From positions 115,797,794 to 115,861,793 of the forward strand of contig NC_055991.1 of NCBI RefSeq assembly GCF_018446385.1: DNA of 64,000 nucleotides. Direction: 5' to 3'. The translations under genes were made by a program, and so were the position numbers. Source of the stretch: Zingiber officinale (taxonomy: Eukaryota > Streptophyta > Magnoliopsida > Zingiberales > Zingiberaceae). Under the pieces are notes generated by a model that was not told the origin of the DNA, did not search any database, and worked only from the letters and a program-made list of their open reading frames with translations. Shown here one piece after another: positions 1 to 64,000 of this stretch (position 1 is the stretch's first letter; each line of letters begins with the position of its first letter).

Positions 1-699
1 AAATCCATCATCATGGAATGATATTTTGCTCTTTTATTATTCCATTTTTTGCTTTACTGGAAACTTAAAGTGACATTATCAATGACTATGTTGTGTTAGA
101 TATCTATAGTTTTCATTATGTCTGTTTATTGCCACCACAAACATGTTACCTAGCCTAAGCATTGGCCAATCAAATATTTCATCTTTTCACAAAATATTAG
201 TCCCATGTTATACTCTCGTTGGCCATTTTTCTTCTAATTGGTGTTATATATATATCAGTTTGGTTGCCTTTTTGTTTAGCAAATTACTTGATATGTAGTT
301 TTTTTTTCCTTTGAATTGGGTGCAGTGATGCTGTGTTCGAACACTTAAACATTTGATAAATGGCAGAAACATGATTAGACTGAACAGATAGAGTGGTGGG
401 TTTTTGTGAATGCTTTGTTCATTAGGTTACCACGAAGATCTATCACATGGGTTTAGTTTTTCTATTTTGGTGAAAGGGAATGATGAACTCTTGTATAATG
501 TCCAATCATGTAAACATAAAGCTACTGGAAAGACCTAAGGAGTTCCTTACAAGTTTGTAATTGACTAAGTTTCAAAAATTATAGCCCCTCATGTTGTGTG
601 TTTTGCTCTGTAATTTCTGATAAGTAGCTTTGATTGGCTGCCTATTCTGTGAACATATATGACTGAAAATTTCTCATCAATGAGGCTTCTAAAATGCAG
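1..699. other. Non-coding stretch upstream of the first recognisable exon
   Basis: AT-rich sequence without a convincing exon. It is most simply an intron of the Iwr1-family gene whose next exon begins at 700, because that exon starts inside a codon (phase 2) after a good AAATGCAG acceptor. The start codon and first exons of that gene therefore lie to the left of the window. Confidence 0.5.
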
Positions 700-3600
700 T
701 TCTCAATGAGCTTGCAAGTAAGAAGATGTTAGTTCATCGTCTTGAGACAGTTGGGCGCTCCCAGTCTGTCAAAGATGTGCTGCATTCTTTTCTGGTTAAC
801 ACCTAATCTCTGTTACTCTCCTATGTCATTTGCTTTGCGAGGTGGTTATCTTTTAATATGTTCCTCTTTCTTCCACTTGACATTAACACAGCTTGTCATA
901 AATCAGATAATCTGATAATTCAGTTTAACTCGTAATCACTTCCTTTTTTTAGAGATATGAATGCCCTTTTGCCTGCTCAAAAATGATGTTTTTGAAGCAG
1001 AAGTGGCTAGTGAGGGCCCCAATTTTTAAGTCTTTCTTACGTCTGTTTTATTCCCACAATAATTCTCTCTTTCTTTAAAAAAAAATCTTTGATTCTGTTT
1101 GCCAGTCAAATATTTCCTAGGATATTTGTTGTTCCATGGACAGGATTTTCATAGATCTCTGGCAAGCATATTGCCTTACACGCCTAAGATTATTTAGTTA
1201 CTATCATCTTTCCTTTGAACATCAAATCTCCCATTGTAATCCATTGGTTTAGACTTCATCTGTTGAATCTGTTAGTAATCTTCTTTCTCTGTCTCTCTCT
1301 CTCTTTTCAACCAGCAGCAACCTTCCAGAAATACAAAAGAATTTAAGGGGAGATCTAAGGAGCGTAGAAGTTTGTATAAACCTGATAAGGTAATGTTATC
1401 AATTCAATTTCTTATGTTACATTATCCATGAGAAGATGTTACCCTAACCTAATCTTGCAGAATTGTTTACCTTTCACTGCTGCATTTTTCCTTTGATTTA
1501 TATCTTCTATTATCGGCACTGCTAAATTGACACACAATTTTATGTAATTTTTTCCATGCATTATATTATGATTCCTACCTTAATTATAAAAATTGCCGAA
1601 AGGATGTTTTTGCCAGCACATAATTCTCACGTAGAATTGGTTATTCATCTTTTTAAAATTCACATGTCAAAGAGCTGGAAATTATTCTATCAAATGATAT
1701 TGAGCATTTTTTCTAAAATCACTTGTAAAAACAAATTTGGATTCATTTTTATTATCATCCTTTGCCTTTCAATTTTTATTTGGAAAATGCATAAATCTTG
1801 ATTTGCGTACTTCGATTCCATTATTATTTTTTCTAGTTTAATAATTTTACTTAATCCTAGAATATTCAGCATTTTTTTTTGCCTCGAATAATATATTCAT
1901 TCTTGTTGCACTTTCTGTGCCTGCAGAAACATGATCAATTGCGGGCCAAGGCTATAAAAGAGCATGAGGTAGATTATTACTCTTTCATGTCATTGAATTG
2001 TTATTGCAATTTCTCCGGTGGATGAAACATGCACATCTAAATTTTTGTGTTAGATGTCTTCTAATGTAGCATTTATTTTACGTATCTTGGACTTTGGTTT
2101 TTTCATTTTACACATTTAGATTCAGTCTGTTGGAAGTATGCAACATAAATAATTTTATGTAGATGCACCAGTTATACACATGACAAGATCAATAATGTGT
2201 TTGTGATAACCAAGATTTTTTCACTGTTATAATGAATAAATGTAAACACAGTTTTACTCTTATATAATCTTCACATTTTCTTATCATATGTCTAATTTTT
2301 TTATTCGTTTTGATATATAGGACCCACTTGAATATTACGAGATCATTGGAATGATTTTGACTATTAGTTGTTTGTTTGCGCATTTATATTGGTTTTATCA
2401 TGAGATGCTTCATTATCAATTTGTTGCTAAAATTATACAAGATTGAATCTGGATGATTTTATTCCCAAGATAATGTAACTAAGTCCTATTAAATATTTGA
2501 ATCTTATAGGATCTTGCTAGAAGTGCTCGATTTGAACAAATATGGAAGAAAAGGGGAAGCATAGATGCAGAAGAATGCTCTTTGTATGAAAAATGTCATT
2601 TGTATGATGTTGTTCGAGTTGATGCCGAGGATGAAACTCACCAAAGGGTGCCAAAGCCCAAGTAAGTTTAATATTCAGTGTTTCTATTGTTTCTTTAGTG
2701 TATCTTTCTAGTTTATATAAAAGATTCTTGAATGCTGCAGAGTTGCTCCTGAGGTTGGTGGTGCAATTTACCAAAGGGTGCCAAAGCCCAAGTAAGTTTA
2801 ATATTCAGTGTTTCTATTGCTTCTTTAGTGTATCTTTCTAGTTTATATAAAAGATTCTTGAATGCTGCAGAGTTGCTCCTGAGGTTGGTGGTGCAATTTA
2901 CCAAAGGGTGCCAAAGCCCAAGTAAGTTTAATATTCAGTGTTTCTATTGCTTCTTTAGTGTATCTTTCTAGTTTATATAAAAGATTCTTGAATGCTGCAG
3001 AGTTGCTCCTGAGGTTGGTGGTGCAATTTTTGATAAGTATTTACCACTTTTAAGGGAATTCCTTCCACAAGCAGCTGAAGAGATTGAACATGACAGGGCA
3101 ACTACAGAAGGTTCCATCTTCTCCAACATCTTTAATCTTCCAATGACAACTAATGTTATTTTTTATGCTTGGAAATAAGAAATCCAATTTACATACTATG
3201 ATTAACTTTATATGTAGTTTAAGATCTTCCATGAGATTCTTTATGATTTTCTCACTGCTAAATTTTCCCTTTTATTTATTTTGAACAGATAACTTTGTTT
3301 ACGACATATATACTATCGGCAGTGGTGTGGACATAGACACAGATAGTATTGATGAGCATCCATTGTATGAAATTAGACATCTGATTTATCTAAACTTACA
3401 ATTGGAATTTTATTTTGATATTCATTATGTTTATGTTTGATTGCTATAGAATCCAAGTTTATGTGGAGGATGACTATTATGATGGCTCGTCACAATCTGA
3501 TTATGAAAGTGATGATTCAAATGGTATGATTGTATATTTTCTTTCTTTTTAATCAGACTTATATTATTGTTGGCTAATATTAATACCTGTTTATTTTCAG

Positions 3601-3719
3601 CTGAAAACTATCCATGGAATGATTATTGTGATGAAGAGTCTGACTTTGAAGATTCTGACTCGATTTATGATCAAAGTGAAGAGGAAGATCGAGAGGACTG
3701 GAGATGGGGATATCGTTAA
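700..3719 (+). CDS. RDM4: Iwr1-family protein, RDM4/DMS4-like (3' part, ten exons)
   Basis: Exons read as 700-794, 1315-1389, 1927-1968, 2510-2661, 2741-2791, 2871-2921, 3001-3110, 3289-3364, 3450-3523 and 3601-3719; all join in frame with GT..AG introns. Recognisable segments are MLVHRLETVGRSQS, ARFEQIWKKRG, YEKCHLYDVVRVD, a PLLREFLPQAAEEIE stretch, NFVYDIYTIG, and an acidic tail with DSNAENYPWNDY, the hallmark of the Iwr1 family. In plants this family is represented by RDM4/DMS4, which links RNA polymerases II, IV and V to nuclear assembly, RNA-directed DNA methylation and stress responses. The protein starts outside the window. Oddities: exons 2741-2791 and 2871-2921 are identical 17-codon exons made by a tandem duplication, and the last exon is partly duplicated downstream. 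Family call is firm; whether the two extra exons are kept in the mRNA is unknown. Confidence 0.85.
2641..3029 (+). repeat. 130-bp tandem triplication spanning an exon-intron-exon junction
   Basis: Units start at 2641, 2771 and 2901. Each holds the end of an exon (QRVPKPK), a 79-bp intron and the start of the next exon (VAPEVGGAI). The copies are almost identical: the first reads TATTGTTTC where the others read TATTGCTTC. Each added unit creates a new 51-bp exon flanked by the same donor (AA|GTAAGT) and acceptor (CTGCAG|A), so the frame is preserved. Confidence 0.95.
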
Positions 3720-5155
3720 ATTTGTCTATTGTATTTGTGTTAAGCTTAAACAATCACTTTAAAAGCTGAAGCTGAAAAGGAGAATGAAAATCCTGTCATT
3801 GATTTAGAAGATTTCTTATTCAAATTATGAACGACTGGAGTAAAGGAAGATGGAGAGTACCGGAGATGGGAATATCTCAATTCGTTTAGTGTGCATGTAT
3901 TAAGTTGAGGCAATCACTTTCAGTGATTGTCTCATTTAGATGTATATTTTGTGTTGGTGGATTTTTTTTTTTATTTTAAATAGATGTTCAAAGTTGGTCA
4001 TTTATAATTTGTTTGGTGGTTAATGTAATTGGATAATGTCCTCATGTTAATATTAGTTTCTGTGCAAATTACCTGTCAAATCCAAAAAATTAATTTTTTA
4101 TGCTAAATTTACATAAATTTCACAATTTAAAAGTCGATAAGTTAATACGCCGCTATGTGTGCATGTGTAGATTACAACAGTTTTTCTAATAATATAAGCA
4201 TTTCTGAAGTCAAAATTTAAATTTTCTTAGGATAATGTGCACACTTTTGAAGCCGAAACTTTCTATGGATTACAAATCAATGTAAAATACAATCGATGAT
4301 CGACTAGATCCTCTTACTTCTCGTTGCTCAAGGAGTAGTCGGTATTTGGTGTCAAAATAAATATGACAAAAGGCAACAATGTTAGATCCATTGTGATGAA
4401 GAGTCTGACTTTGAAGATTCTGACTCGATTTATGATCAAAGTGAAGAGGAAGATCGAGAGGACTGGAGATGGGGATATCGTTAAATTTGTCTATTGTATT
4501 TGTGTTAAGCTTAAACAATCACTTTAAAAGCTGAAGCTGAAAAGGAGAATGAAAATCCTGTCATTGATTTAGAAGATTTCTTATTCAAATTATGAACGAC
4601 TGGAGTAAAGGAAGATGGAGAGTACCGGAGATGGGAATATCTCAATTCGTTTAGTGTGCATGTATTAAGTTGAGGCAATCACTTTCAGTGATTGTCTCAT
4701 TTAGATGTATATTTTGTGTTGGTGGATTTTTTTTTTTATTTTAAATAGATGTTCAAAGTTGGTCATTTATAATTTGTTTGGTGGTTAATGTAATTGGATA
4801 ATGTCCTCATGTTAATATTAGTTTATGTGCAAATTACCTGTCAAATCCAAAAAATTAATTTTTTATGCTAAATTTACATAAATTTCACAATTTAAAAGTC
4901 GATAAGTTAATACGCCGCTATGTGTGCATGTGTAGATTACAACAGTTTTTCTAATAATATAAGCATTTCTGAAGTCAAAATTTAAATTTTCTTAGGATAA
5001 TGTGCACACTTTTGAAGCCGAAACTTTCTATGGATTACAAATCAATGTAAAATACAATCGATGATCGACTAGATCCTCTTACTTCTCGTTGCTCAAGGAG
5101 TAGTCGGTATTTGGTGTCAAAATAAATATGACAAAAGGCAACAATGTTAGATCCA
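3626..5155 (+). repeat. 765-bp tandem duplication of terminal exon and 3' flank
   Basis: The segment 3626-4390 is repeated directly at 4391-5155. It starts inside the last RDM4-like exon (coding for CDEESDFEDSD onward, with the stop codon), and includes the 3' UTR and about 0.5 kb of flank. I noticed only a one-base difference (TTTCTGTGC versus TTTATGTGC near 4054 and 4819), so the event is recent or an assembly duplication. The second copy has no acceptor of its own and is probably not translated. Confidence 0.95.
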
Positions 5156-6174
5156 ATAGATACCGCTCTCGTAATTAAAGCTTATCATCCATCCTATTAT
5201 CCGTAATACCGAATTTCAATTTATAACTGGAATTAAGGTACTGTATATATGATTTTGATATTTTTATAACTATAAAATATATTAATTAAAAAAATTATAT
5301 ATATAAAACTTATTTTTCTACGTCCCATCCACGATGTCTCTGTTGCGACCCATGTGTCTACGGGAGCGCTCGTCGTACGTTCACGTGCATCTCCACCTCG
5401 AGCTCGCGGGGCTTCCCCACTAAGACCTCTGTGCCCATCGGTGTCCCCACCTCGCGCCGCGGGCATCTCAGTCACGGCCCGTGAACTCACAGACATCCTC
5501 ACCTTGCGTCGTGGGTATCCCCACCGTGACCTGTGTAGGGCATCCTCACTCTGCCTCAAGCGTACTGACATCCGCACTGTGACCCCCATCTAATGGGCAT
5601 TCCCGCTCGGCCATGGCCGCCCCACCTGAATTGTAGAGGTTGAGGTGGCCTCTGGTGCCCCGCAGAATTCGTCGTGGGATCACGACACTTACGTGATCCC
5701 GCGATGCCTGTGTTGAGTGGTGAATGGAATGATAAATTTAGTCCATTTCACTTGTCACATATCAACGCCAAAATAACTACAATTTATCGATTTATCAAAA
5801 ACAAGAACTAATACAATCTATGATTTCAACGGCCAAGATCATATTTTTCTACCTCCGACATATTATGAATGTTTTTGGATGTATCTGAGGAGTGAGGAGA
5901 GTCGTCCATCTTCAAAATTAGTCAAAGAAGTTGGGACACGATTAAAAAAAAACAAAAGGCCACTAGCAAAATTTACGAGATGCAAACACCATGGTCGATC
6001 CAAAGATCTGAAACAGAGTCCAAATGCTCAGCATGAGGACTGAACCGGTTTTTTTGGGTCTGAACTGGAACGGGTCCGGCTGGGGGGCAACCTGCCCGTC
6101 TACCCGATTATAAATCCGGACCAAATTCGAACCGGACCCGGCCCGGGTCGGGTCTTGGTGAATATAGTGAGCCA
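5156..6174. other. Intergenic region with a GC-rich island at about 5310-5720
   Basis: The flanks are AT-rich. The centre (about 5310-5720) is GC-rich and contains loosely repeated phrases such as GGGCATCC/TCAC, CACCTCG and CCCCAC. Both strands are open over about 80-118 codons, but the composition follows the repeat and no family is recognised, so I do not call a gene. The right part (6030-6160) is rich in CCGGTT/GGGTCGG blocks next to the following gene. Confidence 0.5.
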
Positions 6175-6334
6175 TTCAAATTCCCTGCCCGGTGGAAGAG
6201 AAGGCGACGTGTGCCCAGTGGGTAAAGCGGCTTCTAGGGTTTCGGTGAGCGGTAAATCAACCGCCCGATCGTTATCATCGGAACCGATCTCTCCTTGAGG
6301 TCTTCGATCTCGATCCGGATCTCGCCAGTTGATC
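6175..6334 (+). promoter_or_regulatory. Probable proximal promoter / 5' UTR of the PDAP1-like gene
   Basis: GC-rich leader just upstream of the ATG at 6335. It includes a telo-box-type TAGGGTTT at 6235-6242, an element common in promoters and leaders of plant growth and translation genes. No clear TATA box is seen. The position of transcription start is inferred only. Confidence 0.4.
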
Positions 6335-9300
6335 ATGGGGAGGGGCAGGTTCAAGGCCAAGCCCACCGGCCGTAGAAACTTTTCCACGCCTGAAGAGATG
6401 GGTGATGCTCTCTAGTCCCTTTTAGCTTTTCCTTTTCTTGCTTTTGCATGTTCGGATTCTGGCATATTTACTTTGACGATGCGTTAATTCCTCGATGTAT
6501 TGTTTACTGTTTGCATTTGATCAATTGCTTTATCTGATAGTGGCGTGGCTTAGTGAGGCCATGTGTCTGAATTAGATATTTTCCTTTGATGTTACCCTAA
6601 TTGGTTTAGGTCAACATAGTATCCGGAAAGTTAGATTGGCAATTAGCAGTTTTTGGTTGTAATAGCGGCTGAGTGATGAATGAGAACGTTTGGTTAAACT
6701 TTGAGTTTTCACTTCACTTGTGTTGTATAGCTGACCACTCAAATTGCATACGAGTGCATACAAACTCATTCTATTTTTTATTGTAGAACGTTTTGAAGTA
6801 AGTAAAGAAAAATATGCAGTCAGACGTAACAACACGGAACCTAATCATGAGTTCATGTGCTCTCAAAGTAATTTGATTTGATAATTTCTTCTTGGTATCC
6901 TGAAAAACAAGTGAGGTTATGCCTTCATAGACATTCTAGTTGTTGCTTGGATAGCCATCTCTTCTCTCTAACAAGTTCTTTCACAGTACTAATGACAACT
7001 TTGTTTCACTTTATGAATACTGGTTTAGCTTTATCAAAATTCTAAATTATTTCTGTAAGTATCCAAGACTAGAAGTGAGTTTGAAGTGATTATTTGTGAA
7101 GAAATGAATACAATATTGTTTTCTGCAAATGACTTCTTTTTTCTATTTTTTCACATTAATATTTTCCTGAAATAGTGCTAGGAATTTAAATAGATCTGTA
7201 GGATCTTCAGTCCTGGCCATTTATTACTATTGTGATGTGCAGTATGTTTTCTTGAATTCCTCATTCCTAATAAAATGTGGTTTGAGTGGATCTGCAACAT
7301 CACTTAGCTGCTTATCTATTTGTAAAATGTCTTAAACTGGAATTTGAAGAGATCTGTAGTATGCAATTAAGACACTTCCCTTTTATTTGTTGCTTTGCTA
7401 AGGATATATTTAGGTTGCCAGTGGGTTCTTTTTGTGTATGCCTGAGATCAGCAATTTTTAGATGTTGTAAGAATCATATAGCTGGAAAAAATATCTTACA
7501 TATAGTCAAGATTTTGATTGGATGGTTCTGTCTTTTTTTATGGGCTCCAAGCTCCTCTGCATGACATGTTTTATCTATTCAATGAAATTGCAGCTGCTGG
7601 CTCCTCTGCTCGTCCTCGCACCTTCAGACAGGTTGGCAGTTATTTATGCTTGTTAAATGAGGAGGATAATGTCTTCTATTTTCTTTGGAAAATCTTGGAT
7701 ATAGCAATTATTTAATTGGTCTCCTTTTGCTTTGCTCATATAATGATAGTTACTGTTACAACGAATTTTTTTCTCCCTATACAATTCTTTTAATGTTATT
7801 GCTGATTGATTTTTATGTCAATTTTGCCAGAATGTAGTTCATTTTAATAACTCTGGATAGGCACTCTTTCCTTCTTGTTTTCTCTTCAGATCATATAAAG
7901 AGTATGTATAAAGCTATTCACCATGTAGACTGACACTGTAAAAAGATATAAAAGTATGTATCAATCCATTCATTTTTTCCTTTTGCACAGGGCCTTTCTA
8001 TTCTGTTCTTGTGTCTGTAAGTCCCTTGATTCTAGTTGGAGAAGGATTAGATCAGAAGAGAAACTTAAGAGAAGTGTTTAGAACGATGTGATGGATATAG
8101 TGAAAGATGTTTATCTTTCACTGGAGGTCAAGAACCTGATATTTTATTCTATTGTTGATATTTCTTCTTCTTCATTTGTTTTTCCTTTTCTTCTCTTGAA
8201 CTTGCTTGATCTCCTTTTTGGGAGCCTGGAATCAGTCTTTTATCCTTTTGATTCATTTCCACATTCTTTTCCATGTAAAGCTTATCTGTTAAAGGGAAAT
8301 TAGTCAACGTTAGTTTGTTACTTACCAATTCCTTCTTGAAAGATACTATGGCTGTCATGAACTCAAAGAGGTCATAAAATGTCCTTCTATGAATTCAGAT
8401 TAAAATCTCTGGATGATATTTATGATTAATCTGGTCTAAAGTCAACTTCATAACTGTGGGTGTGGTGTGAGAATTATCAAGCAAAGAATTGGGATGGTTG
8501 GAAAATGGGTAGACAAAAGGCTCTATACAAAGTAATATTATTGATTGCTATTTGACTTGACTCATAAAGATAAGCACCTAATCAAAATCATCTCTTTTTT
8601 TACCAACTGGACACCTTCAAAGAACAAAAAAGCTGAAATATCAATTTGGAAAAAAAAGGAAAATACATGGTTCTGGATTCTTATCTGACCTAACTGGACA
8701 ACAATTTATTTCAACTTGGAGTTAAATGTTCAACATCTTTGTTAACTATGCTTTATATACTATAAATGGAGAAAGGGCAATTTGTTTTTTTTGTTTTCTG
8801 TTTTTTGGTTGAACATTTTGCTAATTGATTGCTAGGCTGTTTGGCTATGATGAAGATAGCTTGTTAGTGAGAATGCCCGGTGCACTGAAATTCTGTTGTA
8901 TAATTCTGATTGGTTCTGTTGGGTATGAACTATCAAAAAATTTTGAATGATGGGCATACTTTGAAAGAGTTTACTTTTATTGATTCGTAAAGATTTTGTA
9001 GACATTTCTCCCAAATCTTGTTTTGTCACTTTATGCATATGGTCGATGGTTTTTTTTAATTTTATTTTCTGGGACTTCAAGGGTCTTTCTCTTGTGCCAT
9101 TTGTAACTTTTTTGGTTTGATGTAAGGACTAAGGATATTATCATAACTAACCTAGGTTCAAGAGGAAGTTGAAGATAATGAAGATGAGGAATCTGAGGAG
9201 GAAAATGAGGACTCTGAAGATGGGACTGAGGTTATAAACCTCTTTCTTGTTGCATATATATTATTTGCCATCCTTGGGTATCCATTATGTTCTTTTTCAT

Positions 9301-12300
9301 ATTTTGAATCCTTTTTTCACTGTCATTTTATCTCTTGCAGAAAAAGAAGGGCATTCTTGACATTAGTGAGATTCAAAATCCAAACCTGGTAAAGCCTAAG
9401 AATTTGAAAGCTAGAGCAGCTGATGTAAGTGAGAACTGAGAAACTTCTCTTTTTATTTTTCTCTTGTAAATTGTAAAATCATTTACTGTTGATGACATAT
9501 GCAAACTTTTTCATGTTTGCTCATCTCTATCTTTAAAAATTCATTGTGGCCTATTAATTATATTTCTCTGTGCAAATTTTGTCTTTTTAGATGACCATTT
9601 AGTATACTAGCCTTCATACACATAGCTTGTCCACTGTAGGATTTTTATATTTCGTAGTTTATGAAGTGCTATATCGTCATGTTTTCTTGGCTCTTGTCAA
9701 TCAGTTTTGTAACATTTCATTATTTCTCTTGAAAATTCAATGCAGGTGGAGAGCACCCCTGAACTCTCTCGACGTGAAAGGTATGTTAAGTATTCCTTTT
9801 TGTTTCTTTTCAAAGCTTTTTCTGAATTTTCTCCGCACTAGTTCATTTTAGCTTCTATTTTTTTTTATTTCTTATTGCTTCATCTATCTAATTTGTCATC
9901 CATGTGTTATTTATAATTAACTAATGTAATGCAAATTGTATCATATCAATTTGTAGCATCGTATCTGAACTAATTAAATAAATGAGGATACAAACTTTCA
10001 ATATCTTGTAATTACTGGAAAAGTAAGAGCGGTATGTCGTTGATCAGTCACTTACTGCACTGGTTGATTAGCTTGAATGAAATGTAAAGTGGGCAGATTT
10101 ATGATGGATGCTGACTGTTGATGTGGTTTGGTAAATGAAAAGAGAAAACAGTGAATTTTGTACTTCAAATACTGATTAGCCCTTGTCTAGGTGTCTTATG
10201 TACTTTTCCAAGTTGTCAAGTACACAACAAACTTCATAGAAAGACATGAGTTTTTATGATGCTTTTGTTTTAGTTGATCTGGGTTGACTAACAGAAGAGT
10301 GTAGGTATGGACATTTTAGCCTGATCTGTTCATTTGGACCACTATCCATTCTGCATCATTCACTTCTCACTTCATCTCCATTGTTGTTTATCCATTTTAA
10401 CCTTGTGGCTGTCATGAACTTTTACTTCGTATCTCTACTGAAATCTTTAGGCAATAACTAGTGGAGGAAACTTCTATTTGTAATCTCCTATATATTGTTA
10501 TGTTGGTTCAGCTTGCTGTGGTTTTCCAGTCTATAAGACATATGAGTTCCTGTCTTGCTGTATAGTATAATGATATGTGCATCGAACTTTTTAGGTTCAC
10601 ATTGATGCTTTAACAGTGACATTAAATACGAGTAATCTTTTTCATTTTAATCTAGTTAATGATAATTTCTGCATGCCCTCTGAAAATTCAATAACTTAGC
10701 ACTCTTCCAATTTTTTAATACAATCATAATCTAGGTTACTATTTTATTTCTATTATTTCATAATGTTAAACCTCAAAGGTCGAAAATTTTTTATTTTTCC
10801 ATAGTTCTGATGCTACTTTTATCATCAGCTATTAGGAGCTATTTATTATGCTTATTTCCTTGTTTGTTAATAACTCAATATATTACCATCATCAATATTG
10901 TCGTGATCTCTTTTTCATAGGGAAGAGATAGAGAAACAAAAAGCTCATGAGCGATACATGAGGTTGCAAGAACAAGGGAAAACTGAACAAGCTCGGAAAG
11001 ATTTGGGTAAAACCAGACAACCATCTTCCTTTTTATGTCTCTATCTCATGTTTGTTGAAGTGATTCTTTTTATAAGCTTCATGTTTTAGCAGTTGACTTT
11101 TGAAAGCCACCTAGGTTCCTCACTTTTTTTACAACAACCATTTAATAAAATGGGACAAACTAGTAAAGTATGTATGATATCTTGAGTTTCTATCGAATCA
11201 TACAATGTTGTTGGTGGTACTCATGATTGGCATGTTGTTTATTGAACTTACAATCTGTGTGGCTCTGATACATCAAGCATTTAAATATTTGGTCTCTGTT
11301 AGTAGTAAAATGCAACATCCACTGTCACAGCTCATTCCTGAAATTTGGTTTGACTTGAAGCTCACAAGGAAAATCTGTCTTTTGTTTGCTTTTGGCTAAT
11401 ACTCTTTTCATGTCACTTCTGATATCTTCAGTGTCCTTGAACTTAGACATGACTATATATTCGAGGGCAACATAGGATTTTGTCACTGGAGAAAATGCTG
11501 TGCCATCTGATGGCAATGATAGTGGTTTGGTACTATAAGGATCTGTGCAAAAAAAAAAAAAAGTGTGTTGTTTGAATCTTCTCTAAAAGCATCATTCTCT
11601 CTTTAGAACATCAAACTAAGTTGACACATTGCACTGCATACATGCAATTCCTCCCTTGGTCATAATTACAAAAGTCGTCTCAATTAATTTATGATGTTTC
11701 ACAGAACGTCTTGCATTAATACGACAACAAAGAGCTGAAGCTTCAAAGAAAAGAGAGGAGGAAAAAGCTGGTATGTAATTTCATATGTGAATATCCTTTA
11801 ACTAAATCTTCTGTCTATATGATTGCTGAAGTTAGATACTCTACATGCAAAATTATAGTGTATCTGGAAAATCCATAATCTTCAAATCATCAATTGGTTT
11901 GGTTCGAACCATCTATCCAATTCAACTCAGATATTACCTTTAAGCCATATTTTGTAGAGAGTAAATGCTGTGGGAATGGGCGTGGAGTGCAACTAAGTAG
12001 AATGGTTGATGTATTCCTTTGTTTGGTTGCATAATGGTATGGAATGGTATGGAAAGTGGTACTTGCCATTCTTATGCTTGGCGTGCTCTACTGCATTGAT
12101 GAGCAACTAATTGAGCTAACATCGCCCCTCTTTTTTTTCTATCTTGTATAGTTCAATTCACCCAACCAACTTGACCTGCCTGGTGTTTTTGGCTCATCTA
12201 ACTGTCCGATCTGTCTGATTTTTTTTTTATCCATCTAGCTCACTTGGTCCATCAGGTTCATCAAGTGAGTATGCTCCATCCGACTCCTTCAGTCAGTATA

Positions 12301-13671
12301 TATCAGGCCTGGTTTGTTCAGTTTTTTTTTACTCTGTTCAACTTGCTTGATCTACCCTATTTTTTCAACACATTTGAACCTCCTGATATATTTGGTTGCC
12401 CAGTCAATCTTGTCTATTTGATGAGTCTGTCTGGTCTGCCCGTCTAGCCTGACTTGTCCAGTTCACCAAATCACTTGACGTATGTAATCCCTCTTGTTCA
12501 TTTTGTCTGCTTGTTGCAGTCCGTCTGATTTGTCTAGTTTGTGTGGTTCAGCTAACTTATTGATTTTCATTTCAGACTTGAAATGAGGAACACATTATTT
12601 TCAGTAGAGGTTAAATGCTTCATTCCATCTCTTAGGTACTATTTACTGATGCAGAGGGAAGTTTGATGGAAGGAGAGAAGGAAAGAGGGATGGAGAGTGA
12701 AGAAAAAATGGGGGAGAGTGTTTACTTGGTGGAGAAAGGGAAGAGGAGTAGGAGATGGGCAGGGGGAAATTGTCCAAATTACCCCTTTATCTTCAGTATT
12801 TGCTTGATAAACCCTAGCTGCACAATTTCAGAGACATGATTTGTCATTGTGACTGGTCTTCCCTTCGCTGTCTGTACCATTTGAATCTTTCCAGTAATCT
12901 GCCTAACCTCAGAATGGATGGATTGATGAATGCATTGGACAAAGGTAAGGGTTAACCTCCTACACGCTGCAATTTGATGCCTTAGCAGTTTGCCGGCGAG
13001 AGATTGAAACCTTCTAGATAGTGTAGTCTTGGTGGATCTGAGGGAACTGCAGAGATTGCCACTTGAAGTCGCCATTGAGCTCATGAAGATGCAGGAAAAG
13101 AGAAGTCATCTACAATCTGTTTTTAGAAGCCACTCAAGGATGAAGATGAATGTTTTTTTTCATCTTTCCACTTCAAATCCCCTCCCTTCCATTGCTTCCA
13201 CTTGATTTTAGGTGTAAGCAATTGGTGTCTCTATATGATCTCTGTGGTTGAAAGCACATGCGTGATCTTGGCTTCTGAGAATGAATTTGTTCTCTGCAAG
13301 TACTCTTTACCCTAAAGCTATTAATACGTTGTATTACTTGTGTCATCTGAGAGTGTTCAATTCAAATATTAGAATAAAATTGTAAAATTGATAATCCTCC
13401 ATTCCATCTTACCCCTAATTACACATGCCTCATGTAAGAGTTCCATTGCATATTCTTACATCAATATCTACTCAAATTCCAGCCCTTTTAAAAAATTTTG
13501 ACGAGTTGCATTAAGATGGAAAATTGTTTGAGATGCTTGTCTGATGTATTCACAGATTAAACAATGTACTGCTTCTGTTCACTTTTCATACTGATACCAT
13601 TCCAATGTACTTGAAATCTACGTCTTAATCTTGCAGCTAAAGAACAGAAGAAGGCCGAAGCACGCAAGTGA
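6335..13671 (+). CDS. 28 kDa heat- and acid-stable phosphoprotein / PDGFA-associated protein family (PDAP1-like)
   Basis: Eight exons: 6335-6401, 7594-7631, 9165-9230, 9341-9424, 9746-9780, 10921-11006, 11705-11770 and 13637-13671, giving 158 residues. The start MGRGRFKAKPTGRRNFST is the conserved family N terminus. Next come ARPRTFRQ, an acidic block of Glu/Asp/Ser, then IQNPNLVKPKNLKAR, ELSRREREEIEKQKAHERY, QGKTEQARKDLERLALIRQQR and a Lys/Glu-rich C terminus ending in AEARK. These are the conserved parts of the eukaryotic PDAP1 family, highly charged proteins usually 150-200 aa long. In animals the protein was described as a PDGF-binding phosphoprotein; its plant role is poorly defined. Exon 3 needs the acceptor AAGAG|GAAG to stay in frame. 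Intron 7 is the largest (1.87 kb). No break was found, so the gene looks functional. Confidence 0.95.
12130..12770 (+). repeat. Degenerate short-repeat tract followed by a purine tract, inside intron 7
   Basis: From about 12130 to 12570 the sequence is a loose repetition of CTTG, GTCTG, CCATC and GTCTAG-like words (for example CTGTCCGATCTGTCTG and TGTCTGGTCTGCCCG). At about 12650-12770 it becomes a purine-rich GGAGAGAAGGAAAGAGGG-type tract. No coding potential. It accounts for part of the unusual length of this intron. Confidence 0.5.
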
Positions 13672-16086
13672 TAATAATGGACTAGTGTGGTTTCCATCTG
13701 CTTGTATTTTCTAGTAAAAACTATGATCTCAAATCATACTTTGCTGCATTAACATTCATTAGATATGCTCTTTAAACAGATTGAAATTTCGACTAAGTAA
13801 TTTCCACAATTTGGTTTTGTAAACAAACAATACTAAACATTATACTAAAATATCTGCTTCAGTTAGTTTCTTTTGCCAAGATTGTTGGCTTGTCTTTCCA
13901 AAGATGGTACGTTGGTTAGCTATTCTTTTCAAAGGTACAAAATACTGCTTTCCAAACTTGGGTGGCTTGCTCAACCGATTTATGGGTGATGTTTTTTTTT
14001 TTTTTATGTTCTTTCATTTCAAAGCCCTTATATTGCATCACTTAAATTTATTGCATTAACGGTCATTTAAAATATTATTATTTCTATTCGTGTTTCGATC
14101 AACTGGTTGGTGATTCAATGAGAGTTTAATAATTGAGATATTTGGAAAAAAAAAAAGTCCCTGCTTCGGAAACATAACCAATCAAAAGAGAAAAAAATAT
14201 TTAATTTAGTGGTATAGAGTCAAACTGTTTGTTGAAATGATGTATGGTAATTTGGTCAATAATAATAATTAGAAGAAGAGGTTTGATTTGAAATTGGAAC
14301 ACGTTATACTTAACGTGTCCGGTTTAGATATTTTCCAATATCAAAGATCTTATTTGTATAATTGCTTAAATTTGCATTATTCGATTGCGGGCCGAGCCCC
14401 ATCTAGTCATGGGCTGGATCACTATATTCTACAGTTGTACGCTCCCCTATCACCAACCCTCTCCGGCGAATGCACCACCCTCACCAGGGCCGAGACGTCC
14501 GCCAAGAGTGCGCGATCGGTGACATCTCCCTCGTGCTTGAGCTTGCCGTCCTCATTCGCCATCGCGTCCAAGGTAATCGTGCCTGTGATCCCCAACATCT
14601 CATCCGCGCTCTTCGTTAGCATCGCCCACCTCTGCAAGTCTGTTCAACCTCTCCCCAACGTCCTCATTTTTTATGTTAATTTATAAAAAATACGTAGTTA
14701 ATTAGTTCATTTTCATGTTTGTTATGCTTTAAAGCCACTTATGATGCTGCTTGATTGACAAATCAATAATAGTGCGATGCACAGTTTGAAATTTGGACTA
14801 CGTTTTCATATTCGTGCTATAGAGAAATCAGTTTACCCTGTTTCAATCTTGATGCCATTTTTTATGTATGAAGAATGGTTTCTTTGTTGATTGTTCTTCT
14901 CTTTAACATAGTGTAAGATAAGCTTTTGGTCTACTCGGAATTTTAAGAATGCGTAACTTTTCCCTTGCCGATTCTTTGAAGATGCATTGGTTTGACAACC
15001 TGAAAGTACAGTTTCAGATATAAAATTATTGTCTGCTTTATCATCCGGAGTTTAAGGTTGCAGTCATGATGTTATCTGATACCCAAACAACAAGTTGTCT
15101 GTTTTCAGTTTTCCTATTATATTATACATTTCAACTTTAGCCCCAATAGTATACATAATGTATGAAAATTACATTATAAAGAAGCAAGTTTAAAGAGGTA
15201 GAATGCTTCAAAGAAGCCAATGATTGGAAAACCTTATGCGTCTCTTGTAGATAGCATAGAATGAGTTGGCTCTGTTTAAACTAGTTCCCAAATCATTTCT
15301 CAATGCTGCTCTTTTTTTTATGCAATGGGACAAAAATTATTAAGGAAGGAATTTTACATGATACCTTCCTTGGTCCAGTAATTGTACTTAAGCTTTTGCC
15401 TTTGATTGCTCCCTTTACTGGATCATGAGCTACCAACTGGTGGCAGAGGATTCATCACTGCTCATGTGCTTATGCCATCATATGCTCTGCAAACTCTGTC
15501 TCACCTGTAATGAAGATGATTTCTTGATGTTCATTTGTTCTTTCAATTCCCTGTCAAGATTGACAAACGTACCCTATTGCTTTGTTTTACACCTGACGAT
15601 GTTAAGAGACTATTGATGGTCAACATGTGTGATACTGATTTTAATTGTAAGCTTAATTTTTGTTTCATTGTTGACATTATGTTTCTTCGTCCCTGCAATG
15701 ATTGTCATGGTTAAAGCGAACTTTGTAAAAACATGAGGTGACAAACTTATCGAACAGTTGGAGAAAGAAGGCGATGTCAAGCTTTTGTTTTGCTCACTAA
15801 ATTCTTAATACAAGAAATATTAATACAGTCACCAATATCTTCTTATGCAAATTTTGTCTTGTGGAATTTATATTTTACTAGTGTTCATAGTATTTTCTTG
15901 AACTATTTATATGTTTTCTTGATGCTAATAAAGTTGACAGTGAAATTGATGGTCGTAAGGAGTTTGTGCAATGTAAGGGGTCAATGCATGAGAGAATATA
16001 GTTGTTTCAGCAAATAGATAGACAGATACTGAAATGAAATTAACCTTATTCTTAACAAATATACTAAGTAAAACATGAAAGATCAG
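13672..16086. other. Intergenic, no gene assigned; GC-rich segment at about 14395-14660
   Basis: Mostly AT-rich with poly-T and poly-A runs. A GC-rich segment at about 14395-14660 is open on the minus strand for 71 codons (14637 to 14422, including LTKSADEMLGITGTI) and also on the plus strand. I recognise no family in either. It could be a gene fragment or a first exon, but flanking splice signals do not decide it. Confidence 0.4.
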
Positions 16087-17516
16087 GTTATTGAAAAGCA
16101 TATGCTGCAAGCAATTAGCTCTCCAGATCGTTCATCTAAGGTGAGCTTATGCATGTGCAAATTGCAATGCTTATTTTGAAAATATTTGGAATTAGTTGTG
16201 TTGACATAATTAGTAATATAGTCTTTTTTTAGAGTAATGTATAAAGTTGTTAAGAACTTAACTGATAAAAATGGTCCATAGAAAATATTGTACATTTCCC
16301 TTAAAACAAATAACTAATGTATACAAGCTTTATGTTTCGGGGACTATGAATATATAGAATATAGGGTATCTACCCAAAACTTTAAACGTTAATGTGTGAA
16401 ACTATTAAATTTTATTTAATGGTAGAATCATTTGAGAATATTCTTCAGATATCTTGTTTCAGAAAATAGGGAGATTAATGCCATTTATTAGGATGGATGG
16501 AAATGGAGATTAGGGAAGGCAAAATTTAAGCATATTAATTCTTCTAGAGTTTTTTAATCAGTGAGACAGAGAGTTGGGTGAATGAATGACATTTTTTAAC
16601 TGAAGATGAGCTATTTTATTTGGAAGATACAGAGTAGTCTTAAGGAAGTGAACAAAATAAAAAGCATATCTTGTCTCTTAGCTTTAAATGTTGAAGGCCT
16701 CTGTTTAAATGCCTACATAACCCTAGCCCTAGGCAAGTACAAGTTCTGAACTTACCTTAAAAATTTGGTCACAAATATGTTTACACAGAAATGATTAATT
16801 TTCATGCTCCATGGTACAACTATTTACAGATCGTTCCCTGCTAAATAGCTGCAGGCTTTTTGGTGTCTTCATCAGCTTGGCTAAACATTGTATTTGCATG
16901 CAGCGCCATGAGACATGATTTTCCTACTTCCTTCTGTGAAAAAAAAAGTGTTCTAATAGGAAGGTTCAAAATAATTATGAATTGTCAAGTAATGCTTTGA
17001 GAATTATTTTCTATAACACAATGTCAATAAATGCAGACAACTTTGTTTCTATTTAGAATTTCTGGGTGATGTCTTTATTAAATGGCTCATGTTAGTCACA
17101 TTTAGTTGGTTGATGTTGCAGTTGTTTAATACCTGTTTAGGAGGTATTTTGCTTGTTAAGTTTGGGTTACTCTTTTTTCTCCCCCATCTTGATATATATT
17201 TATTTATTCAATTATATGCTTCAACAACCCTCTACCGCAAGAGCACCCAATGAACGTTTCCTAGTATTGAAAATTTTGTCCTATTGAAGAGAGGATTTGA
17301 ACCCGATATGGCATAAGATGAGTGGATAATTAGTGGGACTAGAATAATACATATTGTGTCCCTCCCTCATGTTATTGATGATCTTGCAAATGACTTTGGA
17401 TAATCTTTGTTGTGACTACAGTTGACTTCGTTGATGATTTGATGCAGATAATAGACATTGATGAGAGCCTTCAACGACGATTTCATACCACCTCGGTGAT
17501 CAATTCCAGAGCTTAG
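16087..17516 (+). CDS. Two possible 3' exons of an unidentified gene
   Basis: Segment 16087-16140 follows AGATCAG and ends before GTGAGC, coding VIEKHMLQAISSPDRSSK in phase 0. Segment 17448-17516 follows TGATGCAG and continues in phase 0 as IIDIDESLQRRFHTTSVINS.. to a stop TAG at 17514-17516. Good splice sites, matching phase and protein-like composition suggest the end of a real or decayed gene with earlier exons in 14.4-16 kb. A further protein-like stretch, DKLIEQLEKEGDVKLL, is encoded near 15739-15787. I do not recognise the family, and the exons upstream cannot be placed with confidence. Confidence 0.3.
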
Positions 17517-20500
17517 CCTTGGTGCAATCTATTATGGGCTTGAGCTTAACCAAGCAGTCCAGGTCCAGGTATATCGATAGACTCGGTTTACCTGTTCGGA
17601 GAGACAATTAACAACTGCTTGTACTTCAATGTTATCATCCATATATGTATACACACACTTAGCTTTAATATTTGCTTCTATGAATTTTCTTTTCTGCAAA
17701 ATGAATTCATGTCATTTCACGTAACACATCCTTGGCCAAACAGAGTCACACAGGCCCCCGTCTCTTTTTTTAAGCGCAGATGCATACATTAGTTGGTGTG
17801 CAGCTACAAAAGCGGCCCTCATCAGACGCTGACCCACTTCAAAATTTTCAGTGCCTTCTCTTACATTTGGCCCTTTCCATCCCCTGCTGCTTTAATAAAT
17901 GTGCTCATGCATCCACTCGACACCCATCAAAACCATAACTCAATGGATTAATAATATGTACTGGCATTTATTAACTAGGGCTACCATTTCTCGCATGGCA
18001 ATGTGGTCGGGGTCATGCCTGCCCCGTGCATTAAATCCATGCGCGTGAGCATATGTGGAGATGCTGAACATTAATTGATTTTTGGCAATCTAGTGCACTT
18101 GTAGGGAGACATATATACACACGTATTCCATCACCTTTACTCTCATCCTTCTCACACCTCAAAAAGCATGTTTGCTTTCCCTTTTTGATGGTAAGTAGGA
18201 ATTCGCTTGCTCATAATATATAATATTCAGAGAGTTCCTGTTTCAATGAATCATTTATTGTTAAAGGTCACAGACATCCTAATAAAAATCAAACCTTGTA
18301 TATGATCTCTGTAACCGAATGAGGTATATTGTTAATTGGTAGGCAGTGATCTAATATGAGTTTCAATTTTTTGCAGGTTTAGTTCCTAATTTGTTAAATG
18401 TTCTTGTCTTAGAGAAGATGATTAATTTTCCTCCAGTTTTGAAGAAGCATCGTTATGCACTTTTAACTGTTCTTGTCTTGATTACGTACAAAACTACCAA
18501 TGATGCATAAAAATTGCTATTTTTTGTCATGCACACTGGATAGTTTCTTTCGAACAGCTTGAGGATTGAATTGACATGTTCAATTAGTCTTGTTAAAGTT
18601 TGTGATGACTGATGATTGTTATGGTATGGGCATAATTAATAGATAAGAGTAGTATGCCAATTTGTGTTAATTAGGTTTGGATGACCTAACTACGTTGACT
18701 GGTGCTCTTTGAGCTTTGCATATGTCTGGAAATGTTGTCAAAAGTATTGATCATACTATTACACTATGTATTTGGCCAATATTGTCTTGCAGCTGGTGTT
18801 ATTTTCTTGTTGAGTCTTACCTATTTTACACATGTTGACCATCTGAAGGCAACTAGCTGATTACCAAGGCTCAACTACATGAGATTCTTTGAATCAAACT
18901 AATTTGCATGCGGTTGAATTAGTCTTGATTGACTAAATGATCATGTTATTTGCTGTGAAAACTCTGTATAACAATAACTTCATAATCTAAACCATTAGAC
19001 ATTATCCTTCTCTATTACCAATATAATACTTTCCACCACACAGTAGTACCTTAGCGTAGGGAGGATGACATGCCATAATAAATAATGTCACCCTTCACAC
19101 GGCAGCATCAAGATACCCCACACAACAGTCAACTAAAATTAAAAATGCACCCCCTCTCTCACCGTCTCGTTCTCAGTGAGGTAGATATGGCGCTGTTGCT
19201 GGTGGCGGTGATGATGATGATCAATGGGATTGGTGACGGGTGGTTTGCTTGAGAGACGAACTTCCAAGTCCATACACAAAACAGTACACTGCATGCATGG
19301 GTACGCTGCTCTTGCTCCGCTTTCCCTTCTCTTCTTCTCTCGAGTCCTGAGTTTGTACTGCATATCACCTTTACTGTTTTCTCCTCCATTGATTAATCTC
19401 TCCTCTATCTCTTTCCATCTCTTTCTGTCTTTTTGCAGCTAGTTAAGTTTGTGTTGGTGATGGGATTGGTGTCGTCCGACCCCGTAGAATTTCCACCTCC
19501 ATCTTTTACTTGTCATGCTGATCATATAACGTTCTACTCCTGATAATTTTTTTTAAAAAAATTACTTGATATAATTTTCATTTGTCAATTCATCTAGTGA
19601 AAGAAAGCTTGATGGACTGAAAACTTAATAGTTTCATTATGGTATGTAATCATGCCATAAATTTATCACCTTGTCAGTTTTTGACAGTTCGTGTTTGCGT
19701 GGGTTTAAACTGGGAAAATTTTGTTGCTCGGGCCTGCTATAAATATTTAACTTTTATTATATTTATTAATAAGCTATTTTATTTTATCTTTGATCATAAG
19801 GTCTTTCTACACTACGTTGAATGTATTGAATGTGAGATCAATATACCTACAGATTGTCTCTGAGCCAGATATGCTGGACTGGACTGGACTGGACTGGACG
19901 TACTTGCCTCCCAACATATGCCCTACTCAGTTTACTCGTGTGCACCCGGGTGATCTGAGCCTGCAAACTAGAATATATATAATAAAAATATAAAAAAGCA
20001 AAATTATAAATTTAATGATATTAATATAAATAATAGAGAAAAATCTTAATAATATAAATCCCTAATCCATCACTAAAAGGTCTAATCATGACACCCTATC
20101 TTGGGGCTATGAATTAATAAGATATAATTGTATGGGTGCGTGTTTTCTCTATTATTTAATACATTTAAGTCTTCCTCGAAGATTAATATTCAAGACTTCA
20201 TAAACTATGGGTTATAAATAAACAAATCTAATTGCTTTTCTAATCCCTTTAAAAGTTGCTTTCATTTTTTTTTTTTTGTCTATTTTGATTAAAAATGATT
20301 ATTTTTCACAAAAAAAATTTATGTACCTCATCTTTTTTCCTGTAATAAAAACAACTTTGATTTATTAATTGACCAACCTTTCATAATTATAAATTAATTA
20401 AATAATCAATAGATAAATATATACTAAAGAGATCCCTCGAGTCAATCCAATCCATTCCCCAAAATAATTAACCCCAAACTCCTGCAATTACTTCTCCCCT

Positions 20501-21341
20501 TTCTTCTCATTTTCCAATCAAACTCAAACCTCTTCCTTTTTACTGCATTTATTCCCCCACAACAACCTCCTTTATTTAATTATATCCTTATTAAATTTAA
20601 TGCACAAATTCTTAATTATAACTTAACTCTTCCACCTTCTTCCCTCTTCATTCAATACCCCTCCAAAATCCCAGCAAATGAAATTACTCTTCCACAAAAA
20701 GCCAAATCATTAAAAGATGGCAGATAATGTACTTTTTTATATAGACAAATTAAATGAATAGATATCTCAAGTTTTTTTTTAAATTTATTTTTTCTTATAA
20801 AGATAGATAACTCTCATCCATTAAATCAGAACAGTTTATATATTTATCAACAATTTGATGTATATACATCTAGTCGAGTCGAGACTGTGACCGATTACTC
20901 GAGTTTCGACAGATGGTCTATATGGGCTAACACCCATACACCATCCATCACTTCTTCCTCCACATTTGTTATGACCAGTGAACATACATCTGACCTAGTG
21001 TTGCTTATCTGATGCTATTCTTTCTAGTACAAATAAAGCCCCAGCAAAATGAGCCTTGTCTCTTCTCCATCCCTTTTGTACCTTCGATGTATAATTACTT
21101 AAAATTAATTCATACATAATTGTATTTATTGCTGGATGTGCTGCTATAAATTGTGTAGAGGAGTAGGTGGAAGCATGCCCACTATAAGAGTCGTCAGGGA
21201 GGGAATGCAAAGAAAGAAACAGCACTGCTGCAAAACATCAGCTTCTTTTTCTCTTCTCTTCTTTCTTCTCTGTGTCGTGTGTGTGTGTTTCCAGTTTCCA
21301 CCATCAGTAAACTGCACCTTCTCATCATCAGCACCATCATC
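17517..21341. other. Intergenic region upstream of the WOX gene
   Basis: AT-rich, with poly-T tracts and CT-rich stretches (20440-20720, 21240-21300). No exon or RNA gene recognised. The last 200-300 bp probably hold the WOX promoter and leader; the CT-rich run at about 21238-21300 is of the kind often seen in plant 5' leaders. Confidence 0.4.
19868..19899 (+). repeat. Pentanucleotide microsatellite (GGACT)n
   Basis: Four to five direct copies of GGACT in intergenic DNA (GCTGGACTGGACTGGACTGG and one more unit). Confidence 0.9.
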
Positions 21342-23222
21342 ATGGCCTCCTCCAACAGGCACTGGCCCAGCATGTTCAAGTCCAAACCCTGCAGCAACCA
21401 CCACCACCACCAGTGGCAGCAGCATGACAGTGCCTCCCCTAATTGCCACCCCAAGCCCGCCCCTTACTCCTCAGGTCCTACTTACTTCATTCTTCCATAT
21501 TTAAAGGGTTATTTCGGGGTTATCGTTTGGGGTTTAGGGTTATTCCGGGTTTGTAGCTAGGGTTATTCCGGGTTTATCGCTATACCCTAAACGCTCTAAC
21601 GCCGAGACTTTGAATTTGAGTAAATGCGGTCGTTGTTGATGTCGTGGTTTTGTAGGGTTGGAGGAGAGGAGCCCGGAGCCGAAGCCGCGGTGGAACCCTA
21701 GGCCGGAGCAGATCCGGATCCTGGAGGCGATCTTCAACTCCGGGCTGGTGAACCCGCCGCGGGAGGAGATCCGCAAGATCCGAGCCCGGTTGCAGGAGTA
21801 CGGCCAGGTCGGCGACGCCAACGTCTTCTACTGGTTCCAGAACCGCAAGTCCCGCAGCAAGAGCAAGCTCCGCGGCAGCGCCGCCGCCGGCCGCAGTAAC
21901 CCCCAGCCTGCTCTTCCCTCCACTACCAACGCCCCCTCCTCCACCACCGTCGCAGCGATAACGACCTCCTCCTCCTCCTCCTCCTCCTCGCCGGAGAAAT
22001 CCAGCCCGGGGTACGGAAAAGCCTTACAAGTCATGCAATTAGCTCCGCCGCCGCCGCCGCCGCCGCCACCTCCTCCTCCACTTCCGACCACGGCCGCTTC
22101 ATTGATGAATACCCAAACTTATCTGCCACTCGACCTCAGCGGCATAGGAGATCACTTCCTCAACCTTCAGTACTTCACCGGCTTCCACGCCGCCACCGCC
22201 GACATCAGCTCCACCGCCCTGTGGGGTGAGCTCTTAGGGCAAACCCCAATCAAGAGTACTGCTGTTCAATTGCACCAACTCTATGGAACTGGACCTTCTT
22301 TTACCACTGCTGCTGCCGCCGCCGCCACCACCACCACCACGGCCACAACCACAACCCCTATCACTGAGATACAAGGTAAGTGAGATCGATTCTCAAACAA
22401 CAATTTCTGCATTTTAAAACTGTTTTTTCCTTCATTGAAAATATTAATGTGCATGAACACCATGACACACCCTGTGTTTTCACTTCAATCTTTCTAGGGT
22501 TTTTAGCCACAAGTACCTACAAAATGGGTAGGTGTAGGCAAGTCCCACAACACAGCACAACCTTTCTTTAGTTGCAGAGATTAGGAAGGTGATTGCACGT
22601 GCCAAACCTGAAGAAGGGGAGGAAATTAATGGCAGGGGCAGGAGGTTTCGAGTGTTGGGATTTGTCAAAGTTTGATTAACACGACGAGCATGAAAGGCGT
22701 GATGACATGAGAGGTGTGATGGATCAGGAGGGGAGTTGTTTGGGTCTTGTCATGGAGATTCTCGAGGGGGTTTAGAATTTACAACCCTCGAAAAGATGGA
22801 GGTGAAGAAGAATAAGAGGAAGAAAATATTGGACGTGTGCATGGCATTAATTATATTAATTCACAAAAAATAAATTATAAAATTTTTAAGGTCATTTCAA
22901 TGATTTTGTGCAAAATATTGATGTTATAGGACTAATAGGAGGAGGAAGATCGACTGTGTTCATCAATGAGGTTGCATTTGAGATAGTGCCCGGGTCGCGG
23001 CTGAATGTGAAGGAGGCCTTCGGCGGTGAGGCTTTGCTTCTCGATCACTCCGGCCGCCCGGTGGTCACCAATGAGTTGGGCATCACCGTTCATCCTCTTC
23101 AACACGGAGCTTCTTACTATTTGGTTAAATTATACTTTACGAATTGATTAATTCTTCATTGATGCAAATTATTTCAATTAATTAATTGGAGTTAATGTTC
23201 TTGTATTTCTATGCAGGCTTGA
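21342..23222 (+). CDS. WOX9: WUSCHEL-related homeobox transcription factor, WOX9 (WOX8/9) type
   Basis: Exons 21342-21474, 21656-22375, 22930-23123 and a two-codon exon 23217-23222, giving 350 aa. The start [17 protein letters not shown] is the signature N terminus of the WOX8/9 clade. The homeodomain spans about residues 52-117: [19 protein letters not shown], the extended loop [13 protein letters not shown], and recognition helix [16 protein letters not shown]. Downstream lie poly-Ser, poly-Pro (about 175-186) and Ala/Thr runs, then the conserved C-terminal block [20 protein letters not shown] and [15 protein letters not shown]. No canonical WUS box (TLPLFP) is seen; LPLDL follows the poly-Pro run. 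The family acts in the nucleus in embryo, meristem and inflorescence growth (STIMPY; rice DWT1). If the last intron is not removed the protein ends in VKLYFTN at 23147 instead (356 aa). The gene looks intact. Confidence 0.94.
21505..21592 (+). promoter_or_regulatory. Cluster of telo-box-like motifs in WOX intron 1
   Basis: Within the 181-bp first intron there are repeated AGGGTTA, GGGTTT and TTTAGGGTT words and a terminal ACCCTAAAC. They resemble interstitial telomere motifs (telo boxes, AAACCCTA), which in plants bind TRB-type factors and can recruit Polycomb. Role here is inferred. Confidence 0.4.
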
Positions 23223-25300
23223 CTTAGGAGACGAGAGAATGAACCTAGTTGATTTATCCAAATGCAACGTGATATATATATTTAGTCTTATGAGCACGAA
23301 GCATATATAGTTTGATTGGCTAGTTGATTTTAATTTCCTCGAACTTTTGGGATTAAATATGTAATGTAACGAGGGATTTATATATATGTTATTTTCAATA
23401 TTTTCTCATAGACAAAACTAGTTGCATGGTGTTATTTATTTCTTGGTGTGGATCACTTAAACCTAGAAAATTAAGCACATAATTAATTTGGCATTTTATT
23501 TTAGCAGGAAATAATTAACTACTTAATTAAAAATGGCAAGGGTACTTTGCGCAAGCTCTTTGTACGCAGGTCATACAAGTGCTAGAAGAGTGTACTTGTT
23601 GTGTATAATTAGGAAAGATTCATCATTTGACATTGACCTTTGCTTCAACTTGCATTATCTTAATCTTCACTCAAAATATATTCTTAGATATTTTCAACAA
23701 AACATTTCCTTTAAGTTGAATTCTTCCAAAATTTGAATATATAATTTTTAAAAATAATAATCAACAGGAGATTAATTTAGTAATTTAATTTATAATAAAT
23801 ATATTTAAATTAATTATTCTTTAGTAATTTATGTTAGTGTGTGTTTTAACAAGTGAACTCATATCGTGCGTGGTGCCCATTTCAGTTCGGGTCCATGTTA
23901 CGAACTACCATATCATATCAAATGAAAACCCTAGATCTAAAAAAAAAAATAGTTGCTTGATAATAATAATTATAAGAATTTCTCCACGGATGTGATAGAA
24001 AAGTAATAAGAGGATCAAAATTTTAAATGAAATAATATTCTACACTTAAATTAGTGGGATGAAATTTGAATATTTGAATTATAAAAAGGTTAATTAAAAA
24101 TTATATATATATATAAAAGAAAGGAATGAAACATTCTCTCTGTAACAAGGAATTAAGAGAGTTAGAGAGAATGAGTAGTTGCAAATATTGTCAAATTAAT
24201 TAATTAATTAGTCATAAGGAATGGAAAGGAAATGAAATGGAGGATGGAACGCATCATTCATGCATCAATCCAACCGTTGACCAAACGGATGTTTGACTGA
24301 CAAAAGTTGGTCAAAAGTAGGGTTTGTCGTCAAACCAAACACAGTGACAGACCATAGTTGAAAGATTAGATTTGATAGGCAGATAGATGCTGGTGTATCT
24401 ATCCTATGCTACGTGTATAGGATTAGGAGTTCACGTAATAGGCCTGCAAATATCAACTCGCCAATGGCCAGCGGCCAAGTGGCAATGGCATGCAACAAGG
24501 ACCCCACTATCTCAATGACTTCTATTCCCATCTCCATTCTCGTGCTTGGCGTGGGAGTTTCGAGAGGGAAATCATTCAATCCCATGCCACTTTTGTTTTC
24601 GTTTTGATTTGTGTGCATTGATGGTGAATTTAATTAAGAGTATAAATAAATAAATAAATAAATTGCATTTCACTCTCTTTAATTTTTAAATTATAAAAAC
24701 ACTTAAACATGCTCGAGTTAATTTATTTATTATCTCATAAATGATAATAATATATACAATTATTTCATAGGTAGTAGTGTTAATGATCAAAGGTCAAAGA
24801 ACTTATGCATTTTCCCAAGTTTTGTGGTGATTTAAACTTCTTAGATCTTAGTTAATTATATATTATCAATTCATCAAAAACTTGTATTTTAAGTCATTAA
24901 TTTTATGATTTGATTATAAAAGCAATTCAAAAAACTTTAACAGAATAGGGGTCAATGAATTGGGATAATTATTGACAAATCAAAAGTTAAATGAACATTT
25001 CAAGGAAAAAGATATTTCTAAGAAATTTGATTGAGATCCTCATATTTAAAAAAAAAATGATTGTCTACTATTTAAGTAAATGATCTCAAACCCGATATAT
25101 ATTTTTTATTCGGCACTTCTATTAAATAGAATTAATTGTTTTCTTAACCTCATGCTGGATAAGAACAAATAAATAAATCTAAAAAGATAAAGAATAAATC
25201 TAATCAAGATCTAGTTATATCGTAAAGATGACAGTACATCAGAAAATATAATAGACAAAGAACCTGATTAAAATGTCATGTCCTTATCTTTAGTATCGTC
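23223..25300. other. Intergenic, AT-rich; W-box cluster and microsatellite
   Basis: No gene found. A cluster of WRKY-type cores lies at 24278-24331 (TTGACC, TTGACT, GGTCAA and GTCAAA in about 55 bp). An (AAAT)n microsatellite lies near 24643-24662. The region separates gene space from the transposon nest. Confidence 0.5.
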
Positions 25301-25628
25301 AGCTTAATTCATATGAAGAAGATGCAGTGGAAAAGAAGATTTTTCAAGGGGCTTAGGGAGTGACGGCGCAAAAAACTCTAGGTCAATAGGGAACTAAAAT
25401 TTTTGTCAAGATTCCTCTAAACTCTTGGGGGGTCTCTCCTTTATATAAGAATTCAATCTCTTATCAGCTCATAAATAATAACGGATTGGACTCAAGAGTT
25501 CTACAGATTGAACTCATATCTAATAACCCGAAACTAAATAACCTTAAGTTAGATCACTTGACGAGTTTTGGTATCGCGAGTTTCTTAAATCACATGTGAG
25601 CCTATCTTAAGGGATATTAAATCCAACA
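25300..25628 (-). repeat. 3' LTR of the copia element (outer end approximate)
   Basis: The inner end is clear: on the minus strand a purine tract (AAGTGGGAGATG) is followed after a short AT stretch by TGTTGGATT, starting at 25628. The outer end could not be fixed because the 5' LTR is not in view for comparison; it is placed near 25300 only by composition. Confidence 0.45.
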
Positions 25629-26328
25629 ATCTCTCACATCTCCCACTTGGGCTATATGTGATTATAGACAACACACGAATATAACTTTTAGTTGATATCA
25701 TACTTTATAGGTAAAAATGCCTCTGTTAACAATCTGATCCATTAACTTCATTGGTATAGAACTAAAGAGGTCATAATTATTGTGTATGATCGTAACAAAC
25801 TCCAACAATAATCACAATACCAATATCATTAATGACATATATCAAGATGTGGACGTTTAGCGTGAAAATTACATAAAATATGATCAATACATGTTAATTT
25901 TCAACTAGTCCTAAGTGACTCAAAAGGGTCTAAACATATTTACAAGTACTGTTTGCTAAACAATAATACAAATCATGATCTAAATCTTATGATTCACAAA
26001 TGGAATATATATCATATTTACAAATATCAAATGCTAAACAGCAACAGTAAATCATGGTATTATATTTCAGAGTGTGTAACAAACAAATAAAATCCTATGA
26101 ATGTATTGAAAATTAAGTACGTATAATAATCAAAACAAAATGTTTGTCTTTATTATCAAATATAGAGCAATAAAATAATATAGACTCCCACTAGATGAGT
26201 TCTTTTTCCATAAGAATGACTCTCATATCCACAACATACGCATGAAACACCTTAGGCACCAAGCCTTTGGTGAGTGGATCGACCAATATATAATCTGTGC
26301 TGATGTGCTTTACCAAGATCTGACAACT

Positions 26329-27195
26329 TTAAACTCTTTCTTTAACCACTAACAACTTGATGTCGATGTGCTTGGACTTCGATGAACTGTAGTTGTTCTT
26401 AGCATAAAGTTCTGTGACTTTATTATTACAGTAGATCTCCAATAGCTTGTTAATGTCATTAACGATTTGCAATGTTGTGATGAAGTTCCGTAGCCAAATC
26501 CTGTGATTGGATGCTTCATAGCATGCTACCAACTCTATCTCCATAGTAGAAGTGACTACTAGCGTCTGGTTGATGATCTTCCAAGATATAGCCCCTCTAG
26601 CAAGCATGAAAATATAGTCCGAAGTGGACCTCCTGCTATCTAAGCATCTAACAAAATTGCAGTATGAATATCCAATCACCTTTAGGTGATTTAATCTCCG
26701 ATACGTGAATATGTGTCCTTTAGTTCTTTGCAAATACCGTATTACTCTCTTTATTGCTTTTTAGTGTAACGGTCCTTGATTACTAACATATATGCCTAAC
26801 ATCTCCACTATAAATGCTATATCTGGTCGAGTACAAACTTGTGCATACATGAAACTTCTCACTGTTGATGCATATGGGAATTGTTTCATCCCTTTTATTT
26901 CAAGTAAAAGTCGTGAACACAGGTGTGTCACCATGTGTATAGTTCTGTATACCATACATTATAATCATCTTTTCAATATAGGCTTGTTGTGAAAGTCCAA
27001 AAATACTTTTTAAACAATCACGATAGGTCTGTATGCCTAAAATAAAAGATACTTTATCAAGATCTTTTATTTTAAAATTACTAAATAGAAATGACTTAGT
27101 GTCATACAACATACCTTTATTATTGTCCGCAATCAATATATCATTCACATACAAAATAAGTATAACAAACTTGCTCCCATTGAACTAGACATATA
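26329..27195 (-). pseudogene. copia reverse transcriptase (second part) and RNase H, broken
   Basis: Minus-strand fragments contain the RT catalytic region with YVNDILIAD where copia RT has YVDD, then the FKIKDLDKVSFILGIQ block, PDIAFIVEMLG, and an RNase H segment with CLDSRRSTSDYIFML, AISWK and SKHIDIKLLVVKE. The Asp-to-Asn change in the active-site box and several stops and frameshifts between fragments make it inactive. The portion upstream in RT lies beyond the solo LTR at 28390. Confidence 0.9.
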
Positions 27196-28389
27196 TGAAG
27201 GATCGTTACACACGTGAGAGGGGGTGAATCATGTGATTTAGAAAACTTATCTTTTACTTTTGAAATAAAAAATACGCAGCGAAATTAAACACAAAAATAG
27301 AAAGCAAAAAACACAAGTACGCGAACTTGGTCGGTTTTACTTGGTTCGGAGCCTTCGGTGACTCCTACTCCAAGATCCAGATCTCACGGACCTATCGACG
27401 GGTAATCCACTAAAGACCTCTTTCAGAACCGTCGGAAGAGGGGATCGAGTACAATAAAAAGAATAGGAAAAATGCAACAAGCGACACTTTCCTTTAAGCA
27501 ATAATTAAGTACACAAGGAAACTTCGTTACCCAACATGTGTAGTTTTAATGGATCGAGCTCGGTGTTGGATAACTTCTCAGCAGCAGACTGGTGCAGTAG
27601 TGTCGTAGTAGAGCAGCAACACGAAGTCGGAGCAGTTAAAACGTTGAATGAACGCGTAGAAGCTTGTAGAAGAGTTGTATATAAAGGGTATGAAAGGCGC
27701 TTTCAACACCACTGAAGGTGCCTTCAATAACAACTCTTATCCCCCAAAACTAGCTCTTATCGATGTCAAGGTCTTCTGCGTTATCTGATTGAAGGCATCT
27801 TGCAAGCTCTCGAAGGCGCCTTCCTTCGCATGGAAGGTGCCTTGGGTATTGTTCACCCAAGGTATTTTGTGCTCCTTTCTCCTTGCCAAATGTGTTAGTC
27901 CAGCAAAACTTAAGCAATTTAGTAATTAGATCATGTCTCTTCAAGATCAGGATCTAGTCAGGGTTTCAATTTAGGTTTCTGAAATGAACCTAAATTGGAC
28001 TTACGCCTAAAGTCCTCAAATGGGACTCGTCATCATTAGAATACTCTCCTCCAGTGACTTATTTTACCATGCAGAATCGCTTAACTCCTTACAGTCTACT
28101 AGGTTTCCCCCTCAGTTGTCAAGTCCACAAACCTAACTGGACTTCAGCTAGCTGTTAGGTCCCACAGACCAAGCCGGACTTCCCGCCAGATATCAGGTCA
28201 CTCATTGACTTATCTGGACTTCTACACTAGCTATCAGGTCCTCTAGATCTAGTTGGATTTCAGCCTGATGTCATACTAGTCAAGTCCTGCACATTTGGTA
28301 GAAAGGTTAGATTAACAACACATCTAACTTTAATCCATTTGTCATTTATCAAAACTTAGGTTTGATCATTGGTGCATACTGTACCAAAA
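27196..28389 (-). mobile_element. Solo-LTR-like insertion inside the copia RT
   Basis: The copia RT homology stops at 28390 and resumes at 27195, with the same ATATA flanking both sides (27191-27195 and 28390-28394), a likely 5-bp target-site duplication. On the minus strand the insert starts near TTGGTACAGTATGCACC and ends in a GATTCACCCCCTCTCAC.. segment, like the LTR ends of the other SIRE-like elements in this window. It contains short GGCGCCTTC palindromes (27689-27840). No internal domain, PBS or coding region is present, so it is a solo LTR or a short non-autonomous element. Confidence 0.65.
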
Positions 28390-28841
28390 ATATATACACT
28401 GATCAACGAAGTTCTCTTTAAATCTAAATGAGGTAACCACTTGATCAAATTTCTAGTACCATTAATGAGACATCTGTTTCAAACCATAAATGAACTTCTT
28501 TGTACTCTGCTTGCAGCGTGTATGCATATATATATATATATATATATATTCCTCTATGTCTCCATTAAGAAATGTAGTTTTACATCAATTTGATGTAGCT
28601 CTAAATCATAATGAGCTACTAGTATCATAATTACCCTTAGTGAGTCTTTTGTCGACACAGGTAAGAAAGTCTCCTTGTAATCCAGGTTTTTTTTTAATGA
28701 ATCTCTTGGCAACAAGATGAGTTGTATACTTCTCAACATTACCCCTTGAATCTTGCTTAGTTTTAAATATCCATTTACACGCCAGTTGGCGTACTTGAGA
28801 CAGTTTTTCTTCATATGACCTTTTTTCTTACAAAAGAACAA
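28390..28841 (-). pseudogene. copia zinc knuckle fused to the N-terminal part of RT
   Basis: At 28841-28554 one minus-strand frame begins with FFCKKKGHMKKNC (zinc knuckle whose first Cys is replaced by Leu) and about 40 residues later reads DYKETFLPVSTKDSLRV, the start of copia RT. Protease and integrase, normally between them, are absent. Further RT remnants (YGLK, DQC) lie at 28390-28500, after a (TA)n microsatellite at 28528-28549 that has expanded within the coding region. Confidence 0.8.
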
Positions 28842-29349
28842 GTGAATTCCTTATCTTACTTCTTGTGCTCCTTATAGCCATTGCCTCTAGAATCTATAGT
28901 TTGTTTTCCTTTTATTTTCTTATTGATCCTCTTTCACTTCTTGCTCGCACTTTGAGAACCAGATGCTAAGCGAGCATTCTTAAATGTCTCAATCTTTAGT
29001 CTCCCTTCCTCTTGCTTGTATTGAGCAATGAGTTCATTTAATGTCCACTTTTCCTTTTAAGTATTATACGACATCTTAAAAAGAGTGAACCGTGCAGGTA
29101 AAGATATCAAGACGAAATGCACTAGCATACCCTCAGATATATCGAGTTTTAGTGCTTCAGACTTGTTGTTATATTGGCATTTCCATAATGTACTCTCTTA
29201 TATTTCCTTTATCACTGTACTATATGGTTACTAACTTCGTAACAAGTGTGGTAGTCTCGACCTTTTCATTTGAAGTGAATCGGTCTGCCAATTGGTCCAG
29301 AAAACTCCTAGCATCTTCTCCCTCTATTATCGAATACTTTATTGGTGTC
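28842..29349 (-). pseudogene. copia gag remnant
   Basis: On the minus strand, 29349-29050 encodes broken gag with recognisable pieces such as SFLDQLADRFTSNEK, VTKLVT and NIREYIMEM, typical of copia gag (UBN2-type). Stops interrupt it. The N-terminal part is on the far side of Tat-1, at 48486-48690. Confidence 0.75.
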
Positions 29350-30237
29350 TGATCATGTCCGACCTGTGAGTTGATGAAAGTTGGGGACGTGGCCCTCTCT
29401 GCTGGCTCCGCGTAGACGCCGGGATGAGGTGAACCTCCGGCGAACCTGCAATAAAGTCGGGCCGGGAAGGGGTTCCCGGCGACGACCCTCCAGCGCTCAA
29501 GTCAGGCGAGAAGCAATCTGAAGCAAAATAAGGAGAACTGTAGCTACAGTATCATTGATTGCATACCTCCGTCGAGGTCTGGGGGCCTTATATAGGCCCC
29601 TGGGGAGGCGCGTACACGCTCATCGACGCGTGCGTGCTTCCCCAAACATACCTCCAAATGGATGAGTCAGAAAAGCATGTCTAACGCCATACCGCAACCG
29701 TCCAAGCATATCTCTGACATGACAGTGGCAACTTCCACCGTACGATTCTCTGTCTGGTCCGACCGCCGACCATGCTGTCTGTCGGCGGCACATATCCCGA
29801 GAAGGATATCTGTGGTCGTCGCCTTTGTACTCTTCCGCACCTTCTGTCTTTTATCGGGCCGAGCGGGAGAGACTCTCGGCCATACTGGTCGGGCCGAGCG
29901 GGACCGTGCCTCGACCATACTGGTCGGCCGGGGGGACGCAGGTGAGGCCGAGCGAGTGGGCCGCTCGGTCATATGCTCGGATGAATAGCGCCTACGTCGG
30001 CCTACGGCCTAGGTGAGCGACCGCTCAACCCAATCAGCTGTCGTATGTGAATTCCTGAGCATCAGAAAATCGACCCTTAGCCGAGTTATCTCCTTGCCGA
30101 CCTGGCCTTCTTCTACGGACGATCGGCAAGGTGGCCTCCCACTCGGCTCACCTCCTTTTACGATGATCGTCTCGACCTTGACCTCCACATGTCATTAACC
30201 TCTGTCCGTACGGGACCCCTCCTTTGCTACCGGATCA
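29350..30237 (-). repeat. 3' LTR of Tat-1
   Basis: 888 bp. It holds a minus-strand TATA box (CCTATATAAGG, about 29588-29598) that is absent from the 5' LTR of the same element. Confidence 0.93.
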
Positions 30238-30943
30238 CGTGTCTCCCCCTCAAGTCTAGTCGAAGGAGGCTGCAAGTCCGACTGACTGGACTATCGGCCT
30301 GGCGACATGATGGGCGTTCTGTATCTGATGAGAATGCCGCTCAGCATGGAACCCACTGACACTTGGAGAGTTCGACTTGCCGGTGGTTGTCTTGCCGACC
30401 CAACGTCGGTCAACGCTGATGTCCTCCGAGTTTCCTCGGAATTCGTACAAATCCTCGCTATTAAGGCCGAGCACGCGCCCTCGCCTGCGTAATGGGGGTC
30501 ATTAAATGCGCCCAGTGGGGTGATGCCACGTGGCCAAGCGGCCGTCATCGCCTGCTCGAGCTGTCAGGCTCGATGTGACCCCTGGCGCTTTGAATTCAAC
30601 GGGCGGATGCGCTCCTCGGATCCCGTGCCCTGGATCGGGCGGTCCCTGCAGCTTGAGCCCAACCTTTATAAGGCCACCTCCTCTCCTTCCGCCGCTTCCA
30701 CTTTATCGCGCCCGTGTTCTTTGAAGGTTCTTGCTCTATTCTTCGGCGAACCAATTCTCCGCATTCCGGCCATTAGTTCTCTTCTCCGACAATCCTTTTC
30801 TCTGTAAGAACTCTTTGCCCATTCCTTTTTTGTTTTCTTCGCGCTTTTCTTCGCATTCCGGTGGTGTCTGCGCTCCGTAGGCACGGTCTTGCTCACCGCC
30901 TCCGTTGCCTTCTGCTTTCCCTTTGCTTCGCATTCCGCCTGTA
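30238..30943 (-). other. Tat-1 purine tract and leader between aORF and 3' LTR
   Basis: The first bases next to the LTR (30238-30254) read CTTGAGGGGGAGACACG on the minus strand, a polypurine tract. The rest is GC-rich and non-coding; it probably holds the promoter and 5' leader of the antisense aORF, whose ATG is at 30944. Confidence 0.6.
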
Positions 30944-31588
30944 ATGGCTAGTTCTTCTGCCCCCTCTCCCGGTCTTTAGTATCAAACCATGGAGAGTAGG
31001 TTTGATTCGGGAGATGCCTTCAAGCTAATCAATACCTATGACATCCCCTCTGACCATAAACTCGTTTTGGCCGAGTCATCCGACCGGCCACATGACTCGC
31101 CGGCCGGGACTGTTACCTTCTTCCGCGACCAATTCGTAGGTGGCCTTAGGTTTCCGATCCACCCATTCATCTTAGAAGTTTGCAATTATTTTCGTATTCC
31201 GCTCGGCCAGCTTATGCCAAATTCCTTTAGGCTGCTGTGCGGCGTACTTGTGCTCTTCCGGGTGCACCATATTCCCCTTAAGCCCCAAATCTTCCATTAT
31301 TTTTACTACCCCAAATAGTCCGAGCTGGGCACCTTCTTGTTTCAAGCTCGAATCGGTCTAGTTTTCTTTGATAAAATGCATACCTCCAATAAGCATTGGA
31401 AAGAGCATTTTTTCTTACTGCGTTTTCTTAGCTGCCACCTTTCCGGACTGAATGACAAACTTCGTTGCCGACTCCCCCCGACCTGAAAAGGTACCAGACT
31501 GAGCCCGCTTTTCTGCACGCGGCGAACTTGCTAGCCGGGCTGAAGCTGGATATCCACAAGCTGCTGCCCGAAGGGATGATGTACCTAT
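30944..31588 (+). pseudogene. Tat-1 aORF, first part (putative gypsy-type transposon domain), broken
   Basis: Plus-strand reading starts at the ATG of 30944 (MASSS..). A TAG at 30977-30979 and another at 31316-31318 interrupt it; the equivalent positions in Tat-2 are sense codons. The part 30989-31318 contains DSPAGTVTFFRDQFVGGLRF and FRIPLGQLMPNSFRLLCG, matching the domain known as putative gypsy-type transposon (Transposase_28-like). Its function is unknown. The frame runs into the TR-GAG-1 insertion after the codons for GMMYL and continues at 38610. Confidence 0.85.
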
Positions 31589-31784
31589 TGTTGGTGCAAT
31601 ATCCCTTAGGTCAAGGTTGACTGGTTTGACCAAGCTTGAGTCTTGGTCATAGTTTCGATGTTTGACAATACATGTAGACACATGGACAATGCAGGTGCAG
31701 CTGTTCATATGGGGAGATTCTGATCAGGGACTGATCAGTGTGAATGAAGAAGAGTCAAGTAGGTATACCTGACTGGAAGGAAAC

Positions 31785-32055
31785 CCTGGTGAGTGAAGCT
31801 AGGTGAAAGTCCTAGTGAGTGAAGCTAGGTAGATGGAAATCCTGGTGAGTGAAGCCAGGTGAAAGTCCTAGTGAGTGAAGCTAGGCAGATGGAAATCCTG
31901 GTGAGTGAAGCCAGGTGAAAGTCCTAGTGAGTGAAGCTAGGCAGATGGAAATCCTGGTGAGTGAAGCCAGGTGAAAGTCCTAGTGAGTGAAGCTAGGCAG
32001 ATGGAAAATCCTAGTGAGTGAAGCTAGGTGAAAGCCCTGGTGAGTGAAGCCAGGC
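31785..32055 (+). repeat. 56-bp tandem repeat array in the 5' LTR (GTGAGTGAAGC)
   Basis: Full units begin with GATGGAAATCCTGGTGAG at 31832, 31888 and 31944, with partial units on both sides. The core GTGAGTGAAG occurs ten times here, alternating CCTG and CCTA before it. The 3' LTR has the same array with eight cores (37451-37675). Confidence 0.9.
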
Positions 32056-32217
32056 AAGGGAAAATCCAGATGGATCAAGGATGATCGGATATCTGGTGTT
32101 GGGAAGTTCTGGCAGGTCAAGGGAGTGACCAGATGCTAGGCATGATGGACCAACAGGTCAAGGTTGACCGGATGTTGGTTTGAGAGGCTTGGGACTTGGT
32201 TTTGGGCAAAAAACCAA

Positions 32218-32455
32218 GAGCTGGATCGATCAGTGGATCGATCCAGGCCTTTCCTAGCAAACAGAGAGCCTCTAAATCGATCAGTGGATCGATCCAGAGG
32301 TCCCAATCAATCAGCCGATCGATTGGGACGCTGCTACTTCGCATAATAAGCACTGGATCGATCCGTGGATCGATCCAGACGTTTTTCCAGAGCACAGAGG
32401 CGCTCTGGATCGATCCATGAATCGATCCAAAGCCTCCCCGATCGATTGGGAGTTT
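32218..32455 (+). repeat. Cluster of GATCGATC palindromes in the 5' LTR
   Basis: Five or six imperfect inverted repeats of the form TGGATCGATC-N2-TGGATCGATCCA, spaced 25-60 bp apart (for example near 32222, 32276, 32308, 32352 and 32406). The same cluster is in the 3' LTR (about 37842-38085) and a related one lies in the interior (36189-36365). Confidence 0.9.
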
Positions 32456-32995
32456 TTGAATCTATCGGGATCCGACCGTTGCGTCGTATTTGAGCTGCAG
32501 GCGGGCGTCTCCTTCAGCACTTCTTCACAGATTCATTTCAGATCCTCACCAGCTCCTCCACAGCTCTTCTCAAGCTCGAGATCGCCAGTTCTTGAAGGTT
32601 CTTGGAGGTTCTTCCAAGTCAAGAGGCGGATCAAAGCAAGGAGAAGAAACTAGGGTTAGGGCTTTTGCACTCATTGTAAGCTTGTGAGCTTGTATTTCAT
32701 TACCTTTCCCTTTCTTCTTGTATTGAGTCTTGTAGGGCTTCTCCGCCCTTGGTAGTTACTATAAAGGAGAGTTTTATTAGTGGAGGGTGTGTGTGTAGGT
32801 GTGGATCTTTGGACTAGTCACCTCTTGTGAGGTGAATACCAAGTAAACCAACCGTGTTAGCGTTGTGTGATTTGTTTCTGTATTTTCCGCTGCGCATCAC
32901 TTTGAAGAAACAAGCAACGAAGCACGGCGAGCGAACGCGAAGCTATTCACCCTCCCCCCTCTAGCTACTTTTCGGTCCTAACAAGTGGTATCAGA

Positions 32996-33007
32996 GCGAG
33001 GCCGCTC
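32996..33007 (+). other. Primer-binding site of TR-GAG-1 (tRNA-iMet)
   Basis: TGGTATCAGAGC two bases after the LTR end, the common plant PBS complementary to initiator methionine tRNA. Confidence 0.95.
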
Positions 33008-33116
33008 TTCACCGAAATCATCGCCGGAAGGGGCAAACAAAACAAGCAAAGCTAGAGGGTGAAGAAGTTGGAGCAAATTCATCAAAGTCAAAGAATTCAA
33101 GAAGCTCAACTTCAAG

Positions 33117-34829
33117 ATGCAATTCCAAGATGGACTTGGATTTGACACAAGGGTGGCTCCACCGTACACATCCACAAGCTTCGATTCTTGGAAATCAAGA
33201 ATCGAAAATTTTCTTATGATGGAGATAGAGCAATGGCTTGCTCTTATGGAAGGCTTCAAGACTCCAACAAACTCAAAGGGCAAAGTTCTCAAGAGGAGCA
33301 AGTGGAGCCAAGAGCAAGTCCAAAGGTGCGAGGCAAATGACAAAGTGACCAAGCTTTTGGTCAATTTATTGCCAAGCACCATCCTTTGCAAAATTGGAGA
33401 ATTTGAAGATGCAAAGGAATTATGGAGTAAATTGGCCAAGCTTCATGAAGAGATCCCCTCCACTGTACAAGAGCAAGAAGAATCCAGAGAGGGTGACTCT
33501 TTAGAGCAAGACCAAGAGGAGGACTCCGAGGTTGAGAGATGCTCAACCTCCGAAGAAGAAGTCCAAGAAGAAGCTTCATCTTCAAGGGATTGCAATGAAG
33601 AGAACAAGGAGGGAGCATACTCCTTGTTCCATGTACAAGATGATGAAGCCTCCACCTCTAGGATTGAGGGGGAGTGTAGATCAATGAACCCGGAGCAAGA
33701 AGAGGCCTCCACATCCGGGTCAAGTGAAGAAGAAGAAGAAGATGGGGCCATCTCCAAAATTCAAGAAATATCAAATGGAGGAGCAAGTGCCATCTCTACA
33801 CGAGAAGGTATAAATGTTTCAATTAAAAATAAAAATCATATAATATGTTTTGAGTGTAGGGAAAGTGGGCACTACAAGAGCAAGTGTCCCAACTTGGCCA
33901 AGAAGAAGGGTCAAGTGACACAAAAGGGCAAGGAGAAGCCCAAGGAGACCATTCCCGGAACAAAGAAGAGCAAGGAGCACATTGTGTGCTTCTTGTGCAA
34001 TCAAAAGGGGCATTACCGAAGTCAATGCCCTAAAGGGAAGAAGGTGGTCAAGGCTCATGGAAGAAGCTCAAGTCAAGGGGGAGCCTCCAAGGTAAAAAGA
34101 AAGGTAACTTTCATTGAGTCTACCCCTTTAAATTATGGTAAAAAGCATGATAGTTCTAACTTATATCATTTTAATGCTATTTACCATGAAAATAGGAAGC
34201 ATGATAGCGTTAAGGAAAAACATATAGCTTTTCATGCTAAAACCACTACACCTAGGGCTAGGAATGTAGGTAAAAGTCTAGGCAAGAACTCTAAGGATTT
34301 TAGCTACAAGCCTAGAAACAAAAATGCTCATGGATTTAATGGAAAATCAAAAACTAAGGACTTAGTGATGGAAAATCAAGTATTGAGGTCAAGACTTGAC
34401 AAACTAGAAAAGACCCTAAAAAGGATGGAAAATATCCTTAAAGGGCAAAATGAGCAAAATCTAGGTTTAGGACAACAAGGGTCATCTAAGGGCCATAGAG
34501 GTTTGGGATACAAACCTAAAATAAAAAAGGATGTACCTACTTACCATAGGGTTCCATATAGCTATGGAACCAACCCTAAGTCTAGAAGTCAAGTCAAGGA
34601 TACAAGGGAAGTCATCCCTAGAAGTATCTTTGCAACAACAAATGTGACTAAGACTTCTAAGAAGTCTAAGAAAGTTACTAACAAGGTCACAAGGGAGGCT
34701 ATCCCTAGAGTTGACCTAGAAAAAGTGACCAAGGCTTCTAAGAAGCCAAACAAAGTCACTAGGAAGGTATCTAGGGAAATTATCCCTAGTGAATACCTAG
34801 AGCATCCAAGGAGCACCAATAGGTTTTGA
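33117..34829 (+). CDS. gag-like protein of TR-GAG-1, with two zinc knuckles
   Basis: 570 residues, uninterrupted. Residues about 1-115 resemble the N-terminal half of a copia gag (SFDSWKSRIENFLMM, KVTKLLVNLLPS, AKELWSKLAKLHEE). The second half of the usual capsid domain, present in TR-GAG-2, is not recognisable. It is replaced by a Glu/Ser-rich acidic region (about 116-225). Two CX2CX4HX4C knuckles follow, at about residues 244-257 (CFECRESGHYKSKC) and 290-303 (CFLCNQKGHYRSQC). A short coiled coil (ENQVLRSRLDKLEKTLKRME) and a basic tail with two to three copies of an approximately 28-residue SKKSKKVTNKVTREAIPR-type repeat end the protein. As gag it should form particles and bind RNA in the cytoplasm. 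A preserved ORF without pol suggests it is or was under selection or is young. Confidence 0.85.
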   Translation: MQFQDGLGFDTRVAPPYTSTSFDSWKSRIENFLMMEIEQWLALMEGFKTPTNSKGKVLKRSKWSQEQVQRCEANDKVTKLLVNLLPSTILCKIGEFEDAKELWSKLAKLHEEIPSTVQEQEESREGDSLEQDQEEDSEVERCSTSEEEVQEEASSSRDCNEENKEGAYSLFHVQDDEASTSRIEGECRSMNPEQEEASTSGSSEEEEEDGAISKIQEISNGGASAISTREGINVSIKNKNHIICFECRESGHYKSKCPNLAKKKGQVTQKGKEKPKETIPGTKKSKEHIVCFLCNQKGHYRSQCPKGKKVVKAHGRSSSQGGASKVKRKVTFIESTPLNYGKKHDSSNLYHFNAIYHENRKHDSVKEKHIAFHAKTTTPRARNVGKSLGKNSKDFSYKPRNKNAHGFNGKSKTKDLVMENQVLRSRLDKLEKTLKRMENILKGQNEQNLGLGQQGSSKGHRGLGYKPKIKKDVPTYHRVPYSYGTNPKSRSQVKDTREVIPRSIFATTNVTKTSKKSKKVTNKVTREAIPRVDLEKVTKASKKPNKVTRKVSREIIPSEYLEHPRSTNRF

Positions 34830-37258
34830 GTTCCTAGGAGCATCTTCTCTACCCCATAGATGGGTTAGAGAGTGTCAACTCTAAGAAGAAGGGTAGTTAA
34901 CCCAACTTTGAAGAAATTGACACTCAAGGAGCATTTTCAAGGTTATTATTAACCTTTGACAATGAAGTGGATTTATGTTTACTCTTGGGAAGAGTAAAAT
35001 GTGTCACAATTTGATAAATTGGATGATATCTTAAGTGACAAAAAATTGGGAAAATCATAAGAACTACCAAGTTGGGATTTTGGTATGTTCTTAGGAAATT
35101 TAAGGTCAATCTAAGCCTTAATTTAAAATGCTACTCTTGTGGAAGAATGAAATATGCCAACATTTGAGGAATAAGCTTAATTTCAATTGGCATAAGTTAA
35201 TCAAGAGAACTAGAAATGCAAATTTAGGCTTTGGCATTTTCTTGGAGCATTTAGAGGGCAATCTAGGTTTAACATTTTAAGTTAAAACAAGTGGAAACAG
35301 CTAAGTGGTTAAGGATACTTAGATAAGAAATCTAGGTATATTTTATTTATGCTAAACCTTGCCATGATTGTTTGCCCATCGTATGCCATGACATCATGTC
35401 TATTTTTGCATTCATGTCTTATTATGAAAAATCCAAAAATACTATGTCATGACATTCATACATCATGTAGTTATAGGACATTTTCTTTTGAAAAATTATT
35501 TCCTTTTGATGTATGTCATAACATAATCATGCATTAAGTTTAATTCCTTGTAATTAAGGACAAATGGCATTTAACAACACTTATTAACAAGTGACAACCT
35601 AGGTGGATGTCTAATATCTCTAAAATGCCTAGATAGATATGCATGATCCCTAGAATAGGGCAAAACCAAAATCTCACATCTCACAAGGACTATAAGGTGA
35701 CTTGTATGTGTTTTAGTGCACATTAGATACAAGTGAGATGTTAGGAAGATGAATAAAACTCAAGATGCTGATTTAGTGCATTCTTTTGAGTTTTAGAGTC
35801 ATCAAAATATATAGTTATGTGTTTTCCCATCATTGGGAAAGCTAATGTACAAGACATGTGCATTTAGCCCAAGGAAAATGGTGGGATATTGGTTTTGAAA
35901 TAAGTTTTAAAAATGCTTTTGAAAAACCTTGGTGAAGGCTATCTTTTGATAGTAATCACCATTGAATGGTTAGACACAAACTTGAAGAATACGCTAAAGT
36001 TTTAGCAAGTTTTCAAGCTTGTGTCAATCTTTGAAAATATGATGTATTTTCATAGAAAACTATTTTTCCTTGATAGTATATACCCTAAATAATGTCTACA
36101 CAAATTTTCACGATTTTTGGATTTTTGTAGAATTTTATAGGGGTTTCTGAAGTTGACTGAAATGGAATTTCAGCAACTATCAGAACTCCAATCGATCAGT
36201 GGATTGATTGGAGTGCCTAAATCGATCAGCCGATCGATTGAGAAGGCATTTCTCGCGAACAGAAGATCGGTGGATCGATCCGTGGATCGATCCAAGAAGA
36301 CTGAATCGATCAATGGATCGATTCAGAAGGGTTCAATCGATTGGAATCCAACTCCAATCGATTGAAGATGCTGATTTTGGCTGGGAAAGCTTATTTTCAG
36401 CATTTTGAACCTATTTTAGTCTAGGTAATCATTCCTAACCCCTCAAAATACATTTGTATACATAAAAAGGGTGTTTTCATGTTGAAAACAAGGATGGATT
36501 GGCTAAGGGAGACTAAGTTGAAGTTTAGGTTGAGGTTTGTTTCAAATGTTTGAATATTTGAACCTCAAAACTTCGTAATTTGGGTTTCCTAAAGGTTTAG
36601 GGATTCCAAGTCATTGTTGGTGCTATGACAGAAGTTACCACCATGTCTTTAGGGAGAGGGACTCTTTAAAGGCATGAAAATTATTTTTCATGAACCTTGG
36701 AAGGTGGTTAACCTTCCGTTAAGTGGATAATGCTCAAGGTTGAGCGTTTGAACTTTAATGGGGAGTGGATATCCTCATTGTTCAAGTGGTTTAAGTTAAA
36801 AATGCTCAAGGATGGGCATTTGATTACATTAATGGGAAATGTAGGGTTAAGGAAAATGAAGGGTATGGGACCTTCATTTGGGTCATTAGACCATGTTAAT
36901 GCTCCAGAGCGAGCATTATTTGAAAATGAAGGGAATGAGTCCTTCATTATCGTGTTGGTCACAACGAGTGAAGTTGTGAACAACGATGAGCAACTCTTCA
37001 GGGGGAGAGTTTTCAACAATGGGGCATTTGTTGAAGTGTACCCAAAATTGAGGCACGGGTTGATGTGTGCTCAAAGATGGGTTGATGTGTGCCAATAGGG
37101 GGAGAATGTGTGGTTTAAGTTAGGCCTTCATTACCTATGGGGGAGGTCATAGGGGGAGAATGAAGGGAACCAACATTCATACTTTGGCATGAATGGAGTT
37201 AAGGCTATGGGATTAGCCTAACTAAGAATGGTCCAAACTTAAAGGTATTGTCAAACAT
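34830..37258 (+). other. Non-coding interior of TR-GAG-1
   Basis: About 2.4 kb without long ORFs or recognisable pol motifs. It is AT-rich at first. It holds a second cluster of GATCGATC palindromes at 36189-36365, and near 36650-37200 repeated GGGCATT, GGAAAATGAAGG and GGGGGAGA phrases before the PPT. Confidence 0.8.
36189..36365 (+). repeat. Internal cluster of GATCGAT palindromes
   Basis: Four to five inverted repeats such as CCAATCGATCAGTGGATTG, AATCGATCAGCCGATCGATT, GGATCGATCCGTGGATCGAT and AATCGATCAATGGATCGATT. They have the same design as the LTR clusters. Confidence 0.88.
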
Positions 37259-37273
37259 CAAAAAGGGGGAGAT
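37259..37273 (+). other. Polypurine tract of TR-GAG-1
   Basis: AAAAAGGGGGAGAT immediately before the 3' LTR; the priming site for plus-strand DNA synthesis. Confidence 0.9.
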
Positions 37274-38609
37274 TGTTGGTGCAATATCCCTTAGGTCAAG
37301 GTTGACTGGTTTGACCAAGCTTGAGTCTTGGTCATAGTTTCGATGTTTGACAATACATGTAGACACATGGACAATGCAGGTGCAGCTGTTCATATGGGGA
37401 GATTCTGATCAGGGACTGATCAGTGTGAATGAAGAAGAGTCAAGTAGGTAGATGGAAATCCTGGTGAGTGAAGCCAGGTGGAAGTCCTAGTGAGTGAAGC
37501 TAGGCAGATGGAAATCCTGGTGAGTGAAGCCAGGTGAAAGTCCTAGTGAGTGAAGCTAGGCAGATGGAAATCCTGGTGAGTGAAGCCAGGTGAAAGTCCT
37601 AGTGAGTGAAGCTAGGCAGATGGAAAATCCTAGTGAGTGAAGCTAGGTGAAAGCCCTGGTGAGTGAAGCCAGGCAAGGGAAAATCCAGATGGATCAAGGA
37701 TGATCGGATATCTGGTGTTGGGAAGTTCTGGCAGGTCAAGGGAGTGACCAGATGCTAGGCATGATGGACCAACAGGTCAAGGTTGACCGGATGTTGGTTT
37801 GAGAGGCTTGGGACTTGGTTTTGGGCAAAAAACCAAGAGCTGGATCGATCAGTGGATCGATCCAGGCCTTTCCTAGCGAACAGAGAGCCTCTGAATCGAT
37901 CAGTAGATCGATCCAGAGGTCCCAATCAATCAGCCGATTGATTGGGACGCTGCTACTTCGCACGATAAGCGCTGGATCGATCCGTGGGTCGATCCAGGCG
38001 TTTTTCTAGAGCACAGAGGCGCTCTGGATCGATCCGTGAATTGATCCAAAGCCTCCCCGATCGATTGGGAGTTTTCGAATCGATCGGGATCCGACCGTTG
38101 CGTCGTATTTGAGCTGCAGGCGGGCGTCTCCTTCAGCACTTCTTCACCGATTCATTTCAGATCCTCACTAGCTCCTCCACAGCTCTTCTCAAGCTCGAGA
38201 TCACCAATTCTTGAAGGTTCTTGGAGGTTCTTCCAAGTCAAGAGGCGGATCAAAGCAAGGAGAAGAAACTAGGGTTAGGGCTTTTGCACTCATTGTAAGC
38301 TTGTGAGCTTGTATTTCATTACCTTTCCCTTTCTTCTTGTATTGAGTCTTGTAGGGCTTCTCCGCCCTTGGTAGTTACCATAAAGGAGAGTTTTATTAGT
38401 GGAGGGTATGTGTGTAGGTGTGGATCCTTGGACTAGTCACCTCTTGTGAGGTGGATACCAAGTAAACCAACCGTGTTAGCGTTGTGTGATTTGTTTCTGT
38501 ATTTTCCGCTGCGCATCACTTTGAAGAAACAAGCAACGAAGCACGACGAGCGAACGCGAAGCTATTCCCCCCCCCCCCCCCCCCCTCTAGCTACTTTTCG
38601 GTCCTAACA
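37274..38609 (+). repeat. 3' LTR of TR-GAG-1
   Basis: 1,336 bp, near-identical to the 5' LTR except for fewer GTGAGTGAAGC units and a run of 19 C at 38567-38585, where the 5' LTR has an interrupted CACCCTCCCCCC. Confidence 0.93.
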
Positions 38610-40196
38610 CCTATTCGGATTAAGCCTGATCCGAACACGACTTCCGAACGACCCGGGTAAGGAATAACCTTCTCTCCTTTTCTTGGCGTCTAACTGATTT
38701 CTTTTCTTTTTCTTGTAGCCGAGACTATGATGAAATCGGTGGTGTTCAGCATGCTGAAACGAAAGGCCGCCGAGATAGAGGCGGCTGCCGCGCAGGAAGC
38801 GGAGAAACTGGGCCTCACCCCGATCGACTCTCACGAAGGTGAGAGTGAAGAGGTTCAGACGACGAGCAAGGCGTCTGCCGCTCGGACGACCACCACCGAT
38901 GCAGTTGAGGAGATCGCTCCACCGAGTGCCCAACCGGTCGCTCGGCCCGAGGAAGCCGGATCTGATGACAATGAGCTTCCGTTGGTTGGGCGTAAACGCC
39001 GCCGAACGGGCACCCCCACCCGCTCGGCCACTTCTGCTGTTCACATGTCCGAACAGGTGGACACTCTTCCCTCTCCTGCGTCTGTGGAAGCGTTGTCCTC
39101 CGACAGGACCCTATCTCAAGGAGACTGGCCTTCCGACCCCGTAGCGGCTCAGCCCCTTACCTCGCTCCCTCCAGCCCGCCAGATAATCAAGCGATCTCTT
39201 ATTCGCTCTGAGCCGACCGGACAATCTTCTGCCTCGTCTGCGTCCGCTCAGTCTACTCCGGGCCGATACAGGACGATCAAGGCTTTGCTCCACTTACCAA
39301 CGGAGGAGTACTTGCATAATGGCCAGCCGTCGAGCCCCGAACACTTGATAACAATTCGGGGGCCCCTCCCAAAAGTCTGGGAGGATGCCCGAGCGCGCGT
39401 GGACGTGATGCCACCTGGGCTGATCGGCAACAGCTATTTGCAACAAACTACTCGGGTAACTCTTGCAAGCTTTTTCTTCTTATCCTTCGTCTGGTATTTT
39501 ACGTTTTCAACCGAATCGCAGCATTGGGTCGAGAGTATAGACGTGTGCCATCACTTAGCTTTCCTTGAAGAGGAATTCAAAAAGCTTAAGGTCTCTGGGG
39601 GGACCCCTCTTCAAGGCCCTTCCTACGCCGAGCTAAAGGCTGATCTGGAGAAGGCCACCAAACTGCTGGAGGCCGAGCGACACAGATCCTCGGGCTTGTA
39701 GACCATGGTGGATCGGCTAGAGGCCCAAGTCCAAACATATGACAAGAAGATCACATTGGCCACCAACAGGAAGAACCAGGCCATCACAAACCTGGAGGCG
39801 AAGAACGTTGAGGCCCGGGCACTCGAGGTGAAAATCAACGAATTGACCGAACTGCTAACCACTCAAAAGGACGGACGCTCGGCGGAGGTGGCCACTTTTC
39901 AGAGTGATCTGAAGACCCTTCAAGACGCATTAGAAGCCTCCCGAGCTGCCTTTAAAGAATATCAAGACTCCGAGCCGAGCCGGGTTGTTATCATGCAGCA
40001 GAACTATATACGCTCGGAGAAATTTGTGGAGAAAGCCTGTGATCGGCTCGTGCAAGCATTTGAGTTGGCCATCACTGCCACGACCGACTATCTGAAGACC
40101 AAGGGCCAGCTTCCTGAGGACCTCAATATCCCCGTCCGAGATCACGCCGATCTTCTAACCATGATTTCGGACGAGATTTTTAATTATTTAAAGTGA
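38610..40196 (+). pseudogene. Tat-1 aORF, second part: spliced, coiled-coil region
   Basis: Continues the aORF after TR-GAG-1. Exon end 38656, intron 1 38657-38718 (62 bp, GTAAGG..TTGTAG), exon 2 38719-39455, intron 2 39456-39521 (66 bp, GTAACT..TCGCAG), exon 3 39522-40196. Exon 2 encodes a Ser/Thr/Ala-rich low-complexity region with a basic GRKRRRTGTPTR motif (possible nuclear signal). Exon 3 encodes a long coiled coil (LEAQVQTYDKKITLATNRK, LEAKNVEARALEVKINEL) and a conserved C terminus (KTKGQLPEDLNIP). A TAG at 39699-39701 replaces a Glu codon present in Tat-2. The same intron positions occur in Tat-2. Molecular role unknown; such antisense ORFs are reported from Tat-lineage elements. Confidence 0.82.
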
Positions 40197-40439
40197 AGTC
40201 ATGGATGTATATTGGCCGTCCGGCCGACATTATTTTGCTGTAATCGTCGCTCGGTTAGTTTTGATGAATGAATCTCTGTCTCTAGTCGCTTGTCTAATCA
40301 CCGTGCGTATTTGAACTGCGTGACTAGTGAGCCCTAAGTTTTGTTGAGCTTTTGTGTTGCCAAGGCTGGACCCTCTAGATGTCGTTCGACAATCTATAAG
40401 TCGGGTTTTCAATTGTCGATCCACGAACTCCGGGTCGGG
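40197..40439 (+). other. aORF 3' flank
   Basis: About 240 bp between the aORF stop and the tandem array; nothing recognised. It probably contains the polyadenylation region of the aORF. Confidence 0.4.
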
Positions 40440-41075
40440 GGGTTTATAGTCGTCGGTCTGACTCTAGAGTTTAACGTCGTCGCTCGACGGTCTTCCAAGC
40501 GGGATATTCATGGTCGCCGCTTCCACCCTAGAGTTTAACGTCGCCGCTCGACGGTTTTCAGGCCGGGGGGGGGGGTTTATAGTCGCCGGTCCGACTCTAG
40601 AGTTTAACGTCGCCGCTCGACGGTCTTCAGGCCGGGGGGGTTTATAGTCGCCGGTCTGACTCTAGAGTTTAACGTCGTCGCTCGACGGTCTTCAGGCCAG
40701 GGGGTTTATACTCGCCGGTCCGACTCTAGAGTTTAACGTCGCCGCTCGACGGACTTCCGAGCGGGATATTTATGGTCGCCGATTCGACCCTAGAGTTTAA
40801 CGTCGCCGCTCGACGGTCTTCAGGCCGGGGGGTTTATAGTCGCCGGTCCGACTCTAGAGTTTAACGTCGCCGCTCGACGGTCTTCCGAGCGAGATATTTA
40901 TGGTCGTCGTTTCGACCTTAGAGTTTAAGGTCGCCGCTCGACGGTCTTCAGGCCGGGGGGTTTATAGTCACCGGTTCGACTCTAAAGTTTAACGTCGCCG
41001 CTCGATAGTCTTCAGGCCGGAGGGTTCATAGTAGCCGGTCCGACTCTAGAGCTTAACGTCGCGGCTCGACGGTTT
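40440..41075 (+). repeat. Tandem array (about 64-bp unit) of Tat-1
   Basis: About ten units with the core GACTCTAGAGTTTAACGTCG followed by CCGCTCGACGGTCTTC. Two unit types occur: one ends in CAGGCCGGGGGGTTTATAGT and the other in CCGAGCGGGATATTTATGGT. A reverse-complement relative sits at the equivalent place in Tat-2 (55037-55684). Confidence 0.93.
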
Positions 41076-41194
41076 GGAGAAGCTTGGACGTTCAGCGAGC
41101 ATTAGTTATGCCGTGCGTTTTCATGATCGTATTCCTGTATTCAAAGGATAGCGCAGAACGGGAATTCACGCAATTAATTACACAGGCGCACCTT

Positions 41195-41371
41195 TTACCC
41201 AACTCGATAAGGCTGGAGGTGGTTAGCGCTCCATGGTCGTTCCAGCCGTCGTCCGTCTTGATCTTCAAGGTAGTAGACCCCCGATCGGAGTTTCTCGACG
41301 ACTTTGAAGGGTCCCGCCCAGGGAGCCTCCAACTTGCTCACATCATCGACCGGCTTCACCTTCTTCCATAC
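41195..41371 (-). pseudogene. Tat-1 integrase C terminus
   Basis: Minus-strand coding for the last part of pol (GPFKVVEKLRSG, YYLEDQDGR, LQPYRVG, stop at 41197-41195). Its 5' portion (41273-41371) is a direct duplicate of 42435-42533, on the other side of an inserted LTR. Confidence 0.85.
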
Positions 41372-42434
41372 CCTAGGTTTTGATGTTTGGGCAAAGGTTT
41401 AAGTTAGGTTTATTGTTGTATTTGATATGCATTGTGAGTGTGCAGGATACAAGTACAACAAGGAAAGTCCAAGTGTGAGTTTTGGCAGTGTAAGTCCAAG
41501 CATATAGTCTTGGCAACGTAAGTCCAAGTGTGATCTTGGCAAAGGAGGCAAGTCCAAGGATGAGTCTTGGCGGTGTAAGTCTAAGCATGTAGTCTTGGCA
41601 ACGTAAGTCCAAGTGTGACTTAGCAATGGATGAAGTCCCGGAGGCGCGACCTCTTGGCAAAGGAAGACCCGACAACAATGACAAGGCCGATGGAAGCTCT
41701 AGAAGGCAAGACGTGAAGGATGGGGAGGCATCCGAGGGACGTAAGGCTGATGGAGAAGGCTAGGTCTAGGTTGGTCGGGCGAGAACGAGTGCTGAGTGAA
41801 TGTACTCGGGGTAAAATCCCAAAATTAGGGTTTACTGTAGCAGTACTGTAGCGTTACTGTAGCAGTATTGTAGCGTTACTATAGCAGTACTGTAGCAGTC
41901 GACTGGTGGTTTCATCAGTCGACTGGTGCAGTCGACTGGTAGTGAACAGAGGGTTGGTTTCGAGCCGTTGGGCTGCAACGGTTGAATTTCCACGAAGGGC
42001 AGTCGACTGCATGTTTTGGCAGTCGACTGGTAGGAGGGTTTTCTAACCCGTGGCCTATATAACCAAGCATTGGAAGCTTGGTTCAAGTTGACGAAATTAG
42101 TGGTGGTTAACCCTAATTAGAGTCTCCAAGTGCCCAAGTGATCTAGCGTGCTTGTACGAGGTTGTGGCGAGGTTTCTCCACCCACAAGGAGCTACGCGAG
42201 CTAGCCGGAAGTTCTCCGGGGAATCATCCACCGACGGATCGGGATCGTCCACCTTACGGACAGCCGTGGAGTAGGAGCTTTATCTCCGAACCACGTTAAA
42301 TCAACGTGTTAGGTTTGCTTTCTATTGTTAGTGTTTATCTTGTATTTCCGCTGTACACACTAACCATTGTAGGAAGCGACGATTTGGGTGAGACGCTATT
42401 CACCCCCCCTCTAGCGGACGTCAAGGTCCCAACA
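41372..42434 (+). mobile_element. Solo LTR inserted in the Tat-1 integrase end
   Basis: About 1.06 kb that starts CCCTAGGTTTTGATG (its first few bases, probably TGTTGGGA, are missing) and ends TATTCACCCCCCCTCTAGC..CCCAACA. It contains AAGTCCAAGTGTGA/CTTGGC tandem repeats (41458-41630), GTAGCAGTACT/GTAGCGTTACT repeats (41835-41900) and CAGTCGACTGG palindromes (41896-42030). A 99-bp pol segment is directly repeated on both sides, which is much longer than a normal TSD. Confidence 0.75.
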
Positions 42435-43426
42435 GTAGGCCCCCGATCGGAGTTTCTCGACGACTTTGAAGGGTCCCGCCCAGGGAGCCTCCAACTTGCT
42501 CACATCATCGACCGGCTTCACCTTCTTCCATACTAGATCACCGACCTGGAATGCTCTGGGGATTACTCGCCTGTTGTAATTTTGCTTCATTCTCTGCCGA
42601 TACGCCATTAGCCGAACAGCTGCTTTAGCTCACGTTTCATCTACCAAATCCAGATCTAGCTGCCTCCGCTCGGTGTTGTCCGCGTTGTATTGTTGCACCC
42701 GATCGGACTCGATTCCGATCTCTACTGGTACAACCGCCTCTCCTCCGTAGATCAAGTGGAACGACGTAACCCCCGTTCCTTCCTTAGGAGTCGTGCGGAG
42801 TGCCCATAGGACGCCAGGGAGTTTGTCTACCCAGCTGCCCCCAAGGTGGTCGAGCCGAACCCTTAGAATTCGAAGAATTTCCTGGTTGGCTACTTCATCT
42901 TGTGCGTTACTCTGCAGGTATGACACAGAGGTGAAGTGTTGCTCGATGTCGTACCCATCGCACCATTCTTGGAACTCATGTCCGACGAACTGTCGCCCAT
43001 TGTCGGACACGAGCCGTCGCGGAATGCCAACCGACATATGAGATGCTGCCAGATGAATTTTTTGACCATATGCTCGGTGATCTTGACCAGTGGCTCGGTC
43101 TCAACCCATTTGGAGAAGTAGTCCACCGCTACTAGTAGAAACTTCCTCTGCCCGGTTGTCATAGGTAAGGGTCCCACGATGTCCATGCCCCATTGGTCGA
43201 ACGGACAGGATACCGTGGATGCCTTCATCTCTTCCGTCGGTCGATGGGAGAAGCTGTGGTATTTCTGGCAGGAAAGACAAGTGGCCACTGTCCGAGCAGC
43301 GTCTTCCTGTAGAGTTGGCCAGAAGTATCCGGCTAACAGGATCTTCCTAGCTAATGATCGACCGCCTGGGTGTCCCCCGCAAGATATTTGATGCACTTCC
43401 TTCAATATATATTCCGCGTCCTCCAA
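42435..43426 (-). pseudogene. Tat-1 integrase, frameshifted
   Basis: Minus strand from 43426: zinc-binding region (EVHQISCGGHPGG, CLSCQKYHSF), first catalytic Asp in WGMDIVGPLP, then YFSKWVETEPL. The frame shifts near 43060-43040, so the DNGRQFVGHEF segment with the second Asp lies in another frame (43037-42630). The third part, with TNREI-like and WALRTTPKEGTG blocks, continues to LVWKKVKPVDD. At 42435 the reading frame runs into the solo LTR. Confidence 0.88.
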
Positions 43427-44160
43427 GCTGACACACTTTAAAAGTGGCCGAGAAAAAGATTCTTGTAAAGCTGGTCCCCGATGAGGGTGAACCGACCGGC
43501 TCTCTTTCTCAGAAGCTGGGCTTCATCCCGGTCATACGAAGTGACACTCGACTGCAGAAGCTCTATTATAGTCGTCCTCTAGTCGCTGGGGAACGTTAGG
43601 CCTTCCATCCTGTCAATATGCGCTACCAAGCATACCTGCTCGATTGCTTGTTGGGCGCCGATCGGTGCTATGGAACTAGCCAACTTTGCCAACTCATCTG
43701 CTACCTGGTTGTCTGCTCGGGGAATTTTTTGCACGATCACCTCGGCGAAGCTAGTGTTGAGCCTTTCGAAGGTCTTCACGTAGAGCTTGAGCCTTGCATT
43801 GTTGACTTCGAAAACTCTTGAGAGTTGCTGAGCGGCGAGCTGAGAGTCAGAGAAGATAATCACTCGGCTCGCCCCCACATGCCGGGCAGCCTGCAGTCCC
43901 GCTATAAGGGCTTCATATTCCGCCTCATTATTAGTAGCTCGATAATCCAACCGAACGGAAAGATGCATCCGCTCTTCCTGTGGTGAGATTAACAGAATGC
44001 CTACTCCACTCCCGAGTCGAGTTGATGACCCATCCGCATAGACCTTCCAGGAAGCCTCAGGCTCGGGGCTCTGTACTTCTGTGACGAAGTCCGCCAGGGA
44101 TTGCGCTTTAATTGCTGTGCGGGGTTGGTATTGAATATCAAATTCACTGAGCTTGGTAGT
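43427..44160 (-). pseudogene. Tat-1 second RNase H (aRNH-type)
   Basis: Minus-strand 43968-43579 encodes YRATNNEAEYEALIAGLQAA, IIFSDSQLAAQQL and DNQVADELAKLASS, the Glu/Asp signature of an additional RNase H domain. Such a second RNase H following the ordinary one is typical of the Tat lineage of plant gypsy elements. Its start (44160-43969) is broken by frame changes. Confidence 0.85.
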
Positions 44161-45380
44161 TCATTTAATCAGCCGTCCGGACGCCTCTGGGTTGAGGAGG
44201 ACTCTCCCTAGAGGGTTGTTCGTCATTACAATGATTGTGTGCGCCAGAAAATAGGGTCGGAGTCTCTGAGTGGCGAGGACTAAAGCGAATGCAAGCTTTT
44301 CGAGACCAGTGTAGCGAGACTCAGCATCTTTTAGGATATGACTTAAGAAATACACAGGCTGCTCTTCGCCATTTTGCCTTACTAGCGTCGAGCCAACGGC
44401 CTGCTCGGTCGAGAATAGGTAGATACGGAGTGGTTCGCCGGCGGCTGGCTTAGTCAGTACAGGTAATGAATTCAGATACACCTTTAATTCTTCGAAAGCC
44501 CGATCACACTCTGTGTCCCATTGGAATTTGGCTGCTCGAGGCAAAATCTTGAAGAATGGCAAACTCCAGTCGGCTGTCTTAGAGATGAATCGTGACAAGG
44601 CTGTTATCCGTCCAGTGAGGCGTTGCACTTCCTTCATGCTTCAGGGCGACGGCATGTCCTGCAGCGCCCTTACTTTGCTAGGGTTCGCCTCGATGCCCCG
44701 TTCGGTAACAATGTAGCCCAGGAATCGCCCACCTTTCGCCCCGAACAGACACTTCTGGGGTTCAGCTTGACTCCGTACATTCTCAGAGTCCGGAAGGTTT
44801 CTTCTATATCTGCACACAGATCGACCGCTCGGAGTGATTTAATAAGTATGTCATCTACGTATACCTCCAAGTTTCGCCCGATCTGCTTTCGGAACACTCT
44901 GTTCATGAGCCGCTGATACGTGGCGCTCACGTTCTTCAGCCCAAACGACATTACCTTGTAGCAGTAGGTGCCGTCCGCCGTGATGAAACTCACTTTCTCC
45001 TGGTCTTCTCGGGCGAGCGGCACCTGGTGATAACCCTGATATGCATCCAGCATGCATATCAGCTCACATCCGGCGGTCGAGTCCACCATTTAGTCGATCC
45101 GGAGCAGAGGGTAGAAGTCCTTCAGGCACGCCCTATTGAGGTCCCGGAAATCGATGCAGACCCTCCACTTGTTACCCGACTTGGAAACTAGCACAACATT
45201 TGCCAACCAACTCGAGAATTGAACTTCCCGTATATGGTCGGCTTCTAGCAACTTTTCGACCTCCGCTCGGATGATGATGTTCTGCTCTGCGCTGAAGTCC
45301 CGCTTTCTCTGCTTCATTGGTCGAGCGTCCGGTCGGACATGGAGCTCATGTTGCGCTACGCTCGGCGAAATGCCCGGCAA
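44161..45380 (-). pseudogene. Tat-1 reverse transcriptase and RNase H, broken
   Basis: Minus strand: 45380-45090 holds RT N-terminal motifs (KWRVCIDFRDLNRA); a TAA at 45092-45090 splits it from 45089-44670, which has MLDAYQGYHQV, MSFGLKN and an intact YVDDILIKS active site. The frame is lost after GVKLNP near 44760 and recovers at 44637-44161 with RITALSRFISK and the RNase H block RYTGLEKLAFALV. Typical gypsy order. At least one stop and one frameshift make it inactive. Confidence 0.9.
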
Positions 45381-45521
45381 CTCGTGGGTTGACCATGCGA
45401 AGACGTCATGGTTGCATCGTAGGCACTCAACTAGCTCCTCCCTCTGGTCTCCCTCCAGGTCAGACGCTATGAATGTTGTGGCTTCTGGCCGGTCGGGCTG
45501 GATCTATACTTCCTCATTTTC

Positions 45522-46123
45522 CTAGTAAACTAAAGTTGGAGGCTTTTTAGTCACGGTATTTACCTCGAGGCGCGGTGTTTTCCGCGCCGACCTGGACTCG
45601 GCTCGGACCATTTCCACATAGCATCGTCGGGCGACCAGCTGGTCTCCTCGGACTTCGCCCACTTGGTCCTCCATGGGGAACTTGATCTTCTGGCAGAAAG
45701 TGGAGACAACCGCTTGGAATTTGTTGAGTGCGGGTCGCCCCAATATGACATTGTAAGCAGAGGGGGCATCGACCACTATGAAGTTAGTGGTTCTCGTTCT
45801 TCGCAGCGACTCCTCAACCAGTGATATAGCCAGCCTGGTCTGGCCGACCGACAAGACCTCGTTGCCAGTGAATCCATACAAGGGTGTTGTCATCGGGAGC
45901 AGCTCGACACGATCAATTTATAGTTGGTCGAATGCCTTTTTGAAGATAATGTTGACCGAGTTGCCTATATCAATAAAAATGTGGTGAATAGTATAATTTG
46001 CTATTACCGCTCAGATGATGAGTGCATCGTCGTGCGACACTTCAACTCCTTCCAGGTCCCTAGGCCCGAAGCTGATCTCGAGACCCCGTGCTCGCTCTTG
46101 GCTGCAGCCTACTGCATGAATCC
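45522..46123 (-). pseudogene. Tat-1 aspartic protease, active site degraded
   Basis: Minus-strand coding with SAYNVILGRPALNKF and IKFPMEDQVGEVRGDQ (45893-45522). Upstream, near 45985-45945, the catalytic box reads FIDIGNSVNII instead of FIDTGSSVNII. The loss of DTG(S) means no protease activity. A stop near 45920 and frame changes add to the damage. Confidence 0.85.
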
Positions 46124-47569
46124 TTAGCTGCCGAACGTGTGACTTTCTGGCCCTGTTGGAATCTCCTCCCGTAGGGCCCCCAGCGATGATGTTGATTTCA
46201 CCCCGAGCGGTATTGCTTCAATTTTCCTCCTCCCGAGCGGAGGGCCTCGTTCGCTCCTGTGAGGCTCGGGGTTTGGTCCTCGGCGGATGATGATGCTGCC
46301 GATCGACCGACTCCCTGGCCCCACGTCGTTTGGTGTCCTGGTGTCGGGGGCGCCGATCAGGTGAAGGGGATCAGCGGCGATAGCTCCTAGGCGCAAGGTG
46401 AGCGATCGGCGGAAGGCTCCGACAGTCACGGGTGTTGTGGGTGGCTGACTGGTGAAGTGAACAGAACATGGGAGTCCATACCTTTCCCTTCTGCTTAGGC
46501 CGATCAGCCGCCACATGCTGGATAGCTTGCGGTCTTGATTCTTGGTGTGGACGTACTCCTTCGGCTCGAGGTCCTCTTGGCGGTTGATGGCTGGTTGGTT
46601 GCCTCCGCTCGGCGGGCGCCAGCGGCTCGGCCGGTGTTTCTTTCTTCTTGTCGCCTGGGCTCCCTCCACATTGATGTATTCATTGACTTTGTGCAGCATA
46701 TGGTCGTAGCTGCGAGGCGACTTTCTGATGAGCGAGCGGAAGAAATCACCGACCACAAGCCCTTGTGTGAACACGTTCATCATGGTCTCCGAGGTGACTG
46801 TTGGGATATCCATGGCCACCTGGTTGAAGCGTTGGATGTAAGCTCGGAGCGTCTCCCTCGGGCCTTGTTTTATGGCGAACAAGCTGACGCTGGTCTTCTG
46901 GTAGCGCCTGCTGCTCGCGAAATGATGAAGGAAAACCGTGCGGAATTCTTTGAAGCTTGTGATCGATCCGTCCGGCAGCCTCCGGAACCACCGTTGCGCC
47001 GATCCCGAAAGGGTGGTGAGAAATACCCTACACTTTACACCATCTGTATATTGATGTAAAGTGGCCATGTTGTCGAACTTACCCAGATGGTCATCCGGGT
47101 CGGTGGTCCCGTTATATTCTTCGATTGTCGGGGGCGTGTAGTGCCTTGGCAGTGGATCCTGAAGAATGGCCTCAGAAAACTGTCGATTGATCCGCTCGGG
47201 GGATGACTCAGCCCGAGGCGCCTTCCCCTTCATAGCATCCCGTACGGGTGCTTCATCTGATGACCCTTGATTGGCCTGTGCCAGCTCGGATGGAGTCTGG
47301 AATAATGCCCGATGAAACGGAATAGGGGCTGGCCGCGCATTCCCTGGAGTGCTGGTCTAACCTTTATTCTGCGCCCATATGGAGTATTGCTCCGGCTGGT
47401 CCTCCCCCGTCGCTTGGCCACCTGACGCCGAAATTGTCTGTTGTGCTAACCGCTCGGCTAGCGCCTTCTGTTGTTGCTGCTCCACGATTTTTGCCGCTCT
47501 TGCCTCAATAAGGGCGTCGAGCTCCTCCTGAGAGAGCGTCACGGTGTGTGGTCGTCCAGCTCCTTCCAT
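46124..47569 (-). pseudogene. Tat-1 gag
   Basis: Starts at ATG 47569 (MEGAGRPHTVTLSQEELDAL). A TAG at 47359-47357 replaces a Gln codon present in Tat-2. From 47233 the frame is open to 46124 and includes the gypsy gag core: IEEYNGTTDPDDHL, KCRVFLTTLSGSAQRWF, LHHFASSRRYQKT and LRAYIQRFNQVA. After about 46700 the original frame shifts; the zinc-binding segment FCSLHQSATHNTRDC (CX2HX4HX4C type) is in another frame near 46460. Structural protein of the particle in intact relatives. Confidence 0.88.
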
Positions 47570-47595
47570 CTTCTCTGCACGGATTCAGGTGTGTT

Positions 47596-47611
47596 CCCAC
47601 AGACGGCGCCA
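47596..47611 (-). other. Primer-binding site of Tat-1
   Basis: TGGCGCCGTCTGTGGG on the minus strand, three bases inside the 5' LTR. The first nine bases match the tRNA-Asp-type PBS often used by plant gypsy elements; the rest diverges. Confidence 0.6.
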
Positions 47612-47614
47612 ATT

Positions 47615-48480
47615 TGATCTGTCCGAGCTGTGAGTTGATGAAAGCTGGGGACGTGGCGCTCTCTGTTGGCTCCGCGTAGACGCCGGGATGAGGTGAACCT
47701 CCGGCTGCAACAAAGTCGGGCTGGGAAGGGGTTCCCGGCGACGACCCTTCGACGCTCAAGTTAGGTGAGAAGAAATCTGAAGCAAAATAAGGAGAACTGT
47801 AGCTACAGTATCGTTGATTGCATACCTCCGTCGAAGTCTGGGCCGGGGAGGCGTGTGTACGCTTATCGACACGTGCACGCTTCCCCAAACATACCTCCCA
47901 ATAGATGTGTCAGAAAAGCATGTCTGACGCTATACCGCAACCGTCCGAGCATATCTCTGACATGACAATGGCAACTTCCACCGTACGATTATCTGTCTGG
48001 TCTGGTCGTCGACCATGTTGTCTATCGGCGGCACATATCCCGAGAAGGATATCTGTGGTCGTCGCCTTTGTACTCTTTCGCACCTTCTGTCTTTTATCGG
48101 GCCGAGCGGGAGAGACGCTCGGCCATACTGGTTGGACCGAGCGGGACCGTGCCTCGGCCATATTGGTCGGCCGGGGGGACGCAGGCGAGGCCGAGCGAGT
48201 GAGCCGCTCGGTCATATGCTCGGATGAATAACGCCTACATCGGCCTACAGCCTAGCTGAGCGGCCGCTTAGCCCAATCAGCTGTAGTATGTGAATTCCTG
48301 AGCATCAGAAACTCGACCCTTAGCCGAGTTATCTCCTTGCCGACCTGGCCTTCTTCTGCGGATGATCGGCAAGGTGGCCTCCCGCTCGGCTCACCTCCTT
48401 TTACGATGATCGTCTCGACCTTGACCTCCACGTGTCATTAACCTCTGTCCGTACGGGACCCCTCCTTTGCTACCGGATCA
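47615..48480 (-). repeat. 5' LTR of Tat-1
   Basis: 866 bp, clearly similar to 29350-30237. Around 47840 about 17 bases are missing, including the TATATA box seen in the 3' LTR near 29590, so this copy probably lost its core promoter. Confidence 0.93.
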
Positions 48481-48690
48481 GTGTCGATATGGAAAATCTT
48501 ATGATACTCAGACATATGCGATTTGATTTCTCCCACAACTAAAATTCAACCCTTTGCTATGTAATGTTAGCATTGGTTAGAGGTATGGGACGATCATTTC
48601 TTAATACATAGTCTAAGTCCATGTAGACTAAGACTACGATCACGTATTCTTTCCTTTCAGCAAAATTTAAACTAGTTAATGTTGGATGTT
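48481..48690 (-). pseudogene. copia gag N-terminal remnant (right side of the Tat-1 insertion)
   Basis: After the TSD GTGTC, the minus strand reads gag remnants (EIKSHMSEYHKIFHI, then KERIRDRSLSLHGLRLCI further upstream) that lead in frame toward the gag at 29349. This shows that Tat-1 inserted into the copia element. Confidence 0.7.
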
Positions 48691-48896
48691 ATTAATACTG
48701 ACAATTATTTATTGCATTAAAATTAGAGAAATTATAATATAAAATTATGTAAATAAAATAAAATTTTAAATAAATAAATATATATGTATATATATATATA
48801 TAGATACACACGCTTTTTATGAGATATCAAATACAATATTATATTTTACTTTGTAAACTAAAATATAATTTATTAGCGGTACTCTATGATATAATT
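48691..48896. other. AT-rich spacer between the two Tat elements
   Basis: About 200 bp of AT-rich sequence with a (TA)n tract at 48780-48800. No copia LTR recognised. It ends in the TSD TAATT (48892-48896) of Tat-2. Confidence 0.6.
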
Positions 48897-49670
48897 TGAT
48901 CCGGTGGAAAGGATCGGAGGCCCACATGGGAAGGGGTCAACGACACGGGAGAGTCAAAGTTCCGGCAGAGTGGGTCGGAAGTCACCTGGCCGACCGGCCG
49001 GAGTAGTTGCCGAGCCGACATGAAGACAGCTCGACCTCAGGTCGAGCTTCCGACGCTCACAAGCTCCCTTATAGAGGAGTCGCTTTGCCGAGTGGCCGAG
49101 CCGCTCGGCCGAACTGCAGAACAACTAGCTGGTGCCCTGTCCGAGTATGTGACCGAGCGGCCATCTCGCCCGGTCCGTGGTGAATATATACCCGAGCGCC
49201 TGGGAGTCCGAGCAACTAGCCTGTCCGGCCCAAGTAGCGACAAAAGGCTTGGAAGAGGACGAAAGGGGCAGCTTGTGATATCATTCTCGAGACACCTGCC
49301 GCCGACAAATAGAATGGTCGGCGATCGAGCCGTACTGAGGATCGTACGGGGGAAGTTTCCGCTACCATGGCAGAGATATGCTCGGGCAGTTGCGGTATGG
49401 TGTCAGTCACGCTTTTCTGACACAATCATTCTGAGGTATGCTTTGAGGAACGTGCATGTCTCGGGAAGCGTGCACGTGCCTCTCCGGGATTCTATATAAA
49501 GACCCCCATACTTCGACGGAGGTAGGATTTTTTCTCCCATCTACTCTAGCCACAATCGTTATTTTGTCTCTGCTTCATCTCGCTGTTGCCTGACTTGAGC
49601 GTCGGAGGGTCGTCATCTGTGGGAGCGCTACGCCCCCAGCTTTCATCGACTCAACGCACGGACATGATCA
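48897..49670 (+). repeat. 5' LTR of Tat-2
   Basis: 774 bp; TATA box CTATATAAAGACC near 49492. It lacks about 75 bp found in the 3' LTR (GTCGCCGGGAACCCC to GAAGGCAGTAGG region), so a deletion occurred after insertion. Confidence 0.93.
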
Positions 49671-49673
49671 AAT

Positions 49674-49689
49674 TGGCGTCATCCGTGGG
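49674..49689 (+). other. Primer-binding site of Tat-2 (mutated)
   Basis: TGGCGTCATCCGTGGG three bases after the LTR; corresponds to TGGCGCCGTCTGTGGG in Tat-1 with a few transitions. Confidence 0.6.
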
Positions 49690-49715
49690 AATGCACCTGA
49701 ATCCGAGCCGAGAAG

Positions 49716-51102
49716 ATGGAAGAAGCTGGACGCCAACTCATGGTAACACTCTCTCCCGAGGAGCTCGAAGCACTCATCTAAGCGCGAGCCGCAAAGATGG
49801 TCGAGCAACAGCAGAAGGCCCAAGCAGAGAGGATAGCTCAACAGGCCGCCTCGGTTTCTGGAGGCCGAGCGACCATGGAGGACCGACCGGAACAATATTC
49901 TACCTGGGCTCAAAACAAAGGGCAGACCGGCACACCAGGAGACTCGCCGGCCACCCCTATTCCATTCCATCGGGCACTGTTTCAGACTCCGTCGGAACTG
50001 GCCCTAGCCAACCAGGGATCGTCCGATGAAGCACCTGTGCGAGACTCCAAAAAGGGGAAAGCACCGCGTGCAGAGTCATCCCCCGAGCGGGTCAATCGCC
50101 AGTTCTCTGAGGCAATCTTACAAGACCCTCTTCCAATGCATTACGCTCCAATATCGATCGGGGAGTATAATGGCGCAACCGATCCGGACGACCTTCTCGG
50201 TAAGTTCGATAACACTGCTACTCTTCATCAATGCACCGACGGAGTCAAATGCAGAGTCTACCTCACTACATTCTCTGGTTCGGCTCAAGGCTGGTTCCGG
50301 AAGTTGCCGGACGGATCAATTAAGAGCTTCAGAGATTTCCGAACGGCATTCCTCCCTCACTTTGCCAGCAACCGATGCTATCAGAAGACTAGCGTGAGCC
50401 TCTTTTCCATGAAGCAAGGGCCGAAAGAAACTCTCCGAGCCTACATCCAGCGCTTCAACCAAGCAGCTATGGACATCCCCGCGGTCTCGTCTGAGATAAT
50501 GATGCATGCTTTTACACAAGGCTTAGTCGATGGGGACTTCTTTCGCTCGCTCATCAGGAAGCCGCCTCGCGATTACGACCACATGCTGAAAAAAAACAAG
50601 TGAGTACATTAACGTGGAGGAAGCACAAGCGGCCCGAAAGAAGGAAGCGTCGGGCGAGCCCCCAGCCCAAACTGAACGGAGAACACATATCAACCAACAA
50701 CCGCCGAAAGGACCACGTGCCGAGGGGATGAGGCCACCTCAAGATTTCAGGTCGTCCGCCGTTCAGCACATTGCGGCCGAGCGGCCTCGACAAAAAGGCA
50801 AGGTATGGACGCCCATATTTTGCAAAATCCATCAATCAGCCACCCATAACACTTGGGACTGCCGGAGTCTCCCCCCGGTCAGCCAACCTGAGCCGAGGAT
50901 CTATCGGCGCCGATCACCTTCACCTAACAGGCGAGCTCATCATCAGCATGCCAAGCGCCTAATAATTAGGCGTTCACCCGAGCGACACCACCATCACCAG
51001 CAACATCACCAGCCAAGGCCAACCCTCGAGTCTCCCATGAGCAAGCCAGACTGTCCGGTCTGGAGGAAGAAAATAGAAGTAATACCGCTCGGGGGGAAAT
51101 AA
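49716..51102 (+). pseudogene. Tat-2 gag
   Basis: Starts ATG 49716 (MEEAGRQLMVTLSPEELEAL). A TAA at 49779-49781 stops it after 21 codons, then the frame is open from 49782 to 50603. The gag core is EYNGATDPDDLLGKFDN, FSGSAQGWFRKLPDG and RAYIQRFNQAAMDIP. An A-run near 50588 causes a one-base shift; the next frame (50614-51102) has NVEEAQAARKKEAS and the zinc-binding FCKIHQSATHNTWDC, a CX2HX4HX4C variant. The breaks are few, so decay is more recent than in Tat-1. Confidence 0.9.
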
Positions 51103-51182
51103 ACATCATCGTTGGTGGGCCAACAAGTGGTGACTCCAATCGAGCCCGCAAGTCGTATGCCTGACGACTGGAAATACATGCT

Positions 51183-51905
51183 GTGGGATGCAACCAAGAG
51201 AAGGCGAGCGGGTCGGCGATCAGCTTTGGTCCTGGCGACCTCGAGGGAGTCGAAGTGCCTCACGATGACGCCCTCATCATCCGAGCGGTAATAGCAAACT
51301 ACACTATTCATCACATCTTTATTGACACAGGGAGTTCGGTCAACATAATCTTCAAGAAGGCGTTCGACCAGCTCCAAATCGACAGGGCGGAGCTACTACC
51401 GATGACCACGCCTTGCTCGGATTCACGGGTAACAAGGTTCAACCAGATGAAGTTGGCCATTTCGCTCGGGGAAGAACCACTCAGGAGAACGCGGACTGCT
51501 AACTTCATCATTGTGGACGTTCCCTCGGCATACAACGTCATTCTGGGCCGACCGGCTCTCAACGAGTTCCGGTCGGTCGTCTCAACTTTCCATCAGAAGA
51601 TCAAATTCCCCGTGGAAGACCAAGTGGGAGAAGTTAGAGGCGATCAGCTAGCAGCGCGGCGTTGCTATGTGGAGATGGTGCAGGCAGAGTCGAGGTCCGC
51701 TCGGAAGGCCCCCCGTATCGAGGTAAATGTTATAACCAAAAAGCCGCCTACTTTTGTTTATGAAGAAAAGGAGGAAGTACAAATTCACCTGGTTCGATCG
51801 GAGGCCACGACGTTCATAGCCTCCGACTTGGAGGCAAGCCAGAAGGAGGAGCTAACCAGATGTCTCCAACGAAACCACGATGTCTTCGCGTGGTCGATGC
51901 ACTAG
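51183..51905 (+). pseudogene. Tat-2 aspartic protease
   Basis: Open frame with the intact catalytic box FIDTGSSVNIIFKKAFDQL (about 51309-51365), SAYNVILGRPALNEF and the conserved EDQVGEVRGDQLAARRCY block. It ends at a TAG at 51903-51905 that lies before the RT region, where an intact pol would read through. The protease domain itself looks undamaged. Confidence 0.85.
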
Positions 51906-53240
51906 CTGTCAGGAATCTCGCCAAGCATCACGTAGCACGAGCTACACGTCCGGTCGGACGCTCGTCCCGTCAAGCAAAGGAAGCGGGATTATAGTGCCGA
52001 GCAGAACATCATCATACGGGCGGAAGTCAAGAAACTTCTAGAGGTCGGCCACATACACGAGGTACAGTTCCCAAGCTGGCTCACAAATGTGGTGCTAGTC
52101 TCTAAGCCCGGCAACAAATGGAGAGTCTGCATCGACTTCCGCGACCTGAACAAAGCGTGTCCGAAGGATTCTTACCCACTGCCCTGGATTGACCAAATGG
52201 TGGGCTCAACCGCCGGGTGCGAACTGATATGCATGCTGGATGCTTATCAGGGTTATCACTAAGTGCCGCTCGCCCGGGAAGATCAAGAGAAGGTCAGTTT
52301 CATCACAGCGGACGACACTTACTGCTACAACGTGATGCCGTTCGGACTGAAGAACGCAGGGGCTACGTACTAGCGACTCATGAACAAGGTGTTCCGGAAG
52401 CAGATCGGGAGAAACCTAGAGGTATATGTTAATGATATACTCATTAAATCATTCCGGGCGGCCAACCTTTGTGCAGATATAGAAGAAACTTTCTGGACAT
52501 TACGGGCGTACGGGGTCAAGCTGAACCCAAAAAAGTGTCTGTTCGGAGTAAAAAGTGGTAGTTTCCTAGGCTATATAGTCACCGAGCGAGGCATTGAGGC
52601 CAACCCTAGCAAGGTCAAAGCGCTACAGGATATGCCGCCGCCCAGAAACTTGAAGGAAGTCCAACGCCTTACGGGCCGCATAACAGCGCTATCCCAGTTC
52701 ATCTCCCGGACAACCGATCGGAGCATGCCCTTCTTCAGGATTCTACGTCGGGTGACCAAATTCCAATGGGATGAGGAATGTGACCGTGCATTCGAAGAAT
52801 TGAAGGCCTACCTAAACTCATTACCTGTATTAGCTAAGCCACCTGTCGGCGAGCCCCTCCGCATTTATCTGTCTTCAACCGAGCACGCGGTCGGTTCGGC
52901 GTTAGTCCGGCAGAACGGCGAAGAACAGCCAGTGTATTTTCTTAGCCACATTTTAAAGGATGTTGAGTCTCGCTACACTGGTCTTGAGAAGCTTGCCTTC
53001 GCACTTGTTTTAACCGCTCGAAGGCTCCGGCCATATTTCCTAGGGCATACAATCATTGTCATGACAAATAGCCCCTTAAGCCGAGTTCTACTAAACCCCG
53101 AGGCGTCCGGGCGGTTGATCAAATGGACTACGGAGCTTAGCGAGTTTGACATACAGTATCAGCCCCGGACAACAATCAAGACACAGTCGTTGGCAGACTT
53201 CATAACTGAGGTACAAAATCCCGAGCCCGAAGACACCTAA
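51906..53240 (+). pseudogene. Tat-2 reverse transcriptase and RNase H
   Basis: RT motifs WRVCIDFRDLNKACPKD, MLDAYQGYH and MPFGLKNAGATY, with stops at 51903, near 51934, near 52259 and at 52371-52373. The active-site box is YVNDILIKS (about 52424), with Asn replacing the first catalytic Asp. From 52380 to 53240 the frame is open: GVKLNPKKCLFGVKSGSFLG, RITALSQFISR, RNase H RYTGLEKLAFALV. Inactive because of the stops and the active-site change. Confidence 0.92.
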
Positions 53241-53708
53241 AAGGTGTATGTAGATGGATCGTCCACTCGGCAGGGAAGTGGAGTAGGTGTGCTGCTGGTT
53301 TCCCCCCACGGAGAACGAATACACCTGTCCGTATGACTGGACTATAAAGCAACCAACAATGAAGTGGAGTATGAGGCGCTTATAGCAGGTTTGCAGGCTG
53401 CTCGGCATGTAGGAGCTAGCAATGTTTTAATTCATTCAGACTCACAGTTGGCTGCTCAGCAACTTTCAGAAGCATTTGAAATAAGCAACGTCAGGCTCAA
53501 GCTTTATGCGGAAGCCTTCACCAAACTAAGGGCCGGTTTTCGAGAGGTGGTGATACAAAAGATCCCCCGCGCGACCAATCAAGCTGCAGATGAACTGGCT
53601 AAGCTAGCCAGTTCGATATCACCAATCGTCATTGAGCAGCCAGTCGAGCAAGTGTCCGTGCTCGCCCACATCGATCGGATGGAGGGACTCACATTTCCAA
53701 ATGACTAG
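53241..53708 (+). pseudogene. Tat-2 second RNase H (aRNH-type)
   Basis: Begins VYVDGSSTRQGSGVGVLL; a TGA near 53335 interrupts it before NEVEYEALIAGLQAARHVGA, LIHSDSQLAAQQL and NQAADELAKLASS. Acidic residues of the RNase H fold are present. It follows the ordinary RNase H and supports assignment to the Tat lineage. Confidence 0.85.
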
Positions 53709-54931
53709 CGAACGGCTATAACAGAGTTTCTGAGGTCAGGAGCAACGCCGTCCGATCGGTCGGAAGCACATCTGCTCAGAAGAAAACCTGGTCGGTTCGT
53801 CCTCATTGGTGACCAGCTCTACAAAAAAGAGTTATCCAAGCCTCTGCTTAAATGCATCGGCCCGGAGGATGTGGACTACATTTTGCAAAAAGTACACCAA
53901 GGCTCATGTGGCAGGCATCTGGGAGGTTGCTCGTTGGCAAGGAAGATTCTTTTGGCCGGCTATTTTTGGCAGACTTTACAGGAGGGCGCCGCCCGGACAG
54001 TCGTCACATGCTTATCTTGCCAACGGTACCACAGTTTCTCACATCGTCCCGCGGAAGAATTAAAAACTTCCACGGTGTCTTGCCCGTTCGATCAATGAGG
54101 CATGGACATTGTGGAACCATTTCCAATGGCGATCGGACAGCGAAAGTTTTTGCTAGTAGCAGTGGACTATTTTTCCAAGTGGATTGAAGCCGAGCCACTA
54201 GCTAAAATAATCGAGGAAATGGTCAAAAAATTTATATGGCAGCATATCATTTGTCGGTTCGGCATCCCGCGACGGCTCATCTCCGATAATGGGAGGCAGC
54301 TCTCGGGTCAGCAGCTCAAGGAATGGTGCGAGGGGTATGACATCCAGCAAGCCTTCACCTCCGTAGCATATCCCTAAAGTAACGGGCAAGCCGAAGTCAC
54401 CAATCGGGAGATCTTACGAGTTCTCCGGGCTCGGCTCAACCATGAAGGTGGCAGTTGGGTGGACGAGCTGCCCGGGGTATTATGGACGCTCCGAATGACG
54501 CCCAAGGAGGGAACAGGAGCGACCCCCTTTCACCTGGTGTACGGGGGAGAATCCATCGTCCCGGTAGAAGTAGAGGTAGAATCTGACCGGATTAAAATCT
54601 ACGACGAGAACAATGCCGAACAGAGGCATTTGGAGCTGGACTTGGTGGACGAGACGCGAGCTAAGGCCGCCGTTCGGTTGATGGCGTACCGGCAAAGGAT
54701 GAAGCAAAACTACAACAGCGGGTAATTCCCAGATCTTTTCAGGTCGGCGGCCTCGTTTAGAAGAAAGTCAAGCCGGTCGACGACGTTACCAATCTGGGAG
54801 CTCCTTGGGCTGGGTCGTTCAAGATTGTAGAAAAGCTCCGTTCGGGCGCTTATTACCTCGAGGATGGAGATGGACGGAAGCTAGAGCGATCATGGAGCAC
54901 AAATCTCCTCCAGCCGTACCGAGCTGGGTGA
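53709..54931 (+). pseudogene. Tat-2 integrase
   Basis: Zinc-binding part (VHQGSCGRHLGG, CLSCQRYHSF), catalytic part MDIVEPFPMAIGQRKF, FGIPRRLISDNGRQLSG and ELPGVLWTLRMTPKEGTGA, and the C terminus with YYLEDGDGRKLE and LLQPYRAG (stop TGA 54929-54931). TGA at 54096-54098 replaces Trp, TAA at 54375-54377 replaces a sense codon, and a TAA follows NYNSG near 54723. Otherwise full-length. Confidence 0.9.
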
Positions 54932-55036
54932 AAGGTGTGTCATTGTAACTCATAATGTTCAATCCTGCTGTATCTTTTGATCGCAGAAGTAAAATCAAAG
55001 GAAAACCAAGGAAACGAACAATTTATGCCTAACAAA

Positions 55037-55684
55037 GACCATCGAGCGGCGACGTTAAATCCCAGAGTCGGATCGACGACTATAAAAACCCCGGCTTGAA
55101 GACCGTCGAGCGACGACGTTAAATCCCAGAGTCGGATCGGCGACTATAAAAACCCCCGGCTTGAAGACCGTCGAGCGGAGACGTTAAATCCCAGAGTCGG
55201 ACCGGCGACTATAAACCCCCCGGCCCGAAAACCATCGAGCGGCGACGTTAAATCCCAGAGTCGGACTGGCGACTATAAACCCCCCGGCCCGAAGACCGTC
55301 GAGCGGCGACGTTAAATCCCAGAGTCGGACTGGCGACTATAAACCCCCCGGCCAGAAGACCGTCGAGCTACGACGTTAAAGCCCAGAGTCGGACCGGCGA
55401 CTATAAACCCCCCGGCCCGAAGACCGTCGAGCGGCGACGTTAAATCTCAGAGTCGAACCGGCGACTATAAAAACACCGGCTTGAAGACCGTCGAGCGGCG
55501 ACGTTAAATTCCAGAGTTGGACCGGCGACTATAAACCCCCCGGCCTGAATACCGTCAAGCGGCGACGTTAAATCCCAGAGTCGGACCAGCGACTATAAAC
55601 CCCCCGGCCCGAAGACCGTCGAGCGGCGACGTTAAATCCCAGAGTCGGACCGGCGACTATAAAGCCCCCGGCCCGAAGACTACC
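55037..55684 (+). repeat. 64-bp tandem array of Tat-2
   Basis: About ten copies of a 64-bp unit containing GTCGAGCGGCGACGTTAAAT, CCCAGAGTCGGACCGGCGAC and TATAAACCCCCCGGCC. It is the reverse-complement relative of the Tat-1 array, that is, the same orientation relative to pol in both elements. Confidence 0.95.
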
Positions 55685-55865
55685 GAATGCCGCTCGGAAA
55701 GAATGCGTGCGAAAAAGTAACATTAGCAGAATCGGAATTTTATATTGACTCATATAAAAATAACACAGATAAGTGGGCTAAAAGCGGATAATATTAACTC
55801 GCGGAACGGCGATCATACAGATGAAACTTCGAAATAGAAAGACAAAGACAAGCTAAAGACGCTCC

Positions 55866-57886
55866 TCACTCCAGGACATCAAAGATGGGTTCGGGGATGA
55901 TTTCTAGCAGTCCGGCCATGTCTTTGGGGGGGATAGATGTTGTCTCCGGGAGTTGGCCCTTAGCCTTCAAATAAACAGTTGTAGCTCGGATGGCTTCCTC
56001 AAAGGCCAAGACTAGCCGATCGCTAAACTTCTCGCCAAATTCGTCCGAGCGGAAGTAGTTCTGCTTCATCACAGCAAAGCGGCTTGATTCACCGTCTTGG
56101 TACTCCTTGAGTGCAGCTCGGGCAGCTTCAAGGGCGTCTTGGAGATCCTTTTTATCTCCTTGAAGTTTAGCTTCAGCAGCCGATCGACTTTCTAGCTCAG
56201 TGGATAGCAGGTCGGCCAATTCTTGGACGCGCTGCTCTAGCGCTCGGGCCTGCACATTCTTTGCTTCTAAATCAGAGATGGCCCTATTCTTTCTGTTGGT
56301 CGCAAGCTTAATCTCCTGGTCGTGAGATTTAACCTGGGCTTCAAGCCCAGCTACCCTGGTTTCTAGACCAGAAGACTTGTGACGTTCGGTCGCAAGCAGT
56401 TTTTCTGTCTTGTTCAGTTCAGACCGAAGCGTGGCGTACGAAGGCCCCTGAGCAAGTGCCCCTCCAGAAATCTGGAGTTTTTTCAACTCTTCCACCAGCG
56501 CAGCCAAACGGTTGCTGACCGCGATGTTCTCCACCCAGTTCTGCGCTCAAAATGAAATAATATCAAAGAACCAATTTAAATTGTCATGTAGTAGGTTGAG
56601 GAGCATACCCAGGTAGCTTGCTGCAAGTGGCTGTCGTCGAGCTGACCGGGAGTCATCAAGGCAACGCGGGCCCTCGCATCCTCTCATATTTTGGCGAGCG
56701 GTCCGCGAATAGTGATTTGATGCTCCGGGGCAACTGGCCGATCAGCCGCCAGAAGAAATTCTTCTGTGGGGAGATGGAGGATGGCCTTAACCACTCGATG
56801 GCCGCTCGGATCCGACTAGGTTGAGGTTGCGCGGTCGGACGACTCGCCGAGCAGAGCTGAAATTATACCGGACCGCCTAAGCCGAAGATGAGCCCGGGAC
56901 TGGGAACTAACGGGCTACGCTTCAAGGGAAGCTACTGGCAGATCAAGCTGGGAGGGAGTTCGGTACGAAGAGATGGTCTCAACTGAGGCGAGGGCCGGGG
57001 TGATTGCTGCAGAGGGGGCACTGACCTGCTCTGTCACCGGTTCCATAGATGTAGCTGAGTGGGTGTGAGGTCTGTCCGGCGCCTTTTGCGTATCACCAGG
57101 GGGGAGTCCTCGGCCGAATGCCCCGCGTCTTCCAACGCCGGATGTCTGGCAGACGATATAGCATCACCGACCGTTTCGGTTGTAGGGAGCCGAACGACCG
57201 ACTCTCCAACTGCGGGTGGAGCTTCTTCGCTTTCACCCTCGTGTGAGCCGACCGGTTCAATGCCTAGATTGGCCATCTCCTTAGCTGCTGCTGCCTCTAC
57301 CTCGACAGCTTTCAACCTCATCCGATCAGTAGCTTTGGCACGCCACATGATGTCAGCTGCATAAAAGAAGAATAAATCAGTTAGACCAAAAGGAAGGGGG
57401 GGCGAGAAAAACGCTTACCTATGCTGCTCGGAAGCTTGGTTCGGATCAGGCTCAATCCGAATATGTACAACACGCCCTCGCAAAGCAGCTTGTGGATGTT
57501 GAATCTCTGCCCGGTCAGCAGATTGGCTGCGTGGAGATAATCTGGTTGACTCTTGTATTTACCAAGGTCAGGCGGGCTCGGCACGGTGGTCTGCCATTTA
57601 GTTTGGAAAGATGGCCGCTCGGGAAAACGAAGGTAGAAGTAGTTCTCTTTCCAATGTTTGTTCAAGGTCGGCATCTTGTCGAAGAAAACAAGACCGATCC
57701 GCAACTCGAAGAGAAAGGTGCCCCACTCGGATTGTTTGGGATAGTAGAAATAGTGGAAAGTCTTGGGGACTAAGGGGATGCCGTGCAGCCTAAAGAGGAC
57801 AACTACCCCGCACAGCAACCTAAAAGAGTTTGGGATGAGTTGGCCGAGCGGGAGGCGAAAGTAGTTGCACACCTCAATGATGAACG
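55866..57886 (-). pseudogene. Tat-2 aORF, second part (spliced, antisense)
   Basis: Minus strand. Continues from 62107 at 57886 with EVCNYFRLPLGQLIPNSFRL and FHYFYYPKQSEWGTF. Exon ends 57419; intron 1 is 57418-57357 (62 bp); exon 2 57356-56609; intron 2 56608-56541 (68 bp); exon 3 56540-55866. Exon 2 begins ADIMWRAKATDRMRL and has a basic RKRRRT motif like Tat-1, then a frameshift before 57034. Exon 3 is an intact coiled coil (LETRVAGLEAQVKSHDQEI, ARALEQRVQELADLLSTE) ending KAKGQLPETTSIPP..FDVLE. Splice sites and phases match those of Tat-1 exactly. Function unknown. Confidence 0.85.
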
Positions 57887-58882
57887 TGTTGGAACCCCAA
57901 GGTTGTTTTGGTGTGATCAACAAGTTAAGTTAGGTCCTGTGTATTTAACATTGTGTCTAAGTGTGCAGGAGCTTAGGAACGCAGGTACTCGAGTGGAAGA
58001 CGCAGCTAGCGAGAAGGACGGCACGCTGTGCGTCCGAGGGACGAGGCGCTGCGGAAGAGTACACCGGCGGACTAGAAGGAAGCGCGCGGTGGTTCCGAGG
58101 GACGAAAGCTGGAGTGGAAGATTGCTCGGGGAGCAAGAGACGCAGCTAGGGAGAAGGTCGACGACCGAGGGACGAAGACTGCGGATGAGTACGCTGGCGG
58201 ACGAGAAGGAAACACGCGGCAATTCCGAGGGACGAGAAGTAGGAGGGAAGCACGCTCGAGAAGACCGGAAGTTGGGTTCGGGTGAGCCCTTTTCCGGATG
58301 GCAGAGATCACCCAAGCGAGCGGATCCGGAGGAGAAGAACCGGACCGAGGAGGGACTGAACCAGAGAAGAGGTCCCGGACAAAAAAGTCAACGCTGTTGA
58401 CTTTGGGCTCCAGGGCGCCCGGAACCCTTCCGGGCGCCCGGACCCTGATTTTGACCAGATCGAGTCAAAACTCGATTTGAACGTTGGGGGATAAAATTTA
58501 TCCCCCCAGGGTGCCCGGAACCCTTCCAGGCGCCCCGACCAAGGCTATAAATATAGCCTTGGTCCAGAAGCTTTGAATCAACTCAGAAATTCACATTCCA
58601 AACACTTGTGCGCTTCTGTTCTAGTTTAGCTTCTATCTTTTGTGCTTTCACTGCTGTAAGAGGCTTCTCCACCTGAAGGAGATATTTTAGTGCACGTTCA
58701 TTCCTTGGATTAACAACCTCCTTGGTTGTAACCAAGTCAAATTGTGAGCCTCTTCTTTCTGCTTTTTATTTACTGCTAATTTACTTTATGCAAGTGTTCT
58801 ATTGAAAGTTCGAGAAGGGTCTTTTCTGTTTATTTTTTTTAGGCTATTCAACCCCCCTTCTAGCCGGCCCAACGGTCCTACA
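57887..58882 (+). repeat. 5' LTR of TR-GAG-2
   Basis: 996 bp. It contains purine-rich repeats of CGAGGGACGA (58033-58245), GGCGCCCGGA palindromes (58413-58443) and a TATA box set in a perfect inverted repeat (58539-58562). Confidence 0.94.
58539..58562 (+). promoter_or_regulatory. TATA box inside a perfect palindrome
   Basis: Arms CCAAGGCTATA and TATAGCCTTGG enclose AA, placing TATAAATA at the centre. Probable LTR core promoter. In the 3' LTR (about 61757-61780) one arm carries a C-to-T change. Confidence 0.7.
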
Positions 58883-58884
58883 AG

Positions 58885-58896
58885 TGGTATCAGAGC
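58885..58896 (+). other. Primer-binding site of TR-GAG-2 (tRNA-iMet)
   Basis: TGGTATCAGAGC two bases after the LTR end. Confidence 0.95.
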
Positions 58897-58938
58897 CGAG
58901 ACGCTTCAGGAGGACTAACCGCCGAACGAAGCAACGAG

Positions 58939-60390
58939 ATGGCCGGATCTAACATCCACCTGCCAAAATTCGAGAGGGACTTTGTAAGCTGGAAGAAGCA
59001 CATGGAGGTATTTTTCGGTACCGATTTTGATTTATTATTAATAATGGAACTCGGTTTTGAAGCTCCCAAGGGCAAAACAAAAAGTCAATGGACAAAGAAA
59101 GAGCAGGCCGAGTACGTGGCAAACAAGAAAGCAGAATTCCATCTGCTAACCGTACTTCCTCCACAAGAAGTCAACCGTGTCGACACCTACAATTCGGCAA
59201 AGGAGCTTTGGGAGAAGTTCCTTGAATTACACGAAGGAACATCCGAAGCCAAGCTTGCGAGACGGGACTTACTTCGCAACCAGCTCACCAACCTCCGTCT
59301 TGAAGAAGGTGAAACAATTGCACATCTACACTCGAGGATACAGGAGCTCATCACCGTACTTTCGAATCTCGGAGAAGAGGTAAGTAACCGAGATTCGCTC
59401 AGGTACACTTTAAATTCCTTCCCTAGAAATTCAAAATGGACATCATTAGTAGATGCTTTTTACATTTCGAAGGACTTAGAAAAAATTTCATTAAAAGAAT
59501 TTTTTTCAACATTTGAAGTGCATGAGTCAAGATGTGCAGGAATGAGAGAGCCAAAGAACAACGTCGCCCTCAAATCTTCGAGAGACGAACCTGAATCGGA
59601 ATCTTCTCTCGATGACGAGGAAATGGTAATGATGGTAAGACGATTTAAGAAGTTATATAATTCTAGAAAATCTAACCATCCACAGGGTAGAAAGAAAAGA
59701 ACGATCCCCTGCTACCATTGCGACGAAGAAGGGCATGTCAAGGACAACTGCCCCAAGCTGAAGAACAAAGACAAGGAAAAGGGTAAGAAGCCTATCCAAA
59801 AACGTAAGGCCCTGAAGGCGACGTGGGACGATACGTCGTCCGAATCGGAAGTCGAAGCATTCTCCGGACTCGCACTGATGGCGAGTCATCAAGACGACGA
59901 CTGCGATTCAAGCTCTTCCGAAATGAGCATCGAGAGCATCGATGAAGGGGGAGACACGTCGGAAGAAAGCAGCAGCTCAGAAGCGGACAACGAGATCGAC
60001 AAGGTAAGTCAGGTACGATCTCTTCCTCCCGATAAAATGTTTAAGTTTGTTAAACTTTTAACAAAAGATTGCTGCAAATTAGAAAGTGAAAATAAAAATT
60101 TAAAAGTAATTCTAGCTAAGTCTTGTCCCTTAGAAGAATTAGATAAATTAAAACTAGCAAATGAAAAATTGAAACTTGAAAATGATGATTTGAAAATTCA
60201 AGTAGACAACTTGAAAAACCATGCATGTTCATCTAAAACCGATGTTAGAAAATTTAATAATTTAAATTGGTACTTTAAATATCACCCGGGACAAATTAGG
60301 AACATTTCAAGAAAATATGTCCCTAAAAACTTTTTAGTTAATCCAGTAGGTTGGAACCTATATTGGGTTCCTAAATCATGCTTAAATTAA
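58939..60390 (+). CDS. gag protein of TR-GAG-2
   Basis: 483 residues, uninterrupted, ATG 42 bp after the PBS. N-terminal LPKFERDFVSWKKHMEVFFG and the capsid-like UBN2-type region with AKELWEKFLELHEGT, LRNQLTNLRLEEGETIAHLH and WTSLVDAFYISKDLEKISL. A single zinc knuckle CYHCDEEGHVKDNC lies at about residues 258-271. After it come an acidic Ser-rich region, a coiled coil (ENKNLKVILAKSC, LANEKLKLENDDLKIQVD) and a C terminus rich in Tyr and Trp (GWNLYWVPKSC). Complete copia gag layout without the downstream protease. It should form particles that depend on pol from another element. Intact frame indicates a young copy. Confidence 0.92.
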   Translation: MAGSNIHLPKFERDFVSWKKHMEVFFGTDFDLLLIMELGFEAPKGKTKSQWTKKEQAEYVANKKAEFHLLTVLPPQEVNRVDTYNSAKELWEKFLELHEGTSEAKLARRDLLRNQLTNLRLEEGETIAHLHSRIQELITVLSNLGEEVSNRDSLRYTLNSFPRNSKWTSLVDAFYISKDLEKISLKEFFSTFEVHESRCAGMREPKNNVALKSSRDEPESESSLDDEEMVMMVRRFKKLYNSRKSNHPQGRKKRTIPCYHCDEEGHVKDNCPKLKNKDKEKGKKPIQKRKALKATWDDTSSESEVEAFSGLALMASHQDDDCDSSSSEMSIESIDEGGDTSEESSSSEADNEIDKVSQVRSLPPDKMFKFVKLLTKDCCKLESENKNLKVILAKSCPLEELDKLKLANEKLKLENDDLKIQVDNLKNHACSSKTDVRKFNNLNWYFKYHPGQIRNISRKYVPKNFLVNPVGWNLYWVPKSCLN

Positions 60391-61053
60391 TTTTAAAAGT
60401 AAAATTAGCGCTTTAAGTGAGAAAATTAAACAAAGAATTTCTTTATGAGACTTTGTCTAAGGAAGTGGTTGTTGCTCCAATAACCAAGAAGGCCTAGTGC
60501 CTCGCCACGACCTGGAAGCCAAAATATTGAAATAAATGTTTAATTAACTTACTAATGAAGCATTAATACAAGAATTAATTAGTGCTTGAAAAAGGTTATT
60601 CAAAACATTTTATTTCAAATTAGAAATTTACCTACTTAGAATTTTTTTTCCTAAGTCGTTAAAAAAAATACTTAAAAATATAAGTTAGGATTTTTTTTTG
60701 ATTTTATTTATATACTTAGAAATATTCTCAAAAATTATTTTTTCCTAAGTTAAGAATTTTTTTCTTGAAACTAGAAATCTCAGCTTTAATTACTTAGAAA
60801 AATTTTCTAAATTTCTTAAAAACTTAGATTTTTTTTAGAAATACTTTTTCTAAGTCTTTAACCCTTAGATTATTTTTCTTGGAACCCCATTTTTTTTGTG
60901 ATCAAAGGGGGAGAAGGGAAAGTATAAGTCTAGGGGGAGGTAGATAGATTTAATTTTTTCTATCTTTTTGCACTTAAATTGCAATTTAAGTTAATTTATT
61001 TAATTCAATTTTATGTCTATTTTAACCCTAGCTTAACTTGGGTTGATCACACC
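60391..61053 (+). other. Non-coding interior of TR-GAG-2
   Basis: About 660 bp, very AT-rich, with repeated CTTAGAAA / TTTTTCCTAAGT words (60630-60850). No trace of protease, integrase or RT. Confidence 0.85.
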
Positions 61054-61066
61054 AAAAAGGGGAGAT
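61054..61066 (+). other. Polypurine tract of TR-GAG-2
   Basis: AAAAAGGGGAGAT directly before the 3' LTR. Confidence 0.9.
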
Positions 61067-62101
61067 TGTTGGAACCCCAAGGTTATTTTGGTGTGATCAA
61101 CAAGTTAAGTTAGGTCCTGTGTATTTAACATTGTGTCTAAGTGTGCAGGAGCTTAGGAACACAGGTACTCGAGTGGAAGACGCAGCTAGCGAGAAGGACG
61201 GCACGCTGTGCGTCCGAGGGACGAGGCGCTGCGGAAGAGTACACCGGCGGACGAGAAGGAAGCGCGCGGTGGTTCCGAGGGACGAAAGCTGGAGCGGAAG
61301 ATTGCTCGGGGAGCAAGAGACGCAGCTAGCGAGAAGGTCGACGACCGAGGGACGAAGACTGCGGATGAGTACGCTGGCGGACGAGAAGGAAACACGCGGC
61401 AATTCCGAGGGACGAGAAGTCGGAGGGAAGCACGCTCGAGAAGACCGGAAGTTGGGTTCGGGTGAGCCCTTTTCCGGATGGCAGAGATCACCCAAGCGAG
61501 CGGATCCGGAGGAGAAGAACCGGACCGAGGAGGGACTGAACCAGAGAAGAGGTCCCGGCCAAAAAAGTCAACGCTGTTGACTTTGGGCTCCGGGGCGCCC
61601 GGAACAGTCCGGGGCGCCCGGAGCCATCCGGGGTGCCCGGAACCCTTCCGGGCGCCCGGACCCTGATTTTGACCAGATCGAGTCAAAACTCGATTTGAAC
61701 GTTGGGAGATAAAATTTATCCCCCCAGGGCGCCCGGAACCCTTCCAGGCGCCTCGACCAAGGCTATAAATATAGTCTTGGTCCAGAAGCTTTGAATCAAC
61801 TCAGAAATTCACATTCCAAACACTTGTGCGCTTCTGTTCTAGTTTAGCTTCTATCTTTTGTGCTTTCACTGCTGTAAGAGGCTTCTCCGCCTGAAGGAGA
61901 TATTTTAGTGCACGTTCATTCCTTGGATTAACAACCTCCTTGGTTGTAACCAAGTCAAATTGTGAGCCTCTTCTTTCTGCTTTTTATTTACTGCTAATTT
62001 ACTTTATGCAAGTGTTCTGTTGAAAGTTCGAGAAGGGTCTTTTCTGTTTATTTTTTTTAGGCTATTCAACCCCCCCTTCTAGCCGGTCCAACGGTCCTAC
62101 A
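61067..62101 (+). repeat. 3' LTR of TR-GAG-2
   Basis: 1,035 bp, highly similar to the 5' LTR. It has about 39 extra bases in the GGGCGCCCGGA palindrome region (61592-61662). Confidence 0.94.
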
Positions 62102-62106
62102 GAACG

Positions 62107-62335
62107 GGTGAACAGGAAAGCGTAGACTGGCTGTAAACTGATCTCGGAAAAAGTAAATAGTGTCGATCGAAGGGTCGTGTGGCCGATCGGAGGGGGTAGC
62201 TAGTATTAGTTCATGGTCGGAAGGAAGTTCAAAGGTTCGGACGAGGCTTAGCGCGTCTCTCTCGTCGAACCGGCTCTCCGTGGTTGTATACCAGAGGCTA
62301 GGAGCGAGGTCGGACTGGCGAGAAGAACTGGCCAT
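62107..62335 (-). pseudogene. Tat-2 aORF, first part
   Basis: Minus strand from ATG at 62335: MASSSRQSDLAPSLWYTTTE, FELPSDHELILATPSDRPHD and FFRDQFTASLRFPVHPF, then the TR-GAG-2 insertion. This segment is uninterrupted, unlike the Tat-1 copy. It continues at 57886. Confidence 0.88.
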
Positions 62336-63059
62336 TACCAGGACAAGGATCGAAACAAAAGAAGGCAAAGGTTGACAAGAAGAATGACTGGAACAGTGTC
62401 AAAAGGGGCACGAATACGGCGATAGTGCAAAGAAAAACACAAAAGAACTGAAAGGAGGAGGACGAAGGGGCCTTACAGAAAATATGACCGAAGGAGAAGG
62501 CGAAGGATCGCCGGAATGCAGAGAAACCAGTTCGCTGGAACACTGAACGAGACGGAGCGGAAGTCTTCAGATACGCACACTCGATAACGCGAAGCGGCTG
62601 GGAAAGAATAGACGTCCTTATAAACGTTGGACTCGATCAACCGGAGCCGTCCGATCCAGGTCGCGAGATTCGAGGAGCAGATCTGACCATCGAATTCGAA
62701 AGGCCAAAGGTCACATCAGCCCTGACAGCTCGAGCGAGCAGTGATAGTTGCGCGACCACGTGGCGCTCGCTCATGGGTCGCATTTAATGAGCACCATTAT
62801 GCAGACGTGGTCTCGTGTTCAGCCTTAATAGCGGTGATTTGCACGAATTCCGAGGAGATCCCAGGGATAGCAGCGTTGACCAATGCCGGAGCAGCGGGAC
62901 CACTGCTGGCAAACAAAATTTTCCAAGTGCTAGCCCGTGTCGCGCCGATCGAAATCACCCGCTTCGCAATCCCCGATCGGATAGACACTACCATCGGTAG
63001 CCGAACGGCAGGTGTGTCACCAAGCCAACGGTCCAGTCAGTCGAACAGTCCACGGCATG
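62336..63059 (+). other. Tat-2 region between aORF start and 3' LTR
   Basis: GC-rich, non-coding on present evidence. It corresponds to 30238-30943 of Tat-1 and probably holds the aORF promoter. The expected polypurine tract next to the LTR is not recognisable here (CACGGCATG precedes the LTR), unlike in Tat-1. Confidence 0.55.
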
Positions 63060-63906
63060 TGATCCGGTGGAAAGGATCGGAGGCCCACATGGGAAGGGGT
63101 CAACGACACGAGAGTGTCAAAGTTCCGGTTGAGTGGGGCGGAAGTCACCTGGCCGACCGGCCGGAGTAGTTGCCGAGCCGACATGAAGACAGCTTGACCT
63201 CGGGTCGAGCTTCCGACGCTCACAAGCTCCCTTATAGAGGAGTCGATTTGCCGAGTGGCCGAGCCGCTCGGCCGAACTGCAGAACAACTAGCTGGTGCCA
63301 TGTCCGAGTATGTGACCGAGCGGCCGTCTCACCCGGTTCGAGGTGAATATATACCCGAGCGCCTGGGATTCCGAGCAACTAGCCCGTCCGACCCAAGTAG
63401 CGACAAAAGGCTTAGAAGAGGACGAAAGGGGCAGCTTGTGATATCATTCTCGAGACACCTACCGCCGACAAACAGCATGGTCGGCGGTCGAGCCGTACCG
63501 AGGATCGTACGGGGGAAGTTTCCGCTGCAGTGGCAGAGATATGCTCGGGCAATTGCGGTATGATGTCAGGCACGCTTTTCTGACACAACCATTCTGAGGT
63601 ATGCTTTGAGGAACGTGCATGTCTCGGGAAGCGTGCACGCGCCTCTCCGGGGTCCTATATAAAGACCCCAGACTTCGACGGAGGTAGGGTTTTTTCTCCC
63701 ATTACTGTAGCCACAATCGTTATTTTGTCTCTACTTCATCTCGCCGTTGCCTGACTTGAGCGTCGAAGGGTCGTCGCCGGGAACCCCTTCCCGACCCGGC
63801 TTTGTTGCAGGTTCACCGGAGGTCCACATCATCGCGGAGATCACCCGAAGGCAGTAGGGAGCGCCACGTCCCCAGCTTTCATCCACTCAGCGCACGGACA
63901 GGATCA
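63060..63906 (+). repeat. 3' LTR of Tat-2
   Basis: 847 bp, TATA box CTATATAAAGACC near 63655. Similar to 48897-49670, with the ~75-bp segment that the 5' LTR lacks. Confidence 0.93.
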
Positions 63907-64000
63907 TAATTTAAAATTTAATTGATCACACAATGTGTCTTTATTTGAACCAACATATTTTGTGTATGATCTGAATAAAATAAAATTTTGTTCTGTAAGC
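63907..64000. other. Flank beyond Tat-2
   Basis: Starts with the TSD TAATT. AT-rich; nothing recognised. Confidence 0.6.

Follow-up and report, generated by a model that had tools for sequence, protein, structure and literature searches.

A tandem triplication of a 130-bp unit could add two in-frame exons to a likely IWR1/RDM4-type gene of Zingiber officinale

We analyzed a stretch of 64,000 nucleotides of the Zingiber officinale genome (NCBI RefSeq assembly GCF_018446385.1, contig NC_055991.1, positions 115,797,794 to 115,861,793 of the forward strand), which is called the window here and whose numbering is used throughout. A plant-like gene on the + strand is already under way at the start of the window or begins shortly after it. 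The 5' end of this gene is taken to lie beyond the start of the window, and our exon model, which was built by hand from exons chosen to be open and in phase, contains no start codon. The first modelled exon E1 (700..794) is followed on the + strand by E2 (1318..1389), E3 (1927..1968) and E4 (2510..2661) and, behind a repeat array, by E5 (3001..3110), E6 (3289..3364), E7 (3450..3523) and E8 (3601..3719), the last of which includes the stop codon (ENYPWNDYCDEE...WGYR, stop). The acceptor of E2 is a CAGCAG (NAGNAG) site at 1312-1317, which also permits an exon start at 1315 and could add or drop one glutamine. The donors of E5 (AAG/GTTCCA, the slash marking the exon border) and E6 (ATT/GTATGA) are weak and agree with the consensus at 4 of 9 positions. 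With two predicted extra exons, X1 and X2, the model comprises ten exons, all of which read open and join in phase.

An Iwr1-like region begins in E6 (NFVYDIYTI...), continues in E7 and lies near the C-terminus of the modelled protein. The initial annotation had called the gene RDM4-like. The Pfam profile Iwr1 (PF08574) is in keeping with such a resemblance, being matched over its full length (positions 1-74 of 74, E 0.0044), but the score of 18.4 bits stays below the curated gathering cut-off of 22. From the sequence we consider it likely that the gene is of the IWR1/RDM4 type. Arabidopsis RDM4/DMS4 is described (PMC3141008) as similar to yeast Iwr1, as co-purifying with Pol IV and as having a role in RdDM; both proteins are Iwr1-like, with the match of the ginger gene lying under the Pfam cut-off. 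When both extra exons are included, Iwr1 scores 18.3 bits, at a position displaced by 34 residues. Because the match is shifted in this way, the insertion must lie outside the Iwr1-like region, and indeed the extra exons are situated upstream of it. A search of the protein against solved structures gave one match, to a glutathione S-transferase with E = 1, and Pfam returned a very weak Chlam_PMP match for the protein with two extra exons (E 0.32, 7 residues); we took both as chance.

The array between E4 and E5 was found by Tandem Repeats Finder at 2640-3029 with 3.0 copies, a period of 130, 99% matches and a score of 773. A second repeat search of the window confirmed the spacing of 130 and 130, and direct comparison also showed that the units are arranged head-to-tail inside one gene. 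The tandem triplication of a 130-bp unit that had been proposed is therefore borne out by all three approaches; of its proposed position, 2641..3029, the end is correct, while the array in fact begins one base earlier, at 2640. Each unit contains the whole intron together with exon sequence from both sides (22 nt + 79 nt + 29 nt). Unit 1 (2640..2769, +) consists of the last 22 nt of E4, the 79-nt intron and 29 nt that repeat the E5 start; unit 2 (2770..2899, +) has the same sequence as unit 3 (2900..3029, +), which ends inside E5, where unique sequence sets in after the first 29 nt of that exon. Of the 130 bases, a single one sets unit 1 apart from units 2 and 3, which are identical. The variable base is intronic, with T at 2690 in unit 1 and C at 2820 and 2950 in the other two. 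At the array edges the flanking bases mismatch on both sides, showing no exact overlap at the joint, and the 8 bases 5' of the array match the end of the unit at 5 of 8 positions, as counted from the self-alignment. A chance repeat was ruled out as the origin, given the score of 773 at 99% matches; the array is taken as far beyond chance, a judgement made from the score and without a shuffled control. We regard it as a real and tidy sequence feature of moderate interest. One scan of viral contigs gave 4 pattern matches, none of which was confirmed as a relative.

The three intron copies (2662..2740, 2792..2870 and 2922..3000, all on the + strand) each measure 79 nt, have 27-28% GC and end with TGCAG, each reading GTAAGT...CTGCAG. 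Reading on from the exon frame into any of them gives TAA at once. Between them lie the predicted extra exons X1 (2741..2791, +) and X2 (2871..2921, +), which would be spliced as identical chimeras of 51 nt, made of the E5 start (29 nt) and the E4 end (22 nt). Their 17 codons encode VAPEVGGAIYQRVPKPK, in which the downstream exon supplies VAPEVGGAI (nine residues) and the upstream exon QRVPKPK, with a tyrosine between them whose codon is created at the duplication joint. Once spliced, every junction in the array would have the sequence CCCAA/AGTTGC. X1 and X2 are flanked by junctions of one and the same phase, so that 0, 1 or 2 copies preserve the frame; the corresponding models are open to the stop and give 245, 262 and 279 residues. 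The anatomy would therefore allow the protein to grow stepwise or the exons to be skipped, as the initial annotation had proposed, with the frame predicted to stay intact. Length, phase and peptide are as the initial annotation had given them for frame-neutral 17-codon exons. Its further statement that the locus is a clear case of exon birth goes too far: the exons duplicate coding sequence that was already present, 33% of such duplications should be in frame, and selection is not discernible. Among 16,720 breakpoint pairs spanning the array intron, 5,574 (33%) give an in-frame outcome, 5,463 of these being open, and we therefore dismissed the in-frame outcome as a sign of function. The array copies are too alike to reveal retention by selection.

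All three units carry a GT donor and an AG acceptor, as had been claimed. On the + strand of the window the string CCCAA/GTAAGT occurs solely at the donors 2662, 2792 and 2922, and CTGCAG/AGTTGCTCC solely at the exon starts 2741, 2871 and 3001. The array donor CAA/GTAAGT fits the donor consensus at 8 of 9 positions, compared with 4 to 6 for the remaining six modelled donors. In terms of U1 pairing, for which the energies are simple estimates, the array donor reaches -5.1 kcal/mol and the donors of E2 and E3 reach -6.6. An internal GAG/GTTGGT present in every unit (2754, 2884, 3014) gives -6.1 and hence pairs better with U1 than the presumed donor; if used, it would produce a 13-nt exon and a frame shift. 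The array acceptor contains 47% pyrimidines in the scanned stretch, the second lowest value among those compared (41-88%), and shows one loose branch-point match at -29. Overall, the splice sites of the array look usable without standing out in strength, and cryptic sites may also be used.

Less than 1 kb from the array, at the 3' end of the same gene, lies a second tandem duplication of 765 bp. Copy 1 (3625..4389, +) takes in the end of E8 and the adjoining 3' flanking sequence, while copy 2 (4390..5154, +) lies beyond the stop codon and has no AG acceptor at its start. Judging from this layout, copy 2 should leave the protein unchanged. The copies differ by one mismatch (4060 C vs 4825 A), with a 1-bp overlap at the joint. 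In a self-comparison of the window, which took matches of at least 60 bp with copies at most 100 bp apart, the 130-bp and the 765-bp duplications alone exceeded 95% identity among 17 rows; the remaining 15 ranged from 77 to 93%. Two near-perfect duplications in one gene could point to a fragile spot or be an assembly warning. At 6.5e-9 substitutions per site and year, rough ages can be assigned. One difference in 130 bases corresponds to roughly 0.6 My (0.015-3.2), zero differences between units 2 and 3 to at most 2.2 My, and one difference in 765 bases to 0.1 My (0.003-0.56) for the longer duplication.

We consider it probable that the array is an internal tandem duplication, young and close to neutral, and that the splice sites it inherited function by intron definition, adding 34 residues to the protein. 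A 130-bp piece, comprising the short intron and the adjoining coding ends, would have been copied, probably by error-prone repair of adjacent breaks, and the third unit would have arisen either in the same event or later, when the copies underwent unequal exchange or slippage. Each copy would have inherited the parental splice signals, so that all three 79-nt introns would most likely be removed by intron definition. Since the three introns are equal in length, pairing is expected between neighbouring sites, with both extra exons retained in the mRNA; for exons to be skipped, introns of 209 or 339 nt would have to be removed in place of the 79-nt ones. The mRNA would consequently carry two extra identical 51-nt exons, and the protein would gain 2 x VAPEVGGAIYQRVPKPK before the Iwr1-like region, probably with little effect. 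In rice, according to PMC7971508, tandem duplications are the commonest insertion source, are enriched at 50-200 bp and are ascribed to the repair of adjacent nicks; perfect tandem duplications above 1 kb were observed there, and the tandem-duplication share drops above 125 bp to reach 5% by 200 bp. The array, with its near-perfect units of about 130 bp, and its longer neighbour resemble such rice duplications, but the array differs from them in having three units and in lying across an intron in a coding region. In favour of this young-duplication reading speak the 99-100% unit identity, the 8/9 donor, the open models, the rice precedent and the neighbouring 765-bp duplication. Against it stand the internal GAG/GTTGGT with its better estimated U1 pairing, the pyrimidine-poor acceptor with one loose branch-point match and the rice share falling above 125 bp; additionally, near-identity would fit an assembly error too, and the model is hand-made, with weak E5 and E6 donors and an Iwr1 match below the cut-off.

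A real array with extra exons that are left out of most mRNAs or enter them in varying number, such that 0, 1 or 2 copies give several coexisting protein lengths, appears unlikely to us. Alternative pairings of donors and acceptors, with introns of 209 or 339 nt, would keep the frame too, and 51 nt is a length by which microexons were defined in earlier works, microexons being reportedly spliced less efficiently than ordinary exons (PMC8831610). Intron definition should nevertheless favour the neighbouring pairs at 79-nt introns, and plant coding microexons are, in the same paper, mostly found in the major isoform, although these data concern exons of up to 15 nt (PMC8831610). It is very unlikely, in our opinion, that such variation extends to a regulatory role, in which an RNA-polymerase/silencing factor would possess an exon array that is young, varies in copy number and segregates in the population, with 17-residue units in varying number tuning the length and the positive charge before the Iwr1-like region.

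The near-identity of the copies bears on a different question, namely whether the true allele has only one or two units and the extras come from misassembly or merged haplotypes. Units 2 and 3 are identical, the single difference of unit 1 could be a heterozygous SNP, and the adjoining 765-bp duplication is nearly perfect as well, so that two such duplications fall in one gene. Yet in rice PMC7971508 reports genuine perfect tandem duplications of this and greater length, the array is short relative to long reads, and a copy-specific base is present in both duplications; we hold an artefact to be distinctly unlikely. Finally, the near-identical introns and the cryptic donors could make the allele a damaging one, with many premature-stop transcripts from a gene that is turning into a pseudogene. 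The immediate TAA in any intron copy read from the exon frame, the frame shift that would follow the 13-nt exon from GAG/GTTGGT and the additional duplication of the gene's 3' end would fit such decay. The ten modelled exons are, on the other hand, all open and in phase, though hand-picked for that, and we regard this outcome as highly improbable.

The same kind of event is already in print, and the array is a further case, no new process. For Arabidopsis TOUCH3, PMC4974935 describes two tandem internal duplications that took in an entire pre-existing intron and exon sequence to either side of it. As in the array, a whole intron and its flanking exon sequence were copied; the genes differ. The original report of the TOUCH3 internal duplications is said to be that of Knowles & McLysaght 2006, and Schiml 2016 and Vaughn & Bennetzen 2014 reportedly deal with short tandem duplications from plant DNA repair. 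In the Cryptococcus gene CNN00420, two introns were gained via the expansion of an intron-containing repeat, and the case is reported as an intron polymorphism (PMC2395259). There, too, the two gained introns are identical to others of the same gene and arose by repeat expansion, but the case is fungal and the gain was demonstrated by strain comparison, while the array is known from one sequence. In a potato RdRp gene, a new intron arose when a stretch across one boundary was duplicated in tandem, as RNA-seq and genomic reads support (PMC4974935). It resembles the array in being a recent tandem duplication at an intron-exon boundary with mostly inherited splice signals, and the host gene in having a second tandem duplication (83 bp in potato). 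In potato, however, the duplication took in a single boundary and a cryptic donor came into use, while the array, known from the sequence alone, contains copies of the whole intron. A Rogers-type gain, in which a new intron forms from exonic sequence through AGGT duplication (PMC4974935), was ruled out, because the array introns were duplicated from one that was already present. Titles and abstract openings among the matches listed for the RDM4/IWR1/DMS4 literature mention no such array. The matches for RDM4 combined with tandem duplication and intron concern soybean CLASSY genes and the Magnolia genome, with no such array in their titles or abstract openings.

If RNA confirms the predicted exons, the locus would show cleanly, and at an early stage, how tandem duplication of a sequence that contains a short intron can make a protein longer by entire exons with the frame unbroken. 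Moreover, because its three introns are virtually identical, it could be a natural test of how plant splice sites pair, by intron definition or with skipping.

Elsewhere in the window, an open frame at 21640-22383 has a homeodomain match (Pfam PF00046, E 1.2e-11) and resembles a WOX-type protein. Remains of LTR retrotransposons are present on both strands at 42630-53710, with gag and RNase H above the cut-off and RT and integrase below. Tandem Repeats Finder detected two arrays of a 64-bp tandem unit, at 40436-41073 and 55035-55680, whose consensus sequences look, by eye, like mutual reverse complements. There is also a short open frame at 10907-11089, the start of which may resemble the PP28/PDAP1 family.
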